NCBI GenBank assembly: GCA_019233755.1
Contig: JAFAMD010000055.1
Coordinates: 62,001-126,000 of the forward strand
Reading direction: 5' to 3'
From: Acidobacteriaceae bacterium
Lineage (GTDB): Bacteria > Acidobacteriota > Terriglobia > Bryobacterales > Bryobacteraceae
DNA length: 64,000 bases
Shown here: positions 1 to 64,000 of the stretch, one piece after another
Layout of the letters: each line of letters begins with the position of its first letter
Numbering within the stretch: position 1 is the first letter of the stretch
The notes under the pieces: generated by a model
Told to the model about the DNA's origin: nothing
The model's database searches: none
Seen by the model: only the letters and a program-made list of their open reading frames with translations
Translations under genes and position numbers: made by a program

Positions 1-1094
1 TGTCTTCTGATAAGGAAGTCGAGCGCTCGTTTTGTCAAGGCGAAATCGCCGTAGCTGTTGATCGCGTAGGTGGTCCAAAGCGTATCACGCCCGAAAAACC
101 ATGCATATCCCGGCCGCGCCGAATCAGCCGATTCATAATATCCGGCCACCATACCGGTCTCGCCGTGGTAATTCACCTGCATCTGGTCGATGGCAACTTC
201 AGCCCAGGCGAGTGCCTCATTCACCTGGGAATTGGGAGTCTCCGCCTTCGCCCGGCTCTCCCGGAATTGCGAATAGTATTGTTGTGTTCGCTCATAAATC
301 TCCGGCAGAGCTTTGAAAATGGTTTCCGCCTGTGCAGCCGGCGCGCTTCCGTCGGCGACAGCCATTACGAGCGGGAATACCAGGCCGTGATCGCGCTTGG
401 GATCGAACGACAGCTTCAACTCCAGTGGATAAGTTTGCGGATGCTCCTGGTAAGGAACCATGATGCCCGGCTTCGTTCGCGGCATCGCAACAATTCCGGA
501 AAACTGCGAATTATCGGTATGCAGAACGTACAAACCGGGCCCATTCTCCTGCCCGACCCACTCGCCGTTCGGCCGCCCGAAATTAGGAGCGGGCCACATG
601 CGCAGCATTTCCGGCGTGAATGAGAACGTGATCTCTATCGGCCGCGCAGACTCAATCTCGAAAAACACGGCCGCCGACGTCGGTGGCTGCTCCTGCCCGC
701 GTGCCGCGAACATGTGCTGCCGGATCGTAAATGCCGCGTGCGAGTACGTGATGATCGTTTCCGCCGGAGTGACTTTGATCTCCGCAGCCAATGCGTTTAC
801 GTCAATGGGAACGTCGTAGTTCGCGAGTTCTGCTCTGATTCGAAAATTGCTGAGGATTTTCACCGGCCATTGCCAGCCTTCGAACACCCCGTTCTGACGT
901 CCCAGGAGCGCGCCGCGCTCGCCCGCAACGGTCCATGGCTCGCGCGGCACACAAGGTGCCAGAATCTGCGGCGTGCTCACATTCTTCGCGAAATTCGTTA
1001 ACGGTGCGAAATTCGGCGACGGGGAATTGAGCTCGGCGGCAGCAAGAGCCGCGCTTGCCAGAACGAACAGGATCGGCAGTCCTTGTCTTGACAT
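1..1094 (-). CDS. Secreted glycogen-debranching/amylo-alpha-1,6-glucosidase-like glycoside hydrolase (3' end beyond window)
   Basis: An open frame without stops runs from an ATG at 1094 leftwards to the window edge, giving 364 codons of a longer protein. The N-terminus (MSRQGLPILFVLASAALAAAE) is a good Sec signal peptide. Residues about 25-290 look like the N-terminal beta domain of a glycan hydrolase. The last visible part contains GYAWFFGRDTLWTTYA, matching the Trp-Phe-x-Arg-Asp signature at the start of the (alpha/alpha)6 barrel of glycogen-debranching and related GH63/GH133-type enzymes. The catalytic acid residues would lie beyond the edge, so activity cannot be judged. Export suggests action on an external or periplasmic alpha-glucan or oligosaccharide. 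It is divergent from the gene starting at 1229. The family is fairly sure, the substrate is not. Confidence 0.78.
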   Translation of the reverse strand, partial: MSRQGLPILFVLASAALAAAELNSPSPNFAPLTNFAKNVSTPQILAPCVPREPWTVAGERGALLGRQNGVFEGWQWPVKILSNFRIRAELANYDVPIDVNALAAEIKVTPAETIITYSHAAFTIRQHMFAARGQEQPPTSAAVFFEIESARPIEITFSFTPEMLRMWPAPNFGRPNGEWVGQENGPGLYVLHTDNSQFSGIVAMPRTKPGIMVPYQEHPQTYPLELKLSFDPKRDHGLVFPLVMAVADGSAPAAQAETIFKALPEIYERTQQYYSQFRESRAKAETPNSQVNEALAWAEVAIDQMQVNYHGETGMVAGYYESADSARPGYAWFFGRDTLWTTYAINSYGDFALTKRALDFLIRR

Positions 1095-1228
1095 AGTCAA
1101 TGCGTGTTATCGCAATGAGTATATACACCATTCCCCTCTCGCCGCCGCGGGTTTCGCCAAATGCGGTCAGTCCTTTTCCCCTTCAGCGGCTCCCATTTTG
1201 CGTCAGTGATAAACCTGAATAGTCCGCC

Positions 1229-1942
1229 ATGAAGCCAATTGTTCAAATCTCTCTCGACTTGGTGAACCTCGAAGAGGCTCTCGCGACCGCGGATATCGCC
1301 ATCCGCGCCGGCGTCGACTGGCTCGAAGCAGGTACACCTCTGATCCTTTCGGAAGGCGCGCGAGCCGTTCGGGAACTGCACGCCCGCTACCCGCAAGTGC
1401 CCATCGTTGCAGATATAAAAGCCATGGATGGCGGCTGGCTCGAAACGAAAATGATGGCGCAGGCGGGCGCCGGTTTCGTCGTTGTCATGGGACAGGCTCA
1501 CCCTGAGACCATAGAGTCGGCGGCGAAAGCGGGTCTCGATTTCGGAATCCAGGTCATGGGCGACAATATGGCGATGCCGGATCCCGTCGCTGGCGCAAAG
1601 CTGCTTGAGGATCTTGGGTGTGCCTATATCGTGCATCACATCGGATACGATATGCGGACCTTGCGGAGGCAGCGCGGCCTTCCGGCGCCTACTCCTCTCG
1701 ATCGGCTCCGCGAAGTCGTCACCGCCGTCTCGGTTCCTGTTCAGGCAGTCGGCGGGTTGACCATCGATCAGGCGACCCGGACTCCCGAATACGGCGCGCC
1801 GCTGGTCGTCGTCGGTGCCCCGCTTGTCGTCGGCGGCCAGGCGCTTAACTCGCCGGCCGAACTGGAAAAGACGCTGCGCTTGATCTGCGATCAGGTGCAC
1901 ACCTACGGCGATGTCAAGGTCGGTAAGGAGGCTATTCAATGA
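1229..1942 (+). CDS. Hexulose-6-phosphate synthase / 3-keto-L-gulonate-6-phosphate decarboxylase family protein
   Basis: This 237-residue protein is a full-length member of the orotidine-5'-phosphate decarboxylase superfamily, HUMPS branch. The Asp-x-Lys-x-x-Asp signature is present (D62, K64, D67 in VADIKAMDGG), with the early strand aspartate D10 and the WLEAGTPLI segment (E33) typical of HPS and KGPDC enzymes. VGGL near residue 171 and VVVGAPLV near residue 190 fit the phosphate-binding loops. Members either condense formaldehyde with ribulose 5-phosphate or decarboxylate keto-gulonate phosphate. No phosphohexuloisomerase or ulaD-type neighbour is present to decide. It overlaps the next gene at ATGA, so the two are probably translationally coupled and part of one pathway with the dehydrogenase. 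Confidence 0.82.
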   Translation: MKPIVQISLDLVNLEEALATADIAIRAGVDWLEAGTPLILSEGARAVRELHARYPQVPIVADIKAMDGGWLETKMMAQAGAGFVVVMGQAHPETIESAAKAGLDFGIQVMGDNMAMPDPVAGAKLLEDLGCAYIVHHIGYDMRTLRRQRGLPAPTPLDRLREVVTAVSVPVQAVGGLTIDQATRTPEYGAPLVVVGAPLVVGGQALNSPAELEKTLRLICDQVHTYGDVKVGKEAIQ

Positions 1943-2976
1943 GCACGGCTATGCCTGCTCTTGTTAACTATTCCCGCGAACCGTTCTCTGTTGAGCTTCG
2001 CGAGGTTCCCGTTCCAGAGATCGGAGAGACCGATGTGCTTCTCCGCGTCGGCGCCGTCAGCATTTGCGGCAGTGATCTTCACCAGTGGTCCGGCAGCCAT
2101 AGTTGGCCTGTGAACTACCCATGCATCCTGGGGCACGAATTTGCCGGAACCGTTGCCAGGGCTGGCTCCCGTGTGAGCCGCTTCCGTGACGGTGATCGCC
2201 TCGTCAGCGAGACTGCGGCGGTCATCGACGAAGCGTCGCCCATGAGCCGGCGCGGTCTTTACAACCTCGATCCTTCGCGCCGCGGTTTCGGATATGGTGT
2301 CGACGGCGCCATGACTCAGTACGTTCGTGTGCCCGAGCGCTGCCTGCACGGAATCCCGGACAGCTTGCCGTTTCAACGGGCTGCCTTAACCGAACCCTGC
2401 TGCGTTGCCTACAATGCCGTCTGCGTGAACGGCCGCGTGCGCCCGGGCGACAGTGTTTTGGTCCTCGGTCCGGGGCCCATCGGTTTGCTTTGCGCCAAAA
2501 TGGCTAAGTTGAGTGGTGCCGGCCTGGTGATCGTCGCCGGTTTACCCGCCGACAAATTCCGCCTGCAGGTTGCGCACGGCTTCGGCGCCGACGTCACGCT
2601 GGAAGGTGGTGTTCCGGAATATATTTCTGAAATCGGCGATGGCATGGGCGTAGATATCGCTATCGACGCATCCGGTGCCTCCGCAACACTTCAAATCGCT
2701 CTTCAGGCCGTTCGACCGGCCGGTCAGATTATCAAAGTGGGTTGGGGTCCGCAGCCGCTGCAATTCAGCCTTGATCCGCTCGTACACAAAAATGTCACGC
2801 TCACCGGAAGCTTCTCTCACAACTGGCCGGTTTGGGAACGCGTCATCTCTATGTTGTCTTCAGGGCAGGTGGATGTCGATCCCGTTATCTCCCGCGTTGC
2901 GGCGCTTCCTGATTGGCTCGGATGTTTTGAGCGGATGCACGCCGGCGAGTATGTGAAGGCGGTACTCACGCCCTGA
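1939..2976 (+). CDS. Zinc-type medium-chain alcohol/polyol dehydrogenase lacking the structural-zinc cysteines
   Basis: This 345-residue MDR-family dehydrogenase has catalytic zinc ligands visible as C43 (ICGSDLHQW), H66-E67 (GHEFAG) and E152 (TEPCCVA). The Rossmann glycine motif is GPGPIGLLCAKMA near residue 178. Sorbitol, threonine and related dehydrogenases normally have a lobe with four cysteines near residues 95-112. Here that lobe reads DEASPMSRRGLYNLDPSRRG with no cysteine, so the structural zinc is presumably absent. The start overlaps the stop of the HUMPS gene by four bases (ATGA). The pair likely oxidises a polyol or sugar acid and processes its phosphorylated product, but the substrate is unknown. 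Its stop abuts the stop of the convergent kinase gene within the palindrome TGATCA. Confidence 0.85.
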   Translation: MSTAMPALVNYSREPFSVELREVPVPEIGETDVLLRVGAVSICGSDLHQWSGSHSWPVNYPCILGHEFAGTVARAGSRVSRFRDGDRLVSETAAVIDEASPMSRRGLYNLDPSRRGFGYGVDGAMTQYVRVPERCLHGIPDSLPFQRAALTEPCCVAYNAVCVNGRVRPGDSVLVLGPGPIGLLCAKMAKLSGAGLVIVAGLPADKFRLQVAHGFGADVTLEGGVPEYISEIGDGMGVDIAIDASGASATLQIALQAVRPAGQIIKVGWGPQPLQFSLDPLVHKNVTLTGSFSHNWPVWERVISMLSSGQVDVDPVISRVAALPDWLGCFERMHAGEYVKAVLTP

Positions 2977-5106
2977 TCAAGCGCCGCTGTCGTTTGCAGC
3001 GGTCGCCAGCCACTTGGCAAGGGTCGCCGCAAATTCGGTCAACCGCAGCGGTTTCGCCAGATAATCGTCCATTCCCGCTTTCAGGCAGCGCTCGCGATCG
3101 CCGGCCATAGCATGCGCGGTGAACGCGATAACCGGAGTGTGTGGCCGGTCCTCCGCGGTTTCAATCTCGCGAATCGCTGCTGTCGCATCGTACCCGTCTA
3201 CCACCGGCATCTGGCAATCCATCAGGACCAGTTCGTAGCGATTGTCGCGAAAGAGCTGCACGGCCTTCGCACCATCCGCCGCCACATCGGCTACGCAGCC
3301 CATCTTCTCCAGAAACCGCAGCGCCAGTCTCTGGTTTACCGGGTTATCCTCGGCTAACAACACACGCGGGTTGCCCAGTAAGAGCGTGCCTCTCGCCAAC
3401 GCGCCGGGATCGCGCCCGTCATCTGGCTTCGTTGGGAATTCGAGCGGCAGCCGGAGCCAGAAGGTCGACCCCTTGCCTGGGGTACTGGTCACTCCCACCC
3501 GTCCGCCCATCAGCTCGGCCAGCTTCTTTGAAATTGCCAGTCCGAGCCCGAGCCCGCCATACTTGCGCGTACTTGAATCGTCCGCTTGCTGGAATGGCTG
3601 AAAGAGCCGTGCCTGCTCCGCTTCGCTGATACCTTCGCCCGTGTCTCGGACCGTCAGCAGCACCTCCGCTCCACGCTCGCCCGTCGCTTCCGCGCACACG
3701 CTCAGCCGGACTGAGCCCGCATCGGTAAACTTGATCGCGTTGTTCAGATAGTTGATGAGAATTTGCCGTATCCGGCTCGCATCACCCACAAACTGAGCGG
3801 GCAACCCCCGAGGGTAATCAACCGTCAGTTCCAAACCTCTTGCTTGCGCAAACGCGCGCGTCAGCGTGCCGGCCTGAGCCACTACCGTTCGAAGATCGAA
3901 GGTGTCCTGTTCGATCTCGATCTTGCCCATCTCTACCCGGCTTAGGTCCAGCAGTTCATTTACCAGCGTCAGCAGCGCCGTTCCGGATTGCTTCACGGTC
4001 TCGGCCAGTTCCCTCTTTTCCGGGGGCAGGACGCTGTCAAGCAGTAACTCTGTCGCCCCCAGTACCCCATTCAGCGGCGTTCTCAACTCGTGGCTGATAT
4101 TCGCTAGAAACACACTCTTCGCCCGGTTTGCGCTTTCTGCGGATTCTTTGGCCTCTTGCAGAGCCTGCTCCGCTTGCCGCCGCGCTGTTACGTCCCAGGA
4201 GACGCCGCTTGCGCCCGCCAAAACGCCATTTTCATCGCACCGAAAGGTTCCGTTTTCGTTCAGCCATCGCACGTTCCGGTCTGGCAGAACCACGCGGTAC
4301 TCGATGTGAAAGCTGCTCGCGTTCTCACGCGCCCGCCCTATCTCGGCAAGAACCCCATCACGGTCGTCCGGGTGTACCCTGTCCAGCCAACTATCGCGCG
4401 TTCCCGGGTGGCTGCCGGGGACCAGGCCGAATAGTTCCTGCATGGTTTCAGACCACACGGTTCTGTCTTCCACCGCGTCCCATTCCCACATCCCCATGTG
4501 TCCGGCTTCAAGCGCCAGGGCTGCTCTCGCTTCGCTCTCCTGGGAAAGCCTGCGCTGCTGCTCGAGCTGCCGCTGTCTTCTCTCCAGTACAACTGCGCCG
4601 GCTTCCAGTTTGCGCCGGGTTCTGCGCAGCTCCAGTTGCTCCATCACCAGGGCCGCCAGGTCTTTCAACGCATCCAGCAATTCCGCGGCAGGTTCCGGTC
4701 GGGGCACCACGTCAAGCACGCACATGGCTCCAAGCCGGAAACCGTCATGGGTCTTCAACGGGACCCCTGCATAAAAGCGGATGCCTGGTGGTCCCGTTAC
4801 CAGCGGATTATTCGCAAAGCGCTCGTCCTTGAGGGCGTCGGTTACTACGAATGCGTCGTCGCCTAGGATCGTGTGTGCACTGAACGCGCATTCTCGCGGC
4901 GTCTCTCGGAAATCCACCCCGACACCGCTTTTCATAAAGTGACGCTTCTCGTCCAACAGCGAAACAGAGGCAATAGGCGCCTCGAACAGGCAGGCGGCCA
5001 GCCGCGACAGGCGGTCGAACGCGTGCTCCGGTTCCGTGTCGAGCACGTGATAGCGTCGCAGAGCGGCCAGCCGCTTTGCTTCGTCAGCAGGAAGCAAAGC
5101 GCTCAT
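2977..5106 (-). CDS. Hybrid sensor histidine kinase (GAF-PAS-HisKA-HATPase-REC)
   Basis: The product is 709 residues if started at the ATG at 5106; an in-frame GTG six codons upstream is possible. The N-terminal GAF domain (about 20-150) is of the cytosolic type seen in GAF/PAS kinases. A coiled coil follows (about 155-200), then a PAS domain (about 200-310, WEWDAVEDRTVWSE). The HisKA phospho-acceptor is H339 in SHELRTPLNG. HATPase motifs follow: the N-box NYLNNAIKFTD, DTGEGIS, and GGLGLGLAISKKLAELMGG. The C-terminal receiver (about 578-695) has the acidic pair AEDN and phospho-acceptor D630 in LMDCQMPVVDG. There are no transmembrane segments, so sensing is cytoplasmic. No cognate regulator is adjacent. 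It is a class I-type hybrid kinase, and its output partner must lie elsewhere. Confidence 0.93.
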   Translation of the reverse strand: MSALLPADEAKRLAALRRYHVLDTEPEHAFDRLSRLAACLFEAPIASVSLLDEKRHFMKSGVGVDFRETPRECAFSAHTILGDDAFVVTDALKDERFANNPLVTGPPGIRFYAGVPLKTHDGFRLGAMCVLDVVPRPEPAAELLDALKDLAALVMEQLELRRTRRKLEAGAVVLERRQRQLEQQRRLSQESEARAALALEAGHMGMWEWDAVEDRTVWSETMQELFGLVPGSHPGTRDSWLDRVHPDDRDGVLAEIGRARENASSFHIEYRVVLPDRNVRWLNENGTFRCDENGVLAGASGVSWDVTARRQAEQALQEAKESAESANRAKSVFLANISHELRTPLNGVLGATELLLDSVLPPEKRELAETVKQSGTALLTLVNELLDLSRVEMGKIEIEQDTFDLRTVVAQAGTLTRAFAQARGLELTVDYPRGLPAQFVGDASRIRQILINYLNNAIKFTDAGSVRLSVCAEATGERGAEVLLTVRDTGEGISEAEQARLFQPFQQADDSSTRKYGGLGLGLAISKKLAELMGGRVGVTSTPGKGSTFWLRLPLEFPTKPDDGRDPGALARGTLLLGNPRVLLAEDNPVNQRLALRFLEKMGCVADVAADGAKAVQLFRDNRYELVLMDCQMPVVDGYDATAAIREIETAEDRPHTPVIAFTAHAMAGDRERCLKAGMDDYLAKPLRLTEFAATLAKWLATAANDSGA

Positions 5107-5190
5107 GCAGCGCGCCGGTTCCACCAGCGCAGGCGCCCGCAGTGCGGGATTCTCACTTAGATAGAAGTGTTACAGTATCACACAAAACAA

Positions 5191-5451
5191 CTAAAATTTC
5201 ACCCCCGCTGAAAACTGCAGCGACCGCGCTGGCAGTTGATTCGTAACGCCTGCCAGTGGTTTCCCAAATCCCGGTCCCGGCACGAACCCGTTTCCATAGG
5301 TTCCGCTATACCCCACAAAATTGGCATGGTTGAACACGTTGAACGCCTCCACGCGCAGGTTCAGCATCACCCGTTCGCTGCCCAGCGGAAATGCCCGTTC
5401 GAGGAACGGCGAAACATCGTAGATCGGCCTGCCGCGCCTTTCAGCGCCAAC
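5191..5451 (-). pseudogene. C-terminal remnant of an Oar-like TonB-dependent receptor
   Basis: Immediately downstream of the stop codon of the intact receptor (5459), and in another frame, lies an open stretch ending in LQFSAGVKF and a stop. It contains MLNLRVEAFNVFNHANF, the penultimate-strand signature of acidobacterial Oar receptors, and ends in the aromatic residue expected for an outer-membrane beta-barrel. Only about 85 residues are recognisable, against more than 1000 in the family, and there is no start or signal peptide. It is best read as the last strands of a second, deleted receptor gene. The break starts within ten bases of the upstream gene's stop, which suggests a deletion between tandem paralogues. 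Confidence 0.7.
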
Positions 5452-5458
5452 GAAGATT

Positions 5459-8400
5459 TTAAAAGCTGAACCGCACTCCGATTTGTGCCGCAAATGGAAT
5501 GCCTACTGTAGTACCGGGGCCAAAGAAGTCGCCGAGCGCTCCTGCGGGAACGCGCAATTGGTTGAGACTCGTGATCGGTTGAGTCTGCGTGCAACTGGAA
5601 TTAAGGCAAAACGCCGTAGCGTTGTACAAACTATTCACCGGTATCGGTAGAGCAGCAAGGTTGGTAACGTAGTTTGCTCCCGGGTTGTTGCGATTGAAGA
5701 GATTGAAGAACTCTATGAACGGCATCAAGCTATAGCGATCGCGGAAATTGATCGGGCGGGCGACCCGTAGATCAACTTGAATATATGGCGTACCGCGAAA
5801 CTCATCGAGCGAGGTCTGCACGCCGTTGATAACCGCACGGTCGTCGAGAGTATCTCCAACCCCATTGACACCCACCGGCGTTGTCATCGTAAATGGCCTG
5901 GCAGTCTCGGCCTGCATCAAGGTCGACAGCTCAAAGCCACCTGGTGCGTGGAAGATCCCCGCAAGTACAAAACGATTTAGTACATCTTCACCGGAAGGGC
6001 CGTAGTCGCCCTTCGCAAACGCATTCAGCGGATTGCACACACCATTGACGTAGTCGAACAGTTCGCCCAAGACGCAGCCCCAAGTTTCGGCGCTCGAAAC
6101 CGTGTCGTTCACGATCAGACTGAACCGGCGCGTCAGATTTGCCTGCAGGTGAAACATGAGACCGTCATAACGCGAGCGGTTATCCGTCCGAAAGACGGTC
6201 AGATTAGGTACATACTGTTGCTGCGTTGCAGGATCGGAAGCATATAACGGCGAGAATAAAGTGTAGCCAGCTTGGTATTGATATCGCCGATAAGCATGTA
6301 CGCCTTCCTCATGCACCCAACTCGCGGATATTATCCAATTTGAATTAAAGGCGTGCTCTACACCGGCACTCGCATGCAACGCGTAAGGCGCCTTGTAACT
6401 CGGATCAATTAGAGCGCCTGAGCCCCCATAAGCTGCGCCCGGCAGGCAGCCCGGGCCGCCCGGCTTAACACAGACGCCGGGCGGCGCATTGACTGCCTGA
6501 AAGGCGGTGACCCAGCCATTCTGCGCAAGGTCGTTGTAATAGAGACCGAAACTGGCGCGCAGAACTGTGCTTTTCGATTGACCCAACGTGTAGGCAATGC
6601 CAACACGTGGCCCGAAAGCGTCACGATAATCATGCGGAGCGGCATCTTTGGCGAACAGCGGAATTTGCAAAGCCTGCAGGGTCAAAAGTGCGGGATTCCC
6701 CAGCTGCGAGCGGCCAGACGCGATAAACAGGCCGAACGTTGTGTCATACCTCAAGCCGTAATTGATGGTTAGCGACGGCGTCGCACGCCAGGAGTCTTCG
6801 GCATACAATCCGAGCCGCTGCACGTTTTGATCGAAGCTGCCATTGCCTGCGGGTGTGCTGCTGCACGTCGTGCCAGGTGTCACCGGAAGCGTAGGAGTGG
6901 GTGTACACGTCAGGTCTACTGAAAACTGGGCCGGATTATTCACGTAATCCGTGGGGTTCATCGCGAACACTGTAAGGCTCTCGGGGTTAGAAGAAAGAGC
7001 ACCACTTAGCACCGGCTCATGAATGAAGTCGATACCAAACGTAGGAGAATGCGAACCGGAAGAGTGAGCGACGAGATACCGGAATTGATACTTCTCTTGC
7101 TTTCTCAAAACCGGGAACGCAGTAATAGGAGTCACAAATTGGTTATCACCGAAGGTTTCGAATCCGGATATGGTTTGCGAGGTAGAGCTGAATGGAAAGG
7201 CGAGTGCGAAACCGAGTGTCGAGTTGCGCTGCTGTGTCGTGCCCAGGAAACTCGCGTCAAAAGTGAAGGAACCGACCCACGATGGACTAAAACTGTATTG
7301 TTGCCCAAGCACCAGGTTCATGTAGTTGCTGTGCCAGGTCGTTCCAGTAGAAGGAAGCGTTGCCTGCTGAACGAACGCATTATTAGTGGTGTAGTTATCG
7401 ATGGAAGCGCGGAGAAACCATTGCGAGCGGGAAGACTGTGACCAGTCGAAACGAAGCGTGGCGAGGTAATCGCGGAATGGAACGGGAACATTTGTCGGCA
7501 CGCCGATGGAACTGACGCCAGGAATCAATCCTTGTGCAGCGAGCGCAGCCAGAGCGTTGAATTGCGTAAGACTTGCCGGGCTGTATGCAATACTGGCGCG
7601 TTCGTGGACAGCCTCCAAAGACGAGAAGAACCAGAGCTTGTCTTTTTCAATCGGGCCGCCCACCGCGCCGACGTAGTTTTGACGAGAGAATGGCTGCTTC
7701 GGTAAAGGAGCGGGGTTCTCAATGGGAAACCGGGCATTGAGAGCCGCCGCGCGGTCATAGAAGGCGCCTAGACCGTGCCAATCGTTGGTACCACGCTTCG
7801 TTGTGACCATGACCGCGCCTCCGACGGTACGTCCTATCGAGGCCTGCTCTTGCGAAGTCTCTACGGCGAACTCTTCAATTGCAGCGGGCGAGAAGTTTTG
7901 TAAGAACCCACCGATATAGTCGTCGGAGTTGTCCCCGCCATCCACCGAAAGGACATCGTTCAGACCCGAACTGCCGCCGAACGAAACTGCGGTTATACGT
8001 GCTTTCGTCGGATCAGATGGTTCAACAGGCTCAGTTCCAGGCAGCAGGTAGGCGATATTCGCGAAGCTTCGGCTGGCCAGAGGCAGCGTTTCTAAATCGC
8101 GCGAACCGACGACGCCTCCCTGCACAGTTGTCGTTAGGTCAATAGGCTCCGTTGTGATTGAGGACGCGCCGGCAGTTACATTGACTGTCTGGGCGAGCGC
8201 AGCGGGTTTCAGCGTGACAGTAATGTTTTGGACCGAAGTGACCTGAACCGCGACTGTCGAAGTCGCTTGCGCAAAGCCTTTTGCGTTTACCGTAATTCGA
8301 TACTCACCAGGTGGCAGTGCGTTGAATCGAAACTCGCCGTTGCGGTTAGCCTTCGTTTCGCGTTTCAGGTCCGCCCCAAGCAGTTGAATCGTCGTGGCGG

Positions 8401-8530
8401 CTCCGCTGATATAGCCTCCGGTCGAGTCTTCAACTACGCCCGCAAGACTGCCTCGGAAATCTTGTGCCGCGCATATGTTCCACCCAAGGCTGGCAAGAAA
8501 AAGGAGGGAACTAACCTGAATTCGCTGCAA
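5459..8530 (-). CDS. Oar-like TonB-dependent outer-membrane receptor with carboxypeptidase-regulatory domain
   Basis: The product has about 1023 residues. I chose the TTG at 8530 because GGGAGG lies a few bases upstream and the protein then opens with a clean signal peptide (MQRIQVSSLLFLASLGWNICAAQ). A longer TTG start at 8572 is possible. Mature residues 5-90 form a CarboxypepD_reg-like Ig fold (GSLAGVVEDSTGGYISGA). A plug-like region follows, with VDGGDNSDDYIGGF near 195. The rest is a long beta-barrel ending in RFSF with the terminal Phe typical of barrel proteins. Such receptors are very numerous in Acidobacteriota and are thought to import or bind carbohydrates or other large nutrients. 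No specific ligand can be inferred. A tail remnant of a paralogue follows directly. Confidence 0.88.
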   Translation of the reverse strand: MQRIQVSSLLFLASLGWNICAAQDFRGSLAGVVEDSTGGYISGAATTIQLLGADLKRETKANRNGEFRFNALPPGEYRITVNAKGFAQATSTVAVQVTSVQNITVTLKPAALAQTVNVTAGASSITTEPIDLTTTVQGGVVGSRDLETLPLASRSFANIAYLLPGTEPVEPSDPTKARITAVSFGGSSGLNDVLSVDGGDNSDDYIGGFLQNFSPAAIEEFAVETSQEQASIGRTVGGAVMVTTKRGTNDWHGLGAFYDRAAALNARFPIENPAPLPKQPFSRQNYVGAVGGPIEKDKLWFFSSLEAVHERASIAYSPASLTQFNALAALAAQGLIPGVSSIGVPTNVPVPFRDYLATLRFDWSQSSRSQWFLRASIDNYTTNNAFVQQATLPSTGTTWHSNYMNLVLGQQYSFSPSWVGSFTFDASFLGTTQQRNSTLGFALAFPFSSTSQTISGFETFGDNQFVTPITAFPVLRKQEKYQFRYLVAHSSGSHSPTFGIDFIHEPVLSGALSSNPESLTVFAMNPTDYVNNPAQFSVDLTCTPTPTLPVTPGTTCSSTPAGNGSFDQNVQRLGLYAEDSWRATPSLTINYGLRYDTTFGLFIASGRSQLGNPALLTLQALQIPLFAKDAAPHDYRDAFGPRVGIAYTLGQSKSTVLRASFGLYYNDLAQNGWVTAFQAVNAPPGVCVKPGGPGCLPGAAYGGSGALIDPSYKAPYALHASAGVEHAFNSNWIISASWVHEEGVHAYRRYQYQAGYTLFSPLYASDPATQQQYVPNLTVFRTDNRSRYDGLMFHLQANLTRRFSLIVNDTVSSAETWGCVLGELFDYVNGVCNPLNAFAKGDYGPSGEDVLNRFVLAGIFHAPGGFELSTLMQAETARPFTMTTPVGVNGVGDTLDDRAVINGVQTSLDEFRGTPYIQVDLRVARPINFRDRYSLMPFIEFFNLFNRNNPGANYVTNLAALPIPVNSLYNATAFCLNSSCTQTQPITSLNQLRVPAGALGDFFGPGTTVGIPFAAQIGVRFSF

Positions 8531-8690
8531 TGTGCCCCTCCCTTCTTTTCCGAATAGGCGAGGATTACCCAAAATAGCACGCCGTCAGAACTACTACCAG
8601 CAGTAGTGAGCCGACCTCCCCTGCTATGCCCGTGGCGGTGACCCAATCGGAAGTCCGCCGACGGAGAAGTCACCCGCTGCATCCGTTTCT

Positions 8691-11600
8691 TCACTTCTCT
8701 GCAAGCCGGACTTCGATCGTTGGCAAGCCTGCTTTCCGTAAATCCTCATTCACGCTCTTGAGCTGCTCTTCGAATTTCTTCCAGACCCCGAGTTCTTCAT
8801 CCACACTCTGCTTCAGTTTTGTAGCTGCATTCACGGCAGTCGCAGTAGGCGGATCATCCGAGCCCTGGATCACTCCGAACACCCGGACCAGTTCTCCGTT
8901 CAATTGCGTCAGGTTCGCCTGGCCATTGGCTCTGGAAGCGCGCCCGCCGCGTCCTGCTTGGCCTGCGATCGCCCCCGCCTGCTCATGCAGGTCGCGCAGG
9001 CGATTCCTTACCTCCGGCGGTACGTTCCCGCCCGTAATCTTTTCGATCTGCCCCTCTACCGACTTCGCCTGCTGCAGCGCCTCGAAGTCCTGTTCCATCT
9101 CCTCGGAAAGCTGCAGTGACAACGCAAGCTGTTGCTCCAGCGCGTCTGCCGGAGTCTTCACGCGCGGATCCATCACCACCGTCAACGATTGCGAAAAACT
9201 CTGCCCGCCGGCCGTCAGCTTGACTGTGTAACGCCCCGGCATGACGAGTGCTCCCCGCGGTGCTCGAGGCGTGTCTCGATAGATCGCCGAAATCGGATAT
9301 TCATGCTCCAGTGCCTTCGGTGGCGCGTATCGCAGGTCCCAGATGAAGCGGTGCATCCCCGGCTTCGCCGAAAGAATACGCGGCGGCCGCGCCCAATAAG
9401 TCGGAACGTTCAGTTCTTTCTGCAGCTCGTCAAACGTTACTTCCGGTTTGTCTCCGCTCGAATACCGCCGCACCAGCGTGTTCTTCGCATCAAGAATCTC
9501 CAGCGTTACCGGTCCGCTGTCGCTGTTCAACCCGTAATCGATAATCGCTCCATCCGGCGGATTCTGTCCCGCCGGCTCTTCCGGCGGCAATGGAGTATCC
9601 GTGCCCCGGTTCCAGCGCCAGCGAATCGCGGTTTCCGGTGCGAACAGATGAGTCCCAGCCGCCATCACCTCGTCATTTGCCTGCCGCAGAGGTGTCACAT
9701 CATCCAGAATCCAGAACGACCGGCCGTGCGTTCCCACCACCAGGTCATCGCCATGAATCACCAGATCCCGTACTGACGTCACTGGAAGATTGAACTGCAG
9801 CGGTTGCCAGTGATCGCCGTCATCGAACGAAACAAAAACACCCACCTCTGTTCCGGCATACAACAATCCCTTGCGGACCGGATCTTCGCGGACCGCATTG
9901 ACCACCGCGCGATCAGGCAGCCCGTTCACAATCTGCTGCCATGTGTGCCCGCCATCGCGCGTGCGGTAAATGTGCGGCCGCAGGTCATCCAGCCGGAACC
10001 GGTTGATAGCTGCGTATGCCGTGCTGTTGTCGAAATGCGAAGCCTCCATGAGCGACACTTTGCTCCACGCCGTCAGTTCCGGAGGCGTCACATCCTGCCA
10101 CGTCTTCCCGCCGTCGCGGGTGACATGGATCAGCCCGTCGTCCGTCCCCGCCCACAGCGTATTTACATCCTTGAACGAAGGGGCAATCGTGTAAACAACG
10201 CCCCGGTGCTTTCCGTGCTCGGGGTCCTGTGCCTCAAATGCCTGTATCACTCCCGGCATCTGCCAGGTTTTCCGCGTCAGATCGGGACTGATGACATCCC
10301 AACTGTCGCCCCCATTTGTAGTCTTGAAAATGACGTTCGAACCGAGATACAACACGTGCGGATCTACCGGTGAAAACAACAAGGGCATCGTACGCACAAA
10401 CCGGTAGTCGCCGCGCAAAACTTGCGGGCTCACATCCTGCACATCATGCGTCACCCAGTTGAATCGCGTCGCCTTGCCGCCATACACGATATCCGGGTTA
10501 AGTGGATCAGGCGCCACATAGCCGTACTCCTCCACGCCTACCGGATGCCAGTTTCGGAAGCTGATTGAACCGTCGTCGCTCCTGCTCTCCACCGCTGCCG
10601 ATCCACTCTCCTGCTGCCCGCCGTACACCCAGTAGGGAAAGCGGTTGTCCGTGATGACGTGATAAAACTGCGCCGTCGGCTGGTTGTACCAGGAGCTCCA
10701 CGTCTTTCCGCCATTGACGCTTAGGGTAGCCCCCTGATCCACGCCCAGAAATATAATGTCCGGATTGCGTGGATGAATCCAGATCGTGTGATAGTCGTCG
10801 CCGCCCGGTGCTCCCTTAATGGCGATGAACGTCTTCCCGCCGTCCTCCGAGCGGTACGTCGAAGTGTTCGCGACGTAAATCTTGTTCGCATCACGCGGGT
10901 CCACCTGCACGCACGCAAAATCCGATCCGCGTCCCCAGATGCGGCCCTCGTTGTTGACTTTCGTCCAGTGCTCGCCGGCATCATCTGACCGGTACAGCCC
11001 GCCGAACTCCGGCTTTGCATCCACCAGCGCATACATCCGTCTGGAGTCACTCGGCGCGATGCCGAATCCGATCCGCCCTAAGCCTTGTGCCCAGTCCGGC
11101 AGCCCGCCTGTCAGCGGTTGCCAGGTGTCCCCGCCATCCGTCGATCGAAACAGCCCGCTGCCAGGGCCGTTGAACGAATTCCCGATCTCCCATGGGGCCT
11201 GCCTGGCCGCCCATAGACTCGCATAGACGATGCGCGAATTGCTCGGATCAAGCGCAACCTCCACCGCGCCGGTGTTTTCATCCTTATATAAGACCTGCTT
11301 GAAGGTCTTCCCGCCGTCCGCCGAACGGTACACGCCGCGTTCTTTATTCGGCCCATACGGATGCCCGAGCACCGCCACAAACAACCGGTTCGCATTCTGC
11401 GGATCAATCACAATCGAAGCGATCTGCTGCCCGTCGCGCAGTCCGAGATGCTGCCACGTCTTGCCCGCATCCATCGACTTATACACGCCATTCCCGACAG
11501 ACAGGTCCGGACGCTGTAATCCCTCGCCGCTGCCAACATAAATGACGTTCGAATCCGATGGCGCCACCGCCAGCGTGCCAATCGACCCCGTGTCCTGCCC

Positions 11601-11843
11601 GTCGAAGATCGGCACCCACGTATTTCCGTAATCCGTGCTCTTCCACACACCCCCGTTATTCGGAGCCATGTAGAACACGTTCTGCTCTTGAAGCACACCA
11701 CTGACTGCCACCGTGCGGCCGCCGCGAAAAGGTCCGATCAGCCGCCAGTGCAATTCCGCGAATGCGCCCGCGTCCACTGGCGCTCCGCCAGCCCGAAGAA
11801 CGAAATTTGCAAACACGACTACCGAAGCAATGATTGTCCGCAT
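8691..11843 (-). CDS. Secreted BNR/VPS10-type beta-propeller protein (sortilin-like repeats)
   Basis: The 1050-residue product has an N-terminal signal peptide (MRTIIASVVVFANFVLRAGG). Many repeats of the Asp-box/BNR type follow to about residue 680, for example RSTDGGDTWQPL, KSMDAGKTWQHL, YRSEDGGKTF and FKTTNGGDSWDV. These make one or two multi-bladed beta-propellers as in sortilin VPS10 or GH74 domains. Residues about 740-880 look like an added beta-sandwich. Residues about 900-1030 are charged and helical, including a short Gly/Arg-rich linker (QAGRGGRASRANG). The catalytic acids of GH74 cannot be assigned, so I call it a binding or scaffold propeller rather than an enzyme. These proteins are expanded in Acidobacteriota and Planctomycetes. 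It shares strand with the upstream-lying receptor gene, 160 bases away. Confidence 0.88.
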   Translation of the reverse strand: MRTIIASVVVFANFVLRAGGAPVDAGAFAELHWRLIGPFRGGRTVAVSGVLQEQNVFYMAPNNGGVWKSTDYGNTWVPIFDGQDTGSIGTLAVAPSDSNVIYVGSGEGLQRPDLSVGNGVYKSMDAGKTWQHLGLRDGQQIASIVIDPQNANRLFVAVLGHPYGPNKERGVYRSADGGKTFKQVLYKDENTGAVEVALDPSNSRIVYASLWAARQAPWEIGNSFNGPGSGLFRSTDGGDTWQPLTGGLPDWAQGLGRIGFGIAPSDSRRMYALVDAKPEFGGLYRSDDAGEHWTKVNNEGRIWGRGSDFACVQVDPRDANKIYVANTSTYRSEDGGKTFIAIKGAPGGDDYHTIWIHPRNPDIIFLGVDQGATLSVNGGKTWSSWYNQPTAQFYHVITDNRFPYWVYGGQQESGSAAVESRSDDGSISFRNWHPVGVEEYGYVAPDPLNPDIVYGGKATRFNWVTHDVQDVSPQVLRGDYRFVRTMPLLFSPVDPHVLYLGSNVIFKTTNGGDSWDVISPDLTRKTWQMPGVIQAFEAQDPEHGKHRGVVYTIAPSFKDVNTLWAGTDDGLIHVTRDGGKTWQDVTPPELTAWSKVSLMEASHFDNSTAYAAINRFRLDDLRPHIYRTRDGGHTWQQIVNGLPDRAVVNAVREDPVRKGLLYAGTEVGVFVSFDDGDHWQPLQFNLPVTSVRDLVIHGDDLVVGTHGRSFWILDDVTPLRQANDEVMAAGTHLFAPETAIRWRWNRGTDTPLPPEEPAGQNPPDGAIIDYGLNSDSGPVTLEILDAKNTLVRRYSSGDKPEVTFDELQKELNVPTYWARPPRILSAKPGMHRFIWDLRYAPPKALEHEYPISAIYRDTPRAPRGALVMPGRYTVKLTAGGQSFSQSLTVVMDPRVKTPADALEQQLALSLQLSEEMEQDFEALQQAKSVEGQIEKITGGNVPPEVRNRLRDLHEQAGAIAGQAGRGGRASRANGQANLTQLNGELVRVFGVIQGSDDPPTATAVNAATKLKQSVDEELGVWKKFEEQLKSVNEDLRKAGLPTIEVRLAEK

Positions 11844-11888
11844 AGGAAGGTGCTCTGGGAGAGGAAAAGGCTATTGTAAGCCCCAAAA

Positions 11889-12036
11889 GGGGACTGTCCC
11901 TTGTGACAAGCCCGAAAAATGGGGACTGTCCCTTGTGACAAGCCCGAAAAAACGGGACTGTCCCTTGTGGACTGTCCCCGCTGCCGGACCACCGATGAAA
12001 AATGGGGACTGTCCCTTGTGGACTGTCCCCATTTTT
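11889..12036. repeat. Cluster of four REP-like palindromic units
   Basis: Four copies of ggggactgtccc-type units begin at 11889, 11921, 11953 and 12004. The first two are near-identical 31-base units (core, then ttgtgacaagcccgaaaaa) spaced 32 bases apart. The last two end in ttgtggactgtcccc. The final unit is a long inverted repeat: aaaaatggggac at 11998-12009 pairs perfectly with gtccccattttt at 12025-12036. Elements of this look are associated with REP-associated tyrosine transposases, but no such gene is in the window. They sit between divergent genes (11843 minus, 12114 plus), so they are not a terminator between convergent genes. Confidence 0.8.
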
Positions 12037-12113
12037 GGCTCGGTGCTACCAATCACCGCCTTAAGTGATAATTTCAGAATTCTCTCCCGGTCGGATTGGG
12101 GGACAAACGGAAC

Positions 12114-15100
12114 ATGAGCCTGAACCCGGAAGCCCAGCCCTTCTCGGTGGTTGTCCAGGCCGAACTCGATGATATTAGTCGCCGACGCGCGACGCGGGGT
12201 GAGCCCGAAATTGCTGCGGAAGCAGATTGGACGGCGCGCGCCGATAGAGCGCGTCTGTTCGGAATCTCCGCCTCCGGTGGCGGAATTCGCAGCGCTACCT
12301 TCTCGCTTGGGGTGCTGCAGGGTCTCGTCGAAAAAGGGCTGCTGCCCCGGGCTGACTATCTTTCCACGGTCTCCGGAGGCGGCTACATCGGCTCCTGGCT
12401 GCAAGGCGTGCTTGCCCGCGCCGGCCAAGGCCATGACGCATTCGCCGCGGTTGCGCCGTCGGCTCCCGAATCAGGCGTCATTCAGTTTCTGCGTAAATAC
12501 AGCAACTATCTCGCAGCGCGGCCCGGCTTATCGCTGGATAGCGCGGTAATCGCCATCATCTGGCTCCGCAACACCGTACTAAATCAGGCCATCATCATGG
12601 CTGCAGCATTCGCGGCTATGCTGGCCTGTCTTGCGCCGGGACGCTGGCTGCTGATGGCACGCGACACCGGCGTCGCGGGCTCTCTGATCATCCTGGCTCT
12701 TGGCGTCGTCGCCGGGACCATCGCTGTGATCACCATCGTCCGGAATCTGTATCCGGCCACAAAACGTGAGTCTGATCCGAACGTCGATGACCGCGGCTCC
12801 AACCCGCCGCTGGTCGGCATGCTGGTCATCTTGCCGGTAGTCCTCTCTGCTGCCCTTCTCGTTTTCGGCCTCGTGCACGTCTCGCATTTCCCTCTCACAA
12901 CCCGTTTCTGGCAGGTCGTCGGCGCCTTCGTGCTTTTCGCCCTCCACATGCTGCTGCAGCAGGCCGGCGGATTTCCGAGATGTTATCGCAAAACTCACTG
13001 CGGCCCCGCGCTTGTATGGCGTAGTTCGGGCCATGTGCTTTGGATGTCGGCATTAAGCGCGAGCCTTACCTTCGGCCTTTTGTGGGCGGTTACCCTCCTC
13101 CTCAAGTGGCTCAATCCCGGAACCATTTACGGCAGCTACGCTGCCATCGCCTGGGTTCCACCTTTGCTTCTGGCCTCCTTTATTTGCGGTGTCTCCCTGC
13201 ACATCGGACTCATGGGCAAAGATTTCCCCGACTCCGGCCGGGAGTGGTTCGCACGCTCCGGAGCATGGGTCGCAGCATGTGCCGTCGGGTGGGCTGCCCT
13301 CTTCACCATCGGCATTTTTGCGCCTCTCTGGGTAGCGAAGCTGTGGGTCTCCCCGCCCGTTGTGATTACTGCAGTCGTCTCCTGGATCGGCAGCACCATA
13401 GCGGGTGTTCTCGCAGGCAAGAGTGCCAAAACCGGCGGCAACGGGGTATCCCGGAGCCGCGTCATCGACTTCATCGCTCGCTATGCCCCGCTGCTGGCGA
13501 TTCCGGGGTTCTCCATCGCCATCGCCTTCGCGGTCCATGCAGCCTTGCATGTACTCTACCCGCAGCCGTTTCCACCGTCGCTCCAGCATGCCGGCCTTCC
13601 CGCTGTGTTCGTGGGCGAATACTGGGACAAACTCATGTTCCCCAAACCGCTGTATGCCTGGACACTCGAAGCCACGGCCATCGCGGTGTTTCTTCTCCTC
13701 TCGGTGCGGGTGAACATCAACGAATTCTCGATGCATCACTTCTACAAGAACCGCTTGGTTCGCTGTTATCTTGGCGCGAGTGCCGCCGGCTGGCGTAACG
13801 CGAACCGGTTCACCGGATTTGATCCTCAGGATGACACTTCACTCTGGTCGCTGAGGTGCGAACGGGACCAGCCGAAACCCGGTCCGTATCCGATCGTGAA
13901 TGCGACTCTCACCGTGACGCAGGGCACGGAGCTCGCAACCCAGGAGCGAAAAGCGAAACCCTGGATCTTCACACCTCGGTATTCGGGTTTCGAGCCATCG
14001 CATGCCGAGGAGCATGCCGATACCCCTGCCAACCTTTCAGCGGATGGATACGTCCCGACAAACGAGATCTTGGGCGGCAATCTGCGTCTCGGCACCGCGA
14101 TGGCGATCTCCGGCGCTGCCCTGAATCCCAATCAGGGATTTCATACCGCCACGCAGGTGGCCTTTCTGATGACGCTTTTTAATGTGCGTCTCGGATGGTG
14201 GACCGGCAATCCTCGCGACGGTGCAAAATACGGCAGGCCGGGTCCCCGCGTCGCGCTGTGGCCGCTGATCCGCGAGCTGTTCGGCTGGACCAATGAGCGG
14301 GCTCCTTATCTGAACCTTTCCGACGGAGGCAATTTTGAGAATCTTGGCTTATATGAGCTTGTCCGGCGCCGTTGCCGCTTCATCATTGCCATAGATGCGG
14401 AACAGGATCAGAACTTCGTGTTCGAAGGTTTGGGCGGCGCTGTCCGCAAGTGCCGCGCCGACTTCGGCGTTCAAATCGATATCAACCCTCGCCCCATCCA
14501 GCCGGTGAACGGTTTTAGCGGCGCACATTGTGCCGTGGGCCGCATCTGGTATCCCAATCCCGCGCAGAACGGCTGGCTGTTCTATCTGAAAGCGAGCATT
14601 ACCGGAGATGAGGCTGCCGACGTGGAAGAATACCGGCGCGAACATCCGGAATTCCCGCAGCAATCGACCGCCAATCAGTTCTTCTCGGAATCACAATTTG
14701 AAAGCTATCGCCGCCTCGGTTTGCATGTAGTCCGTTCCGGCATCGATTTCATGCCTGGCCCTGATCTGGACGCGGTCTTCAGTCGTCTTGCTGACCATTG
14801 GGAGACGCCTCCCACCGCGCCCGTCGGCACTTCCCGGCACGCCGAAGCGTATACAAACTTGCTCCATACGTGGAAGGCCGCGGTCCCGTCGCTTGAATCG
14901 TTCGACCCCGACATCGTGGCAGACAAGCCCGAGGCCTTCGCCAGCGGGGCCGGGCGCATCCGATATTTCCTGCTGCTTCAGATGATCCAGCTCATGCAGG
15001 ATGTCTTTGTCGCATACGACTTCGGACAAAGCCAGACTCGCGAGCACCCTTCGAACAGCGGGTGGATGAATGTTTTTCGTTATTGGACATCGCGCCCCGA

Positions 15101-15209
15101 GCTGCGCGAAGTGTGGCTAACGCAGCGTATGAACTTCGGATCTTCCTTCCGTCACTTCGTGGATGACCTGATTGAGAACGCGCAGATCCCGGATTCGCAG
15201 CGAACCTGA
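12114..15209 (+). CDS. Patatin-like phospholipase with large multi-pass membrane insertion
   Basis: The product is 1031 residues from the ATG at 12114, which has a G-rich Shine-Dalgarno-like stretch (12098-12103) about ten bases upstream; a TTG six codons earlier is less likely. The patatin signature is split. The oxyanion loop SGGGIRSATFSLGVLQGL is near residues 54-71 and the nucleophile elbow is STVSGGGYIGS with S87. The second half of the Ser-Asp dyad is at about D737 in NLSDGGNFENLG. Between them, residues about 155-560 contain roughly ten hydrophobic segments. The C-terminal 250 residues are soluble. The predicted activity is acyl-ester hydrolysis of membrane lipids at the cytoplasmic face. 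The family usually has under 500 residues, so the membrane block is a major insertion. Confidence 0.85.
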   Translation: MSLNPEAQPFSVVVQAELDDISRRRATRGEPEIAAEADWTARADRARLFGISASGGGIRSATFSLGVLQGLVEKGLLPRADYLSTVSGGGYIGSWLQGVLARAGQGHDAFAAVAPSAPESGVIQFLRKYSNYLAARPGLSLDSAVIAIIWLRNTVLNQAIIMAAAFAAMLACLAPGRWLLMARDTGVAGSLIILALGVVAGTIAVITIVRNLYPATKRESDPNVDDRGSNPPLVGMLVILPVVLSAALLVFGLVHVSHFPLTTRFWQVVGAFVLFALHMLLQQAGGFPRCYRKTHCGPALVWRSSGHVLWMSALSASLTFGLLWAVTLLLKWLNPGTIYGSYAAIAWVPPLLLASFICGVSLHIGLMGKDFPDSGREWFARSGAWVAACAVGWAALFTIGIFAPLWVAKLWVSPPVVITAVVSWIGSTIAGVLAGKSAKTGGNGVSRSRVIDFIARYAPLLAIPGFSIAIAFAVHAALHVLYPQPFPPSLQHAGLPAVFVGEYWDKLMFPKPLYAWTLEATAIAVFLLLSVRVNINEFSMHHFYKNRLVRCYLGASAAGWRNANRFTGFDPQDDTSLWSLRCERDQPKPGPYPIVNATLTVTQGTELATQERKAKPWIFTPRYSGFEPSHAEEHADTPANLSADGYVPTNEILGGNLRLGTAMAISGAALNPNQGFHTATQVAFLMTLFNVRLGWWTGNPRDGAKYGRPGPRVALWPLIRELFGWTNERAPYLNLSDGGNFENLGLYELVRRRCRFIIAIDAEQDQNFVFEGLGGAVRKCRADFGVQIDINPRPIQPVNGFSGAHCAVGRIWYPNPAQNGWLFYLKASITGDEAADVEEYRREHPEFPQQSTANQFFSESQFESYRRLGLHVVRSGIDFMPGPDLDAVFSRLADHWETPPTAPVGTSRHAEAYTNLLHTWKAAVPSLESFDPDIVADKPEAFASGAGRIRYFLLLQMIQLMQDVFVAYDFGQSQTREHPSNSGWMNVFRYWTSRPELREVWLTQRMNFGSSFRHFVDDLIENAQIPDSQRT

Positions 15210-15388
15210 CGAAGCCGCCGGCGGTAACGATTCGTGAGCTTTCGGTTGGCGTGCGCAACTCAGAGACAATAGCTCTGTGAGCGGCGGAAAGCAAGTAAAG
15301 CTGTTTCATGACAGTGTTCCGATTGGCAATTTTAGATGGGTTGACTTTTAGTCCCATTCGGAAACAAAGGAGCGCCGCAAAAGTTTCT

Positions 15389-16102
15389 ATGTCAAATGCG
15401 TTGCAAATATCGCACCATCTCTGGCAATTGAAAATGGGAATGGTCAACGCTTACTTGTTGGAAACAGATGATGGTTTGGTCCTGGTTGATGCCGGATGGC
15501 CGAATAAAACCGAAGCCATATTCAAAGCGGTGCAAGAATCTGGACACAATCCCGCTGATATCCGGCATTTGGTTCTCACGCACGGTCATATAGACCATGC
15601 AGGCAGTGCTGCCGAAGTGCGGCGGCGCACGGGCGCACGCTCGTATGCCCATGCCGCTGACCTCGAATTAATCAATAACGGAAAAGCTGAGCGTCCCGGA
15701 ACCACCGTTACGCCCGGAATTGTTCCTGCCATCGCTTACTTGCTTTTTATTAAACCGGGTGGCACGACATACGAATCTTTTGCGATTGATCAAACACTGA
15801 AGGACGGTGAAACGCTACCTATGGCGAATGATATAGAAATCATTCATTCGCCCGGACATTGCGCCGGGCATATCGCGCTGCTGTTGCGGCAGGAAGGAAT
15901 CCTGATAGCGGGTGATATTTGTTCGAACATTATGGGCTTAGCCTACAGTGTTTTGAATGAAGACAGGGCTCTGGCGCGAGAGTCACTTCTGCGCGTCGCG
16001 GCGCATCCGTTTGAGCGGGCTGTCTTTGGACATGGCAAGCTGCTGGACAAGCGGGCTAACCAATTATTGGAAGAAAGATTCTCGGATACAAAGGTGAGAT
16101 AG
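15389..16102 (+). CDS. MBL-fold metallo-hydrolase
   Basis: This 237-residue metallo-beta-lactamase-fold protein starts at the ATG at 15389 (MSNALQ); an upstream in-frame ATG at 15308 would add 27 residues without family resemblance. The metal-binding motif HxHxDH is LTHGHIDHAG (H65, H67, D69, H70). Further ligands are expected in HSPGHCAGH and in AGDICSN. The closest general type is the glyoxalase II/quorum-lactonase-like MBL hydrolases with unknown substrate. The gene is visibly more A/T-rich than its neighbours and lies beside recombinase debris, so it may have been acquired horizontally. No operon partner is apparent. Confidence 0.85.
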   Translation: MSNALQISHHLWQLKMGMVNAYLLETDDGLVLVDAGWPNKTEAIFKAVQESGHNPADIRHLVLTHGHIDHAGSAAEVRRRTGARSYAHAADLELINNGKAERPGTTVTPGIVPAIAYLLFIKPGGTTYESFAIDQTLKDGETLPMANDIEIIHSPGHCAGHIALLLRQEGILIAGDICSNIMGLAYSVLNEDRALARESLLRVAAHPFERAVFGHGKLLDKRANQLLEERFSDTKVR

Positions 16103-16129
16103 CTACGATACAAAATGAAAGTTGGCGTG

Positions 16130-16262
16130 TCAGTTCCAGCGCCGTTCTCGGCGATGTCCTAGTCGAGCTGAGTCGCCTACTTCCGCATCGCGCGCGATTT
16201 TACATCGGAAGAGTCTGCTGATCGTTCGTAGAGACGCGGGCATACAGGCCAGCCAGAAAGAT
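16130..16262 (-). pseudogene. Remnant of a serine recombinase (resolvase/invertase) N-terminus
   Basis: Reading the minus strand from about 16262 gives KIFLAGLYARVSTNDQQTLPM. This contains the catalytic-serine motif YARVSTNDQQ typical of the small serine recombinase N-terminus. It is followed at 16202-16200 by TAA where families normally have Gln. After a two-base shift in a CG run the sequence continues as RAMRK, stop, ATQLD, stop, DIAEN, which aligns with the usual RAMREYA..RGW region with codons converted to stops. There are at least three nonsense changes and one frameshift, so it is a dead fragment. Confidence 0.7.
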
Positions 16263-16263
16263 T

Positions 16264-16395
16264 TTCGGCCGCCGCGGTCCATAACGTCTCCGGGAATCGT
16301 GAACGTCCCGACCGCGCAGCTCGGAACTCTTCGAATCGGCGCCGTAGTTGCTCCAGATCGTCAATTTGCCTTCGAGCGTTTGCCGCGCGGTTACC
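16264..16395 (-). pseudogene. Fragment of a mobile-element-associated accessory protein
   Basis: A minus-strand frame between about 16395 and 16264 encodes LEQLRRRFEEFRAARSGRS followed by RFPETLWTAAAE. This resembles the N-terminal helix of small HTH-like accessory proteins commonly found beside transposons in Acidobacteriota and related phyla (a Glu-Leu-x-x-Arg-Phe ... Arg-x-Pro-x-x-Leu-Trp pattern). No start codon is visible and the similarity stops exactly where the recombinase remnant begins, so it is truncated at both ends. Assignment rests on recall of the pattern and is tentative. Confidence 0.4.
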
Positions 16396-16785
16396 AAGCT
16401 ATCAAATAAGCTCTTGCCAATGAGAGGCGAATTCCTTCCTTCCGGCTCACTTAGGCATACACGGAACTCAGCTTCTGTTTCCGCAAATCTAATACGGATC
16501 CGCTGCCTTCGGTGATCCGTGTAGTGCTTTAGGCGGACTCTCGCACCAGTTGCCGTATACCACTCAGGCTTCTTCCAAGTGTCGGGCTGATCCCAAGTTT
16601 CCGAGGTCACCCGAAGCTGTGCGCCCGCGGTCTCCCCCATAGCGAGAGACTATATTGCTGACCAATTCGGATTGTCAAGATGGCCTCTGGAAGTTGAACC
16701 AGTCATCCATCCACCGGTTGCCGGAAGTCTTTGGGTATCGGGAAGAAATCCCTACGCCGCCGGTTTATGTTCCCTGGACTGCTGC
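16396..16785. other. Gene-poor stretch, no confident gene
   Basis: About 390 bases separate the mobile-element fragments from the bestrophin gene. A minus-strand open frame from 16640 reads MGETAGAQLRVTSETW and runs on into the recombinase fragment. Its first 85 codons match nothing I recognise, and its end is clearly composed of unrelated debris. No terminator hairpin or tRNA-like structure was seen. Confidence 0.4.
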
Positions 16786-17700
16786 TCACTCCAATATTCC
16801 GTCAACCGGCATCACGGGCTTGGGCAAAGCAGTTTCCCCGAGTCGCTGCCTCAAATCGATTTCAATCGTCCGCGAAATAGCCGTCAGCGGAGTACCATAC
16901 ACGATACTGCTGAAAGGATCCTCCAGATTTCGCCCGATTCGATCGATTACCAGCAGCGCAAATGCGATCAGCAGCGTCACCACGGGTGTATACGGGCCAA
17001 ATTCCTCGATGATCGCAAGCGGCAGCAGAATGCTGTAGATCTGAATGAAAAGCGCAGGGTAATAATCATACTGTCTGGGAAACGGCGTGTTACGAATGCG
17101 CTCGCAACCGCCTTGCACGTTCGTAATCTCCGTCAATACCTGGTTCAAGGTGACTAATTGGAAATCAGTCAGCAGGCCGTCGCTCGCAGCCTCGCGGAGC
17201 CGCAGTCCCATGCGATGCAGAATGGCGGACGGCACGTTGACCTGAGCTAGGAGATCTCGCCCGGATACCCGGTCCAGCAGCAGCTTTGTCTCTTCGGAGA
17301 AAGGTTCCTGCCTCAGGTGGTGCCTCAGGGCATGTACGTACGCGATTTGCCAGTGCACCATCTCGTGTCCGAATTTCCCCGAAGATTCAGTCGCGTCCCC
17401 CGTCTCGCTCGGATACGAGATGACTTGCCGCGTCCATGAGCGGGATTGATTTACCAGCGCGCCCCACAGAATTCGTGCCTCCCACCAGCGGCCGTATGCA
17501 GAGTTGGTACGAAAGCCTAGAAAAATAGTTAACGCCGCACCGAACATGCTGATGGACAAGGCGGGAATGGAGAACAGGCCGCCGCGGTATCCGCGAACGT
17601 AAAGAATATCGACTACAACAGAAAAGGCAAGCGAGACAGCCATCGGCTTAGCGACCTGTGCAACGATTCCTCGCCACGAGGGACGATAGCTGACGATCAT
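16786..17700 (-). CDS. Bestrophin-family anion channel protein
   Basis: The 304-residue product matches bacterial bestrophins (YneE/UPF0187) along its length. The N-terminal SYRPSWRG leads into a first hydrophobic pair (about 15-55). The conserved FRTNSAYGRWWEARILWGALVN segment is near residues 63-85. Two further membrane helices (about 215-250) are followed by the conserved DRIGRNLEDPFSS near residue 263. Bacterial members are pentameric ion channels. Some algal bestrophins carry bicarbonate. It is followed on the same strand by a beta-carbonic anhydrase lying 36 bases upstream in transcription, so a role in bicarbonate or anion flux is a reasonable inference. Confidence 0.9.
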   Translation of the reverse strand: MIVSYRPSWRGIVAQVAKPMAVSLAFSVVVDILYVRGYRGGLFSIPALSISMFGAALTIFLGFRTNSAYGRWWEARILWGALVNQSRSWTRQVISYPSETGDATESSGKFGHEMVHWQIAYVHALRHHLRQEPFSEETKLLLDRVSGRDLLAQVNVPSAILHRMGLRLREAASDGLLTDFQLVTLNQVLTEITNVQGGCERIRNTPFPRQYDYYPALFIQIYSILLPLAIIEEFGPYTPVVTLLIAFALLVIDRIGRNLEDPFSSIVYGTPLTAISRTIEIDLRQRLGETALPKPVMPVDGILE

Positions 17701-17736
17701 CTGTCAATCCCGGTTGACGATGCCATGCGTGCGGGT

Positions 17737-18510
17737 TCAGGTGGCAGCCCGGCGGCGGGGTGGGCGCGTGGCCGATGGCAAACTGGAATCGAGCGCCACG
17801 AAGCGCCCCTGCTTAGCGTCAAGCCCCCATACCTCGCCGCTATGAATCTTGTATACCCAGCCATAGATTTCGAGATCGCCGCGCCTGAGCCGCGACGCAA
17901 CCGATGGATGCGTCTCAAGATTTGAGATCTGCGCAACGATGTTTTCTTCGGTGAGTGCGGCGAGAAACTCGTCTTCACTAAGGTCGGAGTAGTACTCGGT
18001 GGCAATTTGTCTTGCCGGCTCGGAATGCCGGAGCCACGCCGAAACCGTCGGCAGCTCTGCTACCTGTTCCGGGTGCATCAGTGCTTTCATGGCGCCACAG
18101 TCCGAGTGCCCGCAAATCACGATCGCCTTCACTTGCAATACACGAACGGCAAATTCGATAGCGGCCGAAGTGCTGCCGAGCATCTCACCGTACGGCGGAA
18201 TGATGTTGCCTACATTACGGCAGACAAAAAGGTCTCCTGGCTCGCTCTGAAAAATCACGTCCGGCGCGACGCGGGAATCCGAACAGGTGATGAACAAAAC
18301 TTGAGGCGTTTGCTCCCCTGCGAGCTTCAGAAATTCTTCTTTTCGCGCGGGGAAGATCTCGTCCCGGAAGCGCTGATACCGCAACAGCAGCTCATGCATC
18401 GATGCCGATTCATAGCTTCGCTCCGGCGTATCTGGCTGTACTTTGAGACGCTCCAGGTGTACTGCGTAGCCGGCCTGATCGCCTGCCGGCCGATCTTTTC
18501 CATCTGACAT
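17737..18510 (-). CDS. Beta-class carbonic anhydrase
   Basis: This 257-residue enzyme interconverts CO2 and bicarbonate. The zinc ligands are C76 (CSDSR, with the D78-R80 dyad), H135 and C138 (GHSDCG). CRNVGN and the AIEFAV helix are also family hallmarks. I chose the ATG at 18510 because AAGGAG lies six bases upstream; a start ten codons earlier exists but has no better site. The protein extends about 30 residues before the core, without an export signal, so it is cytoplasmic. The final 15 residues are Arg/Pro-rich. It is transcribed just ahead of the bestrophin gene and both probably share a message. Confidence 0.95.
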   Translation of the reverse strand: MSDGKDRPAGDQAGYAVHLERLKVQPDTPERSYESASMHELLLRYQRFRDEIFPARKEEFLKLAGEQTPQVLFITCSDSRVAPDVIFQSEPGDLFVCRNVGNIIPPYGEMLGSTSAAIEFAVRVLQVKAIVICGHSDCGAMKALMHPEQVAELPTVSAWLRHSEPARQIATEYYSDLSEDEFLAALTEENIVAQISNLETHPSVASRLRRGDLEIYGWVYKIHSGEVWGLDAKQGRFVALDSSLPSATRPPRRRAAT

Positions 18511-18623
18511 CCGCTCTCCTTTTTCGTCCTTACCCATCAAAACACGATTTCGAGGAACACCGTCAGGTGCAGTGCGCGCTCCGGTCTCTGTCTAAGGTGC
18601 GACCAGCAAACTCTCGGCATTTA

Positions 18624-19238
18624 TCACCACTCATTGGGAGCCTGACTCGCATCCGCGTAAGGCTGGGCCCACAGCGCAAGCTGTAGCTGTAGCGATTTGC
18701 ACCAGGCACGATGCATTCCCTCAACCTCGGCGGGCGCGTGCCCTTTCGCGGCAAGATATGGCTTGATCGTGTCATTCAGCACAGCGACAAACGCAATGAT
18801 GTCGCGCAGCGGCACGTAAGGCGTGGATCTCACACCGTCCACCTGATTCTTCTTCAAACTGGTATGCCGCAAAGCAATTTCCTGTTGATAGTTGATCCAA
18901 TCCTGATCGTATGGCCGAAGACATGTGTCCAAAATCCATTGCTGAAAACGGAGATTGCTTCGTCTCCCATATTCTGGGATTGCTTCTCCCTCGGGAGTGC
19001 GAGAGTGCCTGGCGAGATTCGGGATATTTGCGATGATGCCGCTACGCCAATGATCCACTATGTCTTTGGTTTGATCGGCGAGCACTTCGCCGGCAAGCCG
19101 AAGATATTGCTCATCATTATGAGTGAAACCGACAGTCCGTTTCAGATCCTCCAATTCTTGCAATGAGACCGCCGACCTCGCGATTCCGGCTGTCCCATAC
19201 GTATATCCCTGAATATGCTCATCGATTCTTCTCACCAT
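18624..19238 (-). CDS. Protoglobin (single-domain haem protein)
   Basis: The 204-residue product resembles protoglobins of archaea and bacteria in length and pattern. Features include an N-terminal extension, GFTHNDEQYLRLAGEVL as the pre-A and A helices, and YQQEIALRHT with H125 as the likely proximal haem ligand. The C-terminal helix ends in LALWAQPYAD. Protoglobins bind O2, CO and NO and may serve in gas scavenging or sensing. There is no fused signalling domain. The ATG at 19238 sits four bases after GGAGGG, which supports this start over the GTG one codon before. It is the first gene of a minus-strand run followed by carbonic anhydrase and bestrophin. Confidence 0.85.
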   Translation of the reverse strand: MVRRIDEHIQGYTYGTAGIARSAVSLQELEDLKRTVGFTHNDEQYLRLAGEVLADQTKDIVDHWRSGIIANIPNLARHSRTPEGEAIPEYGRRSNLRFQQWILDTCLRPYDQDWINYQQEIALRHTSLKKNQVDGVRSTPYVPLRDIIAFVAVLNDTIKPYLAAKGHAPAEVEGMHRAWCKSLQLQLALWAQPYADASQAPNEW

Positions 19239-19294
19239 CACTCCCTCCTATCGCGATCAAGCGTGTGCGTGCGACCCTTTGCATGAAGGCACTG

Positions 19295-19975
19295 CTAAGA
19301 AGGCTCTCTTCGGGTTTCCACGTATTTCGCTCCTGAAAACTGCCCCTTGGAATCGAAATCGAACTCAAACGTTGCAATGCCGACCCGGGCGCAGGCATGG
19401 CAACCATCGCGCAAGCGATAATGCACAAGAAAACGTTGTCCTCCATCGGGCGCTGTTTTGACCACCACGGGATCTGCCTTTCCGCCCCTGTCTCCAGGCC
19501 ATATCGAAAGATTGGGATACTCCACAAGCAGTGAGCGGTAGACCCCATCGCTCTGCATGCTGGCTTGCGGTAGCGACCGCAGGGCATCCACATCGATGAG
19601 CGCGGGATTTCCATTCACCAGAACGCAGCCTTCGTTCTCGTTGGCCCGAAACGGATAGTAGACGTAGGCGACCTCGACGTTTCCGGTCCCTTGCAGGTCG
19701 CTCAGGTACGCCTCACCGTGAAGCCGGTCGGCGAATGCAGCAGCTTCCGGCGATGCGCCGAGACGCTGCATTTCCTTGACGAAACATGCGCCTAACGCAG
19801 GAAAGCTAACATCCCGGCACGCCTCGTGCACTTTGCGAATGAAGTCCTGTGGCGCGTTCCAAACGGCATCGGGTCCCACTTTCGGGGCCGGCGGCGCCTG
19901 CCACGCTCCCATCTGCAGCGTTGCGAAAAAAACACTGCTCGTGATCTTGAGCGAGGAACTGCCCGTACGCCTCAT
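19295..19975 (-). CDS. Exported protein of unknown function
   Basis: This 226-residue protein has an N-terminal hydrophobic segment (SSLKITSSVFFATLQMGAW) that could be a signal peptide. The mature part contains six cysteines in all, including the CHAC pair near residue 195, and mixed alpha/beta character with VAYVYYPFRANENEG in the middle. I do not recognise a family. It is the first gene of the minus-strand run including protoglobin, and divergent from the Tat-RidA gene with 110 bases between their starts. It could be an envelope protein of soil bacteria with disulfides. Confidence 0.6.
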   Translation of the reverse strand: MRRTGSSSLKITSSVFFATLQMGAWQAPPAPKVGPDAVWNAPQDFIRKVHEACRDVSFPALGACFVKEMQRLGASPEAAAFADRLHGEAYLSDLQGTGNVEVAYVYYPFRANENEGCVLVNGNPALIDVDALRSLPQASMQSDGVYRSLLVEYPNLSIWPGDRGGKADPVVVKTAPDGGQRFLVHYRLRDGCHACARVGIATFEFDFDSKGQFSGAKYVETRREPS

Positions 19976-20085
19976 CGAATTATCATCGTCGATTTCTTAG
20001 GTATGGGTTTTACCCGCGTCCAGAGTACCAACGATATATTGTTTGAGAAGGAAAACGACGTAGCGGTGAAAAGGAGGACGATCCA

Positions 20086-20544
20086 TTGAGCAAATCGAAT
20101 CGAAGAGGTTTTCTTGGGAAAGGCGCAGCCGTGGCCGTCGCCGCTGGTATAGCAACCGCTCCTGCGGAAGCGCAGGCGACAGCGACGAAAAAGGTTCTCT
20201 GGCCCGACGGCAAGAAGCCTGAGAAGACGCCTTTATTCAGCCCCGCGGTGACTTATGGCAATTTGTTGTTCCTGTCCGGCATCGGTGCCCACTTCCAGGG
20301 AGACATCAAGTCTCACACCCAGCATGTCCTCGACGAGATCCAGAAGCATCTCGAAGCAGCCGGCTCTTCCATGGACAAAGTTCTAAAATGCCAGGTCTAC
20401 TTGGCCGACCTGAAAGACTATCAGGGCATGAATGAGGTGTTCCAGGGCCGCTTCGGCTCCGAACCGCCTGTCAGAACAACCATTGCGGCCGCAGGAGTTC
20501 CCGGCAACTCGCTCGTCGAGATTGATGTGATCGCCTACATCTGA
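20086..20544 (+). CDS. Tat-exported RidA-family enamine/imine deaminase
   Basis: The 152-residue protein starts at a TTG preceded by AAGGAGG about nine bases upstream. The N-terminus carries a twin-arginine signal (NRRGFLGKGAAVAVAAGIA, cleaved near AEA). The rest is a complete RidA/YjgF domain. Residue R in PPVRTTIAAAGVP corresponds to the carboxylate-binding arginine of active RidA enzymes, and VEIDVIAYI matches the C-terminal strand with its conserved Glu. RidA hydrolyses 2-aminoacrylate-type enamines released by PLP enzymes, normally in the cytoplasm. Export is unusual and coincides with two Tat-exported PLP enzymes 5 kb downstream. The gene stands alone and ends at a hairpin. Confidence 0.88.
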   Translation: MSKSNRRGFLGKGAAVAVAAGIATAPAEAQATATKKVLWPDGKKPEKTPLFSPAVTYGNLLFLSGIGAHFQGDIKSHTQHVLDEIQKHLEAAGSSMDKVLKCQVYLADLKDYQGMNEVFQGRFGSEPPVRTTIAAAGVPGNSLVEIDVIAYI

Positions 20545-20558
20545 AGTCGGGCACGCAG

Positions 20559-20584
20559 TTAGCCGGACCACGCGGTCCGGCTAA
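20559..20584. terminator. Hairpin between convergent genes
   Basis: The arms ttagccggacc (20559-20569) and ggtccggctaa (20574-20584) are perfectly complementary with a four-base loop. The hairpin lies 14 bases past the RidA stop and covers the stop codon of the convergent RraA gene. There is no strong T-tract on either strand, so it may be a weak or bidirectional terminator, or an mRNA-stabilising structure. Confidence 0.55.
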
Positions 20585-21315
20585 AGCCGTCCAAATTGAG
20601 CCACCGCTTCTCGAATGGACTTATATTTTTCGATGAACGGATACATGCTGTGCTCGCTCTGGTCTAACTGCTGGGCTTTTTTCAGAACTTCTGCAGCATG
20701 CTCTCTAGGCACCACCGCTACGCCGTCCCCATCGGCTACAACTATGTCCGCTGCTTTCACCTGCACGCCGGCACAGTTCACCGGAATATCCTTGCCCGCG
20801 AATCGGTAGTGGTTCACCGTCGTGGAGGGAACCACCCCGCGGCTGAAGACCGGAAATTGTAGCCTGGCGATCTGGGGCGTGTCCCTGACACCTCCGTCGA
20901 CAACCGCGCCCGCGAATCCGCGGTACTTCATTGCCGTGCTCATCAGGCCGCCGATACCCGCGTAATCCAGTCCGTCTTCGAGTACCATGACGTAAACCGA
21001 ACCCGGCGCACTCTCGTCAATGGTGTCCAGCATTCCCTGCAGCGCTTTCGCGCCTTCGTTGTTTTCTTCCTTTTTCAGCAGCACGGTTACTGCCGGACCC
21101 GCGAATTTGGTCGGGCTCAGCGGCCGCATGCTGTGTGACATGTAGGCCCTCTTTCCATAAAGCTGCTCCATTGCGTCGGCGACAGAGGCAACTTCCACCA
21201 GGCGGAAGCCTTCTATTAAGCTGTCTTGTGTGCCCTCCGTGTCTGGCCTTCTGAACGACAGCACAACAAACAGGGCGGCTATACCCAACAGAACCGTAAT
21301 CGCTTTTTTTCTCAT
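20581..21315 (-). CDS. RraA/HMG-aldolase-like protein with N-terminal membrane anchor or signal
   Basis: The 244-residue protein opens with MRKKAITVLLGIAALFVVLS, a signal peptide or anchor, unlike ordinary cytoplasmic RraA proteins. The RraA core spans about residues 35-225. It includes the GGVRDTP segment whose Arg-Asp pair binds substrate and metal in class II pyruvate aldolases of this family, and DIVVADGDGVAVVP, the most typical motif. Related enzymes cleave 4-hydroxy-2-oxo acids to pyruvate or decarboxylate oxaloacetate. The metal-binding residues are at least partly conserved, favouring an enzyme over an RNase E inhibitor. It lies seven bases before the DUF362 gene's stop on the same strand, so the two probably share a transcript. 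Confidence 0.82.
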   Translation of the reverse strand: MRKKAITVLLGIAALFVVLSFRRPDTEGTQDSLIEGFRLVEVASVADAMEQLYGKRAYMSHSMRPLSPTKFAGPAVTVLLKKEENNEGAKALQGMLDTIDESAPGSVYVMVLEDGLDYAGIGGLMSTAMKYRGFAGAVVDGGVRDTPQIARLQFPVFSRGVVPSTTVNHYRFAGKDIPVNCAGVQVKAADIVVADGDGVAVVPREHAAEVLKKAQQLDQSEHSMYPFIEKYKSIREAVAQFGRL

Positions 21316-21321
21316 AGTTAG

Positions 21322-22425
21322 TCACGAAAGGCGAACTCGACGCACCTCGATCTTGTCGTCGCTAAATTCACCAAGTCCCAGCATTCCGGCGATTTCAATA
21401 TGTTCCACCTGGCAGTTCAGAAAATGGCTCGCCTGGTCGGGTTTTGAGAGCGCAATCGGCGCCATTCCCACCTCTTGCCGTTTTGCGTCGATGAGTTTCC
21501 AGCCTGTCTTATCCAGCGCAACCGGATCCGTTCCGAAATAAAGCGTCTTAGGCTCCCAAATGAACTGCGGCTTTCCCGTCGGACCGCCGTGATACGACGC
21601 CTTCACCGCATCTACTACATGCAGGACCACCTTCTGACGGATGACCGGCAAGCTCACGACGGAGGGGATAAACACCCCGCAAGCGTTCGCGGTTGGAGTG
21701 ATATGGCTGCGGTTCACGTTATTTACGAAGCCATGGGACATGTTTTTCAGAGTGATGGTGACGCCGGCGGACTGGTGGTGCTTTAGAACCGGTACATTAA
21801 TGATCTTGTTCACCTCGGTCGTAACAACCTTGGCTACGTAAGAACGCCGTGAGTGCGGATCGTTCGGATTGTCGCCCGGTTTGACAATCGCCATCTCCAT
21901 GAAATGGTTCTCATCATAGCCATCCATGTCAAGCTGTACATTGTCATATCTCGGTGACGCAGCTTCAAAGCGAATTCCTGGCCGCAGCCACTTGTCGATG
22001 CCGGCAGCGAGCGCTTCCTCCCGATACCTGTTAAAGACAACGATGCGATCGTCGGAAACGCCGGCCTGGTTGAGTCCATCGAAAATCGCGTGCAGAACAG
22101 AGGCATCGGAGCAGAGGCCGGGACCGCCAACCGGACTCACTTTGATACCCACTACGTCGCCTTTTTCAAACAGGGATGGCCAGGCATCCTGCCATGTAGG
22201 AGCTCCTGTGAGATCCGTCATGCCTCGTTCCACCATCTGCCGGACCACCAGCGGCTCATAGGTCCCCGATACAATGCACCCCGGGTGCTCGATCGCGACG
22301 ACGCGCCCCGGGTAAGGACCGGGAATGCCAAGGGGGCGTGTCTCTGCATTGCTTGTTGAGCGGCTCAGCGCCGCTGCCGCACCCAGGAACGCAGTCTCAA
22401 GGAAGTGTCTTCGATCAATGCGCAT
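21322..22425 (-). CDS. Tat-exported DUF362 domain protein
   Basis: The 367-residue protein has a twin-arginine signal (DRRHFLETAFLGAAAALS). The mature protein corresponds to DUF362: KGDVVGIKVSPVGGPG near residue 110, NVPVLKHHQSAGVTITLKNMSHG near residues 215-238, and DPVALDKTGWKLI near 315. DUF362 proteins are often found beside iron-sulfur or redox enzymes, but this one has no cysteine cluster and its activity is unknown. It is the first gene of a pair with the RraA-like gene and is separated by 79 bases from the SMP-30 gene, which is on the same strand upstream. Confidence 0.82.
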   Translation of the reverse strand: MRIDRRHFLETAFLGAAAALSRSTSNAETRPLGIPGPYPGRVVAIEHPGCIVSGTYEPLVVRQMVERGMTDLTGAPTWQDAWPSLFEKGDVVGIKVSPVGGPGLCSDASVLHAIFDGLNQAGVSDDRIVVFNRYREEALAAGIDKWLRPGIRFEAASPRYDNVQLDMDGYDENHFMEMAIVKPGDNPNDPHSRRSYVAKVVTTEVNKIINVPVLKHHQSAGVTITLKNMSHGFVNNVNRSHITPTANACGVFIPSVVSLPVIRQKVVLHVVDAVKASYHGGPTGKPQFIWEPKTLYFGTDPVALDKTGWKLIDAKRQEVGMAPIALSKPDQASHFLNCQVEHIEIAGMLGLGEFSDDKIEVRRVRLS

Positions 22426-22504
22426 AGGCCGAGAACTGCAAACAGTTTATCGCTGAGCTGTGTGGCGCAGGCGCCTTCGCCGGCGTGTCTCGGCCGGGAC
22501 GGCG

Positions 22505-23515
22505 TCAGTTGTGAACCGCGGAATTCTGCAGATTCGGCATGAACCCGCGAGCCCTTGTTCGAATGCGATACACGGACTTGGTCGCCGTGATGTACAGCGT
22601 CCTATAATCCTTATCGCCCCAGGCAAGATTGGCAGGTTGCTCCGGCATGATGATGGTTCCGAGGTGATTCCCTTGCGGATCCCACACCCAGATGCCCCTG
22701 GGCCCGACAACATAAAGGTTTCCGGACTGATCCACTCTCATCCCGTCCGGCACCCCGCCGGCTTCATTCTCATCGCCGAAGAGCTTTTCGTTGCTCACGT
22801 TCCCATCGGGTGAGAAGTTGAAAACCCGTATGTTCTTCTGGTCGCTGTCGTCCACGTAAAGATGCTTTCCATCCGGCGAGAATGCGAGCCCGTTCGGTTG
22901 CGACATGTCCTTCACCAGCAGCCGCACGTCTCCCTTCTCATCGAGCCGGTACACGCCCTGGAATGGAATTTCCTGTTTCTCGCCCTTGACTAAATCAAGT
23001 GTCGGATCGGTGAAGTAGAGCGCGCCATCGGGTCCGGCCACTACATCGTTTGGACTATTGAACCGGTGTCCTTCGAAGCGGTCTGCCAGCGTCGTGTATT
23101 GGCCGTCGGGGCTCACTCGAATAATGGCGCGCAAGACGCTCGCGCAGTCGATCAAACGCTGCTGCCGGTCGAATGTATTGCCATCCGGGTCTCCGAGTGC
23201 GATCAGTGTTTGCTTCCGTCCATCCAGGTAAACGCGGTAGATCTTGTTCTGCTCCTCGTCGCTGACATAGAGAAAGCCGGCTGGATCCCAGACCGGACCC
23301 TCCGTGAAGCCAAATCCGGTGGCAATCGATGCAGCCGTCGCATTGCGGTCGAAAAGGCTCCAAAACTTGGGCGATAGCGCTACGAGTTCAAATTTCCGCG
23401 GTGTCTTATTCGCTTCCTGGAAACCCACCAGCAGCGCCAGCAGAGGCAGCGTGGCCAGCCATGTTGTGCGCCTCCGAAGCAGCAGTTTCAATCCTGTCGC
23501 CCCGGCTCTACTCAT
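22505..23515 (-). CDS. SMP-30/gluconolactonase-family six-bladed propeller, exported
   Basis: The 336-residue product has a basic N-terminus with a hydrophobic stretch (TTWLATLPLLALLVGF), a signal peptide or anchor. The propeller shows the metal ligands of the family: Glu in GFTEGPVWDP, Asn in RFNSPNDVVAGPDG, and Asp in GVPDGMRVDQSG. NGLAFSPDGKHLYVDDS is the usual blade repeat. Members hydrolyse aldonolactones such as gluconolactone. The start overlaps the stop of the upstream cytochrome gene by eight bases, so the two are translationally linked. That pairing fits an oxidise-then-hydrolyse route outside the cytoplasm. Confidence 0.88.
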   Translation of the reverse strand: MSRAGATGLKLLLRRRTTWLATLPLLALLVGFQEANKTPRKFELVALSPKFWSLFDRNATAASIATGFGFTEGPVWDPAGFLYVSDEEQNKIYRVYLDGRKQTLIALGDPDGNTFDRQQRLIDCASVLRAIIRVSPDGQYTTLADRFEGHRFNSPNDVVAGPDGALYFTDPTLDLVKGEKQEIPFQGVYRLDEKGDVRLLVKDMSQPNGLAFSPDGKHLYVDDSDQKNIRVFNFSPDGNVSNEKLFGDENEAGGVPDGMRVDQSGNLYVVGPRGIWVWDPQGNHLGTIIMPEQPANLAWGDKDYRTLYITATKSVYRIRTRARGFMPNLQNSAVHN

Positions 23516-24317
23516 CGTCGTTTTTCTCGGCCGGCGCCGGCGGCGTTCCGGGAGTCTTCACCAGGTAACAGACCAGATCGTCCAGATTCGCACTTGTCAG
23601 TTCCGTTCCGTATGTCGATGGCATGCTCGACTGTTTCTGATAGTCAATCCTGACTAATTCTGATTTATCGAAAAAGTGGAAATTCCCGTCGGCGGTCTGC
23701 ATCTGCAGCGAGAAGTTGTCTTCATTGCGAACCACTCCGGTGTACTTCTTCCCCGACAGGGTGACCACTATCACCGTTCCGTGGCGCGGATCCAAATTCT
23801 TATTCGGGTCGACAATGGACTCGCGAATCGCTGCCGGAGAATGTGTTTTTCCGTACCCGGAGAGGTCAGCCGCGAGGAATCCGCCCTCGCCGCGTATCAT
23901 GTGGCACTGTGAGCAGCGGGCCTTGCCAAAGAACAATACTCGTCCGCGATCGGGATCGCCGGGGACCGAAACGGCTCCGTCTTGTCCTTGCAGCGAGCGG
24001 ACGTACTTTATCACTGCATCGATTTGAGTTTTGTTTAGAGAAGAACGAAATCCTGGCATACCCGCCGCCGGAATGCCGTTGCTTACAATCCGCGTCAAGT
24101 CCTGGTCGGAAAGTTGCTGCACATTGGCGCTCGTCGCGATATTCGGGGCGTGTTCGCCGCCGCGTCCATCCAGCCCGTGACATGCCGCACAGGTCGAACT
24201 GAACAACTGCTGCCCAACCTCAGACTGCCCTTGTCCTCGCGCGCTCAGGTGCAAGAACGAAACGACGCACAACAAACCCGCCGTTACGAACCCGGTCCTG
24301 GGTATAGGCCGATCCAT
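23508..24317 (-). CDS. Di-haem c-type cytochrome (cytochrome c plus TIGR02603-like domain)
   Basis: I start the protein at the ATG at 24317 (MDRPIPRTGFVTAGLLCVVS), which yields 269 residues with a signal peptide. An upstream start at 24401 would add 28 residues of unlikely sequence. The first haem site is C43-A-A-C46-H47 in a small cytochrome c domain (about 32-112) with GMPGF as the likely axial methionine. The second site is C135-S-Q-C138-H139 at the start of the putative haem-binding domain common in planctomycete and acidobacterial membrane dehydrogenases (GRVLFFGKARCSQCHMIRG). It likely takes electrons from a periplasmic dehydrogenase. It overlaps the lactonase gene by eight bases. Confidence 0.88.
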   Translation of the reverse strand: MDRPIPRTGFVTAGLLCVVSFLHLSARGQGQSEVGQQLFSSTCAACHGLDGRGGEHAPNIATSANVQQLSDQDLTRIVSNGIPAAGMPGFRSSLNKTQIDAVIKYVRSLQGQDGAVSVPGDPDRGRVLFFGKARCSQCHMIRGEGGFLAADLSGYGKTHSPAAIRESIVDPNKNLDPRHGTVIVVTLSGKKYTGVVRNEDNFSLQMQTADGNFHFFDKSELVRIDYQKQSSMPSTYGTELTSANLDDLVCYLVKTPGTPPAPAEKNDDE

Positions 24318-24389
24318 CGGGTAAATGAAATTACTATACCTGAAGCGCGGAGTCTCCTGACACATACAATCCGAAATTGGACTCAATAC

Positions 24390-25118
24390 ATGACCAAACA
24401 CTGCATTTCAGCAGCCCTCTTATTAGCGTTCTCGCTGCAAGCGCAGCCGCCCTGCGTTTTCACGCAGCCTCCGGCAAGCTTTTCGATCCGGCATGTGGAC
24501 GGGCATCCTGACCTCAGCCTGGCCCCGAATGCCGCCATCTGGCAGAATGCCGCGGCGCAATCCATGTGGAAAGACTGCGAACGCCAGATTGACTACCCGG
24601 AGCTGAAGACGGAAATACGCGCCTTCTGGACCGATACCGATCTTTATCTCCTGTTTCGCTGCCCGTATACCGTCCTGAATGTCTTCCTTCCGCCGAACAA
24701 CAGCGCAGAACGTGTCGGCTTATGGGACCGTGACGTGGTCGAGATGTTCATCGGAGACGATTGGTCCAACATCCGGCACTATCGCGAGTTTGAAATCGCG
24801 CCGACCGGTGATTGGGTCGATTTGGCCATCGATCTGGATCGCAAAAGCTACGATCATACCTGGCAGTCCGGCTTTCAAACCATGGCGCGCATCGATGAGA
24901 AGCAGAAGATCTGGTACGCGGCTGCCCGCATCCCGCTTTCCGCCGTAAGCAGCAAGCCGGTTGAAGATGGCACAAAGTGGCGTTTGAATCTCTATCGCAT
25001 CGACGGTGCGGGCGCCGACCCGCAACGCCATTTCTTGTGTTGGCAGCCCATCTGCGATCCGAAGCGAAACTCCAACCATGTACCCGAACATTTCGGCACC
25101 CTGATCTTCACCAAGTAA
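24390..25118 (+). CDS. Exported carbohydrate-binding family 9-like protein
   Basis: The ATG at 24390 gives 242 residues starting with a signal peptide (MTKHCISAALLLAFSLQAQPP); the same frame is open further upstream but that part overlaps the divergent cytochrome gene. The body is a single CBM9-like domain: AFWTDTDLYLLFRC near residue 75, WDRDVVEMFIGDD near 112, YREFEIAPTGDWVDL near 130, and RLNLYRIDG near 210. The asymmetric Trp and acidic residues of this fold bind sugar ends or act in xylan and cellulose binding. No catalytic domain is fused. It is divergent from the cytochrome gene with 72 bases between starts. Confidence 0.85.
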   Translation: MTKHCISAALLLAFSLQAQPPCVFTQPPASFSIRHVDGHPDLSLAPNAAIWQNAAAQSMWKDCERQIDYPELKTEIRAFWTDTDLYLLFRCPYTVLNVFLPPNNSAERVGLWDRDVVEMFIGDDWSNIRHYREFEIAPTGDWVDLAIDLDRKSYDHTWQSGFQTMARIDEKQKIWYAAARIPLSAVSSKPVEDGTKWRLNLYRIDGAGADPQRHFLCWQPICDPKRNSNHVPEHFGTLIFTK

Positions 25119-25148
25119 GCGAATTTGAAAAAACGAAGCCAATTTGGG

Positions 25149-25219
25149 AGTTCGTTTGGTAAGATCGCCGTATCTTGTTGCAAAATAACGTAGCTGGCTG
25201 AGGTAAGTTCGTTTGGTAA
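25149..25219 (+). repeat. Pair of 14-base direct repeats upstream of the first PLP-enzyme gene
   Basis: The sequence agttcgtttggtaa occurs at 25149-25162 and again at 25206-25219, 57 bases apart. An aaacgaa just before the first copy is complementary to ttcgttt within it. The copies lie 50-120 bases before the start at 25270 and could be binding sites for a regulator. No clear -10/-35 pair was identified. Confidence 0.35.
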
Positions 25220-25269
25220 TTTCAACTCGTGCCTCGATATCTCGCTTTGCTTGAGCGATCATTGAAGTC

Positions 25270-26904
25270 ATGCCGGATTCGTTTATAAGCACCCTGGGTC
25301 GTTATCTGGATCGTGTCAGTCGTCGGGATCTGTTGCGTGGGAGCACCCTGCTTGGGTTAGTGCCGGTGTCCCGGACGCCTGCGCTCGCCAAGGGCACCCA
25401 AACCCCTCCGAATATCTACGAATCAATCGGTGTCCGTCCCGTGATCAACTGCCGCGGCACGTACACCGTCATTGGCGGTTCGCTGGAACTGCCGGAGGTG
25501 ACGGCTGCGCAGCAGGCCGCCGCACAGCACTATGTACAGCTCGATGAACTCGCCGATGGCGTCGGGCAGCGTCTCGCGGAGTTGACGGGCGCCGAGTGGG
25601 GAATGGTGTCGTCAGGCTGCGCCGCCGGGCTGGCGCACGCGACGGCAGCCTGCGTTGCCGGCGGGAATCCCGACCTGCACGTCAGGATCCCCAACCTGAG
25701 CGGTTTCGCCAAGGACGAGGTCGTTATCCCCGTCCACTCGCGCAACGAGTACGATGCCGCCGTTCGATCCATCGGTGTCCGGATCGTTGAGGTCGCGAAT
25801 GAGCAGGAGTTCCAGGCGGCTCTGGGTCCGCGTGTCGCCATGATTTATGTGCTGGCCGGGCCTAACGCCGAATCCGGCCCACTGACCTATGACATGATCT
25901 ACCCGCGCGCCCGGGAGCGGAACATACCAGTCCTGGTTGACGCGGCTGCCGAAGTGTTGACCATTCCCAACGTGCATCTACGTCGCGGTGCCACGCTGGT
26001 TGGATACAGCGGCGGAAAGTGCATCCGCGGTCCGCAATCGGCCGGACTCCTTCTCGGCCGTAAGGATCTCGTGAAAGCAGCCTGGGTCCACAGCGCGCCT
26101 CATCACGGCTACGGCCGCACCATGAAGGTCGGCAAGGAGGAGGCCATGGGAATGCTTGCCGCCGTTCAAATGTGGACCAAGCGCGATCATCAGGGCGAGT
26201 GGAATACCTGGATGTCGTGGATGAATCACATCGCGAAAGAGGTCGGGTCGATTGACGGCGTCACAACGTCGATCAGCCAGACGGAAGAGCTGTCGAACCA
26301 CAGCCCGGTTCTCACCATTCGCTGGGATACGGACAAAGTCGGAATCAGCGGTGCGGATGTGGAGCACACGCTATTCACAACGGAGCCTCGGATTACCCTC
26401 TCCGGCTTTGGTGGCAGGCGATCAAGCCATACGGCGGCAAGTAACGAAACAGGCGTATCAATTACCGCCTACATGATGTGTCCCGGTGATGAAACTGTAG
26501 CGGCCGGAAGGCTCCGGGAGATCCTCTCGAAGGCTGCTGGTGTCAAGCTTGCGCGTGATACCGCGCCTCCTGCCACTGATATCAACGGCGAATGGGACGT
26601 TCAGATCCAGTTTGCCGCCAGTCGGTCCACACACGTCCTGTACTTGCGGCAGAACGGTTCCGACATCACAGGAACTCATCAGGGCGACTTTCTGGCCAGG
26701 GATCTCATGGGCTCAATGCATGGCAACGCCGTCAAACTGACGAGCAGCATCGGAGAGCAACATGGCGCGGCGCTGACCTATACGTTCACCGGAACTGTGG
26801 ATGGTGAAACGATCGCAGGCGAACTCAGCCTGGGCGAATACCGGTCAGCGACCTGGACCGCTGCCCGACATAAGTACGACTTCGGCGGGCCCGGCAGGTC
26901 ATAG
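25270..26904 (+). CDS. Tat-exported SelA/DgaE-like PLP enzyme with C-terminal beta domain
   Basis: The 544-residue product has an N-terminal Tat-type signal (SRRDLLRGSTLLGLVPVS). Residues about 48-430 are a fold-type I PLP enzyme of the SelA/D-glucosaminate-6-phosphate ammonia-lyase kind. The Schiff-base lysine is K250 in YSGGKCIRGPQSAG and the pyridine-binding aspartate is D223 or nearby in VDAAAEV. Residues about 437-536 (DINGEWDVQIQF onward) form an extra beta-rich domain with lipocalin-like strand spacing not found in the paralogue. The reaction is probably elimination of ammonia from an amino or hydroxy acid, but the substrate is unknown. The next gene, 28 bases downstream, is a paralogue, so they likely form an operon. 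Confidence 0.85.
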   Translation: MPDSFISTLGRYLDRVSRRDLLRGSTLLGLVPVSRTPALAKGTQTPPNIYESIGVRPVINCRGTYTVIGGSLELPEVTAAQQAAAQHYVQLDELADGVGQRLAELTGAEWGMVSSGCAAGLAHATAACVAGGNPDLHVRIPNLSGFAKDEVVIPVHSRNEYDAAVRSIGVRIVEVANEQEFQAALGPRVAMIYVLAGPNAESGPLTYDMIYPRARERNIPVLVDAAAEVLTIPNVHLRRGATLVGYSGGKCIRGPQSAGLLLGRKDLVKAAWVHSAPHHGYGRTMKVGKEEAMGMLAAVQMWTKRDHQGEWNTWMSWMNHIAKEVGSIDGVTTSISQTEELSNHSPVLTIRWDTDKVGISGADVEHTLFTTEPRITLSGFGGRRSSHTAASNETGVSITAYMMCPGDETVAAGRLREILSKAAGVKLARDTAPPATDINGEWDVQIQFAASRSTHVLYLRQNGSDITGTHQGDFLARDLMGSMHGNAVKLTSSIGEQHGAALTYTFTGTVDGETIAGELSLGEYRSATWTAARHKYDFGGPGRS

Positions 26905-26932
26905 CAGGATTCGGCGGGAAAGGAGCCATTAC

Positions 26933-28174
26933 ATGAGCGGTTCGACAACACGCCGGGAGCTTTTAGGTCGTGCCGGAACTCTGGTTGGAGCTGTCAGCCT
27001 CTCGAGTCCGGCGCAAGCGGCGAGCGCAGAGGCCGAGGATTACTACGACAAACTGGGCGTCACCAAGATCATTAATGCTGCCGGAACGTATACGATTCTC
27101 ACGGCATCCCTGATGCCTCCGCAGGTGCAGGCGGCAGTTGCACAAGCGGCGAAGCATCCGGTTCGTTTGCTTGAGTTGCAGAAGAAGTCCGGGGAGTATC
27201 TGTCGCAGCGCCTACGATGCGAAGCGGCCATGGTGACAGCAGGAGCTTCGTCGGCGCTGACGCTCGGCACGGCGGCCTGCATCGACGTGATGAACCAAAG
27301 TCCCATCCAATCGGTACCCGCTAAAGTCGGCGAGTTGCGCAAGAACGAAGTGATCCTCCAGAAAGCACATCGCTATTCCTACGATCATGCACTTGAGAAC
27401 TGCGGGGCGAGGTTCGTCGAGGTCGAGTCGCTCGATGATTACCAGAAGGCGTTCACAGAGCGGACGGTAATGGCCCACTTCTTCAATGCCGCGGAAGGCG
27501 GCCAGATCGGGCGCGAAGATTGGGTGCGGGTCGCACACCTACACGGTGTTCCATGCTTCAACGACGCCGCCGCAGATGTTCCGCCGATTTCGAATCTCTG
27601 GAACTATACGCAAATGGGTTTCGATCTGGTTACCTTCTCGGGAGGGAAGGGAATTCGCGGTCCGCAAAACGCCGGTTTGCTTTTGGGGAGGAAAGATCTC
27701 ATTGCGGCAGCCGCCGCGACCAATAATCCGTTCGATGAAGGAGTAGGCCGCGGCATGAAGGTCGCAAAGGAGCAAATCGTCGGAATGATCGCGGCCGTGG
27801 ATTGGTTTCTCAGCCAGTCGGATGAAAAAATGGAAGCCGAGTTCCGCGCCCGGGCCGATCGAATCTGCGCCGAGCTGAAAGGTATCCCGACTCTGCAATC
27901 GAAAATCGTGATCCCTCCCGTCGCGAACCACGTGCCGCATCTGCTGCTGCAGTATGACCAGCAGCGTGTCAAGATCGCACCGCTCGAAGTGGCCAAGCAA
28001 CTCCGTCACGGAAATCCGAGCATCGAACTTAATCCTTCTACTGGACGGAGGGAGGGCTCTGCGGGGTTGCCTTCCGATGAGAACACCATTGTGGTTGGCG
28101 TCTGGATGCTCGAACCGGGCGAAGATGTAATCGTCGGCCAGCGGCTTCACGAGGTTTTGTCCGCAGCGGTTTAG
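26933..28174 (+). CDS. Tat-exported SelA/DgaE-like PLP enzyme, second copy
   Basis: The ATG at 26933 lies seven bases after AAAGGAG and gives 413 residues. The Tat signal is TTRRELLGRAGTLVGAVS with cleavage near AQAA. The PLP lysine is K239 in FSGGKGIRGPQNAG and the ring-nitrogen aspartate is D211 in NDAAADV. TKIINAAGTYT and LGRKDL are shared with the upstream paralogue. It lacks the C-terminal beta domain of that copy. The pair may form heteromers or handle two substrates. Tat export fits a cofactor-containing enzyme that folds before transport. The convergent PQQ-dehydrogenase gene ends 12 bases after its stop. Confidence 0.87.
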   Translation: MSGSTTRRELLGRAGTLVGAVSLSSPAQAASAEAEDYYDKLGVTKIINAAGTYTILTASLMPPQVQAAVAQAAKHPVRLLELQKKSGEYLSQRLRCEAAMVTAGASSALTLGTAACIDVMNQSPIQSVPAKVGELRKNEVILQKAHRYSYDHALENCGARFVEVESLDDYQKAFTERTVMAHFFNAAEGGQIGREDWVRVAHLHGVPCFNDAAADVPPISNLWNYTQMGFDLVTFSGGKGIRGPQNAGLLLGRKDLIAAAAATNNPFDEGVGRGMKVAKEQIVGMIAAVDWFLSQSDEKMEAEFRARADRICAELKGIPTLQSKIVIPPVANHVPHLLLQYDQQRVKIAPLEVAKQLRHGNPSIELNPSTGRREGSAGLPSDENTIVVGVWMLEPGEDVIVGQRLHEVLSAAV

Positions 28175-28185
28175 GCGCTGCAGCG

Positions 28186-30321
28186 TTATTGCGGCAGGGC
28201 AAACGCAACATAGGAACCGTGTATTTTGCCTTTGGATGCCGGGTTGATTTCGGCTTGCCCGGCCGCGCACACGACGAGATATTCCCGCCCGCCTACCTCA
28301 TAAACCGCCGGCATTCCCTGGAGCCCCGCTTGCAGCTCGGTTTCCCAAAGCACCTTCCCGGTGTCCTCGTCGAGTGCTCGCACTTTGCGATCTCTGGTTG
28401 CGGTGAAGATTAACCCGCCGGCCGTCACGACAGGACCCACTTTCGGGAAAACGGAACCGGTATCTTTGAAGCCTTTTGCCGCCAGTTCGGGTACTTCGCC
28501 GAGCGGGATTTTCCACTTAATCGTTCCTTTGTTGAGATCGTAGGCTGTAAGCGAGGACCAGGGCGGACCGATTGCGGGAAGTCCGTTGCTGGCAAACATA
28601 AAGCCAAAGCCGCTGACATAGTGAGTCGTTTTCGAATTTGCGGCAGAACTCTCGACTGACGCTGCACCCGCATGGGCCGGGTTGCGCAGGTAGGCGACCA
28701 GTGCATCCAAGTCCGCCTGCGTGAGCTTGGGGAACGCCGGCATGGAATCCTGGCCCTGTTTCACGATGCTCTTGATCTGTTCCTGATCGAGCCTTTCCCC
28801 GACGTCAACAAGTGACGGGACTGCTGGCGGCTCACCTTTTCTATTCGCGAGGTGGCACCACCGGCAATTCGCCTCATAGATCACTGCGCCTCGTTGTTCG
28901 GGAGAATCTGTCGGTGATGCCTTTAACGAGCGTTCCGGCTCCAGCTTGAGAATGCATGGAAGATCCTTCGAAACGACGAACAACGTTCCGTTTTGAGGAT
29001 CGACGGCGGCGCCGGCCCAGTTCGCTCCGCCGTTGTTTCCGGGCATTTCAATTGTGTCTTCCAGCCCCGGGGGTGTGAAAAGACCCTCGTTGCGAGCCCC
29101 CTGAATCTCGTGCAGCAGACGAGCGCGCTCTTGTGGGTCTTCAACGAACGGATCCAGATCTTTCGCGGTAAAACTCTGCCGGGCGAAAGGCGGAGGTTTG
29201 ACTGGGAAGGGCTGTGTGGGCCATGTCTCTTCTTCCGGAACACTGGAACGCGGCACCGGGCGTTCTTCGATCGGCCATAACGGCTCCCCGGTTACCCGAT
29301 TGAACACCCACACGAAACCTTCCTTGCCCGCCTCCGCCACGGCGTCAACCATCTGGCCGTTGTGGCGGACCGTGAGAAGCTTCGGTGCGTTGGCATTATC
29401 GTAATCCCAGATATCATGATGAACCATTTGGAAATGCCACAGGCGCTTGCCGGTGCGAGCGTCAAGGGCGAGAAGGCAGTCGCCGAACAGGTCGGCTCCT
29501 TTGCGGTCTGCACCGTAAAAGTTGTACTTAGGACTGGCGGTCGGCACGTAGACGATGCCGCGCTGTTCGTCGAGCGACAGTTCGCTCCAGGCATTCGCTC
29601 CGCCCACCGTTTTCCACGCATCCTTCGGCCATGTTTCGTACCCGAACTCACCCGGATGAGGTACGGTGTGGAACGTCCAGACCAGCTTGCCCGTTCGGAC
29701 ATCGTAAGCACGCACATCGCCGGGAGCCGATCCGTACCCTTCGTTTGTTGCTGAGCCGAGAATGAGCAGGTCTTCGAAGACTCGCCCGGGTGTTGTCGAT
29801 TGGACGAGAGAGAGCGTGGTGGGATCTCTGCCCAGGCCTTCTCTCAGATCGACGCGGCCGTTGTCGCCAAAAGACGAGATGGAGCTGCCGGTGCGGGCAT
29901 CGATCGCCTCCAGGAAGTTATTGCGGGCGAACATGAGCCGCCGGTCCGACCGGTCGCGGCTCTCCCAATAATTGATCCCGCGGTTTGTGATGAGCTTGGT
30001 CCTGGGACCGGTCTCGTGAATCCAAACTTCCTTTCCGCTGGACGCATCGAGAGCAACGATCGAATTGTTCTTCGCAAGAACATACATGAGACCATCGACT
30101 ACGATCGGGTTGAATGAATATTGGTTATCATCGCCGGTTGGGTAGATCCACGCGATCTCCAGCTTCTTCACATTGGAGCGGTTGATTTGTTTGAGCGCCG
30201 AATATTGCGCCGAGTCGGCGGCGCCGCCGTAGTCGCGCCAGCCCAAATGAGTTTCCCCTGTGGTGGGGGATTTGGCGACCGCGATAAAGCAGAGGCTCAG
30301 TAGGACTCTATGAAAGCGCAT
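28186..30321 (-). CDS. PQQ-dependent dehydrogenase with an inserted cytochrome c domain
   Basis: The 711-residue product has a signal peptide (MRFHRVLLSLCFIAVAKS) and then a quinoprotein propeller beginning WRDYGGAADSAQYS. Blade repeats such as IVALDASSGKEVW and LLALDARTGKRLWHFQ are clear. The propeller is interrupted at about residues 476-550 by a cytochrome c domain with C486-R-W-C489-H490 and axial M527 (DSMPAF). The last blades follow (SSLTAYDLNKGTIKW, RALDEDTGKVLWETE). Enzymes of this type oxidise sugars or alcohols in the periplasm and pass electrons through the built-in haem. Its ATG overlaps the start of the opposite-strand gene by 12 bases. Confidence 0.92.
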   Translation of the reverse strand: MRFHRVLLSLCFIAVAKSPTTGETHLGWRDYGGAADSAQYSALKQINRSNVKKLEIAWIYPTGDDNQYSFNPIVVDGLMYVLAKNNSIVALDASSGKEVWIHETGPRTKLITNRGINYWESRDRSDRRLMFARNNFLEAIDARTGSSISSFGDNGRVDLREGLGRDPTTLSLVQSTTPGRVFEDLLILGSATNEGYGSAPGDVRAYDVRTGKLVWTFHTVPHPGEFGYETWPKDAWKTVGGANAWSELSLDEQRGIVYVPTASPKYNFYGADRKGADLFGDCLLALDARTGKRLWHFQMVHHDIWDYDNANAPKLLTVRHNGQMVDAVAEAGKEGFVWVFNRVTGEPLWPIEERPVPRSSVPEEETWPTQPFPVKPPPFARQSFTAKDLDPFVEDPQERARLLHEIQGARNEGLFTPPGLEDTIEMPGNNGGANWAGAAVDPQNGTLFVVSKDLPCILKLEPERSLKASPTDSPEQRGAVIYEANCRWCHLANRKGEPPAVPSLVDVGERLDQEQIKSIVKQGQDSMPAFPKLTQADLDALVAYLRNPAHAGAASVESSAANSKTTHYVSGFGFMFASNGLPAIGPPWSSLTAYDLNKGTIKWKIPLGEVPELAAKGFKDTGSVFPKVGPVVTAGGLIFTATRDRKVRALDEDTGKVLWETELQAGLQGMPAVYEVGGREYLVVCAAGQAEINPASKGKIHGSYVAFALPQ

Positions 30322-32487
30322 CGCTCAATTGGACCTAAATATAGCGCTCTCCATTTTGTGGCGATCTTCTTGATACTCGCCTTCGGCCTTTCCGGCCAGT
30401 CTGGAAAAGAGGCGGCCCTCGTCCGGGTTGACACAACTCCGGGACACGAGCTGAATTCGTTCGATCCTGACGAAGCGCTGGGAAGCTCGATCGACGTGCT
30501 TTCCCATAAGGACATCGACGAGGTATACACGCCACACATCATTCAAGAATCGCTTTCGGCAGGGTGGGGACCCATCACCTATCGCAACAACTCGGAACTG
30601 CGCATGGCCGCGTGGCACTGGAACGAGAACGGCAGTTGGAGCGATCAAGAGCATAAGAGCGGCTATTTCACCGGCAGCTCTGAACTGGGCGAACCCATCC
30701 GCTATATCCTGGAGTACGCGCTTCCCCATCGAGGATTCTCCACCAGCGGCGATGCGCCTGTTCAAGGTCCCAACCTCATTTACTGGAAGAGCAATCCGTA
30801 TCTGACCAGCAGATTCACTGGAGAGAGCGACTCCCTTCATCCGCAATGGGTCGTAATGGATTTAAAGACAGAGAGGCCGGTAAATGCAGTCAGGATCGGC
30901 TGGGCTGAACCTTACGCCAGAGCTTACCAGGTGCAGTATTGGATAGGAAAAAACGCGCTCGACTTCGATGCAGGGCCGCAGGGCGAGTGGAAGACTTTTC
31001 AGGCGGGCGAAGTGAGCCGTGGATCAGGCGGCGCCGTAACGCTCAAACTTGCCGCGGAGCCTGTCTCGGCGCGTTTTCTTCGAGTCTGGATGACCGAATC
31101 ATCGAATACTTGCGACCTGCATGCATCGGGTGATATTCGGAACTGCGTCGGATACGCCATCGAGAGCATCCACGCCGGGACCGTCGACGATAACGGTGGC
31201 TTCGTGGATGCGGCCAAAAATGCGTCCGGCAAGGACCAGCCAACGTACTGCTCGTCTTCCATTGATCCTTGGCACTCGGCCGCGGATGTAAATGCCGGCG
31301 GCCGCGGCCAGCATACGGGATTTGACCTCTTCTTCACTAGTGGTCTAACGAACAACCTTCCGGCGCTGATTCCGGTCACCCTGCTGTATGGCACACCGGA
31401 CGATGCAGCGGCACAGGTTGCCTACCTCGAGAAGCGCGGGTACCCGATCCGCGGGATTGAAATGGGAGAGGAGCCGGACGGGAAACATGCGCTGCCGGAG
31501 GATTACGGCGCATTGTACATGCAATGGGCGGCGGCCATTCATAAGGTAGACCCAACGCTCAAACTGGGCGGGCCGATTTTCGAAGGCGTAAACGAAGATA
31601 TCCGGGTATGGCCTGACGCCCAGGGCCGAACATCATGGATGGGCCGTTTCGTTGCCTATCTGAAAGCGCACGGCCGTCTCGGTGACCTCGCGTTCGTGTC
31701 CTTTGAACATTATCCGTTCGAGCCATGCGACATCACCTGGAAGACGCTATACACGGAGCCGCATTTAATGAAGCACATTCTCGAGGTCTGGCGAGCCGAC
31801 GGCGTGCCGAAAGAGGTTCCGCTCATGGTGACGGAGAATCACCTCGCTGCCGCTCTCACCGGTCCCATGAGCACGATTTTCGCGGCGTTATGGCTCGCCG
31901 ACAATATCGGCTCCTTTTTCGAAGGCGGAGGCGCGGCGTTCTATCATTCACCCATCCAACCGCAGCCGGTCGAAAATAGTTGTCTCGGGTGGGCTACGTG
32001 GTCGAATTTCGTGTCTGATCGCGACTACAACATCTCCGGCTACACGTCGCTCTATTTTGCCGCTCACCTGATCAACCTGGAGTGGGTGCAGCACCGGTCC
32101 GGTGTGCATCATATGTTCCCATCGGCCATAGGGATCAAGGACAGCGAGGGCAATGAGCTTGTCACGTCGTATGCAGTACTCCGGCCAGACGGAAACTGGT
32201 CCCTGATGCTGGTGAATCGGGATGAGACGAGCCCGCACCTTGTGCGTGTCGCGTTTCAGGACTCGAAGAGCAAGCGGAATGCGTACTTCTCTGCTCCAGT
32301 CACACTCGTGACGTTCGGCAGTGAGCAGTACGTCTGGCATAACGACGGTAGTAACAGCCACGCCGACCCGGACGGCCCGCCGATCGGCGGCACCCGGCCG
32401 GGAGGTTCAGAAGCAACTTACACCCTGCCCAAAGCGTCTGTCACAGTGCTTCGGGGCAGGGTAAAGGCCGTCGAGCCGCCCGCTTAA
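30310..32487 (+). CDS. Exported glycoside-hydrolase-like protein with discoidin-like domain
   Basis: The 725-residue product starts MKAHRSIGPKYSALHFVAIF, a signal peptide. Residues about 150-270 resemble a discoidin/F5-F8-type beta-sandwich (WVVMDLKTERPVNAVRIGWAE, RFLRVWMTES). Residues about 325-620 look like a TIM barrel of clan GH-A. Candidate catalytic residues are E388 in EMGEEPDG, at the strand-4 acid/base position, and E509 in MVTENHL at the strand-7 nucleophile position. The C-terminal 110 residues are beta-rich, as in accessory domains of arabinofuranosidase-like enzymes. I cannot assign a GH family. The gene for a TMTC-like protein starts eight bases after its stop. Confidence 0.7.
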   Translation: MKAHRSIGPKYSALHFVAIFLILAFGLSGQSGKEAALVRVDTTPGHELNSFDPDEALGSSIDVLSHKDIDEVYTPHIIQESLSAGWGPITYRNNSELRMAAWHWNENGSWSDQEHKSGYFTGSSELGEPIRYILEYALPHRGFSTSGDAPVQGPNLIYWKSNPYLTSRFTGESDSLHPQWVVMDLKTERPVNAVRIGWAEPYARAYQVQYWIGKNALDFDAGPQGEWKTFQAGEVSRGSGGAVTLKLAAEPVSARFLRVWMTESSNTCDLHASGDIRNCVGYAIESIHAGTVDDNGGFVDAAKNASGKDQPTYCSSSIDPWHSAADVNAGGRGQHTGFDLFFTSGLTNNLPALIPVTLLYGTPDDAAAQVAYLEKRGYPIRGIEMGEEPDGKHALPEDYGALYMQWAAAIHKVDPTLKLGGPIFEGVNEDIRVWPDAQGRTSWMGRFVAYLKAHGRLGDLAFVSFEHYPFEPCDITWKTLYTEPHLMKHILEVWRADGVPKEVPLMVTENHLAAALTGPMSTIFAALWLADNIGSFFEGGGAAFYHSPIQPQPVENSCLGWATWSNFVSDRDYNISGYTSLYFAAHLINLEWVQHRSGVHHMFPSAIGIKDSEGNELVTSYAVLRPDGNWSLMLVNRDETSPHLVRVAFQDSKSKRNAYFSAPVTLVTFGSEQYVWHNDGSNSHADPDGPPIGGTRPGGSEATYTLPKASVTVLRGRVKAVEPPA

Positions 32488-32495
32488 TATAAGAG

Positions 32496-34970
32496 TTGCG
32501 CGCGAAACATTCAGCCGAGGAGCAAAAGGCCAGAGATTCGAAAAATCTCAGACGCAGCAAAGGCACTCCCCGTGCCAAGCCGTCCACCGCCCCGGAAAAG
32601 CGGCGCCCGATTCCTCAGGAAACGCCGGCAGCGGCGCGCGATTCGCGACAAAATCTTTGGATCTGTTTGGCGCTCTTTCTCGCCACGTTCGCGGTGTATG
32701 CGCAAGTCCGGCATTTTGATTTCGTCAATTTTGACGACCCGGATTACGTCACCGGGAACCTGCACGTTCGCAACGGTATAACACCGAACGGTATTGTGTG
32801 GGCTTTGACGAGCGGCGATGCCGCTAACTGGTTTCCGGTTACCCGGCTTTCGCACATGCTGGATTGCCAGTTGTTCGGCCTGCGAAGCGGCGCTCATCAT
32901 CTCACGAGCGTTTTGCTTCACGCGCTCGCGGTTGTGCTTTTATTCGCGTTTCTCAACCGCGCTACGCGAGCCCACTGGCCGAGCGCATTTGTCGCGTTTT
33001 TGTTCGCACTGCATCCGCTGCATGTCGAATCCGTCGCGTGGGTGGCCGAGAGAAAGGACGTCCTGAGCGCCTTTTTCTGGTTCCTCGCGCTATGGGCGTA
33101 TGTCCGCTATGCCGAGCGGCCGTCATTGGCGCGCTACCTCCTTGCGTTTCTGCCCTTCTGCGTAGGCTTGATGGCGAAACCGATGATCGTGACATTCCCG
33201 TTTGTGCTGCTGCTGCTGGATGTGTGGCCGCTGCGGCGGGTGCGGCTCTCAGGCGCTCCGGAAGCCGATACGAAGCATCGACTACTTCGGCTTGTTTGGG
33301 AAAAGGCGCCATTTTTTGCACTTTCGGCTGCAATAGCGGTTGCGACGTACGCCGTGCAACAGCATTCCGGCGCGGTCGAGGCCCTGAGCGTACCGATCGG
33401 ACTGCGCGTCGAGAATGCCCTGATCTCTTACGTCTGCTACATCGCAAAAATGTTCTGGCCAACGGGGCTGGCGGTGTTTTATCCGTACCCGATGCATCTT
33501 GCGGCCTGGCAGGTTGTACTTTCCGGCTTGGCGATTTTGGGCATCACGGGTGCCGTTTTGCGCTGGTTCCCGCGTCACCCTTACCTGGCGGTTGGATGGT
33601 TTTGGTACCTCGGCACTCTTGTGCCGGTTATAGGACTGGTCCAGGTGGGGGCGCAGGCTCGCGCAGACCGCTACACATACATTCCAATGATCGGCTTGTC
33701 GATCATGCTGGCTTATGGCGCACGGGACTTACTGCGCCGCTGGCCGCGCGCAAAACCCGCGGTGGCCGGGTTGACAGCCGCCGCAAGCGTATCGTGCATC
33801 GTGGTCACCTGGACGCAAATCCAGTACTGGAGAAACAGCGGATCACTCTTTCAGCATGCCGTAGATGTGACCGGCGGGAACTATCTCGCGCATCACAATT
33901 TGGGCAACTATCTCATGGATGTTCCGGGCCGATTGCCCGCGGCAATTGCAAACCTCGAGTCGGCGGTGCGCCTGAAACCGGATTCCGCAAAAGCCCATAC
34001 CGATCTGGGCACTGCACTATCAAAAATGCCGGACCGCTTGCCGCAAGCGGTTGCCGAGTACAGGGCTGCGTTAAAGATAGCCCCTGACTCGGCGATAACG
34101 CACAATGACCTGGGCAGCACTCTGTCAAAGGTGCCGGGCAGGATGCAGGAAGCGATCGAGGAGTATCAAACGGCGCTCCGTATTGATCCCGGCTATGCCG
34201 AGGCGGACAACAACCTGGGCAGCGCATTGGCGAAGTCAGGCCGGTTGCCGCAAGCAATCGAACGGTTCCAGGCCGCGCTACGGATCGATCCCGAGTATGC
34301 GGAGGCGCATAACAACCTGGGCAGCGCATTGTCGCAGACTCCAGGCCGATTGCCCGAAGCGATAGCCGAGTATGAAGCGGCCCTGCGGATCAATCCCGAC
34401 TATGCGGAAGCGCATAACAATCTCGGGAGCGCCTTATCGCAGATACCGGGCCGGCTGTCGGAAGCGATCTCAGAATATCAAGCGGCGCTGCGAATCAAAC
34501 CTGATTTCGCAGAGGCCAATAGCAACCTTGCCAGCGCGCTCGCGAACACTCCGGAAGGACTGCCGCAAGCGATCTCGCAATATCAGGCCGCGCTGCGCAG
34601 TGAACCGGATTCAGCGGAACTGCATTACAACTTTGGAGTCACCTTGTCAAAGGCCGGCCGCTCGCGAGAGGCCATTGAGCAATTCCAAACGGCGCTGCGA
34701 ATCAAACCGGATTACGCGGATGCTCATAACAATCTGGCGGTTGCGCTGACGAACATACCAGGCCGGATGCCCGAAGCGATTGAGCATTTCGAAGCGGCCC
34801 TTCGGATCAGGCCCGATTATGCGGACGCGCACTATAACTTGGGAGTCGCGTTATCTCAGATTCCGGGCCGCCTTCCGGAGGCCATCGCGCATCTTGAAGC
34901 AGCCTTGCGGATCAAGCCCGACCCGGAAGTGCAGCAGATGCTGGGCCGCTTGCGCGCAGTTCAAAGGTAG
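32496..34970 (+). CDS. TMTC-like GT-C membrane protein with C-terminal TPR array
   Basis: The 824-residue product begins at a TTG eight bases after the previous stop; no better start precedes the first membrane helix. Residues 1-48 are basic and cytoplasmic. Residues about 52-445 hold about ten hydrophobic helices of the GT-C kind, with NFDDPDYVTGN in the first periplasmic loop (acidic pair of dolichol-type mannosyltransferases) and ESVAWVAERKDVLSAFFW. Residues about 465-820 are ten tandem tetratricopeptide repeats of 34-36 residues (core GRLPEAIAEYEAALRI). The protein resembles TMTC/O-mannosyltransferase-like proteins and may glycosylate exported proteins. The repeats are very similar to one another. 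Confidence 0.8.
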   Translation: MRAKHSAEEQKARDSKNLRRSKGTPRAKPSTAPEKRRPIPQETPAAARDSRQNLWICLALFLATFAVYAQVRHFDFVNFDDPDYVTGNLHVRNGITPNGIVWALTSGDAANWFPVTRLSHMLDCQLFGLRSGAHHLTSVLLHALAVVLLFAFLNRATRAHWPSAFVAFLFALHPLHVESVAWVAERKDVLSAFFWFLALWAYVRYAERPSLARYLLAFLPFCVGLMAKPMIVTFPFVLLLLDVWPLRRVRLSGAPEADTKHRLLRLVWEKAPFFALSAAIAVATYAVQQHSGAVEALSVPIGLRVENALISYVCYIAKMFWPTGLAVFYPYPMHLAAWQVVLSGLAILGITGAVLRWFPRHPYLAVGWFWYLGTLVPVIGLVQVGAQARADRYTYIPMIGLSIMLAYGARDLLRRWPRAKPAVAGLTAAASVSCIVVTWTQIQYWRNSGSLFQHAVDVTGGNYLAHHNLGNYLMDVPGRLPAAIANLESAVRLKPDSAKAHTDLGTALSKMPDRLPQAVAEYRAALKIAPDSAITHNDLGSTLSKVPGRMQEAIEEYQTALRIDPGYAEADNNLGSALAKSGRLPQAIERFQAALRIDPEYAEAHNNLGSALSQTPGRLPEAIAEYEAALRINPDYAEAHNNLGSALSQIPGRLSEAISEYQAALRIKPDFAEANSNLASALANTPEGLPQAISQYQAALRSEPDSAELHYNFGVTLSKAGRSREAIEQFQTALRIKPDYADAHNNLAVALTNIPGRMPEAIEHFEAALRIRPDYADAHYNLGVALSQIPGRLPEAIAHLEAALRIKPDPEVQQMLGRLRAVQR
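33900..34960 (+). repeat. In-frame tandem TPR coding repeats of about 105 bp
   Basis: The TPR part of the TMTC-like gene is built of about ten units. Phrases such as gaagcgatagccgagtatga and cataacaatctcgggagcgc recur with few changes. Most protein units are 35 residues, with one near 34225 having 34. High similarity between neighbours suggests recent duplication or gene conversion, and makes copy number prone to change. Confidence 0.75.
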
Positions 34971-35039
34971 CTCATCCGTTAACGCGGCAAGAAAGTATAA
35001 CACACCTGGACAGAGCCATTTATTCACATTCCTGTGACA

Positions 35040-35094
35040 TATAATTCTTTCGACACATTAGTCTCTGTGTTTCGGAACAGCATGTGACACATGC
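35040..35094 (+). promoter_or_regulatory. Putative promoter -10 and small palindrome upstream of second Oar-like gene
   Basis: A perfect TATAAT lies at 35040-35045; the -35 region 17 bases upstream (cattta) is weak. The odd palindrome gcatgtg-a-cacatgc spans 35080-35094 and shares tgtgaca with the sequence next to the -10. Both lie in the 162-base gap before the start at 35133. They may mark a regulated promoter for the receptor gene. Confidence 0.3.
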
Positions 35095-35132
35095 CGTTCC
35101 CGGGGGAATTTAAGGACAAAGGGGTCCAAACT

Positions 35133-38100
35133 ATGAGAGTCCTTCGCTGGACTTGCGCCACGATTGCGCTTATTTTTGCTTCTGTTACTTCAATCTATGC
35201 CCAGGCTGTAACAGGTACTGTCCTGGGCACAGTTACCGATACCTCAGGCGCGGTGATTGCCAGCGCCAAGGTCGTACTGACGAACGTAGGAACGGGCATC
35301 GCCCGAACCCAAGCAACAAACGCGAGTGGGAACTATACTTTTACCGATATTCCGGAAGGAACCTACTCCGTCTCCACCGAAGCCGGCGGCTTCAAGAGAG
35401 ATATCCGGCAGAACATCACAGTTGCGGTCAACACCAGCGCCCGCGTTGACATGCAGTTGCAACCGGGCGATATCACGCAGCAGATTGAGGTAACGGCCGC
35501 GCCTCCCCCATTGCAGACCGACCGCGCGGATACCGAAGTAAGCATCTCAACCGTCGAAACTGCCAACCTGCCAGTGGGCACGAACCGTAACTTCCAGAGT
35601 CTTTTGAACCTGGTTCCCGGCACGACGCGCGCCACCTTCCAGCATTCGCAGTTTTTCAACGCTGCAAGCTCATTACAGACCGAAGCGAACGGGCAAATGC
35701 GGATGGGGAATAATTACCAGATCGAAGGTATCGACGACAACGAGCGTACCGGTCTGCTGCAGATCCTGATTCCGCCCATCGAGGCGATTCAAACCGTAGA
35801 CGTCTCAACGAGCAACTTCGACGCGGAGCTTGGGCGGGCAAGCGGCGCGGTCACAAACGTGATTCTAAAATCCGGCTCAAACCAGATTCACGGAGCAGCT
35901 TACGAATTTCTGCGCAACAGCGACCTGAACGCGCGAAACTTCTTCGATCCGTCGGTAGGGCACCTGGCCTATAACTACTTCGGCGGTAACATCGGCGGAG
36001 CGATTATCAAGAATAAGTTATTCTACTTTGGCGACATTCTTCGTGTAACAGACCACGAAGCCAACACCAACCTTTTAACTGTTCCAACTTTAGACCAGAG
36101 AAACGGCATTCTAAGCGCTTCGCCGACCACGATATATGACCCAGCTACGGGGAAGGCGAACGGCACCGGACGGACTGCGTTCGCCGGTAATGTCATCCCG
36201 ACAAATCGAATTAACCCGATATCAACGGCGATTCTGAATCTTATACCGCTGCCTAATCAAGTAAGTGCGACGGGTACGAACAACTATTTCGCCCTACTGC
36301 CCTACCACAAAGACACCACGTCTTTCGATACAAAGGTGGACTATAACATGACCGATAGCGACCGGCTCAGCGTGCGATTCAGCTTCGCCCGGCCGCTAAT
36401 CTACCAGGCCCCGGCCTTCGGATTGGCCGGCGGTGCAGCACAAGGCGCGTTCGAGGGCACTGGTCTGCAAAGAACCTACAGCGGCGGCATCAACTACACG
36501 CGCGTGTTCTCTTCCACGTTGGTTGCTGAATTCCGAGCCGGTGTAGCGTATTACAATAACATCGCCACGCCGGCGGACTACGGACAGAACCAGTCGGCGC
36601 AATTGGGAATCCCGGGCATAAACCTTAATGCGATAACGAGCGGACTGGTCGGCATCAATATTGGTTCGTTCTATTCAAACCCGCTGGTTGGCTATGCGGC
36701 CAGTTTGCCCTGGACGCGGGCAGAAGCGAACATCGACTTTGCGAACACCTGGACGAAAATCCTTGGCAACCACACCATCAAGTTTGGCGTAGACTACCGC
36801 GGCATTCGCGATGCACTGCTTCAAGAACAGACCTACAGCGCTCGCGGCGTGTACACGTTCTCAAGCGGGCAGACCGCGAGCGGATCTTCGGCCACCAGCT
36901 ACTACAACAATTTCGCAAGCTTCCTTCTCGATCTTCCCAGCCAGGCGGGTCGCGATCTTGCCACTTACTTCCCGTCCATCCGCGGATGGCAGTTTTTCAG
37001 CTTCGTACAAGACAAATGGGTGGTTTCTCCCAAACTGACGCTGGATCTAGGGGTACGTTGGGAATTTTATCCGCCCTATACACCGCAGTTCCCAGGTGGA
37101 CTTTCGAACTACAACCCGGCGGACAACACGCTTGTAATCGCGGGGGTTGGCGGCAATCCCATGGACCTGGGCATGAAGACGCGCTATAAGTACTTCGCGC
37201 CTCGTTTCGGGTCGGCGTATCGATTGACCGAAAAGACCGTTCTCCGCGCGGGTTTCGGCATCAGTTACACTCCTTACCCGGACAACACCTATGCATACAA
37301 CTACCCTGTCCGGGCTAACAATGTGTATAACGCGTTGAACAGCTACGTTCCCGCGGTGCTCAGTACCGGACAAGTCGCCACATTCCAGAACGGATTCCCG
37401 GCGGCGCAGCTCCCGGCGGTGCCCTCCAGCGGTATTCTGCCGGCCCCGACGAGTCAAACGTACTTCGACATCAGCCAGAATTTCAAGAATCCTTACGTGG
37501 AATCGTGGAACGCCGCGATCCAACAGGCATTGCCTTGGAAACTCGTGCTGGACGTCGCGTACGTCGGGAACCACGGCGTTGATTCCGTTGTGAACTACAA
37601 CCTCAATGCCGGGCTGATACCCGGCGCTGGAGCAAAGGGCCAGCCGGAGTATCTGTCATTTGGACGAACGGCAAGTACGAACCTCTTCTTCGTGCCGTTT
37701 TCGACTTCGTACAATGCGCTGCAGGTAAAGTTTGACCGGCAGTTCTCGGGCAACTTCAACCTGACGACCGCATTCACGTATGGAAAGGGAATGGGCTTCC
37801 AGAGCGGCGACGACGGATCTCTCGACTTCTATTTAAATCAACGGCGCAACTACGCACGGAACGATTACGACCGAACCTTCACGTTCGTGCAGAGCTACGT
37901 ATATGACTTGCCGTTCGGCCCAGGCAAGAAGTGGCTCACTTCCGGCCTGGCGGGAAACATTTTCGGTAACTGGCGCGTGACGGGCATTCTGACGGTCATG
38001 AGCGGTACTCCGCTCACTATCACCGCCAGCGGCACGGCATTGAACCTGCCGGGTAGTACGCAAACGGCAAACCAGGTCGCTCCCGTCCAGATCCTGGGGG

Positions 38101-38408
38101 GCATCGGGACGACCCCATGGTTCAATCCCGCAAGCTTTGCTCAGCCGGTAGCCTCGGGAGTGTTCGGCAACACGGGGCGGAACATCTTCAACGGGCCAGG
38201 CTTCTTCAATCTGGACGCCTCGCTGATCAAGATGATCACCTTTAAAGAACGCTACCAGCTGGAACTTCGGGGTGAGGCCTTTGGGGTGACCAACACTCCC
38301 CAATTCAGCAACCCGGGAACCAGCCTCACCAGTAGCAGTAATTTCGGATACATAACGGGCGCCGGCGGCGGACGCACCATGCAACTAGGCGCGAAGTTCA
38401 GTTTCTGA
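35133..38408 (+). CDS. Oar-like TonB-dependent outer-membrane receptor
   Basis: The ATG at 35133 gives 1091 residues with a signal peptide (MRVLRWTCATIALIFASVTS, cleaved near YAQA); an ATG 14 codons upstream is less likely. Residues about 23-110 are a carboxypeptidase-regulatory domain (GTVLGTVTDTSGAVIASAKV). A plug-like region follows (NYQIEGIDDNERTGLLQILI, GAVTNVILKSGSNQIHGAAY). The barrel includes FGVDYRG, TLDLGVRWEFYPPYTP and ends in GAKFSF with a terminal Phe. It is the classical acidobacterial Oar-type receptor, probably involved in uptake or adhesion. It closes the upstream gene block and is followed by a strong terminator. Confidence 0.9.
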   Translation: MRVLRWTCATIALIFASVTSIYAQAVTGTVLGTVTDTSGAVIASAKVVLTNVGTGIARTQATNASGNYTFTDIPEGTYSVSTEAGGFKRDIRQNITVAVNTSARVDMQLQPGDITQQIEVTAAPPPLQTDRADTEVSISTVETANLPVGTNRNFQSLLNLVPGTTRATFQHSQFFNAASSLQTEANGQMRMGNNYQIEGIDDNERTGLLQILIPPIEAIQTVDVSTSNFDAELGRASGAVTNVILKSGSNQIHGAAYEFLRNSDLNARNFFDPSVGHLAYNYFGGNIGGAIIKNKLFYFGDILRVTDHEANTNLLTVPTLDQRNGILSASPTTIYDPATGKANGTGRTAFAGNVIPTNRINPISTAILNLIPLPNQVSATGTNNYFALLPYHKDTTSFDTKVDYNMTDSDRLSVRFSFARPLIYQAPAFGLAGGAAQGAFEGTGLQRTYSGGINYTRVFSSTLVAEFRAGVAYYNNIATPADYGQNQSAQLGIPGINLNAITSGLVGINIGSFYSNPLVGYAASLPWTRAEANIDFANTWTKILGNHTIKFGVDYRGIRDALLQEQTYSARGVYTFSSGQTASGSSATSYYNNFASFLLDLPSQAGRDLATYFPSIRGWQFFSFVQDKWVVSPKLTLDLGVRWEFYPPYTPQFPGGLSNYNPADNTLVIAGVGGNPMDLGMKTRYKYFAPRFGSAYRLTEKTVLRAGFGISYTPYPDNTYAYNYPVRANNVYNALNSYVPAVLSTGQVATFQNGFPAAQLPAVPSSGILPAPTSQTYFDISQNFKNPYVESWNAAIQQALPWKLVLDVAYVGNHGVDSVVNYNLNAGLIPGAGAKGQPEYLSFGRTASTNLFFVPFSTSYNALQVKFDRQFSGNFNLTTAFTYGKGMGFQSGDDGSLDFYLNQRRNYARNDYDRTFTFVQSYVYDLPFGPGKKWLTSGLAGNIFGNWRVTGILTVMSGTPLTITASGTALNLPGSTQTANQVAPVQILGGIGTTPWFNPASFAQPVASGVFGNTGRNIFNGPGFFNLDASLIKMITFKERYQLELRGEAFGVTNTPQFSNPGTSLTSSSNFGYITGAGGGRTMQLGAKFSF

Positions 38409-38440
38409 CGCTGAACGTTCGCTAATTTGAAAGGCACCAA

Positions 38441-38475
38441 AAAAAGACAGCAGCTCCAACTGCTGTCTTTTTCTC
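38441..38475 (+). terminator. Rho-independent terminator after the second Oar-like gene
   Basis: The arms aaaaagacagcag (38441-38453) and ctgctgtcttttt (38460-38472) are perfectly complementary around a six-base loop. The right arm ends in a T-run. It lies 33 bases after the receptor stop and insulates the exopolysaccharide locus. Confidence 0.92.
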
Positions 38476-38740
38476 TGGCCGACGATTTCTTAAATGACTC
38501 GGCCGATAAAGCGGAATATTTGGGATTTGGAGGCGGCAGTCGTTGACATTTGTCAACGACTGTTTCATGATGGGAGTCGCCAGTAGTTGTTCCAGCTAGC
38601 AATTCTTCCTAAAGCCGGGGAGAAGGGGCGGTAGCTTTCTTTAAGCACAAAAATCGGATCCAGCCGATGTCTGGCAATCCTCCGTCTCACGTCTAGCCTT
38701 CCAGCGTTCATCTCGCAATTTGTTCTTTCCCTAAAATCCA
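38476..38740 (+). other. Intergenic leader of the exopolysaccharide locus
   Basis: Together with the terminator just upstream, this makes a gene-free gap of 332 bases. It holds the palindrome and the promoter-like boxes described separately, and then about 170 bases before the first start codon at 38741 with no open frame. That length would allow a long 5' untranslated region. I see no recognisable riboswitch fold. Confidence 0.5.
38537..38562 (+). promoter_or_regulatory. Perfect palindrome (operator candidate) overlapping a -35 box
   Basis: The arms cagtcgttgaca (38537-38548) and tgtcaacgactg (38551-38562) are perfect inverted repeats with a two-base centre. The left arm contains the consensus -35 TTGACA (38543-38548). 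A 17-base spacer leads to CATGAT (38566-38571), a four-of-six match to the -10 consensus. A repressor on this site would block the promoter. The next gene encodes a ribbon-helix-helix-like protein, a plausible ligand. Confidence 0.65.
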
Positions 38741-39058
38741 ATGCCAGTTCTCAGGCCGCGAAAACGGCTGGTTTATTTCCGACTTTCTGAAGATGAATTT
38801 CAGCGAGTCTCGACATTGTGCGCGGCCTCGGGTGCGCGGAGCATTTCCGATTTCACCCGGCTCGCCGTCGAGGAGTTCTTAAAGGATGAGGCGAGTAACG
38901 GTACGGCGTCGTTGAACGAGCGGCTGCGTGGCCTCGATGAAATTCTGGCCCAGTTGAACGAACGTCTTCGCGAGTTGACCAATGCGCTGAGTGCGGCCGA
39001 AGCCACGCAGCGCGAGAGCCGGGGCGCCAGGCTCGAGCAAGGAGCGATAGAGCAGTAA
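38741..39058 (+). CDS. Small ribbon-helix-helix-like protein with coiled-coil tail
   Basis: The 105-residue product has an N-terminal strand and two helices (RLVYFRLSEDEFQRVS then SISDFTRLAVEEFL) that fit a MetJ/Arc or CopG-type DNA-binding fold. Residues about 57-95 form a heptad-like coiled coil (LNERLRGLDEILAQLNERLR). The basic start RPRKR could contact DNA. It is the first gene of the exopolysaccharide locus and its stop overlaps the next start by one base (TAATG). This suggests a locus-specific regulator, perhaps autoregulated through the upstream palindrome. A structural or membrane-partner role cannot be excluded. Confidence 0.7.
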   Translation: MPVLRPRKRLVYFRLSEDEFQRVSTLCAASGARSISDFTRLAVEEFLKDEASNGTASLNERLRGLDEILAQLNERLRELTNALSAAEATQRESRGARLEQGAIEQ

Positions 39059-40143
39059 TGTTAAACCGGAATTCCTTGATTGTTCCTTTGTTCTCGCTCT
39101 GCGCAGGGGTCTGTCTGGCGCAGCAGCCAACCGTCTCGACGCCGCAGACGCAGCAGCCTGCCGCAACCTCTTCCGCTTCTGCCCCGGCCCAGCAGCCGGC
39201 CGACGCTGCTGCCCCCGCAACGCAATCGAACTCTCAGACGAGTGTGCCGAGCTCGGCGGGCGAACTGAGTCTCGATTACGTTCTAGGGCCCGATGACGCG
39301 CTGGTGATTCATGCCTACGAAATGGAAGACGAGATTCCGGAGCATCCTGTGCTGGTCGAGCGCGACGGTACCATACCGCTTCCGGTGCTGGGACGAGTGA
39401 AGGCGGAGGGCTTGACTGTCCAGCAACTGCAGGAGTCGATCAGCGACAAGCTCAAACGGTACGTGCGGGCTCCGCGTGTAAGTATTGTCATCGTGCGTTT
39501 CCGGTCAGAGCCGGTGTTCGTGGAAGGAGCCTTCCGCGCGCCGGGCATCTACCAGGTTGAACAGCATAAGACGCTGCTTGACCTGATTACCGCGATCGGC
39601 TTACAGCCGGATGCGAGCCACAAGATAAAGATCACACGGCGACTCGAGTACGGCGCGATTCCGCTTGCGAGCGCCGTGCAGCAGCCGGGCGCCAAAACGA
39701 CGACGGCCGAAATCGATATCTCTTCCGTGAAGGAAGGCACGAATCCGGTTGGGAATCTCGACTTGAAACCCTATGACGTGATCTCGGCCAAGCAAGCCGA
39801 GATGATTTATGTGCTGGGAGACGTGAATAAATCGGGGCCATTGGAAGTCGGCGAACACGAATCGCTGTCCGTGCTTCAAGTGCTGTCTATGTCGGGCGGC
39901 CTCGACCAGCAAGCCAGCCTGGAAAAGGTTGTTGTTCTAAGACCGAATCTGGACGTAAATAAGAAGACGAAAATTCCCGTCAATGTAAAACGCATTCTTG
40001 CCACAACCGACGAAGACTTTGCGCTAAGGCCAAACGATATTCTATATGTGCCGCGCAAATCGGGCGTGGGTCCGGTTTTAGAAAAAGCCGCTCTCATTGC
40101 CCTGCCGATGATTCCCACGTTCCTGTACCTATTCCTTCGATAA
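39058..40143 (+). CDS. Wza-like polysaccharide export protein with SLBB domains
   Basis: The 361-residue product has a signal peptide (MLNRNSLIVPLFSLCAGVCLAQQ), followed by a Gln/Ala/Pro-rich linker to about residue 65. The polysaccharide export domain starts at LDYVLGPDDALVIHAYEMED and includes VERDGTIPLPVLGRVKAEGL. Two SLBB-like domains follow (VFVEGAFRAPGIYQVEQHKT and IYVLGDVNKSGPLEVGEHES). The C-terminal 20 residues (KAALIALPMIPTFLYLFLR) form an apolar helix, as in the outer-membrane barrel of Wza. There is no clear lipobox. It exports the polymer across the outer membrane, partnered by the Wzc-like gene two bases downstream. Confidence 0.92.
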   Translation: MLNRNSLIVPLFSLCAGVCLAQQPTVSTPQTQQPAATSSASAPAQQPADAAAPATQSNSQTSVPSSAGELSLDYVLGPDDALVIHAYEMEDEIPEHPVLVERDGTIPLPVLGRVKAEGLTVQQLQESISDKLKRYVRAPRVSIVIVRFRSEPVFVEGAFRAPGIYQVEQHKTLLDLITAIGLQPDASHKIKITRRLEYGAIPLASAVQQPGAKTTTAEIDISSVKEGTNPVGNLDLKPYDVISAKQAEMIYVLGDVNKSGPLEVGEHESLSVLQVLSMSGGLDQQASLEKVVVLRPNLDVNKKTKIPVNVKRILATTDEDFALRPNDILYVPRKSGVGPVLEKAALIALPMIPTFLYLFLR

Positions 40144-40145
40144 AC

Positions 40146-42377
40146 GTGAGCACACTTCCTCAAAAGTTCAATAGCACTGAGGTTGTCAACCTTTCCGTTG
40201 AACCCGATGGGGTTCAGCCTCAGAATGTTTTTAGCGAGCTTGGTTCCACGGTCCGCGAACGCAAGCTTCTGATCCTGCTTTCGATTCTTGCCGGTGTACT
40301 CGTCGGCGCGGGCGTTCTCGTCTTCATCCCTCCGCGCTACGCGGCGGTCACCACGCTCGAAGTGCAAGGCGTCAATGAGAATTTCATGAATATGACGTCG
40401 GTGGATCCGCAGGCCGGCACCGGCGCGTATTCTCCTAACTCCATCAACATCGAAACGCAGATCAAGATTCTGGAAAGCGGGTCTTTGCGAGCCCCGGTTG
40501 TTGATCGCTTGCAGCGGGAAACATCGCCTTCTTTGCCGCCGCAGACTGGATTTATTTCTCAGGTACGCAGCTTTCTTCACATTCATAACAACGATCCCGT
40601 GGAAAGCACCCGGCAGGCAATTCAGCTTGCGAACTTCACGGTGAAGGCAACAAACATTCTGGAAACGCGGATTATTGCGCTGTCATGCGAATCGACAAAT
40701 CCGGACGTTGCCGCGAGCTTCGTGAACGCGCTGGCCGGGGACTACATAGCCCAGACCTCAGAGCTGCGCTCTGTAAATGCGCAAAAAACCAGCCAATGGC
40801 TTGCGGGGCAGCTCGAAGAGACGAAAGCCAAACTGGAACAGGCGGAAGCAAAACTGCAGGAATACGTTCAGCAGAACGGTATCACCGTGATTGGCGATCA
40901 GGAGACTCTTGCCGACAGCAAGCTGCACATCCTGCAAGGGAATCTTGCCTCTCTGAAGGCCGAAACCATCGCGCGAAAGACCATGCTCGATAAGGTCACA
41001 AACGCACCGGCGGAGGCGCTGCCGGACATCGTTCAGGATGCGGATCTCAAGTCTTATCTGGGGCGCATTAACGACCTGAAGCGCGCGCGAGCGGTTCTGC
41101 TGACGAAGCTTACGCCGGAACACGAGAAAGTGAAAGCGGTGGATGTGCAAATCGCCGTGCTCCAGGCCGCGTTTGACCAAGGTCGCCAGAACGCGATCGC
41201 GCGATTTCGCAGCGATTACCAGGAGTCCGAGAAGCGTGAGCAAATGATGTCATCGGCATACGCGGGGGAGGCGAGCACAATTACTGCGCAGTCAGGGAAG
41301 ATGGCGCAGTACGGCATTCTCAAACGCGAGGTGGACATCCTGAAGCTTTCGCTAAATGCGATCCTGCAACAGTCCAATCAGGCTTCAGTTGCCTCAGCCA
41401 TTCCCACAGAGAGTATTCGCGTAATCGATTCGGCAATTGCTCCCAACGTGATTTCCCATCCGATCGCGTCGGAGGTGATCGCGGAAGGGGCGGCAGGCGG
41501 GTTATGCTTGGGCGCGTGCCTGGCTTTCCTGCTCGAGCGGCGAAAACGCAGAACTTTGGCGAGGAGGTTTGCCGATCCCGGGCGGTCCTCGATTCTTCTC
41601 AATATCCGCGAACTCGGTGTGATCCCGAGCATAGCGGACGGGGCGAAGCCGAAGCGCCTGCTCGGTAATCTTCCGTTGGTGAACCGGCTTAGTCCGGCTC
41701 CCATCGAAGGCGGGTATCTTCTCAAAGAGTCGTTCCGGATGATCGTCGCATCATTGATTCGCCAGGCGGATTCGATAGATCAGCGTAGCGTTGTGGTAGT
41801 CACCAGTCCGGGAGCAGGGGAAGGCAAGACCACCATCGTTTCGAATATCGCGAAGGCGATGTCGGAGATCGGCCGGAAGGTGCTGGTTGTCAACGCAGAC
41901 CTGCGGCGGCCTCACCTCGACGAGATCTTCGATTTAACCGGCTCGCCGGGTCTGAGCGAAGTGCTGGCCTCCACCCAGCCGCTGGATCATTCGTATCTGG
42001 CGGGGATGATTAAACACGCCGCTGAAGCCAATATCGACATTCTGCCTGCCGGCTCGGCGACCGAGCAACTGGCGAAGTTGTTCTATTCGCCGAGGCTTCC
42101 GCTTGCTCTTGAATCGCTTCGTAAGCAATACGATTGCATTCTGATTGACACGCCGCCCCTTCTGCAGTTCGCCGAAGCACGCATCCTGGGGCGTATGACC
42201 GACGGTGTGATCCTTGTTCTTCGCTCGGGCGCCACGGACGAGACGAACGCTTTGGCTGCACGCCAGATGTTGCGCGAAGATCAGGTCACCCTCGTGGGTG
42301 CGGTCCTGAACGACTTCAAAGTCAGCGAAAAGAACGGTTACTACAGCTACTACTACTACGGCGGACAGAAGGCGTAG
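40146..42377 (+). CDS. Wzc-like polysaccharide co-polymerase with tyrosine-kinase domain
   Basis: The 743-residue product starts at a GTG two bases after the previous stop. It has a Wzz domain with two membrane helices (about 42-62 and 435-455), a long coiled coil between (ETKAKLEQAEAKLQEYVQQ) and a GNVR-like region (about 385-410). The cytoplasmic kinase has Walker A SPGAGEGKTTIVS near residues 554-566, Walker A' VLVVNADLRRPHLD and Walker B CILIDTPPLL. The C-terminal tail is a tyrosine cluster (NGYYSYYYYGGQKA), the site of autophosphorylation in this family. It controls chain length and assembly of the exported polymer together with the Wza-like protein. Confidence 0.93.
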   Translation: MSTLPQKFNSTEVVNLSVEPDGVQPQNVFSELGSTVRERKLLILLSILAGVLVGAGVLVFIPPRYAAVTTLEVQGVNENFMNMTSVDPQAGTGAYSPNSINIETQIKILESGSLRAPVVDRLQRETSPSLPPQTGFISQVRSFLHIHNNDPVESTRQAIQLANFTVKATNILETRIIALSCESTNPDVAASFVNALAGDYIAQTSELRSVNAQKTSQWLAGQLEETKAKLEQAEAKLQEYVQQNGITVIGDQETLADSKLHILQGNLASLKAETIARKTMLDKVTNAPAEALPDIVQDADLKSYLGRINDLKRARAVLLTKLTPEHEKVKAVDVQIAVLQAAFDQGRQNAIARFRSDYQESEKREQMMSSAYAGEASTITAQSGKMAQYGILKREVDILKLSLNAILQQSNQASVASAIPTESIRVIDSAIAPNVISHPIASEVIAEGAAGGLCLGACLAFLLERRKRRTLARRFADPGRSSILLNIRELGVIPSIADGAKPKRLLGNLPLVNRLSPAPIEGGYLLKESFRMIVASLIRQADSIDQRSVVVVTSPGAGEGKTTIVSNIAKAMSEIGRKVLVVNADLRRPHLDEIFDLTGSPGLSEVLASTQPLDHSYLAGMIKHAAEANIDILPAGSATEQLAKLFYSPRLPLALESLRKQYDCILIDTPPLLQFAEARILGRMTDGVILVLRSGATDETNALAARQMLREDQVTLVGAVLNDFKVSEKNGYYSYYYYGGQKA

Positions 42378-42419
42378 CGCTCCAGCCGCGCTTGTCCGAT
42401 TTGCAAAAGCGGGCTCCGT

Positions 42420-44276
42420 ATGTGCGGAATCGCAGGAATCTTTAACGGGCAAACCGCCTCAGGTCCGGCGGAACAGGCCGTTGTCGCGCGCATGCTGCAA
42501 CTTCAGCAACATCGCGGGCCAGACGGGCACGGTATACACAAGGACGGATGGGCTGTTCTCGGCCACTCGCGGCTGTCCATCGTCGACCTGACTACATTGG
42601 CAGCGCAACCCATGTCCAATGAAGACGGGTCTGTCTGGGTCTCGTTCAATGGCGAGATTTACAACTACACAGAACTCCGGGAAGACCTGCGCGGCTGCGG
42701 CCACACCTTTCAATCCGCATCGGATACCGAGGTGCTAGTCCACGGATACGAGGAATGGGGTATGGACCGGCTGGTCAAGCGCCTGCGCGGAATGTTCGCG
42801 TTTGCGCTGTATGACAGCCGGCGCGCCGCGGAGAGTGCTGAGGAACCGCTGCTATTTCTCGCGCGGGACCGGATGGGCATCAAGCCGCTTTATTACGCTT
42901 TCGACGAGTCTACTCAGCGGCTGATATTCGCCTCGGAGGTGAAGACTCTGGTAGAGAGCGGCGCCGTGCCAAGAGACGTGAACCAGCAGGCGCTCGCCTC
43001 TTTTCTCTGCCTCGGATCGGTGCCTTATCCACAGACTTGCCGGTCGCACGTGAACTGTCTTCCGCCTGGCGCCTTCCTGGCCGTCAGCCGCCGCGAACGC
43101 CGGATACGGCGCTTCTGGGAACTGGGTGATACGCACGCCAACGAACCGATTGCTGCTGCCTTGAGCGATGCGGTTCGACGTCACCTTATGGCCGATGTGC
43201 CGGTGGGTGTATTTCTTAGCGGCGGCGTCGATTCATCTGCTGTAGCCGCGCTGGCGGCCGATCGACCGGCGGCTCAACTGTTCACGCTTACCATCTCGTT
43301 CGCGGAAGCAGAGTTTGACGAAGCTGCAGAAGCGCGCACATTTGCCACCCGAATTGGAGCCGATCACCACGAAATTCCGATTGGTGCGGGAGACTTTCTT
43401 TCGGAGATGCCGAAATTCCTGGCTGCGATGGATCAGCCCACGGCCGACGGTGTAAACACATATTTTGTGTCTCGGGCCGCACGTGAACTTGGCCTGAAAG
43501 TGGTGCTCTCCGGGCTCGGCGGTGATGAGGTTTTCTTCGGATATTCCCACTACCGCAGCCTGATTTTGAAATCCGGCGCCCTCGGGCTTTATGCTCACGC
43601 ACCTGCCCTGCTGCGGGCGGTTGCCGGCACAGCAGCGAGCGCGTGCGGGCAGATGCTTGGCAGAGAGCAGTGGGGCCGCTTCGACCATGCGCGACAGCGC
43701 TCGCTGAACGAGAGCCTGTATCTGCTCGTGAGAGGTTTTTTCCCGCCGGGACAGGCTGCAGACTTGCTCGGCATGTCTGCCAAAGAAATCGGCGCCGCGA
43801 TCGATCGGGCTTTCGAGCCGTTATGCGAGCCGGGTGAGAACGGAACCGCAGACGCGGCGCGCTTCCAGCAACTGGAGATGCGGCGCTACCTGCACGACCA
43901 ACTTCTCCGCGACTCCGACGTCTTCAGCATGGCCCACTCGATCGAGCTGCGCGTTCCGCTGATCGACGATGAGGTGGTGCGAGCTGCTTCCGCAATCCCG
44001 GGCGACCGCATGATCGGCAATGGCATGAACAAGCCTCGACTAGTCGAGGCCGTGCCGGGCGGTTTACTCGTCGAGGCGGCGAAAAGACCAAAACGCGGCT
44101 TTACTTTCCCTTTCGCGACATGGATGAAGGCGCATGCGAATGAGTTGGAGGAATATGCGCTGGGCGGAACACTGCTGGATCGGCATGCTGTCCGCAACTG
44201 TTGGAAGCGATTTCGGGTGGGCCGGCTTCATTGGTCCCGGGCCTGGAGTACGGTTGTTGTGCGAAGCCTGAATTGA
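42420..44276 (+). CDS. Glutamine-hydrolysing asparagine-synthase-like amidotransferase
   Basis: The 618-residue product starts MCGIAGIFNG, so Cys2 is the glutaminase nucleophile. Residues about 2-210 are the Ntn amidohydrolase domain (SFNGEIYNYTELREDL, HGYEEWGMDRLVKRLRGMF). Residues about 230-600 are the synthetase domain with PP-loop SGGVDSSAVAALAADRP and VLSGLGGDEVFFGYSHY. Homologues are regular members of exosortase-linked exopolysaccharide loci, where they may amidate sugar acids or a peptide rather than make free asparagine. Length is typical. It is the fourth gene of the locus and is spaced 42 bases from the kinase gene. Confidence 0.9.
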   Translation: MCGIAGIFNGQTASGPAEQAVVARMLQLQQHRGPDGHGIHKDGWAVLGHSRLSIVDLTTLAAQPMSNEDGSVWVSFNGEIYNYTELREDLRGCGHTFQSASDTEVLVHGYEEWGMDRLVKRLRGMFAFALYDSRRAAESAEEPLLFLARDRMGIKPLYYAFDESTQRLIFASEVKTLVESGAVPRDVNQQALASFLCLGSVPYPQTCRSHVNCLPPGAFLAVSRRERRIRRFWELGDTHANEPIAAALSDAVRRHLMADVPVGVFLSGGVDSSAVAALAADRPAAQLFTLTISFAEAEFDEAAEARTFATRIGADHHEIPIGAGDFLSEMPKFLAAMDQPTADGVNTYFVSRAARELGLKVVLSGLGGDEVFFGYSHYRSLILKSGALGLYAHAPALLRAVAGTAASACGQMLGREQWGRFDHARQRSLNESLYLLVRGFFPPGQAADLLGMSAKEIGAAIDRAFEPLCEPGENGTADAARFQQLEMRRYLHDQLLRDSDVFSMAHSIELRVPLIDDEVVRAASAIPGDRMIGNGMNKPRLVEAVPGGLLVEAAKRPKRGFTFPFATWMKAHANELEEYALGGTLLDRHAVRNCWKRFRVGRLHWSRAWSTVVVRSLN

Positions 44277-44289
44277 TGCTGCTTTCGCG

Positions 44290-45627
44290 ATGAAGGTTCT
44301 ACATGTCCCCTACTGCTATTTTCCGGATGCAGCGGGAGGAACTGAGGTATATGTTCAGGCGCTTGCGCGAGAACAACAGGCGCTCGGATACGAAGTGGAG
44401 ATAGCGGCTCCATCTGCGGAAAACAGCAGCTACCACTATTGCGGAGTGCTTGTCCGGCGATTTGCCACTGCGCCGAAACTTACGCTGCGGCAGCTTTACG
44501 GCGAGGGCGACCCGATTGCGGCCGAGACATTTGAGAATTTTGCGCTGGCCGGAAAGCCTGATGTCGTGCACTTGCATAGCTTCACGAGTTCTGTTTCGAC
44601 ATGCGTCGTGAGGGCGATCAAACGGCTGCAGATTCCAGTTGCGTTCACCTATCACACCCCGACCGTCACCTGCACTCGGGGAACGCTATTGCATTTCGGA
44701 GAGCGAGTCTGCACGGGCGAGCTATCGGAGACCGAATGTTGCGCATGCACCCTGCAAGCGCACGGTTTACCCCGAGGGGCATGTGGCGCGTTGTCGCGGG
44801 TACCCAGGGGCCTTTCGAGGATCTCCGGCCCGCTGTGGGGGATCGTGGCGCCGAGAGTTCGAACCGTAATTGAGATGCCCGAACTCATCGAGCTTCGTAT
44901 TCGCGCAGTGCAATCGCTGTTTGAAGAAGTCGATTGTATCGTGGCGGTCTGTGATTGGATCAGAGACATTCTCATTCTTAATGGCGTTCCTGCTTCGAAA
45001 ATCACGCTGGCAAGGCAGGGATTGCCGAATACTTCGGAAGTCTTAGTCGGAGAACCGCCTAGTTGTAGTGAGCCGCTCCGCTTGGTGTTCCTGGGCCGGC
45101 TCAGCAAGACAAAAGGGATTGAGATGCTCGCGAACGCGGTACTGAGCGTTCCGGGTGAGGTTCGTCTGGACGTATACGGAGTTGCCCAAGACGCCGAGGG
45201 ATTACGCATTCGGGACGCGTTGCGACAACTTGCTGGGAAGTCGCCGCGCATCCGGCTTCTCCCGCCGCTGGCGCCGGCTGAGATCGTTCAAGCCTTGAAA
45301 AACTATCACATGCTCGCGGTCCCGTCGGAGCTGTTGGAAACCGGTCCGCTGGTGGTTTATGAGGCGTTCGCAGCGGGCCTTCCCGTCCTCGGGTCTGATT
45401 TAGGCGGAATCGCCGAGCTTGTAAAAGACGGACACAGTGGAATTCTTGTCAGGCACAATGCGATGAGCGAATGGGTCCGGACGATCAAGGTTCTTGCGGA
45501 GAACCCGAGTGTTGTTGCCGGTCTCGCCGCGAATGTTCCTAAGCCGCGTACGATGGCGCAGGTTGCAGCGGAGATGGCCGACGTTTACGCCTCAATCTGG
45601 AAAACCGCTTCGGTGAGTGTTCAGTGA
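44290..45627 (+). CDS. GT-B glycosyltransferase, family 4 type
   Basis: The 445-residue product begins MKVLHVPYCYFPDAAGGTEVYVQ, the GT4 N-terminal Gly-rich loop. The C-terminal domain has LVFLGRLSKTKGIEMLANAV and the nucleotide-sugar motif ETGPLVVYEAFAAGLPVLGSD with the Glu-x7-Glu arrangement. The middle region (about 120-205) has a cysteine-rich stretch (CTRGTLLHFGERVCTGELSE followed by TECCACTL) like that of several EPS-locus GT4 enzymes with a possible metal site. Acceptor and sugar are unknown. The stop overlaps the next gene's start by four bases (GTGA). Confidence 0.88.
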   Translation: MKVLHVPYCYFPDAAGGTEVYVQALAREQQALGYEVEIAAPSAENSSYHYCGVLVRRFATAPKLTLRQLYGEGDPIAAETFENFALAGKPDVVHLHSFTSSVSTCVVRAIKRLQIPVAFTYHTPTVTCTRGTLLHFGERVCTGELSETECCACTLQAHGLPRGACGALSRVPRGLSRISGPLWGIVAPRVRTVIEMPELIELRIRAVQSLFEEVDCIVAVCDWIRDILILNGVPASKITLARQGLPNTSEVLVGEPPSCSEPLRLVFLGRLSKTKGIEMLANAVLSVPGEVRLDVYGVAQDAEGLRIRDALRQLAGKSPRIRLLPPLAPAEIVQALKNYHMLAVPSELLETGPLVVYEAFAAGLPVLGSDLGGIAELVKDGHSGILVRHNAMSEWVRTIKVLAENPSVVAGLAANVPKPRTMAQVAAEMADVYASIWKTASVSVQ

Positions 45628-46793
45628 AGCAGCGCGGAGAGAGGCGGATTCTGTACGTTCAGTACACCAATCCGGGCGCCTATCCGCCCCTGCAGCATAG
45701 TTCGCAATTGCTGGCGGAGGCAGGTTGGGACGTCCTGTTCCTGGGAACGGGGGCTTTCGGGGCTGACTGTCTGAAGGTGCCCGAAAATGATCGCGTAAGA
45801 GTGGAGAAATTCGCGTGGTGCGGAAGCGGCTGGCGGCAGAAGGTTCATTTCTTACTCTTTTGCATGTGGTGCCTTTGGCGCGCGATCTGTTTCAGGCCGG
45901 GATGGATCTATGCGTCGGATCTATTTTCGTGCCCCGCGGCGGTGCTTATACGCTTCGTTGCGAGAGGCCGTATTATTTACCACGAGCACGACCTTCCCTC
46001 GGCCGTATCATCTGGTCTCCTCCGATCCGTTTTGTATACACTCCGAAAGCGTTGCGCACAAAGCGCATCTCTGTGCGTGGTCCCCAGCTACGGGAGGGCC
46101 AGTCTGTTCCGAGCGGAAGTCGGTGTCACCAAGGTCTGCGTAGTCTGGAACTGCCCTAGAACAGCGGACGCAACTCCGGCGGTTTCGGAGAACGCGGGCG
46201 ATACGGTCAGACTGCTTTATCACGGTTCCATAGCCCCGGGCCGCCCGCCTCGTGAACTGATCGATGCTCTGGCAGCGCTTCCGGACAAGGTTCGACTCGT
46301 CCTGGTCGGCTACGAGACAGTGGGATCTCGCGGTTATATCCAGGACATCCTGGCGCGCGCCGAGATTTTGGGTGTGCTTCATCGCATCGAGTATCTTGGG
46401 CCGAAGCAGCGAGCCGAGATGATGGCGATCTGCGCCGCGTGTGATATCGGGATTGCGTTGATCCCAACATCTTCGCCGGATCTCAATTTGAAGACCTTGC
46501 TAGGTGCGTCCAACAAGGTTTTCGATTACCTCGCTGGCGGCTTACCCGTTTTGGTGCCGGCTCTTCCGGATTGGGAGGAACTTTTCGTCAAAGGCGGATA
46601 TGGACGTAGTTGTGTGCCGGATGATGTCCAGGACCTTACGAAAACAATAGCTTCCCTGATTGCCGATCCGCAAGGGATGAGGCGTATGGGTGAGAGGGGC
46701 CGTTTGCAGGTTCTAACGGAGTGGAATTACGAACGGCAATTCGTCCCCGTATGGCGGATGTTGCATGGCCTTCAACAGGAAGCGAATCCCTAA
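45624..46793 (+). CDS. GT-B glycosyltransferase, family 4 type
   Basis: The 389-residue product begins at a GTG overlapping the previous stop. The N-terminal domain (RILYVQYTNPGAYPPLQHSS) includes a hydrophobic patch near residue 73 and the short HEHDLPS-type loop (IIYHEHDLPSAVSS), a typical acceptor-site feature. The C-terminal domain contains VRLLYHGSIAPGRPPRELID and KVFDYLAGGLPVLVPALPDW, where the usual second Glu is replaced. It probably adds a sugar to the repeat unit. It ends ten bases before the next start. Confidence 0.82.
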   Translation: MKQRGERRILYVQYTNPGAYPPLQHSSQLLAEAGWDVLFLGTGAFGADCLKVPENDRVRVEKFAWCGSGWRQKVHFLLFCMWCLWRAICFRPGWIYASDLFSCPAAVLIRFVARGRIIYHEHDLPSAVSSGLLRSVLYTLRKRCAQSASLCVVPSYGRASLFRAEVGVTKVCVVWNCPRTADATPAVSENAGDTVRLLYHGSIAPGRPPRELIDALAALPDKVRLVLVGYETVGSRGYIQDILARAEILGVLHRIEYLGPKQRAEMMAICAACDIGIALIPTSSPDLNLKTLLGASNKVFDYLAGGLPVLVPALPDWEELFVKGGYGRSCVPDDVQDLTKTIASLIADPQGMRRMGERGRLQVLTEWNYERQFVPVWRMLHGLQQEANP

Positions 46794-46803
46794 TGCAAGT
46801 AAG

Positions 46804-47991
46804 ATGCGACCCCTCGCGATAGTCGCCACCCACCCCATTCAGTACCAGGCGCCGGTATGGGAGGAAGTTCGGCAACTGGGGGTGCCGACGCATTTGATCT
46901 ACGGGTCTGATTTCAGCGTAGTTGGCTACCGCGATGAAGAATTTGGGACGGCATTCTCGTGGGATGTAAACTTGGTTCCCGAGCCATCGGTATGCACCTT
47001 TTTGTCGCGTGCTGACGCCCGAGGGGCTCGCGATGTCAGCAGCGTAAGGGCTGCGGGCATAGGATCTGTTCTAGACCGGCTGGCTCCGGGCGCTGTACTC
47101 TTATCTGGCTATGGATGTCGTTTTCACATCGATAGTTTTCGTGCCGCACTCTTCAGGCGAATTCCCATCATGTTTCGCGCTGAGACGACCGATCACGCGC
47201 GCACGCGCAGTGCGCTCTCGAGCGCTCTGCGATTCATTTTCTTGCGGGCGTTGTATAGCCGATTTGATCGCCTGCTTCCAATCGGAGTGAAATCCTACGC
47301 ACACTATCGTTCGCTAGGCTGCCCCGGAGACAAGCTTGTATTCTCTCCCTATTGCGTCGATATTCGTCCCTTTCAGGCGGACGGACGATACCGAGAAGCA
47401 TTCCGGTCTTCGGTCCGCAGAGAGCTGGGACTCGACGAGACAGACATGGTGCTGCTGTTTTGCGGAAAACTCAGCCAACGGAAGGGAGTGCATTTGCTGG
47501 CCCCCGCGCTAAGACTGTTAAATGAGGATTTGCGGAACAAGGTAGCGGTGCTATTCGTCGGCGACGGTATGGAGCGTGAGGAGCTTGCCGCCGCCTGCCA
47601 AGGCCACCCGGCGGTGCGTGCCCGCTTCATCGGTTTCAAGAACCAGCGTGAACTGAGCCCCTACTATCATGCTTCGGACGCCTTTGTTCTTCCAAGCATC
47701 GCGGGTGAGACGTGGGGGCTAGTTGTCAACGAGGCGTTGCACCACGGTCTGCCCTGTGCGGTCTCCGATGCCGTTGGTTGTGCACCGGATTTAATCGAGA
47801 ACGGAGAGACAGGATATTGCTGCGCGGCAGGAGACGCCGAAGAACTGGCAATCGCAATCGAAAAAACCCTGGCGCTGTCTCAGACTGAAGGCTGCAGCGA
47901 CCGTTGCCGTGCCAAAGTTTCTGGATATTCAGTGACCGCAGCCGCGAAAGGAATCGCGCGCGCATTCCATGAGACTGTCCGCGCTTCCTGA
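46804..47991 (+). CDS. GT-B glycosyltransferase, family 4 type
   Basis: I chose the ATG at 46804 (MRPLAIVATHPIQYQAPVWE), giving 395 residues; an ATG at 46765 would overlap the previous gene. The start motif THPIQYQAPVW is seen in a distinct GT4 group from exopolysaccharide loci. The C-terminal domain has VLLFCGKLSQRKGVHLLAPA and PSIAGETWGLVVNEALHHGL, with the Glu-x7-Glu pair intact. Sugar specificity is unknown. The next gene's start overlaps this gene's last 23 bases, or lies just after it if the later ATG is used. Confidence 0.86.
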   Translation: MRPLAIVATHPIQYQAPVWEEVRQLGVPTHLIYGSDFSVVGYRDEEFGTAFSWDVNLVPEPSVCTFLSRADARGARDVSSVRAAGIGSVLDRLAPGAVLLSGYGCRFHIDSFRAALFRRIPIMFRAETTDHARTRSALSSALRFIFLRALYSRFDRLLPIGVKSYAHYRSLGCPGDKLVFSPYCVDIRPFQADGRYREAFRSSVRRELGLDETDMVLLFCGKLSQRKGVHLLAPALRLLNEDLRNKVAVLFVGDGMEREELAAACQGHPAVRARFIGFKNQRELSPYYHASDAFVLPSIAGETWGLVVNEALHHGLPCAVSDAVGCAPDLIENGETGYCCAAGDAEELAIAIEKTLALSQTEGCSDRCRAKVSGYSVTAAAKGIARAFHETVRAS

Positions 47992-49018
47992 GATGGTAAA
48001 CGTTGTTCTGGCAGGTATGGCGGGTGTGGAGCACGTTGGTGCTCATTTGCAAGACGCTGCGAGCCGGCTCGGAATCCCCTTAACATTCCTAAACACGGAG
48101 GAAGCCTACGAGGGCAACTTCGTCAAAAGGAAGTTTGATTGGCACTTCCGCGGTCATCTTCCGACGAGGCTGGGGTGGTTTTCGGACCGCGCGATTACAG
48201 CTTGCCAGGAAGGCGCAGCCTATCTGATCACAACCGGATTGGCGCCAGTAGAGCGCCGGGCGCTGCGTGAGATTCGCAAAATAGGCGTCACCTCGGCCAA
48301 TTTTCTGACAGACGATCCGTGGAGTAAAAGCCACCGGGCTCCATGGTTTCTTAAAGCTCTTCCTGAGTACGATATTGTGTTCACTCCGCGACGTGCCAAT
48401 ATAGCTGATCTCCAGGCTGCAGGCTGCAGGTCTGTCGAATATCTCCCGTTTGCTTATGCCGAAGATCTGCATGTTCCTGCGACTCGCCCGGCTACGGCTT
48501 GTGATGTCTTCTTCGCTGGCGGAGCGGACAGCGACCGGCTTCCCTGGATTGCGGCATTGATCCGCGCAGGGATGGACGTCGGCTTGTATGGTGGCTACTG
48601 GACCGGATATGGCGAAACCAGGCGGTGTGCGCGGGGATTTGTGTCTCCCCGGCAATTAAATGGGCTTGTAGCCGGCGCTCGACTTTGTCTCTGCCTCGTG
48701 CGGAAGGCGAATCGGGATGGGCACGCAATGCGAAGTTTTGAGCTGGCCGCGATGAAGGCGTGCATGCTTGTTGAGCGAACTGCGGAGCACCTTTGCCTGT
48801 TCGGGACCGAAGGAGAGAGCGTCGTTTATTTCACGACGACTGCCGAAATGCTTGAGAAGGCGCATTGGTTACTTTCGGACCCGACCGAGCGAAAACGCTT
48901 GGCCGAGTCGGCCTACCGGCGTATCACAGGTGGCGGTCAGACATATACAGACCGTTTACAGCATATGCTCAGTAAGCTAAATCTCAAGGTTTTGCCGCGC
49001 AAACTCGACACCGTATAG
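47969..49018 (+). CDS. CgeB-like glycosyltransferase
   Basis: The product has 349 residues from the ATG at 47969, or 341 from the ATG at 47993, which would avoid the overlap and begins MVNVVLAGMAGVEHVG. The N-terminal half has TDDPWSKSHRAPWFLKALPE, and the C-terminal half RSFELAAMKACMLVERTAEHLCLFG, both seen in the CgeB/DUF3880-like GT-B group first known from spore maturation proteins. The usual GT4 second Glu pair is replaced by FELAA. It likely transfers a sugar to the exopolysaccharide, with donor unknown. Confidence 0.78.
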   Translation: MRLSALPEMVNVVLAGMAGVEHVGAHLQDAASRLGIPLTFLNTEEAYEGNFVKRKFDWHFRGHLPTRLGWFSDRAITACQEGAAYLITTGLAPVERRALREIRKIGVTSANFLTDDPWSKSHRAPWFLKALPEYDIVFTPRRANIADLQAAGCRSVEYLPFAYAEDLHVPATRPATACDVFFAGGADSDRLPWIAALIRAGMDVGLYGGYWTGYGETRRCARGFVSPRQLNGLVAGARLCLCLVRKANRDGHAMRSFELAAMKACMLVERTAEHLCLFGTEGESVVYFTTTAEMLEKAHWLLSDPTERKRLAESAYRRITGGGQTYTDRLQHMLSKLNLKVLPRKLDTV

Positions 49019-49048
49019 CAGAACTTTTTGGGCCGGGTTTTCTCAAAG

Positions 49049-50293
49049 ATGTCCCGTTTCCGATCCACAGCCTCTGAGGCCGGCCTCAATAGGAATCCGC
49101 CTCTTCGCATCGCAATTTTCGTCCATGGCCGCTTTCATGCGTTCGATTTGGCTCGCGCCCTGATCGAGAGAGGACACTTTGTCCGTGTGCTCACCAACTA
49201 CCCTCGATGGGCGACTCGCCGTTTCGGCTTGCCGGACACGTGTATCGAGAACCATGTCCTGCATGGAATCGCAAGTAAGGCAGTTGACCGTATACGCCGG
49301 TTCTGGCCACGATTCGATGCGGATCCGTTCTTGCATAGATGGTTCGGCTGCTGGGCAGCGAGACGACTCGGCATGCGCGAGTACGATGTTGTGCATGGCT
49401 TCACGGGCGTAGCAGAAGAACCGTTGCTGAAGGTCAAAGCTCCCGTTCATACAATCGTGCGTGGATCGGCACACATACGAACACAAGCTGAAATCCTCGT
49501 CGCAGAGCAGCGGCGTATCGGAACCCGCGTCGACCTGCCGAGCGCATGGTCGATCGCGCGCGAAGAACGTGAATATAAGCTCGCGGACGTCATTCTAGTG
49601 CTGTCAACCTTCGCGCAAAAGAGCTTTGTCGAGCAAGGAGTTTCACCGGACCGCCTGAGGATGATATCTCTTGGTGTGGATACCCGGAAATTTCGGCCAG
49701 ATGCCGAAACACTGGCCCGGCGGCTCGACCGCATTCGTTCGGGTCAGCCGCTTCGTATCCTAACGGTCGGAACGTTCTCCTGCCGCAAAGGTGCGATTGA
49801 CTACCTGCAGATCGTCCAGAAACTCCAGCCCCGCGGATTTCAGTTTCGCTTTGTCGGAGGGATAGAGCGAGAAGCGAAGCCAATCGCGCGCAGGGTGTCT
49901 GCTCAAATTGAATTCGTCCCGAGGCAGAAGCAGTCTTCACTGACGGAGCAATATGCTTGGGGCGACCTGTTTCTGTTCCCAACCATTGAGGATGGATTTG
50001 CGGTCGTGTTGGCTCAAGCGCAGGCGGCTTGCCTTCCCATTCTTACCACTACCAACTCATCCGGGCCGGACCTCGTCAGGGACGATGAGACCGGTTGGGT
50101 GTTACCCATAAGATCACCGGACTTGTTCATCGAACGATTCCTCTGGTGCGCGCAGAATCGAAACCGGCTGGCCGAGATGGTGACCTTCCTCGGGGGACAC
50201 CACAGAATCCGAGACTGGAGAGAAGTGGCTGCCGACTTCGAGACCATGACCCACGACCTGATCCGGTTGCGGCAGCAGTCCTCACCCGCATGA
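49049..50293 (+). CDS. GT-B glycosyltransferase, family 4 type, EDG variant
   Basis: The ATG at 49049 gives 414 residues; a TTG seven codons earlier is open but less convincing. The N-terminal domain (LRIAIFVHGRFHAFDLARAL) is followed by an HGFTGVAEEPLL loop. The C-terminal domain has LRILTVGTFSCRKGAIDYLQ and the donor-site sequence TIEDGFAVVLAQAQAACLPI, where the second Glu of the common pair is Gln, an EDG...Q form also found in active family members. The stop overlaps the following membrane protein gene by four bases (ATGA). Confidence 0.85.
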   Translation: MSRFRSTASEAGLNRNPPLRIAIFVHGRFHAFDLARALIERGHFVRVLTNYPRWATRRFGLPDTCIENHVLHGIASKAVDRIRRFWPRFDADPFLHRWFGCWAARRLGMREYDVVHGFTGVAEEPLLKVKAPVHTIVRGSAHIRTQAEILVAEQRRIGTRVDLPSAWSIAREEREYKLADVILVLSTFAQKSFVEQGVSPDRLRMISLGVDTRKFRPDAETLARRLDRIRSGQPLRILTVGTFSCRKGAIDYLQIVQKLQPRGFQFRFVGGIEREAKPIARRVSAQIEFVPRQKQSSLTEQYAWGDLFLFPTIEDGFAVVLAQAQAACLPILTTTNSSGPDLVRDDETGWVLPIRSPDLFIERFLWCAQNRNRLAEMVTFLGGHHRIRDWREVAADFETMTHDLIRLRQQSSPA

Positions 50294-51618
50294 GCGAGCA
50301 TTCATTTCTTCCCTCATTGATTCTCTTCGTCATCGCGACAGGTCTGGTTGCGCGTTCGATGTGGACCCGGCGGTCTATCGGCCTGGGCGGCGTGTACATG
50401 CTTCAGCTTTGGATTCTTTACGCTTCGGGAGCTTGCCTGCGTGCTCTACCCTGGGCCGGTTTGAGGAATACCAGTGTGGCGCTTGACGGGTTTGCGGTCA
50501 GCGCTTACGGCGCCATCGCATTCGCAGCAGGCTGGTGCATCAGGCCGTATTTATTTCCGTTGCGCTCGCCTCGATTCGTCAAGCAGAACCCAAAGCTGCC
50601 GGGCCTTTACATTGCTTCCGGTTTGATCAGCTACTTCCTCCTGAAGCCCACTATCGGCCGGTTGCCGACCCTCCAGGCGATCACTCTCGTGGGCGCACAA
50701 CTTGCTCTTGCAGGTTTGTGCCTGGGAGCGTTTCTAAACTGGCAGCGCGGCGGATGGAAGCTGCTGCTGAAGTGGTCTCTTCCGGCTCTTTTGTTCCCGC
50801 TTGTGACCGTTTTGCATCAGGGCTTTCTGGGATACGGCGTCGCTGCACTCTCGATGTTTGCGGTGTTTTGCGCAACCTTCGTCCGCCCGCGATGGGTAGT
50901 TGTGGTTGCCCTCGTCCTTGCTGTCTATTCCGGAACGTCGTTCACCATCGCCTATCTGAAGAACCGGCCTGCTCTGCGGACGGCCGTCTGGGGCGGAGCG
51001 GACTGGCGCACGCGCATTGACGAGCTGGCGAAAACAGTTTCGATTATTGAGCCGTTCGACGTGCGAAACCGCACCGACATTGAAATATTCAATGAACGAA
51101 TGGATCAAAGCCCCCTGCTCGGCCTTGCAGTGGACAGGCTCTCAGAGAGAGGCGATTACGCGCACGGCGAGACCTTGCTAAATGCTCTGATTGGTTTGGT
51201 TCCGCGAGCGCTATGGCCGAACAAACCGGTGGGGGCGGGGAGCGGAGGCCTCGTTAGCCGCTATACCGGTCTGCACTTTGCACGAAATACAAGCGTCGGC
51301 GTCGGCCAAATGATGGAGTTGTATATCAATTTCGGCACGGCAAGCGTGGTTGTTGGGCTCCTGGTGCTGGGTCTTCTGCTTGGATATAGCGACGAGAAAG
51401 CAGCCCTGCTTCTGCACAGCGGTAACTGGCCATATTTTGTCCAGTGGTTTCTGTTCGGCATCAGCTTTCTTCAAGTGGGCGGCAGCTTAATTGAAGCGGT
51501 TTCAACCGCGGGAGCCAGCGTTGCGACGGGGCATATTGTCAACTCGATCATTGCCGCACGCGCGCGGGCTGCGGAGAGGAAGAAGATCGTGCCGGCGGGT
51601 GAGTTGCAGGCAGTATGA
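50290..51618 (+). CDS. Multi-pass membrane protein, Wzy-like polysaccharide polymerase candidate
   Basis: The 442-residue product starts at an ATG overlapping the previous stop. Roughly ten to eleven hydrophobic helices are visible, beginning with SFLPSLILFVIATGLVA and ending with a paired helix near 365-415. A large loop with conserved-looking residues (VPRALWPNKPVGAGSGGL) is between about residues 250 and 355. The layout, a long periplasmic loop near the C-terminus between the last helices, fits O-antigen/EPS polymerases. No sequence motif proves this. It sits among glycosyltransferases, where a polymerase is otherwise missing. Confidence 0.65.
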   Translation: MSEHSFLPSLILFVIATGLVARSMWTRRSIGLGGVYMLQLWILYASGACLRALPWAGLRNTSVALDGFAVSAYGAIAFAAGWCIRPYLFPLRSPRFVKQNPKLPGLYIASGLISYFLLKPTIGRLPTLQAITLVGAQLALAGLCLGAFLNWQRGGWKLLLKWSLPALLFPLVTVLHQGFLGYGVAALSMFAVFCATFVRPRWVVVVALVLAVYSGTSFTIAYLKNRPALRTAVWGGADWRTRIDELAKTVSIIEPFDVRNRTDIEIFNERMDQSPLLGLAVDRLSERGDYAHGETLLNALIGLVPRALWPNKPVGAGSGGLVSRYTGLHFARNTSVGVGQMMELYINFGTASVVVGLLVLGLLLGYSDEKAALLLHSGNWPYFVQWFLFGISFLQVGGSLIEAVSTAGASVATGHIVNSIIAARARAAERKKIVPAGELQAV

Positions 51619-52685
51619 GCGTTTTGTTCGTGACGCCGACGTTCGAAACCGGCGTGCACGGGGGAGTTCAGATGAGCGCAAAGCTGGCCTGGGAAGCGTT
51701 GCGCGAGTCCGTCTCTGGCGGGCGGGCGGAGTTACTGGCGTACGGTAATGCAGCAGGTGGCTCCACTGTGCCATCGAAGATCTCCTTTCTTTCACGAGCC
51801 GCGCGTCTTCGAACCGGATTCGATTTGATCCTGTTTTGGCATATCGGTCTGGTGAAGGCACTATCGATGATGAATACGAGGGCAGCCCGTGTTATGGTCT
51901 TTCTGCACGGTATCGAAGCGTGGTCCTCGCTGGACGGTATCACGGCGCGCCTTCTTGAAGGAACGCATCTCTTTCTGACGAACAGCGATCATACCTGGCG
52001 CAGATTCATCTCTTCCAATCCCCGTTTTGCGAACTATCCGCACCAAACCGTGCCGTTAGGTATCGGGAGTCCGGTTGATCAGCCGGTACCGCAGCCGGGC
52101 GTTCCGCCGGCGGCGTTGATGCTCGGGCGACTGGAACGCCGGGAAAACTATAAGGGGCACATCGAAACAATTCAGGCGTGGCCGCTTGTGCTTGCTTCTG
52201 AGCCGAATGCCGAACTGTGGATTGCCGGCGACGGGAACCTGCTCGCTGATCTGAAAGAGTCAGTCCGGCGGATTGGCGTTGAGGATTCCGTGAAGTTTTT
52301 CGGTACTGTCTCTGAGAAGCGCAAACAGGAACTGCTCGTCGCGAGCCGATGTCTCGCGCTGCCAAGCCGTGGAGAGGGATTTGGCCTGGTCTATCTCGAA
52401 GCCATGCGTCTAGGCCGTCCCTGCCTGGTCAGCACGAGCGATGCAGGGCGCGAGGTGACAAATCCGCCTGAAGCGGGAATGGCTGTTGATGTCGGTGACA
52501 GCGCCGCAATCGCTGCTTCGCTGGCGACCTTGCTGCGATCGGATTCCGCATGGCCGGCTTGGTCGGTCAACGCCCGCCTGCGTTATGAAACAAGGTTCAC
52601 GGCGAATCACTTCAAGCAAAGGCTGGTTGCGGCCTGTTTGCCGCCGGCACGAGACCCGTTGGCATCCGCGGCTTTAGCAGGATGA
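51615..52685 (+). CDS. GT-B glycosyltransferase, family 4 type
   Basis: The 356-residue product is linked to its neighbours by ATGA overlaps on both sides. The N-terminal domain begins SVLFVTPTFETGVHGGVQMS, with the GGVQ loop of GT4 enzymes. The C-terminal domain has ALMLGRLERRENYKGHIETI and SRGEGFGLVYLEAMRLGRPC with the Glu-x7-Glu motif. It is shorter than most GT4 enzymes but complete. Acceptor and donor cannot be read from the sequence. Confidence 0.88.
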   Translation: MSVLFVTPTFETGVHGGVQMSAKLAWEALRESVSGGRAELLAYGNAAGGSTVPSKISFLSRAARLRTGFDLILFWHIGLVKALSMMNTRAARVMVFLHGIEAWSSLDGITARLLEGTHLFLTNSDHTWRRFISSNPRFANYPHQTVPLGIGSPVDQPVPQPGVPPAALMLGRLERRENYKGHIETIQAWPLVLASEPNAELWIAGDGNLLADLKESVRRIGVEDSVKFFGTVSEKRKQELLVASRCLALPSRGEGFGLVYLEAMRLGRPCLVSTSDAGREVTNPPEAGMAVDVGDSAAIAASLATLLRSDSAWPAWSVNARLRYETRFTANHFKQRLVAACLPPARDPLASAALAG

Positions 52686-53902
52686 AAGTTCTTCACGTTA
52701 TCCCCTCTGTAGGGCCGCTTCGCGGCGGCCCGAGCACCGTAATCCGAGCCCTTGCCGAAGGTCTGAGCAAGCAGGGGATTGAGGTGCACGTGTGCACCAC
52801 AGATGACAATGGCCACGAGCGCCTGCAGACAAGCCGATTGCAACCGCAAACAGAACGCGGAGTGACGTACTGGTACTTTCCTCGCCAGGTTCGCTTTTAC
52901 ACAGTTTCGATACCGTTGATGATTTGGTTACGGCGTCACGTCGCTGACTACGATCTCGTTCACATCCACGCTGTCTTCTCATTCGCTTCGACCGTTGCGG
53001 CGTTCGCCGCGAAAAAACGCCGTATCCCGTTCCTTATCCGGCCGCTCGGCGTGCTGAACGAATGGGGATTGAAGAACCGCCGCCGCCGGCTGAAGCAACT
53101 GTCACTCAGGCTAATCGAAAAGCGGATGTTTTCCGCCGCTTCCCGGGTGCATTTTACGAGCGAACAAGAGCGGGCCGAAGCGTTGCGCGCCGGCATCGCC
53201 GGATTGTCCGTTGTAATTCCAAATCCGGTGGATGTCACTAACTCCGAAATGTTCAAAGGGCAGTTTCGCCGGGAACATCCCGACTTACAAGATAAGAAGG
53301 TTCTGTTGTTTCTCTCGCGCATCGATCGGAAGAAGGGGCTCGAGCTGCTCCTCGAGGCGTTTGCAAAGATTCGCTCCCTTCGAAACGACGTGCGGTTGGT
53401 CATTGCGGGGGACGGCGATCCCGCGTATTGCCAAGAGTTGCGAACGCTTGCTGCAACGCTCAGAATTTCCGACGATGTGCTGTGGACGGGATTTCTTTCA
53501 GGGCGGGCTAAGTCGGCTGTTCTGGCGGACTCCGATCTGTTTGTCCTTCCGTCCTATTCCGAAAACTTCGGCAATGCGGTAGTGGAGGCCATGGGCGCAG
53601 GAGTTCCGGTCATTGTCTCCGATCAAGTGGGTATTCACCGGGAGGTGGCATCGAGCGGCGCCGGCCTCGTGCTGCGCTGTGATGCAGGCTCGATTTGCTC
53701 AGCGGTCCTGGAGGTGCTGTTGTCGCCTGCGATGGCGGAGCGACTCTCCCACAATGGAGTCCTGCTCGCCAAGAGTGCCTTCTCCCGCGAGTCGGTAATC
53801 GAGAAGGTGATCGCCTGCTACCACCAGATTCTCGGATTGCCATCGAGCGACCAAGACGATAAGAAGCTCCTGCTGGACACCGTTGGGTTGCGACTTTCAT
53901 GA
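52682..53902 (+). CDS. GT-B glycosyltransferase, family 4 type
   Basis: The 406-residue product begins MKVLHVIPSVGPLRGGPSTV, the classic RGGP donor-loop form. The mid-section RRIPFLIRPLGVLNEWGLKN is typical of EPS-locus GT4 enzymes that act on a hexose acceptor. The C-terminal domain contains KKVLLFLSRIDRKKGLELLL and PSYSENFGNAVVEAMGAGVP with the Glu-x7-Glu motif. Both ends overlap neighbours by four bases. The specific linkage is unknown. Confidence 0.9.
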   Translation: MKVLHVIPSVGPLRGGPSTVIRALAEGLSKQGIEVHVCTTDDNGHERLQTSRLQPQTERGVTYWYFPRQVRFYTVSIPLMIWLRRHVADYDLVHIHAVFSFASTVAAFAAKKRRIPFLIRPLGVLNEWGLKNRRRRLKQLSLRLIEKRMFSAASRVHFTSEQERAEALRAGIAGLSVVIPNPVDVTNSEMFKGQFRREHPDLQDKKVLLFLSRIDRKKGLELLLEAFAKIRSLRNDVRLVIAGDGDPAYCQELRTLAATLRISDDVLWTGFLSGRAKSAVLADSDLFVLPSYSENFGNAVVEAMGAGVPVIVSDQVGIHREVASSGAGLVLRCDAGSICSAVLEVLLSPAMAERLSHNGVLLAKSAFSRESVIEKVIACYHQILGLPSSDQDDKKLLLDTVGLRLS

Positions 53903-54780
53903 TGCAGCTTTCCGCTATCATTCTGACGTTTAACGAAGAAGCCAATCTGCTCCCGTGTCTTCAGAGTCTGCAGCCGCTCGCGTGTCCAACGTTCGTCGTC
54001 GATTCGGGAAGTTCGGATCGGACTCTCGAAATTGCGAGGCAGTTTGGCGCGATGGTCTATGAACACTCTTTCGAAAACCATACAAAACAATGGTCCTGGG
54101 CCTTGGCCAACCTGCCGCTCAAATCGTCTTGGATTCTGGCCCTCGATGCGGACCAGCGGCTAACACCTGAACTTGCCGAGGAAATCCGTCTGGCGACGGC
54201 TCCGGGTGTCAACCAACTTATCGCTGGAATGTTTCTGAATCGCCGGCAGATTTTCCGTGGTAAGTGGATCCGGCATGGGGGCTACTATCCCAAGTACCTG
54301 CTAAAACTCTTCCGGCCTGAGTGCATCGAATTCGATCCCCTCGATCTGGTAGATCACCATTTCTATGTCAAAGGGAGGACGCAGAACCTCAAACACGATT
54401 TGATTGAGGCCAATGTTAAGGAGAATGACGTCTCCTTCTGGATCGACAAGCACAATCGTTATTCGACGCTGCTCGCCCGGGAAGAACTCCTGCGTTCGTC
54501 CAAAACCTCCGCGACCCTTCTCCGACCTGCCTTGCTTGGCAATCCGGACCAGCGCGTATTGGCACTGAAACAAATCTGGCGCAGGTTTCCTCCTCTATTC
54601 CGCTCGCTGGGCTATTTCTTGTACAGATATGTAATTCGAGCCGGGTGGCTCGACGGCCGCGAGGGCTTCATCTTTCACTTCCTGCAAGGCTTCTGGTACC
54701 GCTTGCTGGTTGACATCAAGCTGCAAGAGTTACATGAGCAGGCGAGAGCCAATGAAACGAGTCTTTCCTTCGAGATCTAA
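53899..54780 (+). CDS. GT2-family glycosyltransferase (WaaE/KdtX-like)
   Basis: The 293-residue product has the GT-A fold start QLSAIILTFNEEANLLPCLQ. The first aspartate motif is VVDSGSSDRT and the DxD-like metal site is ALDADQRLTPELAEEI. The rest, with FRGKWIRHGGYYPKYLLKLF, matches the LPS-core WaaE/KdtX subgroup. The C-terminal 60 residues include a hydrophobic pair that may dock on the membrane. It is the only GT2 enzyme in the locus. Its start overlaps the preceding gene by four bases. Confidence 0.9.
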   Translation: MMQLSAIILTFNEEANLLPCLQSLQPLACPTFVVDSGSSDRTLEIARQFGAMVYEHSFENHTKQWSWALANLPLKSSWILALDADQRLTPELAEEIRLATAPGVNQLIAGMFLNRRQIFRGKWIRHGGYYPKYLLKLFRPECIEFDPLDLVDHHFYVKGRTQNLKHDLIEANVKENDVSFWIDKHNRYSTLLAREELLRSSKTSATLLRPALLGNPDQRVLALKQIWRRFPPLFRSLGYFLYRYVIRAGWLDGREGFIFHFLQGFWYRLLVDIKLQELHEQARANETSLSFEI

Positions 54781-54792
54781 GTCAGAGATGAG

Positions 54793-55728
54793 GTGAGCGC
54801 ACTGTTCGCTGGAAGCAAAATTTTGGTAACCGGCGGCGCCGGGTTTATCGGCAGCCACATCGTGGAACGCCTCGTTGAAGAGCGCGCCGAGGTAACCGTC
54901 CTGGATAATTTTTCTCGCGGTTCCCTTTCGCTGCTTTCAAACGTACTCGATTCCGTTTGCGTTATCGAGGGGGACGTGCGAGATCGTAGCTGTGTTGAAG
55001 CGGCATCGGTCGGCCAGACGGCCGTGATTCACCTGGCTAGCCAATCGAGTGTAATGCGCGCTTCGGCGGACTTGGACGAGTCCTTCACAGGGAATGTCGT
55101 GGGCACGTTCGAAGTCCTGCGAGCGGCCAAATCCGCGGGCGTGAAGCATTGCATTTTTGCATCGTCGCGGGAGGTGTACGGCGACCCCACGCAGCTACCG
55201 GTCGGCGAGGACACCCGGCTCGATCCGAAGAATCCATACGGGGTAAGCAAGTTGGCCGGGGAGCTATATTGCAGATCTTTCCAGGATGAGTCGTTTCGTG
55301 TTTCCATCCTCCGTTTGGCCAACGTGTATGGATTCCGGGACTTCGATCGCGTGATTCCGATCTTCGTCGGCCAGGCTCTGCGCAACGAAGATCTCGTGCT
55401 CTATGGGGGCGGCCAGATTCTCGATTTCGTGTGGATCGATACCGTTGTCGACGCGTTTGTTGCAGTTGCTGCGTCGAAATTTCCGACCGGCGCCCTAAAT
55501 GTAGGGAGCGGAAAAGGTATCACGATTCACGACCTGGCCCGCCATATCGTACGTTTGAGCGGCTCCGGCTCCCGTGTTGTCGTGCGGCAACCGAGGTCAT
55601 TAGAAAGTGTTGGATTCATCGCGGATACAACCAGAGCGAAACAAACACTGGGAATTGATTTCTCTCATGAGCTGCTCTACAACCTGCCGCTATTGCTCGA
55701 GTCAGTAAGCCAACCGGCGCCCATATAG
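54793..55728 (+). CDS. NAD-dependent nucleotide-sugar epimerase/dehydratase (SDR)
   Basis: The 311-residue product starts at a GTG. The NAD-binding loop is TGGAGFIGSHIVERL near residues 14-28, VLDNFSRGSLSLL follows, and the catalytic Tyr-x3-Lys is in NPYGVSKLAGELY. The pattern matches GalE-like extended SDRs, which make UDP-galactose, UDP-GalNAc or related sugars for polymer synthesis. The C-terminal substrate lobe (YGGGQILDFVWIDTVVDAF) is typical. It likely supplies a precursor for the glycosyltransferases of the locus. Confidence 0.9.
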   Translation: MSALFAGSKILVTGGAGFIGSHIVERLVEERAEVTVLDNFSRGSLSLLSNVLDSVCVIEGDVRDRSCVEAASVGQTAVIHLASQSSVMRASADLDESFTGNVVGTFEVLRAAKSAGVKHCIFASSREVYGDPTQLPVGEDTRLDPKNPYGVSKLAGELYCRSFQDESFRVSILRLANVYGFRDFDRVIPIFVGQALRNEDLVLYGGGQILDFVWIDTVVDAFVAVAASKFPTGALNVGSGKGITIHDLARHIVRLSGSGSRVVVRQPRSLESVGFIADTTRAKQTLGIDFSHELLYNLPLLLESVSQPAPI

Positions 55729-55740
55729 TGTCACCAAATC

Positions 55741-57513
55741 ATGTCTATTCATATCCTGGGTCTGAATGCGTATCACGGAGATTCCTCGGCTGCTGTTCTG
55801 GTGGACGGGCAGTTAACGGCTGCTCTTGAAGAAGAGCGCCTGAACCGGGTCAAGCATTGGGCCGGTCTGCCCGTATTGGCGTCTAATCGTTGCCTGACCC
55901 TTTCCAGAATCACCGCCGTCGATCATATCGCCGTTTCCCGCGATCCCGGCGCGCATCTGGGACGCAAGCTGCTGCGAGCCATTACCCGCCCGCAGAATCT
56001 CGGCAATATGGCCAGCCGCGCAGCTAATAGCGTGCAGCTTACTCGTTTGCAGCAACAATTGGCCGAGGCCGGCGTGCGCGGTGCAGAAAACGCCAGGATG
56101 CATTTCGTAGAACATCATCGGGCGCATCTGGCCAGCGCATTTTTCGCTTCTCCCTTCGAGGAGGCCGCCGTTGTTTCCGTGGATGGCTTCGGCGACTTCA
56201 GCAGTGTCATGTGGGGTATTGGGCGTGGCAATCAGATCGAAGTGCTCGGGGCTGTTCACTTCCCGCACTCGCTCGGACTCTTCTACACGGCTTTCACCCA
56301 ATTCCTCGGATTCACGAAGTACGGCGACGAATACAAGATGATGGGCCTGGGGGCATACGGTAAGCCCTCGTTTCTTTCCAAGGTCCGGAGAGTGGTTCGT
56401 ACCGAAGGCGACCAGATCCGCTTGGACCTCGATTACTTCCGCCACCATTCGGACGGGGTTGAAATGACGTGGGAAGGGGGCGAGCCCAATCTCGGCTGCG
56501 TCTACTCTTCCCGCTTTGTTGAGGAGTTCGGCACGCCACGGACTCCGCGAAGCGAGATCAGCCAGCGCGACATGGATCTGGCCGCTTCCGCGCAAGCCGT
56601 ACTCGAAGAGAATTACTTCGCCCTCCTGAATTTCGTACAGAAGAAAACGGGACAGCGCGCGGTCTGCCTTGCCGGAGGGGTTGCGCTGAATTGCGTGGCG
56701 AATGGCAGAATCTTCGAAGGGACGCCTTTTCGTGATGTGTACGTTCAGCCGGCAGCGCACGATGCTGGAACATCCATCGGCGCTGCTCTCTTTGTGTGGA
56801 ATCAGCTTCTGCGGAAGCCCCGTACATTCGTCATGGGAGACGTCTATTATGGGCCCGCGTACGATGACCTGGAGATCCTTCGTGCACTCGAAGAAACAGG
56901 GACGCGCTACCATCGCCTCAACGAGGCGGAATTAGTCGATCGAACTGCCCGTGAAATCTCGGACGGCAAAATAGTCGGCTGGTATCAGGGACGGATGGAA
57001 TTCGGTCCGCGTGCGCTAGGCAACCGCAGCATCCTGGCCGACCCGCGCCGGAGCGATATGAAGGACATTCTGAACCGACGGATCAAGTATCGCGAGCCGT
57101 TCCGGCCCTTCTGCCCGTCCGTTCTGCGTGAAGACGTCGCGGACTTCTTCGAAATGGACTACCCCTCGCCTTTTATGGTGATGGCTTACAAAATCAGGCC
57201 CGAGCAGCGGGAACGAATCCCGGCGGTGACACACGGCGACGGCACAGGACGCCTGCAAACAGTGGAAAAAGATGTGAATCCGCTGTATTGGAAGCTCATT
57301 CACCGTTTCAAGGAGCTCACCGGCATCCCTGTCTTGATCAATACTTCGTTCAACGAGAACGAACCCATCGTGGACACTCCGCAGCACGCTATCGACTGTT
57401 TTCTTCGCACCCAAATGGACGTGCTGGCGATCGGGCCCTATCTTGCGCTCAAAACCGAGAACGCGGAAGCAGCCCAGCGAAGCAAAGGTGTTTTCGCCGG
57501 CCAGTGCGCGTGA
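55741..57513 (+). CDS. Carbamoyltransferase of the NodU/CmcH/TobZ family
   Basis: The 590-residue product opens with HILGLNAYHGDSSAAVLVDG, the ASKHA-type phosphate loop of the Kae1-like domain. FVEHHRAHLASAFFASPF supplies the metal-binding histidines. The C-terminal YrdC-like lobe holds MEFGPRALGNRSILADPR and PVLINTSFNENEPIV, both hallmarks. Such enzymes carbamoylate sugar hydroxyls from carbamoyl phosphate and ATP. In this locus the target is probably a sugar of the exopolysaccharide. Carbamoyl phosphate would come from general metabolism, since no synthetase gene is present. Confidence 0.93.
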   Translation: MSIHILGLNAYHGDSSAAVLVDGQLTAALEEERLNRVKHWAGLPVLASNRCLTLSRITAVDHIAVSRDPGAHLGRKLLRAITRPQNLGNMASRAANSVQLTRLQQQLAEAGVRGAENARMHFVEHHRAHLASAFFASPFEEAAVVSVDGFGDFSSVMWGIGRGNQIEVLGAVHFPHSLGLFYTAFTQFLGFTKYGDEYKMMGLGAYGKPSFLSKVRRVVRTEGDQIRLDLDYFRHHSDGVEMTWEGGEPNLGCVYSSRFVEEFGTPRTPRSEISQRDMDLAASAQAVLEENYFALLNFVQKKTGQRAVCLAGGVALNCVANGRIFEGTPFRDVYVQPAAHDAGTSIGAALFVWNQLLRKPRTFVMGDVYYGPAYDDLEILRALEETGTRYHRLNEAELVDRTAREISDGKIVGWYQGRMEFGPRALGNRSILADPRRSDMKDILNRRIKYREPFRPFCPSVLREDVADFFEMDYPSPFMVMAYKIRPEQRERIPAVTHGDGTGRLQTVEKDVNPLYWKLIHRFKELTGIPVLINTSFNENEPIVDTPQHAIDCFLRTQMDVLAIGPYLALKTENAEAAQRSKGVFAGQCA

Positions 57514-57561
57514 GTCACGCAGAAGTAATTATCGAGTCATGAGCGGTTCTTCTTTCGTTTC

Positions 57562-58815
57562 GTGAAAATCCTGATTCTGAATCAGACGTTTTATCCGGAC
57601 GTCGTTGCGACCGCGCACTATGCGGCTCATCTCGGTACCGCGCTCGCTTCCGAAGGCCACGAGGTTTCCGCTATAGCCGGCATCCGCGCCTATGACGACC
57701 CCACTAAGCGCTTTGCCGCTAAAGAGGCCTGGCAGGCCGTAAACATCCGCCGCATCTTCACACCGGGACTGGGGAAGGCGTCCAAACTGCGGAGACTAGT
57801 CGACTTTGCCACGTTCCTTCTCGGCTGCGCCTGGCGCCTGCTCTGGACGCCGCGCCACGATGTCGTTGTTTCACTGACGTCTCCTCCGCTGATTGCCTTC
57901 CTGGCGGCTCTCTTTGTTCGCCTCAAGGGCGGGGAACTGCTGTATTGGGTGATGGACTTGAATCCCGATCAGGCGATCGCCGCGGGAATGCTTCAGCCGC
58001 TCGCTTTGCGTACCAGGCTGCTTGAGTGGATGCTTCGCTACACCCTCTCAGCTTCGAGCCGGATCATCGTCCTGGATCGCTTCATGAAGGAGCGGATCTG
58101 CGCGCGCGGCATCGATCCTGGCTTGATCTCGACGATTCCGCCATGGTCGCACGACGCCGCTCTTGCGCTCGATCAGGAACGCCGGGCTTTGTTTCGCCGG
58201 GAGCATGGCTTGGAGGGGAAGTTTGTCGTAATGTATGCCGGCAACCATAGCCCGTGCCATCCGCTCGACACGCTTATTGGTGCGGCAGAGCAACTGGCCG
58301 CGCACAAGGACGTCATGTTCTGCTTTGTCGGCGGAGGCGTGGAACACAAAAAGATCGCAGCGTACGCGCAACAAACTCACGCCAGCAACGTGGTGTGTCT
58401 GCCCTATCCGCCGAAAGAGCGCCTCACGGATCCGCTGTTCGCCGCGGATCTGCATGTCGTCGTGATGGGAGAGCCATATCTGGGCATCGTTCATCCCTGC
58501 AAGGTTTACAATATTCTCGCTCTCGGAACGCCTCTCCTCTATATTGGGCCGCTCGAGAGTCATGTGACGGACCTGGCTGCGAAGGCACAGCAAACGGAGT
58601 GGTTTTACCCTGCCGTACCTGGCGCAACGACGCAAGTGGTGGACCATATCCTGCGGGCAAAGCAAGCGTGCAGACTTTCGGTTCCCGAAGAGAAAGCCGT
58701 GGGGGCAGCATTTTCCCGGAGCGAGCTGCTCACGCAGGTTGTTCGAGAGGTGCAGAATCTGGTGCCGGGTGTGCCTTTTGCCGGCAGCGAGAAGCTTCGT
58801 GCCGCTACGGAATGA
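57562..58815 (+). CDS. WbuB-like GT-B glycosyltransferase
   Basis: The 417-residue product starts at a GTG (MKILILNQTFYPDVVATAHY), with the FYPD motif of WbuB-like GT4 enzymes. VVVSLTSPPLIAFLAALFVR makes an amphipathic or membrane-dipping stretch near residue 100. YWVMDLNPDQAIAAGML is characteristic of the group. The C-terminal domain has VVMYAGNHSPCHPLDTLIGA and CKVYNILALGTPLLYIGP in place of the standard Glu pair. It is the last glycosyltransferase before the exosortase block, with a 48-base gap before it. Confidence 0.87.
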   Translation: MKILILNQTFYPDVVATAHYAAHLGTALASEGHEVSAIAGIRAYDDPTKRFAAKEAWQAVNIRRIFTPGLGKASKLRRLVDFATFLLGCAWRLLWTPRHDVVVSLTSPPLIAFLAALFVRLKGGELLYWVMDLNPDQAIAAGMLQPLALRTRLLEWMLRYTLSASSRIIVLDRFMKERICARGIDPGLISTIPPWSHDAALALDQERRALFRREHGLEGKFVVMYAGNHSPCHPLDTLIGAAEQLAAHKDVMFCFVGGGVEHKKIAAYAQQTHASNVVCLPYPPKERLTDPLFAADLHVVVMGEPYLGIVHPCKVYNILALGTPLLYIGPLESHVTDLAAKAQQTEWFYPAVPGATTQVVDHILRAKQACRLSVPEEKAVGAAFSRSELLTQVVREVQNLVPGVPFAGSEKLRAATE

Positions 58816-58836
58816 GAACAAATCAACCTTGACAGT

Positions 58837-59760
58837 ATGAGTGGAAAAGCGACAGTTTTTGACGCAGACGTGCGCGGGCCCGTTGGGGGCGAAACTTCTT
58901 CCTCCCCGGCCTCATGGATGCCGGTGTTGTGGTTCGGAGGACTGCTGGCAGTTTCGTATGCCTTCGTGTTGAGCCGCCTGGCGCAACAGTGGTTCACGGA
59001 CGACGACATGAGTCACGGCATGTTCGTCCCGCCGCTCGTGGCCTATATAGTCTGGCAACGTTGGACGAAGCTGCGCAGCTTGCCGGCAGCTTCGAACATG
59101 TGGGGATTGCTTCTGATGATTGCCGGATCCCTCATGCTCTGCATCGGGCCGCCGAGTTTGCCGACGTTCGTGTTTATGACCCGCGTCGGGTTTGTCTTTT
59201 CGCTCACCGGCTTGGTCCTTTTCTTACGTGGGACTCGCACGCTACGCGAGTTGGCCTACCCGCTCTTACTTCTGTTGTTTATGATTCCACCGCCCGGATT
59301 CATTTATCAAAGATTGACATTGCCGCTGCAGTTTGTCGCGAGCTTTCTGTCGGAAAATCTGCTGGAACTTCTGGGGTACTCGGTGCTGCGGGAGGGGAAT
59401 GTGCTCCATTTACCGGGACAGACCCTGGATGTGGTGGAAGCATGCAGCGGCTTACGCTCGCTGCTGTCGCTGTCCTTTCTGGCGCAGGCGTACGCATATC
59501 TGTTCGACCGCCGGCCGTGGATGAGAGTCGCGCTGGCGATTGTGATCATTCCGATTGCCGTGGCCGCCAATGCCTGCCGCATCGCATTATCTGCCATGGC
59601 GGGGCGCATTAATCCGGAGTGGGGGCATGGTCTGTACCATGCCATGACCGCCTGGATCGTTTTTGTTGTCTCGTTTGTGCTTTTGTTGATCACGCATCAA
59701 GTGATCTGCCGGGTCCGCGGTTTGTTCTATAAGGAGGAAACAGCCGATGCGCTTTCTTAA
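58837..59760 (+). CDS. Exosortase (EpsH/Xrt family transpeptidase)
   Basis: The 307-residue protein has about eight hydrophobic helices. The proposed catalytic triad of exosortases is present: C203 in DVVEACSGLRSLLSL, R248 in ANACRIALSAMAG and H268 in HGLYHAMTAWIVF. HGMFVPPLVAYIVW near residue 60 is also typical. Exosortases recognise PEP-CTERM tails, cut them and probably link the protein to an extracellular acceptor. A PEP-CTERM gene lies 3 kb downstream. The exact Xrt subtype cannot be fixed. The last 14 bases overlap the EpsI start. Confidence 0.92.
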   Translation: MSGKATVFDADVRGPVGGETSSSPASWMPVLWFGGLLAVSYAFVLSRLAQQWFTDDDMSHGMFVPPLVAYIVWQRWTKLRSLPAASNMWGLLLMIAGSLMLCIGPPSLPTFVFMTRVGFVFSLTGLVLFLRGTRTLRELAYPLLLLLFMIPPPGFIYQRLTLPLQFVASFLSENLLELLGYSVLREGNVLHLPGQTLDVVEACSGLRSLLSLSFLAQAYAYLFDRRPWMRVALAIVIIPIAVAANACRIALSAMAGRINPEWGHGLYHAMTAWIVFVVSFVLLLITHQVICRVRGLFYKEETADALS

Positions 59761-60391
59761 ATCGCGGAACGCCGTAATCGCCAGCTCTATTTTGCTGCTG
59801 CAAATGCTCGTCTACTACCGGGTATCCCGGGCGGAAGTGATCCCAAACGCAACCCCATGGAGCACGTTTCCGGAGCAAATCGGCGCGTGGCGTGGCATGG
59901 ACGCGCCGGTGGATCAAGAAAGCATGGATCGCCTTCACCCGGACGATTATCTGAATCGGGTCTACTCCAATGACCAGTCGGGCGGGGTCTCCAGTCTTTT
60001 TGTCGCGTACTTCAAAACCCAGCGCGATGGCAGAGCGCCACATTCTCCGCGAAACTGTCTACCCGGCGCGGGCTGGGAGTCGCTTTCGAACGTCGTCCGC
60101 CCGCTTGACGTTTCAGGCTGGAGTGGGCCCATTCCGGTCAACGAGTACATCGTCCAGAAAGATGGCGGCAAGCTGGTGGTGCATTATTGGTTTCAACAGG
60201 ATCACCGCGTCTTTGCCAGCGAGTTCCGGGCCCAATTTTATGCTCTCCCGGAAATGCTCGTCCACGGCCGTACGGATATCGCGCTGATCCGTATCATCAC
60301 TCCTGTCACGCGATCGCTGGATGCCGCTGAAGAATCCGGTTTGAAATTTGCCGCCAGCGTGTTTCCTCTGATCCGTGAAAGACTCCGCTGA
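59747..60391 (+). CDS. EpsI-family exosortase-associated protein
   Basis: The 214-residue product begins with an uncleaved-looking membrane segment (NAVIASSILLLQMLVYYRVS). The rest matches EpsI: the key motif SPRNCLPGAGW near residues 99-109 with its conserved Arg-Asn-Cys, and VHYWFQQDHRV near 144-154. EpsI is either fused to the exosortase or encoded beside it; here it is separate and overlaps the exosortase gene by 14 bases, implying coupled translation. Its biochemical role is unknown, but it is required for exopolysaccharide production in studied species. Confidence 0.92.
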   Translation: MRFLKSRNAVIASSILLLQMLVYYRVSRAEVIPNATPWSTFPEQIGAWRGMDAPVDQESMDRLHPDDYLNRVYSNDQSGGVSSLFVAYFKTQRDGRAPHSPRNCLPGAGWESLSNVVRPLDVSGWSGPIPVNEYIVQKDGGKLVVHYWFQQDHRVFASEFRAQFYALPEMLVHGRTDIALIRIITPVTRSLDAAEESGLKFAASVFPLIRERLR

Positions 60392-60422
60392 CTTCTGATT
60401 TGGCCGTGTCCAGGTTCAAAGC

Positions 60423-62756
60423 ATGAGAGAGAAGAAGCTTCGGCTGGCGCTGGTTGCTGTTGCCCTCGCGACCCATGTTGGTTGCACGATGAACCGCGAC
60501 GCTGCGAAACAAAGCTACCTCCACAACGGAAATCGCCTGTTCGATTCCGGCAGTTGGGATGACGCTTCTCTCAACTACCGTAAGGCGATCGAAAAGGACC
60601 CGCAGTTCGGCGAAGCGTACTACAAACTCGGGTTGTCCGAAAGCCGGCGCGGCGAATTCGAGGAAGGAACGCGCGCCCTGACGCGCGCGGCCCAACTCCT
60701 GCCGGCACGGGATAACGTCAAAGTCGCTCTTGCGAACGACTCGCTCACGCTCTGCCTGCGGAATGACTCCTGGCCGGCATGCGAAGCCGCCGGACAAGCG
60801 CTGTCGCAAGTGCGGCAGCAGGACACCTTCGACGTGCTTCGCATCAAGGGCCTGCTCGCCATGGTGGACAGAAAACCGGATGAGGCGCGCGAATATCTTG
60901 GCCGCGCGAATACCCTCAAGCCGATGCAGCCGGATGTCGTTCACGCCTATACTGAGGCACTGATACAAGGCACGCCGGCCCAGCGGGAACAGGGCGAGGC
61001 CCTGGCTGTTGCCTTGGTCAAGGCTCACCCGGAGTTCCTTCCTATATATGACGTGCTCTACAGCCGCTATTGGATGACCAGGCGGTTCGCTGAGGCCGAA
61101 CGGATCCTCGTCGAGAGAGTCCGCAACAATCCGGGCGAACCCTCTGCGCTCACCGGGCTCGCTTCTCATTACGCTCGCAGTGGCAACCAGCAGGCAATGA
61201 ATGCAGTCATCGATCGCATGGTTGCGAACTCGGCCTTCACTGACCGTTTCGTACGCGCTGGTGATTTCTATCGCAGCATCAATCAGCCTGACCGCGCCAT
61301 TGCAATGTACGATCGCGGTCTCAGAGAACAGTCTGCCGACCTGGTGAGCTATAACCGCCGGATCATTACTGTTCTCCAGTCCCAAGGGAAATTTGACGAA
61401 GCGATCAAACGGATAGATATGCTGCTGGCCGCCCACCCGGACGAACCCGAGCTCAATTACTCGAAGGCGGAGTTGCTCGTTAAGGAAGGCGGGAGCGAGA
61501 GTCTGGGGCAGGCTGTCCAGATCCTGAAGCATTTATTGCGAAAGGAGAATCGGGCTGATTTTCATTATTTGCTAGGGCAAATTTTCTGCCTGCAGGGCGA
61601 TTCCGATCGCGCTGAGAAGGAGTTTCTGGAAGCAGCGAAGAAGACGGCCTATGTTGAGCCCCTGCTCGCGCTCGCCGGTCTCGAGCTCCGCCGTAAAGAC
61701 TACCGTACGGCTCTGCATTACGCTGACCGTGTTTTGCAATATTCACCGCTGGATGCCCGCGGCCGGTTGCTGCGCGCCAAAGCCCTCCGGGAAAAAGGGG
61801 ACTTCGACGAAGCTGGAATTGAGTTGAGTTCTCTCGCAGAAGACTACCCTGCTTCGCTCGAACCAGCGCTCGAATTGGGGAACTTGCGGCTGGCTCAAGG
61901 CCGGTTCAAGGAAGCCGAGACGCTGTTTGCAACCCGTAACACTGCTGCCGGCGGCGACTTGCGATCCTTTGACGGATTAGTCCAGACGTACTTCGCCGAG
62001 AAGCAGCCGGAAAAAGCCGTGCGCCTGCTGAATGCACTTGGATCGGACCCGTCGACCGCGCCCGAGCGGCATTTGCGAGTTGCCGACGCGGCCATGGCAG
62101 CCCAGGACTTTCCGTTGGCCATAGCGCAGTACGCGTGTGTTTCGGCTGCCCAGCCGCAATGGACCTATGTGCATTTGCGCTGGGGGGATGCACTTCTCAA
62201 GACCGGCCGCTTGAATGATGCGATCACTCAGTTTCAAGCCGCCTACGATGGTCCCGGCGATCGTACCCAGGCGGCCGCTATGCTGGCCCTGGCCTATGAC
62301 CGCGCGAATCGAAAAAAGGACGCAATCGGTATGTATCGTGAGCTGTTGAAAGCACAGCCCGACAACGTGGCGGCACTGAATAATCTGGCGCTCCTGCTGG
62401 CTGATACCGGCGGTGATCTGGCTCAGGCTCTCGCTTTGGCGGAACATGCCGAGAAGGAGGCGCCCGGCGACCCTAGGATCTCCGATACGGTCGGTTGGAT
62501 CTACCTGAAAAAGCGGGTCCTCGATGCGGCTGTCGCAGTCTTCTCAAAAGATGTGAGCCTCGCACCGCACGATCCTGTCTACCGTTACCATCTCGCCCTT
62601 GCGCTCGATGAGAAGGGCGAACCGGTGCTCGCTAAGAAATATCTGACCGCAGCCCTCGCTGACAATCCGCCTAAGGAAGACGCCAGAAATATTCGCGATC
62701 TGCTTTCTCGTATCCGCTCGGGTGCTGAACGTACTGGTACGGTGAATCCCGACTAA
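60423..62756 (+). CDS. TPR protein of the exosortase system (PrsT-like), envelope-anchored
   Basis: The 777-residue product has a signal region ending ATHVGCTMN. The cysteine at residue 21 could be lipidated, although the lipobox is not ideal. From residue 30 to 740 it is almost wholly helical tetratricopeptide repeats, such as DDASLNYRKAIEKDPQFGEA and LNNLALLLADTGGDLAQALA. Large TPR proteins of this kind are regular members of PEP-CTERM/exosortase loci, where they probably scaffold polymer assembly in the periplasm. It is followed after 72 bases by the PEP-CTERM gene. Confidence 0.88.
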   Translation: MREKKLRLALVAVALATHVGCTMNRDAAKQSYLHNGNRLFDSGSWDDASLNYRKAIEKDPQFGEAYYKLGLSESRRGEFEEGTRALTRAAQLLPARDNVKVALANDSLTLCLRNDSWPACEAAGQALSQVRQQDTFDVLRIKGLLAMVDRKPDEAREYLGRANTLKPMQPDVVHAYTEALIQGTPAQREQGEALAVALVKAHPEFLPIYDVLYSRYWMTRRFAEAERILVERVRNNPGEPSALTGLASHYARSGNQQAMNAVIDRMVANSAFTDRFVRAGDFYRSINQPDRAIAMYDRGLREQSADLVSYNRRIITVLQSQGKFDEAIKRIDMLLAAHPDEPELNYSKAELLVKEGGSESLGQAVQILKHLLRKENRADFHYLLGQIFCLQGDSDRAEKEFLEAAKKTAYVEPLLALAGLELRRKDYRTALHYADRVLQYSPLDARGRLLRAKALREKGDFDEAGIELSSLAEDYPASLEPALELGNLRLAQGRFKEAETLFATRNTAAGGDLRSFDGLVQTYFAEKQPEKAVRLLNALGSDPSTAPERHLRVADAAMAAQDFPLAIAQYACVSAAQPQWTYVHLRWGDALLKTGRLNDAITQFQAAYDGPGDRTQAAAMLALAYDRANRKKDAIGMYRELLKAQPDNVAALNNLALLLADTGGDLAQALALAEHAEKEAPGDPRISDTVGWIYLKKRVLDAAVAVFSKDVSLAPHDPVYRYHLALALDEKGEPVLAKKYLTAALADNPPKEDARNIRDLLSRIRSGAERTGTVNPD

Positions 62757-62828
62757 ACCTTGGCGCCTCGAAGAGTTTCTAGTAGCATGTTTGTTGGATG
62801 CCGCACTCTCTATTCATCGGGACCATGG

Positions 62829-63311
62829 ATGCGCTTTGAGAGGCGCATGAAAGCAGCGCTGCTCGTTCTGGCGGGGTTGGCGCTTGCGTCTACCCAGGCT
62901 TCCGCCGTGGTGGTTTTTTACAACTCCACCAATTCGGGAACCTACGGCTCCTCCGGACCGGGCGCGTACCCGATGTATGGTGCTACGGCGCACGTAGGCG
63001 CCATGGCACCCGCCAATCCCATCACTGGCGACCTCGGTTTCCCCACAGTCACCAACACTGCCAACGACCTTCCGGCATTCCCTCTCTCATCAACTTCGCT
63101 GACGATCGGTCCAGATATTTACGGGCTGACAGATCCGGTTTCGGGTTCGCCGAACAAGTCCGTTCTTCGAAGTCATGGTCCCACTGCAATCCACGCACGC
63201 ACAAGCATCGCCTCGACTCCCGAACCCACGTTCTACTTCCTAACCGGCTGCGGGTTAGCGGTCCTTCTCGCGATGGCGCTTCGCCGCCGTGCGCAGAAGG
63301 GACAATCTTAG
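62829..63311 (+). CDS. Small PEP-CTERM protein, probable exosortase substrate
   Basis: From the ATG at 62829 the product has 160 residues; an ATG at 62847 or a TTG at 62760 are alternatives. The signal peptide is MKAALLVLAGLALASTQASA. The mature part is Gly/Ser/Pro/Thr-rich and short (about 110 residues), with few charges. The tail is a clear PEP-CTERM: TPEPTF, then the hydrophobic YFLTGCGLAVLLAMA, then LRRRAQK. It is therefore predicted to be sorted by the exosortase of the same locus. No enzymatic domain is seen; it may be a structural or adhesive surface protein. Confidence 0.85.
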   Translation: MRFERRMKAALLVLAGLALASTQASAVVVFYNSTNSGTYGSSGPGAYPMYGATAHVGAMAPANPITGDLGFPTVTNTANDLPAFPLSSTSLTIGPDIYGLTDPVSGSPNKSVLRSHGPTAIHARTSIASTPEPTFYFLTGCGLAVLLAMALRRRAQKGQS

Positions 63312-63414
63312 TTTTCGCAGTCCGTCACCGGTCTACATCGCTTCGAATCCATCATTGCCCGTTTCCTGAACTCAATCGGTCTTCCAACCGGCATACCTTG
63401 AGGTCTTCTTTCAC

Positions 63415-64000
63415 GTGTATCTGATTCTTACTTCCGGATTGATCGCTTTCCTGCTTTCGCTGGTCTTAACTCCGGTTATAAGAGATATCTTCCGCAAACT
63501 TGGAATCGTCGACCACCCGGATACTATTCGCAAGTTGCATACGCATCCGATACCCAGAGTGGGCGGCATCGCAATCGCCCTGTCCTACTTGCTCGCATTT
63601 GGCGTCGTGCTGCTGTTCCCATTCAACTATGCCGCGGAAGTCGATGCATTCACGCCTTCGGTCATTAAGCTGTTTTGTGCGGCCGCTATCGTTTTCGCCA
63701 CCGGTCTTTTTGATGACCTTGTTGGCTTTCACCCCTGGCAAAAACTCGCCGGCCAGGCGTGGGCCGCCGTCCTTGGTTATCTGGGCGGCGTGCAGATGCA
63801 CATCGGGGCGAGCCATCCGTGGAACGTTCTCTGGAATCTTCCGCTCTCCATTCTGTGGATGGTCGGCTGTGCGAACGCATTCAACCTGATTGACGGTCTC
63901 GATGGCCTGGCCGCTGGTGTAGGCCTGTTTGCGACCTTGACCACCCTCGTTGCGGCGTTGATCGATCACAATCTGCAACTGGCGCTCGTAACCATGCCGC
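63415..64000 (+). CDS. WecA/MraY-family polyprenyl-phosphate glycosyl-1-phosphate transferase (3' end beyond window)
   Basis: From the GTG at 63415 there is an open frame to the window end (195 codons). The first residues (VYLILTSGLIAFLLSLVLTP) form a membrane helix. The family signatures are in order: HPIPRVGGIAIALSYLL, the Asp-Asp of TGLFDDLVG, and NAFNLIDGLDGLAAGVG with the catalytic Asn-Asp pattern. Such enzymes transfer a sugar-phosphate to undecaprenyl phosphate and would prime the repeat unit of this locus. The missing part should hold the HIHH-type loop. Confidence 0.9.
   Translation, partial: MYLILTSGLIAFLLSLVLTPVIRDIFRKLGIVDHPDTIRKLHTHPIPRVGGIAIALSYLLAFGVVLLFPFNYAAEVDAFTPSVIKLFCAAAIVFATGLFDDLVGFHPWQKLAGQAWAAVLGYLGGVQMHIGASHPWNVLWNLPLSILWMVGCANAFNLIDGLDGLAAGVGLFATLTTLVAALIDHNLQLALVTMP

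Follow-up and report, generated by a model that had tools for sequence, protein, structure and literature searches.

To our knowledge, PLP lyases that deaminate amino acids and amino-sugar acids, and RidA proteins that control enamines, have normally been described as intracellular. A closely related described system is the ong oxidative chitin pathway of Pseudoalteromonas prydzensis, in which the deacetylase OngB, the PLP deaminase OngC and the RidA protein OngD take part in converting N-acetylglucosaminate to KDG, acetate and ammonia. In the available part of that report, OngB, which is closest to D-aminoacylase, and OngC are predicted to be cytoplasmic, import is by an SSS protein, with outer-membrane receptors, and RidA is essential in vivo but has no assigned role (PMC9537276). 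At the enzyme level, DgaE has been described with His-163 as its proton donor, strictly conserved in DgaE, and Arg-301 as a member of the phosphate cluster; an H163A mutant stays active but lets go an enamine (PMC9529869, accessible sections). In the same sections the active lysine is Lys-217, which is 213 by count in the PDB stretch; the numbering of His-162/163 and Arg-226/301 agrees.

The window analysed here, a stretch of 64,000 nucleotides from a soil-dwelling Acidobacteriaceae bacterium, carries the genes listed in Table 1. Every gene named in a preliminary description of this DNA (RidA, RraA, DUF362, SMP-30, cytochrome, two DgaE-like PLP enzymes and PQQ-dehydrogenase) was recovered by Pfam or TIGR profile matches. 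The CBM9-like and glycosidase-like proteins are part of the set in the fullest relatives. The start of SelA2 was corrected from 26801 to 26933, and that of the di-haem cytochrome is probably near 24317. The PQQ-dehydrogenase has a cytochrome CBB3 domain (Pfam, 7e-14).

Table 1. Genes at positions 20086-30321 of the window and just beyond them, with their profile matches
Feature	Position	Strand	Profile match
RidA (Rid/YjgF), twin-arginine N-terminus, catalytic-type Arg-130 conserved	20086..20544	+	PF01042 3e-23
RraA-like protein, hydrophobic N-terminal signal or anchor, aldolase motif incomplete	20581..21315	-	PF03737 2e-37
DUF362 protein, twin-arginine N-terminus, 6 bp from RraA	21322..22425	-	PF04015 1e-17
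SMP-30/gluconolactonase-type (SGL) beta-propeller, hydrophobic N-terminus	22505..23515	-	PF08450 3e-52
Di-haem cytochrome c, two CxxCH, TIGR02603 haem domain	23508..24317 (start probable)	-	PF00034 3e-21, TIGR02603 4e-28
CBM9-like protein, signal-type N-terminus	24390..25118	+	PF06452 4e-8
SelA1, DgaE-like PLP enzyme, Tat-type N-terminus	25270..26904	+	TIGR01437 5e-48
SelA2, second DgaE-like PLP enzyme, Tat-type N-terminus, 28 bp downstream of SelA1	26933..28174	+	TIGR01437 4e-49
PQQ-dependent dehydrogenase with inserted cytochrome c domain, glucose/quinate family type	28186..30321	-	PF01011 2e-184, TIGR03074 1e-123 (below cut-off)
Clan-A-type glycosidase-like protein, exported-looking, F5/8C domain	30310..32487	+	PF00754 3e-8

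We asked which of these genes recur around SelA in relatives. Of 120 loci, 103 were kept, after dropping one without SelA1 (L100) and 16 that repeat a SelA1 sequence; because 12 of the 40 family loci had been chosen for holding RidA, which biased the first family counts, these were omitted from a count over 92 loci. In that count an EF_0837-type amidohydrolase/deacetylase lay near SelA at 33 loci, RidA at 20, DUF362 at nine and SMP-30 at seven, each against none of 60 control regions, while RraA was found at 13 (2/60 controls) and PQQ proteins at 14 (6/60 controls). Neither deacetylase nor RidA was present in the stretch read at 57 of the 92. A 309-aa protein, c7, with no Pfam match, was also linked to SelA loci and absent from the 60 controls. 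Chance neighbourhood was rejected for RidA, the deacetylase, DUF362 and c7 (each 0/60 controls) and weakly rejected for RraA and SMP-30. PQQ, cytochrome, MFS and TonB-type receptor genes showed no enrichment near SelA loci over the background of the 60 control regions, and for them chance assembly stands; with a threshold of 38% over 400 aa, PQQ relatives occurred at 3 of 103 loci and 1 of 60 controls. The expected co-occurrence of Tat-SelA with Tat-RidA was thus clearly borne out, that of RraA weakly, and that of PQQ not in general; the genes are nonetheless all retained at a few close loci.

Among the matches listed, SelA and RidA lie 21-55 bp apart on one strand in at least 15 family genomes, and SelA and the deacetylase within 3 kb in at least 16, in 11 of them on the same strand. 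SelA, RidA and the deacetylase stand in a row at eight of nine loci in Actinomycetota; in Bacteroidota (L178 counted in) the deacetylase occurs at 10 of 15 loci and RidA at four, and the three genes are neighbours in Acidobacteriota as well. PLP enzyme and deacetylase are both present in 114 of 150 family genomes and both absent from 27.

In L175, the fullest relative, almost all of the window set is found together with the deacetylase and an MFS transporter within 19 kb, and the G085 locus has much of that set. RraA relatives (73-86% identity) occur in the G145, G101, G008, G085 and L175 loci, CBM9-like relatives in L175 (74%) and G085 (66%), and glycosidase-like relatives in the same two (81% and 49%), this last protein being rare (8 of 101 family genomes); its best Foldseek matches are GH79, GH44 and GH51 enzymes (weak model, pLDDT 69). 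PQQ-dehydrogenase relatives lie near SelA in L123 (59%) and, full-length, adjoin SelA1 in an Adhaeribacter locus (L182, 43%); fusions with a PQQ propeller occur among relatives of the di-haem cytochrome (cluster 4). The SelA1-SelA2 pair is maintained in L066/L115 and L114. Within the SelA1 clade of the window (11 tips), just one member has an adjacent RidA, and the RidA-linked SelA1 of L175 and G101, about 50% identical to that of the window, is not its orthologue. The deacetylase and MFS genes are not adjacent to the PLP genes in the window: the deacetylase of this genome (84%) is on another contig, C37, where its neighbours are what is left of a decayed SelA and another, distant RidA that looks exported, and the best matches in this genome to two MFS proteins of G145 reach only 30% and 37%.

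Export was judged by sequence rule alone. A crude Tat rule (RR, then a hydrophobic 12-mer) is satisfied in the window by RidA, DUF362, SelA1, SelA2, RraA, SGL and an over-long CBM9 ORF, and failed by the cytochrome, PQQ and glycosidase-like proteins, whose N-termini are simply hydrophobic. It fits 93 of 111 SelA and 25 of 28 RidA homologues against 111 of 638 control ORFs, and is therefore unspecific for any single protein. A hydrophobic N-terminal 10-mer was found in 38 of 39 deacetylase homologues against 252 of 638 control ORFs, and homologues from Bacteroidota and Actinomycetota also have export-type N-termini. By the NCBI TAT model TIGR01409, RidA alone passes among the ten proteins scanned (17.8 bits, cut-off 16.7). 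Most of the proteins have N-termini of export type. The set is apparently sent outside the inner membrane.

We give about even weight to the reading that a conserved module for the extracytoplasmic deacylation and deamination of N-acyl beta-hydroxy-amino (sugar) acids, followed by import, is partly encoded in the window. The scheme below, including where the module acts, on what substrate and by which catalytic steps in which sequence, is our inference. As substrate we propose an N-acyl beta-hydroxy-alpha-amino acid, the likeliest candidate being an N-acetyl amino-sugar acid, which the PQQ-dehydrogenase could generate locally together with the SMP-30 lactonase. An exported EF_0837-type amidohydrolase would first de-acylate it, and a Tat-exported DgaE-like PLP enzyme would then eliminate water from the free amino acid and release an enamine or imine, which exported RidA would hydrolyse to a 2-keto acid and ammonia. 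The nitrogen-free keto acid would be imported, in relatives by a galactonate-type MFS protein, and would feed a cytoplasmic KDG/KDPG route; the genome encodes PqqE (over cut-off) and a KDPG-type aldolase. The enzymes look built to take amino nitrogen off small, probably sugar-derived, acids before import.

The deacetylase, which lies outside the window, is the main linked partner in relatives. It is over the cut-off of NF006689 (PRK09237; 438 vs 371 bits) and under that of TIGR03583 (EF_0837; 238 vs 432). HxH, K, H, H and D, which we take to be the amidohydrolase metal ligands, are kept in all seven aligned proteins from three phyla (literal patterns missed some). Its nearest solved relatives, 8wzy, 2ogj, 2ics and 8je0, are named dihydroorotase, adenine deaminase or amidase and so are not sugar enzymes by name. 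This would suit the same exported module acting on N-acyl D-amino acids or on beta-hydroxy (serine/threonine type) amino acids derived from peptidoglycan or protein, with the sugar-type neighbours unrelated, and such a substrate also agrees with the retention of the SelA-RidA-deacetylase core at nine actinomycete loci where PQQ, SGL and DUF362 were not found. In the available part of their report, the ong authors likewise compare their own pathway to D-amino-acid degradation (PMC9537276). However, the nearest characterised PLP relative is glucosaminate-6-phosphate lyase, the D-galactonate subfamily is nearest to all four linked MFS proteins scanned (below its cut-off), and SMP-30, CBM9, PQQ-dehydrogenase and glycosidase-like genes occur in the fullest loci. 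We regard an amino-acid substrate as possible but rather unlikely.

Both PLP proteins of the window are nearest to TIGR01437 ('DgaE family'), well under its cut-off (164 and 168 bits vs 385), and score 159 and 133 bits with NF047797 (DgaE; cut-off 600). The PLP lysine, Lys-250 of SelA1 in SGGKCIRGPQ, is kept in all 111 homologues, SelA1 and SelA2 included. None of the 111 has the proton donor His-163; the Arg-301 position is Arg in four, SelA1 and SelA2 not among them, and the Arg-226 position, which serves the substrate carboxylate in DgaE, is retained in just 76; Arg-332 and Arg-346 fall beyond the part that was aligned. Since His-163 is missing, we expect these enzymes to resemble the H163A mutant of DgaE, their product leaving as an enamine or imine, and to gain from RidA. 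Histidines 123, 236, 278, 279 and 307, conserved in most of the homologues, may provide a different proton donor. SelA1 has an extra C-terminal beta-domain (about 440-535), with no Pfam match, that SelA2 does not have.

The SelA1 model (pLDDT 76) was used for fold matching alone, not active-site geometry. Its top Foldseek match is DgaE (7lc0) and its second Cap15 (8t7j, TM to target 0.85), which is second-nearest in sequence too (1.5e-49). Cap15 is a PLP-dependent amino-acid monooxygenase-decarboxylase, and the source that says so also covers PvdN, an oxygenating PLP enzyme whose periplasmic place is given in titles cited there (PMC7497351, in part). The PLP enzyme could accordingly be an O2-dependent oxidase or monooxygenase-decarboxylase outside the cytoplasm, with RidA clearing imines or acting otherwise. 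We consider this unlikely, as DgaE scores slightly above Cap15 on both sequence and structure and the partnership with a deacetylase fits lyase pathways such as ong.

Turning to the remaining proteins, RidA reaches 82 bits with PF01042 (gathering score 27) and is under the TIGR00004 subfamily cut-off (74 vs 106). An alignment of 10 sequences, including a remote 30% paralogue, shows no variation at its R6, R7 and R130; by motif we equate R130 with the catalytic Arg-105 of the E. coli type. The PQQ-dehydrogenase passes PF01011 but scores 414 bits with TIGR03074 (glucose/quinate; cut-off 833). Lanthanide dependence, considered for its motif with an extra Asp, was dropped because we presume that this motif occurs in glucose dehydrogenases too. 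For RraA, we take the second aldolase motif to be G-x20-R-D-x2-E/D. Aligned with 3noj, the proteins of the window, G145 and L175 read G-x20-R-D-x2-Q, with Gln in place of Glu/Asp, and have no Asp of the D-x20-R-D motif; four aligned actinomycete neighbours read G-x20-R-D-x2-E. Most RraA-type homologues carry one of two motifs, according to the accessible part of PMC5065237. RraA as a working pyruvate aldolase is doubtful. Thus, of the pathway first suggested for this DNA, the conserved pair of exported DgaE-like PLP enzyme and exported RidA survives, whereas the aldolase step is in doubt and PQQ lacks general linkage.

That separate housekeeping or detoxification genes drifted together without forming a pathway, RidA guarding periplasmic PLP enzymes from stray enamines, would fit genes on both strands rather than in a single operon and a PQQ and cytochrome linkage at background, but is very unlikely: RidA and deacetylase are linked across three phyla, L175 and G085 carry large sets, and G050, of the same genus, has neither PLP enzyme nor deacetylase and no close RidA.

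Beyond the window, we suggest tentatively that a widespread system operates in Acidobacteriota, Bacteroidota and Actinomycetota: an exported deacetylase would liberate the amine, an exported PLP lyase that has lost its own proton donor would act next, and its reactive enamine would be taken over by a dedicated RidA that is exported too. Nitrogen would be stripped outside the inner membrane and the keto acid alone would enter, and in many family genomes the set would have been duplicated to serve different substrates. If true, nitrogen would be released and a reactive enamine handled beyond the inner membrane, with PLP loading placed there too, which raises the question of the cofactor route (an enzyme folded and loaded before passing through Tat would fit); soil Acidobacteriota would have a specific nutritional route.

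In the open-access literature covered, mostly titles and abstract openings, we recognised no description of an exported RidA/PLP-lyase/deacetylase set. The enterococcal EF_0837/EF_0838/EF_0839 gene set, which we take to encode a deacetylase, a SelA-related protein and an aldolase, likewise brings the first two together, but here both have export-type N-termini and RidA is added. Cap15, though close to SelA1 in fold and sequence, belongs to antibiotic biosynthesis and depends on oxygen as well as PLP; we know of no deacetylase or RidA linked to it. DgaE (PDB 7lc0/7lce) is the nearest solved relative in both sequence and fold and shares the PLP lysine, but the SelA enzymes differ in their export-type N-terminus, in lacking His-163 and Arg-301 and, for SelA1, in the extra domain. 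PvdN of pyoverdine maturation shows that a PLP enzyme is able to work in the periplasm, although, as far as the available text goes, it is a fold-I enzyme with other chemistry that modifies a siderophore and is not catabolic (PMC7497351). Compared by role with the available description of ong, the logic is the same (deacetylase, PLP deaminase, RidA), but the deacetylase is of the EF_0837/PRK09237 type, the importer in relatives is an MFS rather than an SSS protein, and export-type N-termini are carried by the PLP enzymes in the window and by the deacetylase in relatives. The exported core appears to recur in three bacterial phyla, whereas the characterised versions of its chemistry are intracellular.

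Every member of the gene set for which the preliminary description had proposed extracytoplasmic oxidation, deamination and cleavage of an aminosugar was found in the window sequence by profile matches, in the order described. RraA, DUF362, SMP-30 (a gluconolactonase-type beta-propeller) and the di-haem cytochrome are encoded consecutively on the minus strand with intergenic gaps below 80 bp, and the two DgaE-like PLP enzymes, SelA1 and SelA2, lie on the plus strand with a spacing of 28 bp (SelA2 start at 26933). A CBM9-like and a glycosidase-like protein complete the set. The nearest named relatives of the window are Acidobacteriaceae/Bryobacterales records. The window spans positions 62001-126000 of contig C63. 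The source genome (4.95 Mb, 71 contigs) also encodes PqqE, scoring over the cut-off, and a KDPG-type aldolase; the window's PQQ-dehydrogenase (PQQ) is nearest to the glucose/quinate family.

Sequence and predicted-fold comparisons both placed DgaE (7lc0/7lce) first and Cap15 (8t7j) second among the solved proteins nearest to the PLP enzyme. Assignment of the SelA proteins to DgaE itself failed both on the cut-off and on residues, and we therefore call them DgaE-like. The PLP lysine is retained in 111/111 homologues and the equivalent of carboxylate-site Arg-226 in 76, while those of phosphate-site Arg-301, His-162 and His-163 are found in four, one and none of the 111, respectively. In excerpts of the DgaE study (PMC9529869), His-163 protonates the enamine and the product leaves as the imine; an H163A mutant keeps full activity but releases the enamine, and Arg-301 is part of a phosphate cluster in a docked model. 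The absence of both His-163 and Arg-301 fits an unphosphorylated, extracytoplasmic substrate and an enzyme that benefits from RidA; it is not proof of this, because other histidines are conserved among the homologues.

We compared the neighbours of 92 distinct loci, picked by SelA similarity alone (28 family loci by rank and 64 from a wider SelA1 search), with those in 60 arbitrarily placed 20-kb control regions, drawn only from family genomes and not from actinomycetes or Bacteroidota. An EF_0837-type deacetylase was near 33/92 SelA loci versus 0/60 controls, RidA near 20/92 versus 0/60, and DUF362 and c7 each near 9/92 versus 0/60; these four are therefore linked to SelA. RraA (13/92 versus 2/60) and SMP-30 (7/92 versus 0/60) are weakly linked, and by this test PQQ (14/92 versus 6/60), MFS transporters (7/92 versus 2/60), TonB-type receptors (23/92 versus 15/60) and the cytochrome (in 5/60 controls) are not. 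The co-occurrence expected of the pathway thus held for RidA, faintly for RraA, and in general not for PQQ, although a few close loci keep all of these genes. The RidA signal came mainly from the wider search (19 of the 20 loci); the rank-picked family loci alone gave RidA in 1/28 and the deacetylase in 7/28. At 57/92 loci, including some on short contigs, the stretch read contained neither. The c7 family (~309 aa, signal-type N-terminus) adjoins DUF362 in four loci; the one member scanned had no Pfam match, and a further copy lies on contig C29 of the source genome.

Across 150 family genomes, a SelA1 homologue occurred in 118 and the deacetylase in 119, while 105 had a close RidA match, with an E-value of about 1e-46 or lower. 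SelA and deacetylase were both present in 114 and both absent in 27 (Fisher 1e-20, shared ancestry ignored); G050, from the window's own genus, lacks SelA1, deacetylase and close RidA. Among the 117 SelA, 106 RidA and 114 deacetylase matches compared, which are part of those found, SelA and RidA were adjacent in at least 15 genomes, always on the same strand with a spacing of 21-55 bp; the deacetylase lay within 3 kb of SelA in at least 16 (same strand in 11) and of RidA in at least 12. Some family genomes carry at least nine SelA and at least 11 deacetylase homologues, suggesting expansion for different substrates. In the SelA tree, the window SelA1 falls in a clade of 11. Because RidA is adjacent in only one member (G045), the SelA1-RidA link in the window rests on co-residence there and on G045, not on a window operon.

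The best 80 of 477 loci in the wider search included Acidobacteriota, actinomycetes (Jiangella, Spongiactinospora, Nonomuraea, Actinomadura, Streptomyces) and Bacteroidota (Dyadobacter, Chryseolinea, Limnovirga, Adhaeribacter, Daejeonella). In actinomycetes SelA, RidA and deacetylase are consecutive in 8/9 loci, SelA and RidA having RR-type N-termini and the deacetylase a hydrophobic signal; RraA is nearby in 5/9, and the four of these proteins with a readable N-terminus show no signal there. In Bacteroidota (15 loci, L178 included), 10 loci have the deacetylase nearby and four have RidA. The expected metal ligands of the deacetylase (HxH, K, H, H, D) are retained in 7/7 aligned proteins from three phyla. 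A crude Tat rule (RR followed by a hydrophobic 12-mer) was passed by 93/111 SelA and 25/28 RidA homologues versus 111/638 control ORFs, and most of the failing SelA proteins inspected open with RR followed by a less strongly hydrophobic segment.

Fuller sets occur in relatives. On L175, a contig of a named Acidobacteriaceae MAG, nearly the whole set lies within 19 kb: CBM9 (74%), SMP-30 (72%), glycosidase-like protein (81%), SelA2 (74%), SelA1 type (50%), RidA (80%), RraA (76%), cytochrome (57%), deacetylase (77%), DUF362 (30%), an MFS transporter and c7; its PQQ protein (34%) is not an orthologue of the window's. A 12-kb locus in G085 (L269) has the glycosidase-like protein (49%; rare elsewhere, 8/101 family genomes), RraA (77%), PQQ (27%), cytochrome (30%), CBM9 (66%), SelA1 (52%), RidA (62%), SMP-30 (62%) and MFS. 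G145, of the same genus, keeps RidA, RraA, DUF362, SMP-30 and cytochrome in window order, except that the deacetylase gene sits between DUF362 and SMP-30 and RidA is preceded by an MFS gene; its SelA1-SelA2 pair is on a separate contig with another MFS gene. G045 groups RidA, SelA1, SelA2, a PIG-L protein, DUF362 (34%) and the deacetylase at one locus. From these fuller sets, the window looks like a member whose deacetylase and transporter were lost or relocated. The deacetylase of the source genome (84% identity) is on contig C37, outside the window; its neighbours there are a second RidA that also looks exported (30% identity to the window RidA), a TonB-type receptor and, by eye, an IclR-like regulator. 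The linked MFS proteins scanned were nearest to the D-galactonate subfamily, below its cut-off. Apparent fusions in relatives hint that the window cytochrome and PQQ enzyme may be redox partners.

Coordinates of features in the window and in related loci
Feature	Sequence	Position	Remarks
Large protein	window	12096-15209	patatin-like GGGIRS motif, hydrophobic stretches (by eye)
CBM9-like protein	window	24390-25118	
SelA1 C-terminal domain	window	about 26590-26880	residues 440-535; beta-rich; covered in matches from all three phyla; no Pfam match
Glycosidase-like protein	window	30310-32487	
Exopolysaccharide-type cluster next door	window	39058-47991	polysaccharide export, Wzz/tyrosine-kinase-like, asparagine-synthase-like, three glycosyltransferase genes
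Frame-broken remnant of SelA1 C-terminal domain	L109 (contig C37)	9128-9417	between TonB-type receptor and deacetylase-RidA pair
Apparent fusion	L094	11255-13531	window-like cytochrome domain with PQQ propeller; also in relatives
Apparent fusion	L102	282-2630	as L094
c7	L095	5613-6539	
c7	L099	6859-7785	
c7	L268	6996-7925	
c7	L266	9114-10043	

The main alternative to an amino-sugar acid as the candidate substrate is a serine/threonine-type or D-amino acid. For amino-sugar acids, oxidation followed by deamination, as the preliminary description had it, is supported as chemistry by analogy with two routes. Excerpts of PMC12343721 propose a haloarchaeal chitin route through glucose dehydrogenase and a DgaE homologue, in clusters that include a RutC-family protein, interpreted there as a repressor. 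The ong pathway, in the excerpted account (PMC9537276), converts N-acetylglucosaminate to KDG, acetate and ammonia. It differs in that OngB and OngC are predicted to be cytoplasmic, and shares the roles of deacetylase (OngB), PLP deaminase (OngC) and RidA (OngD), the last being essential in vivo.
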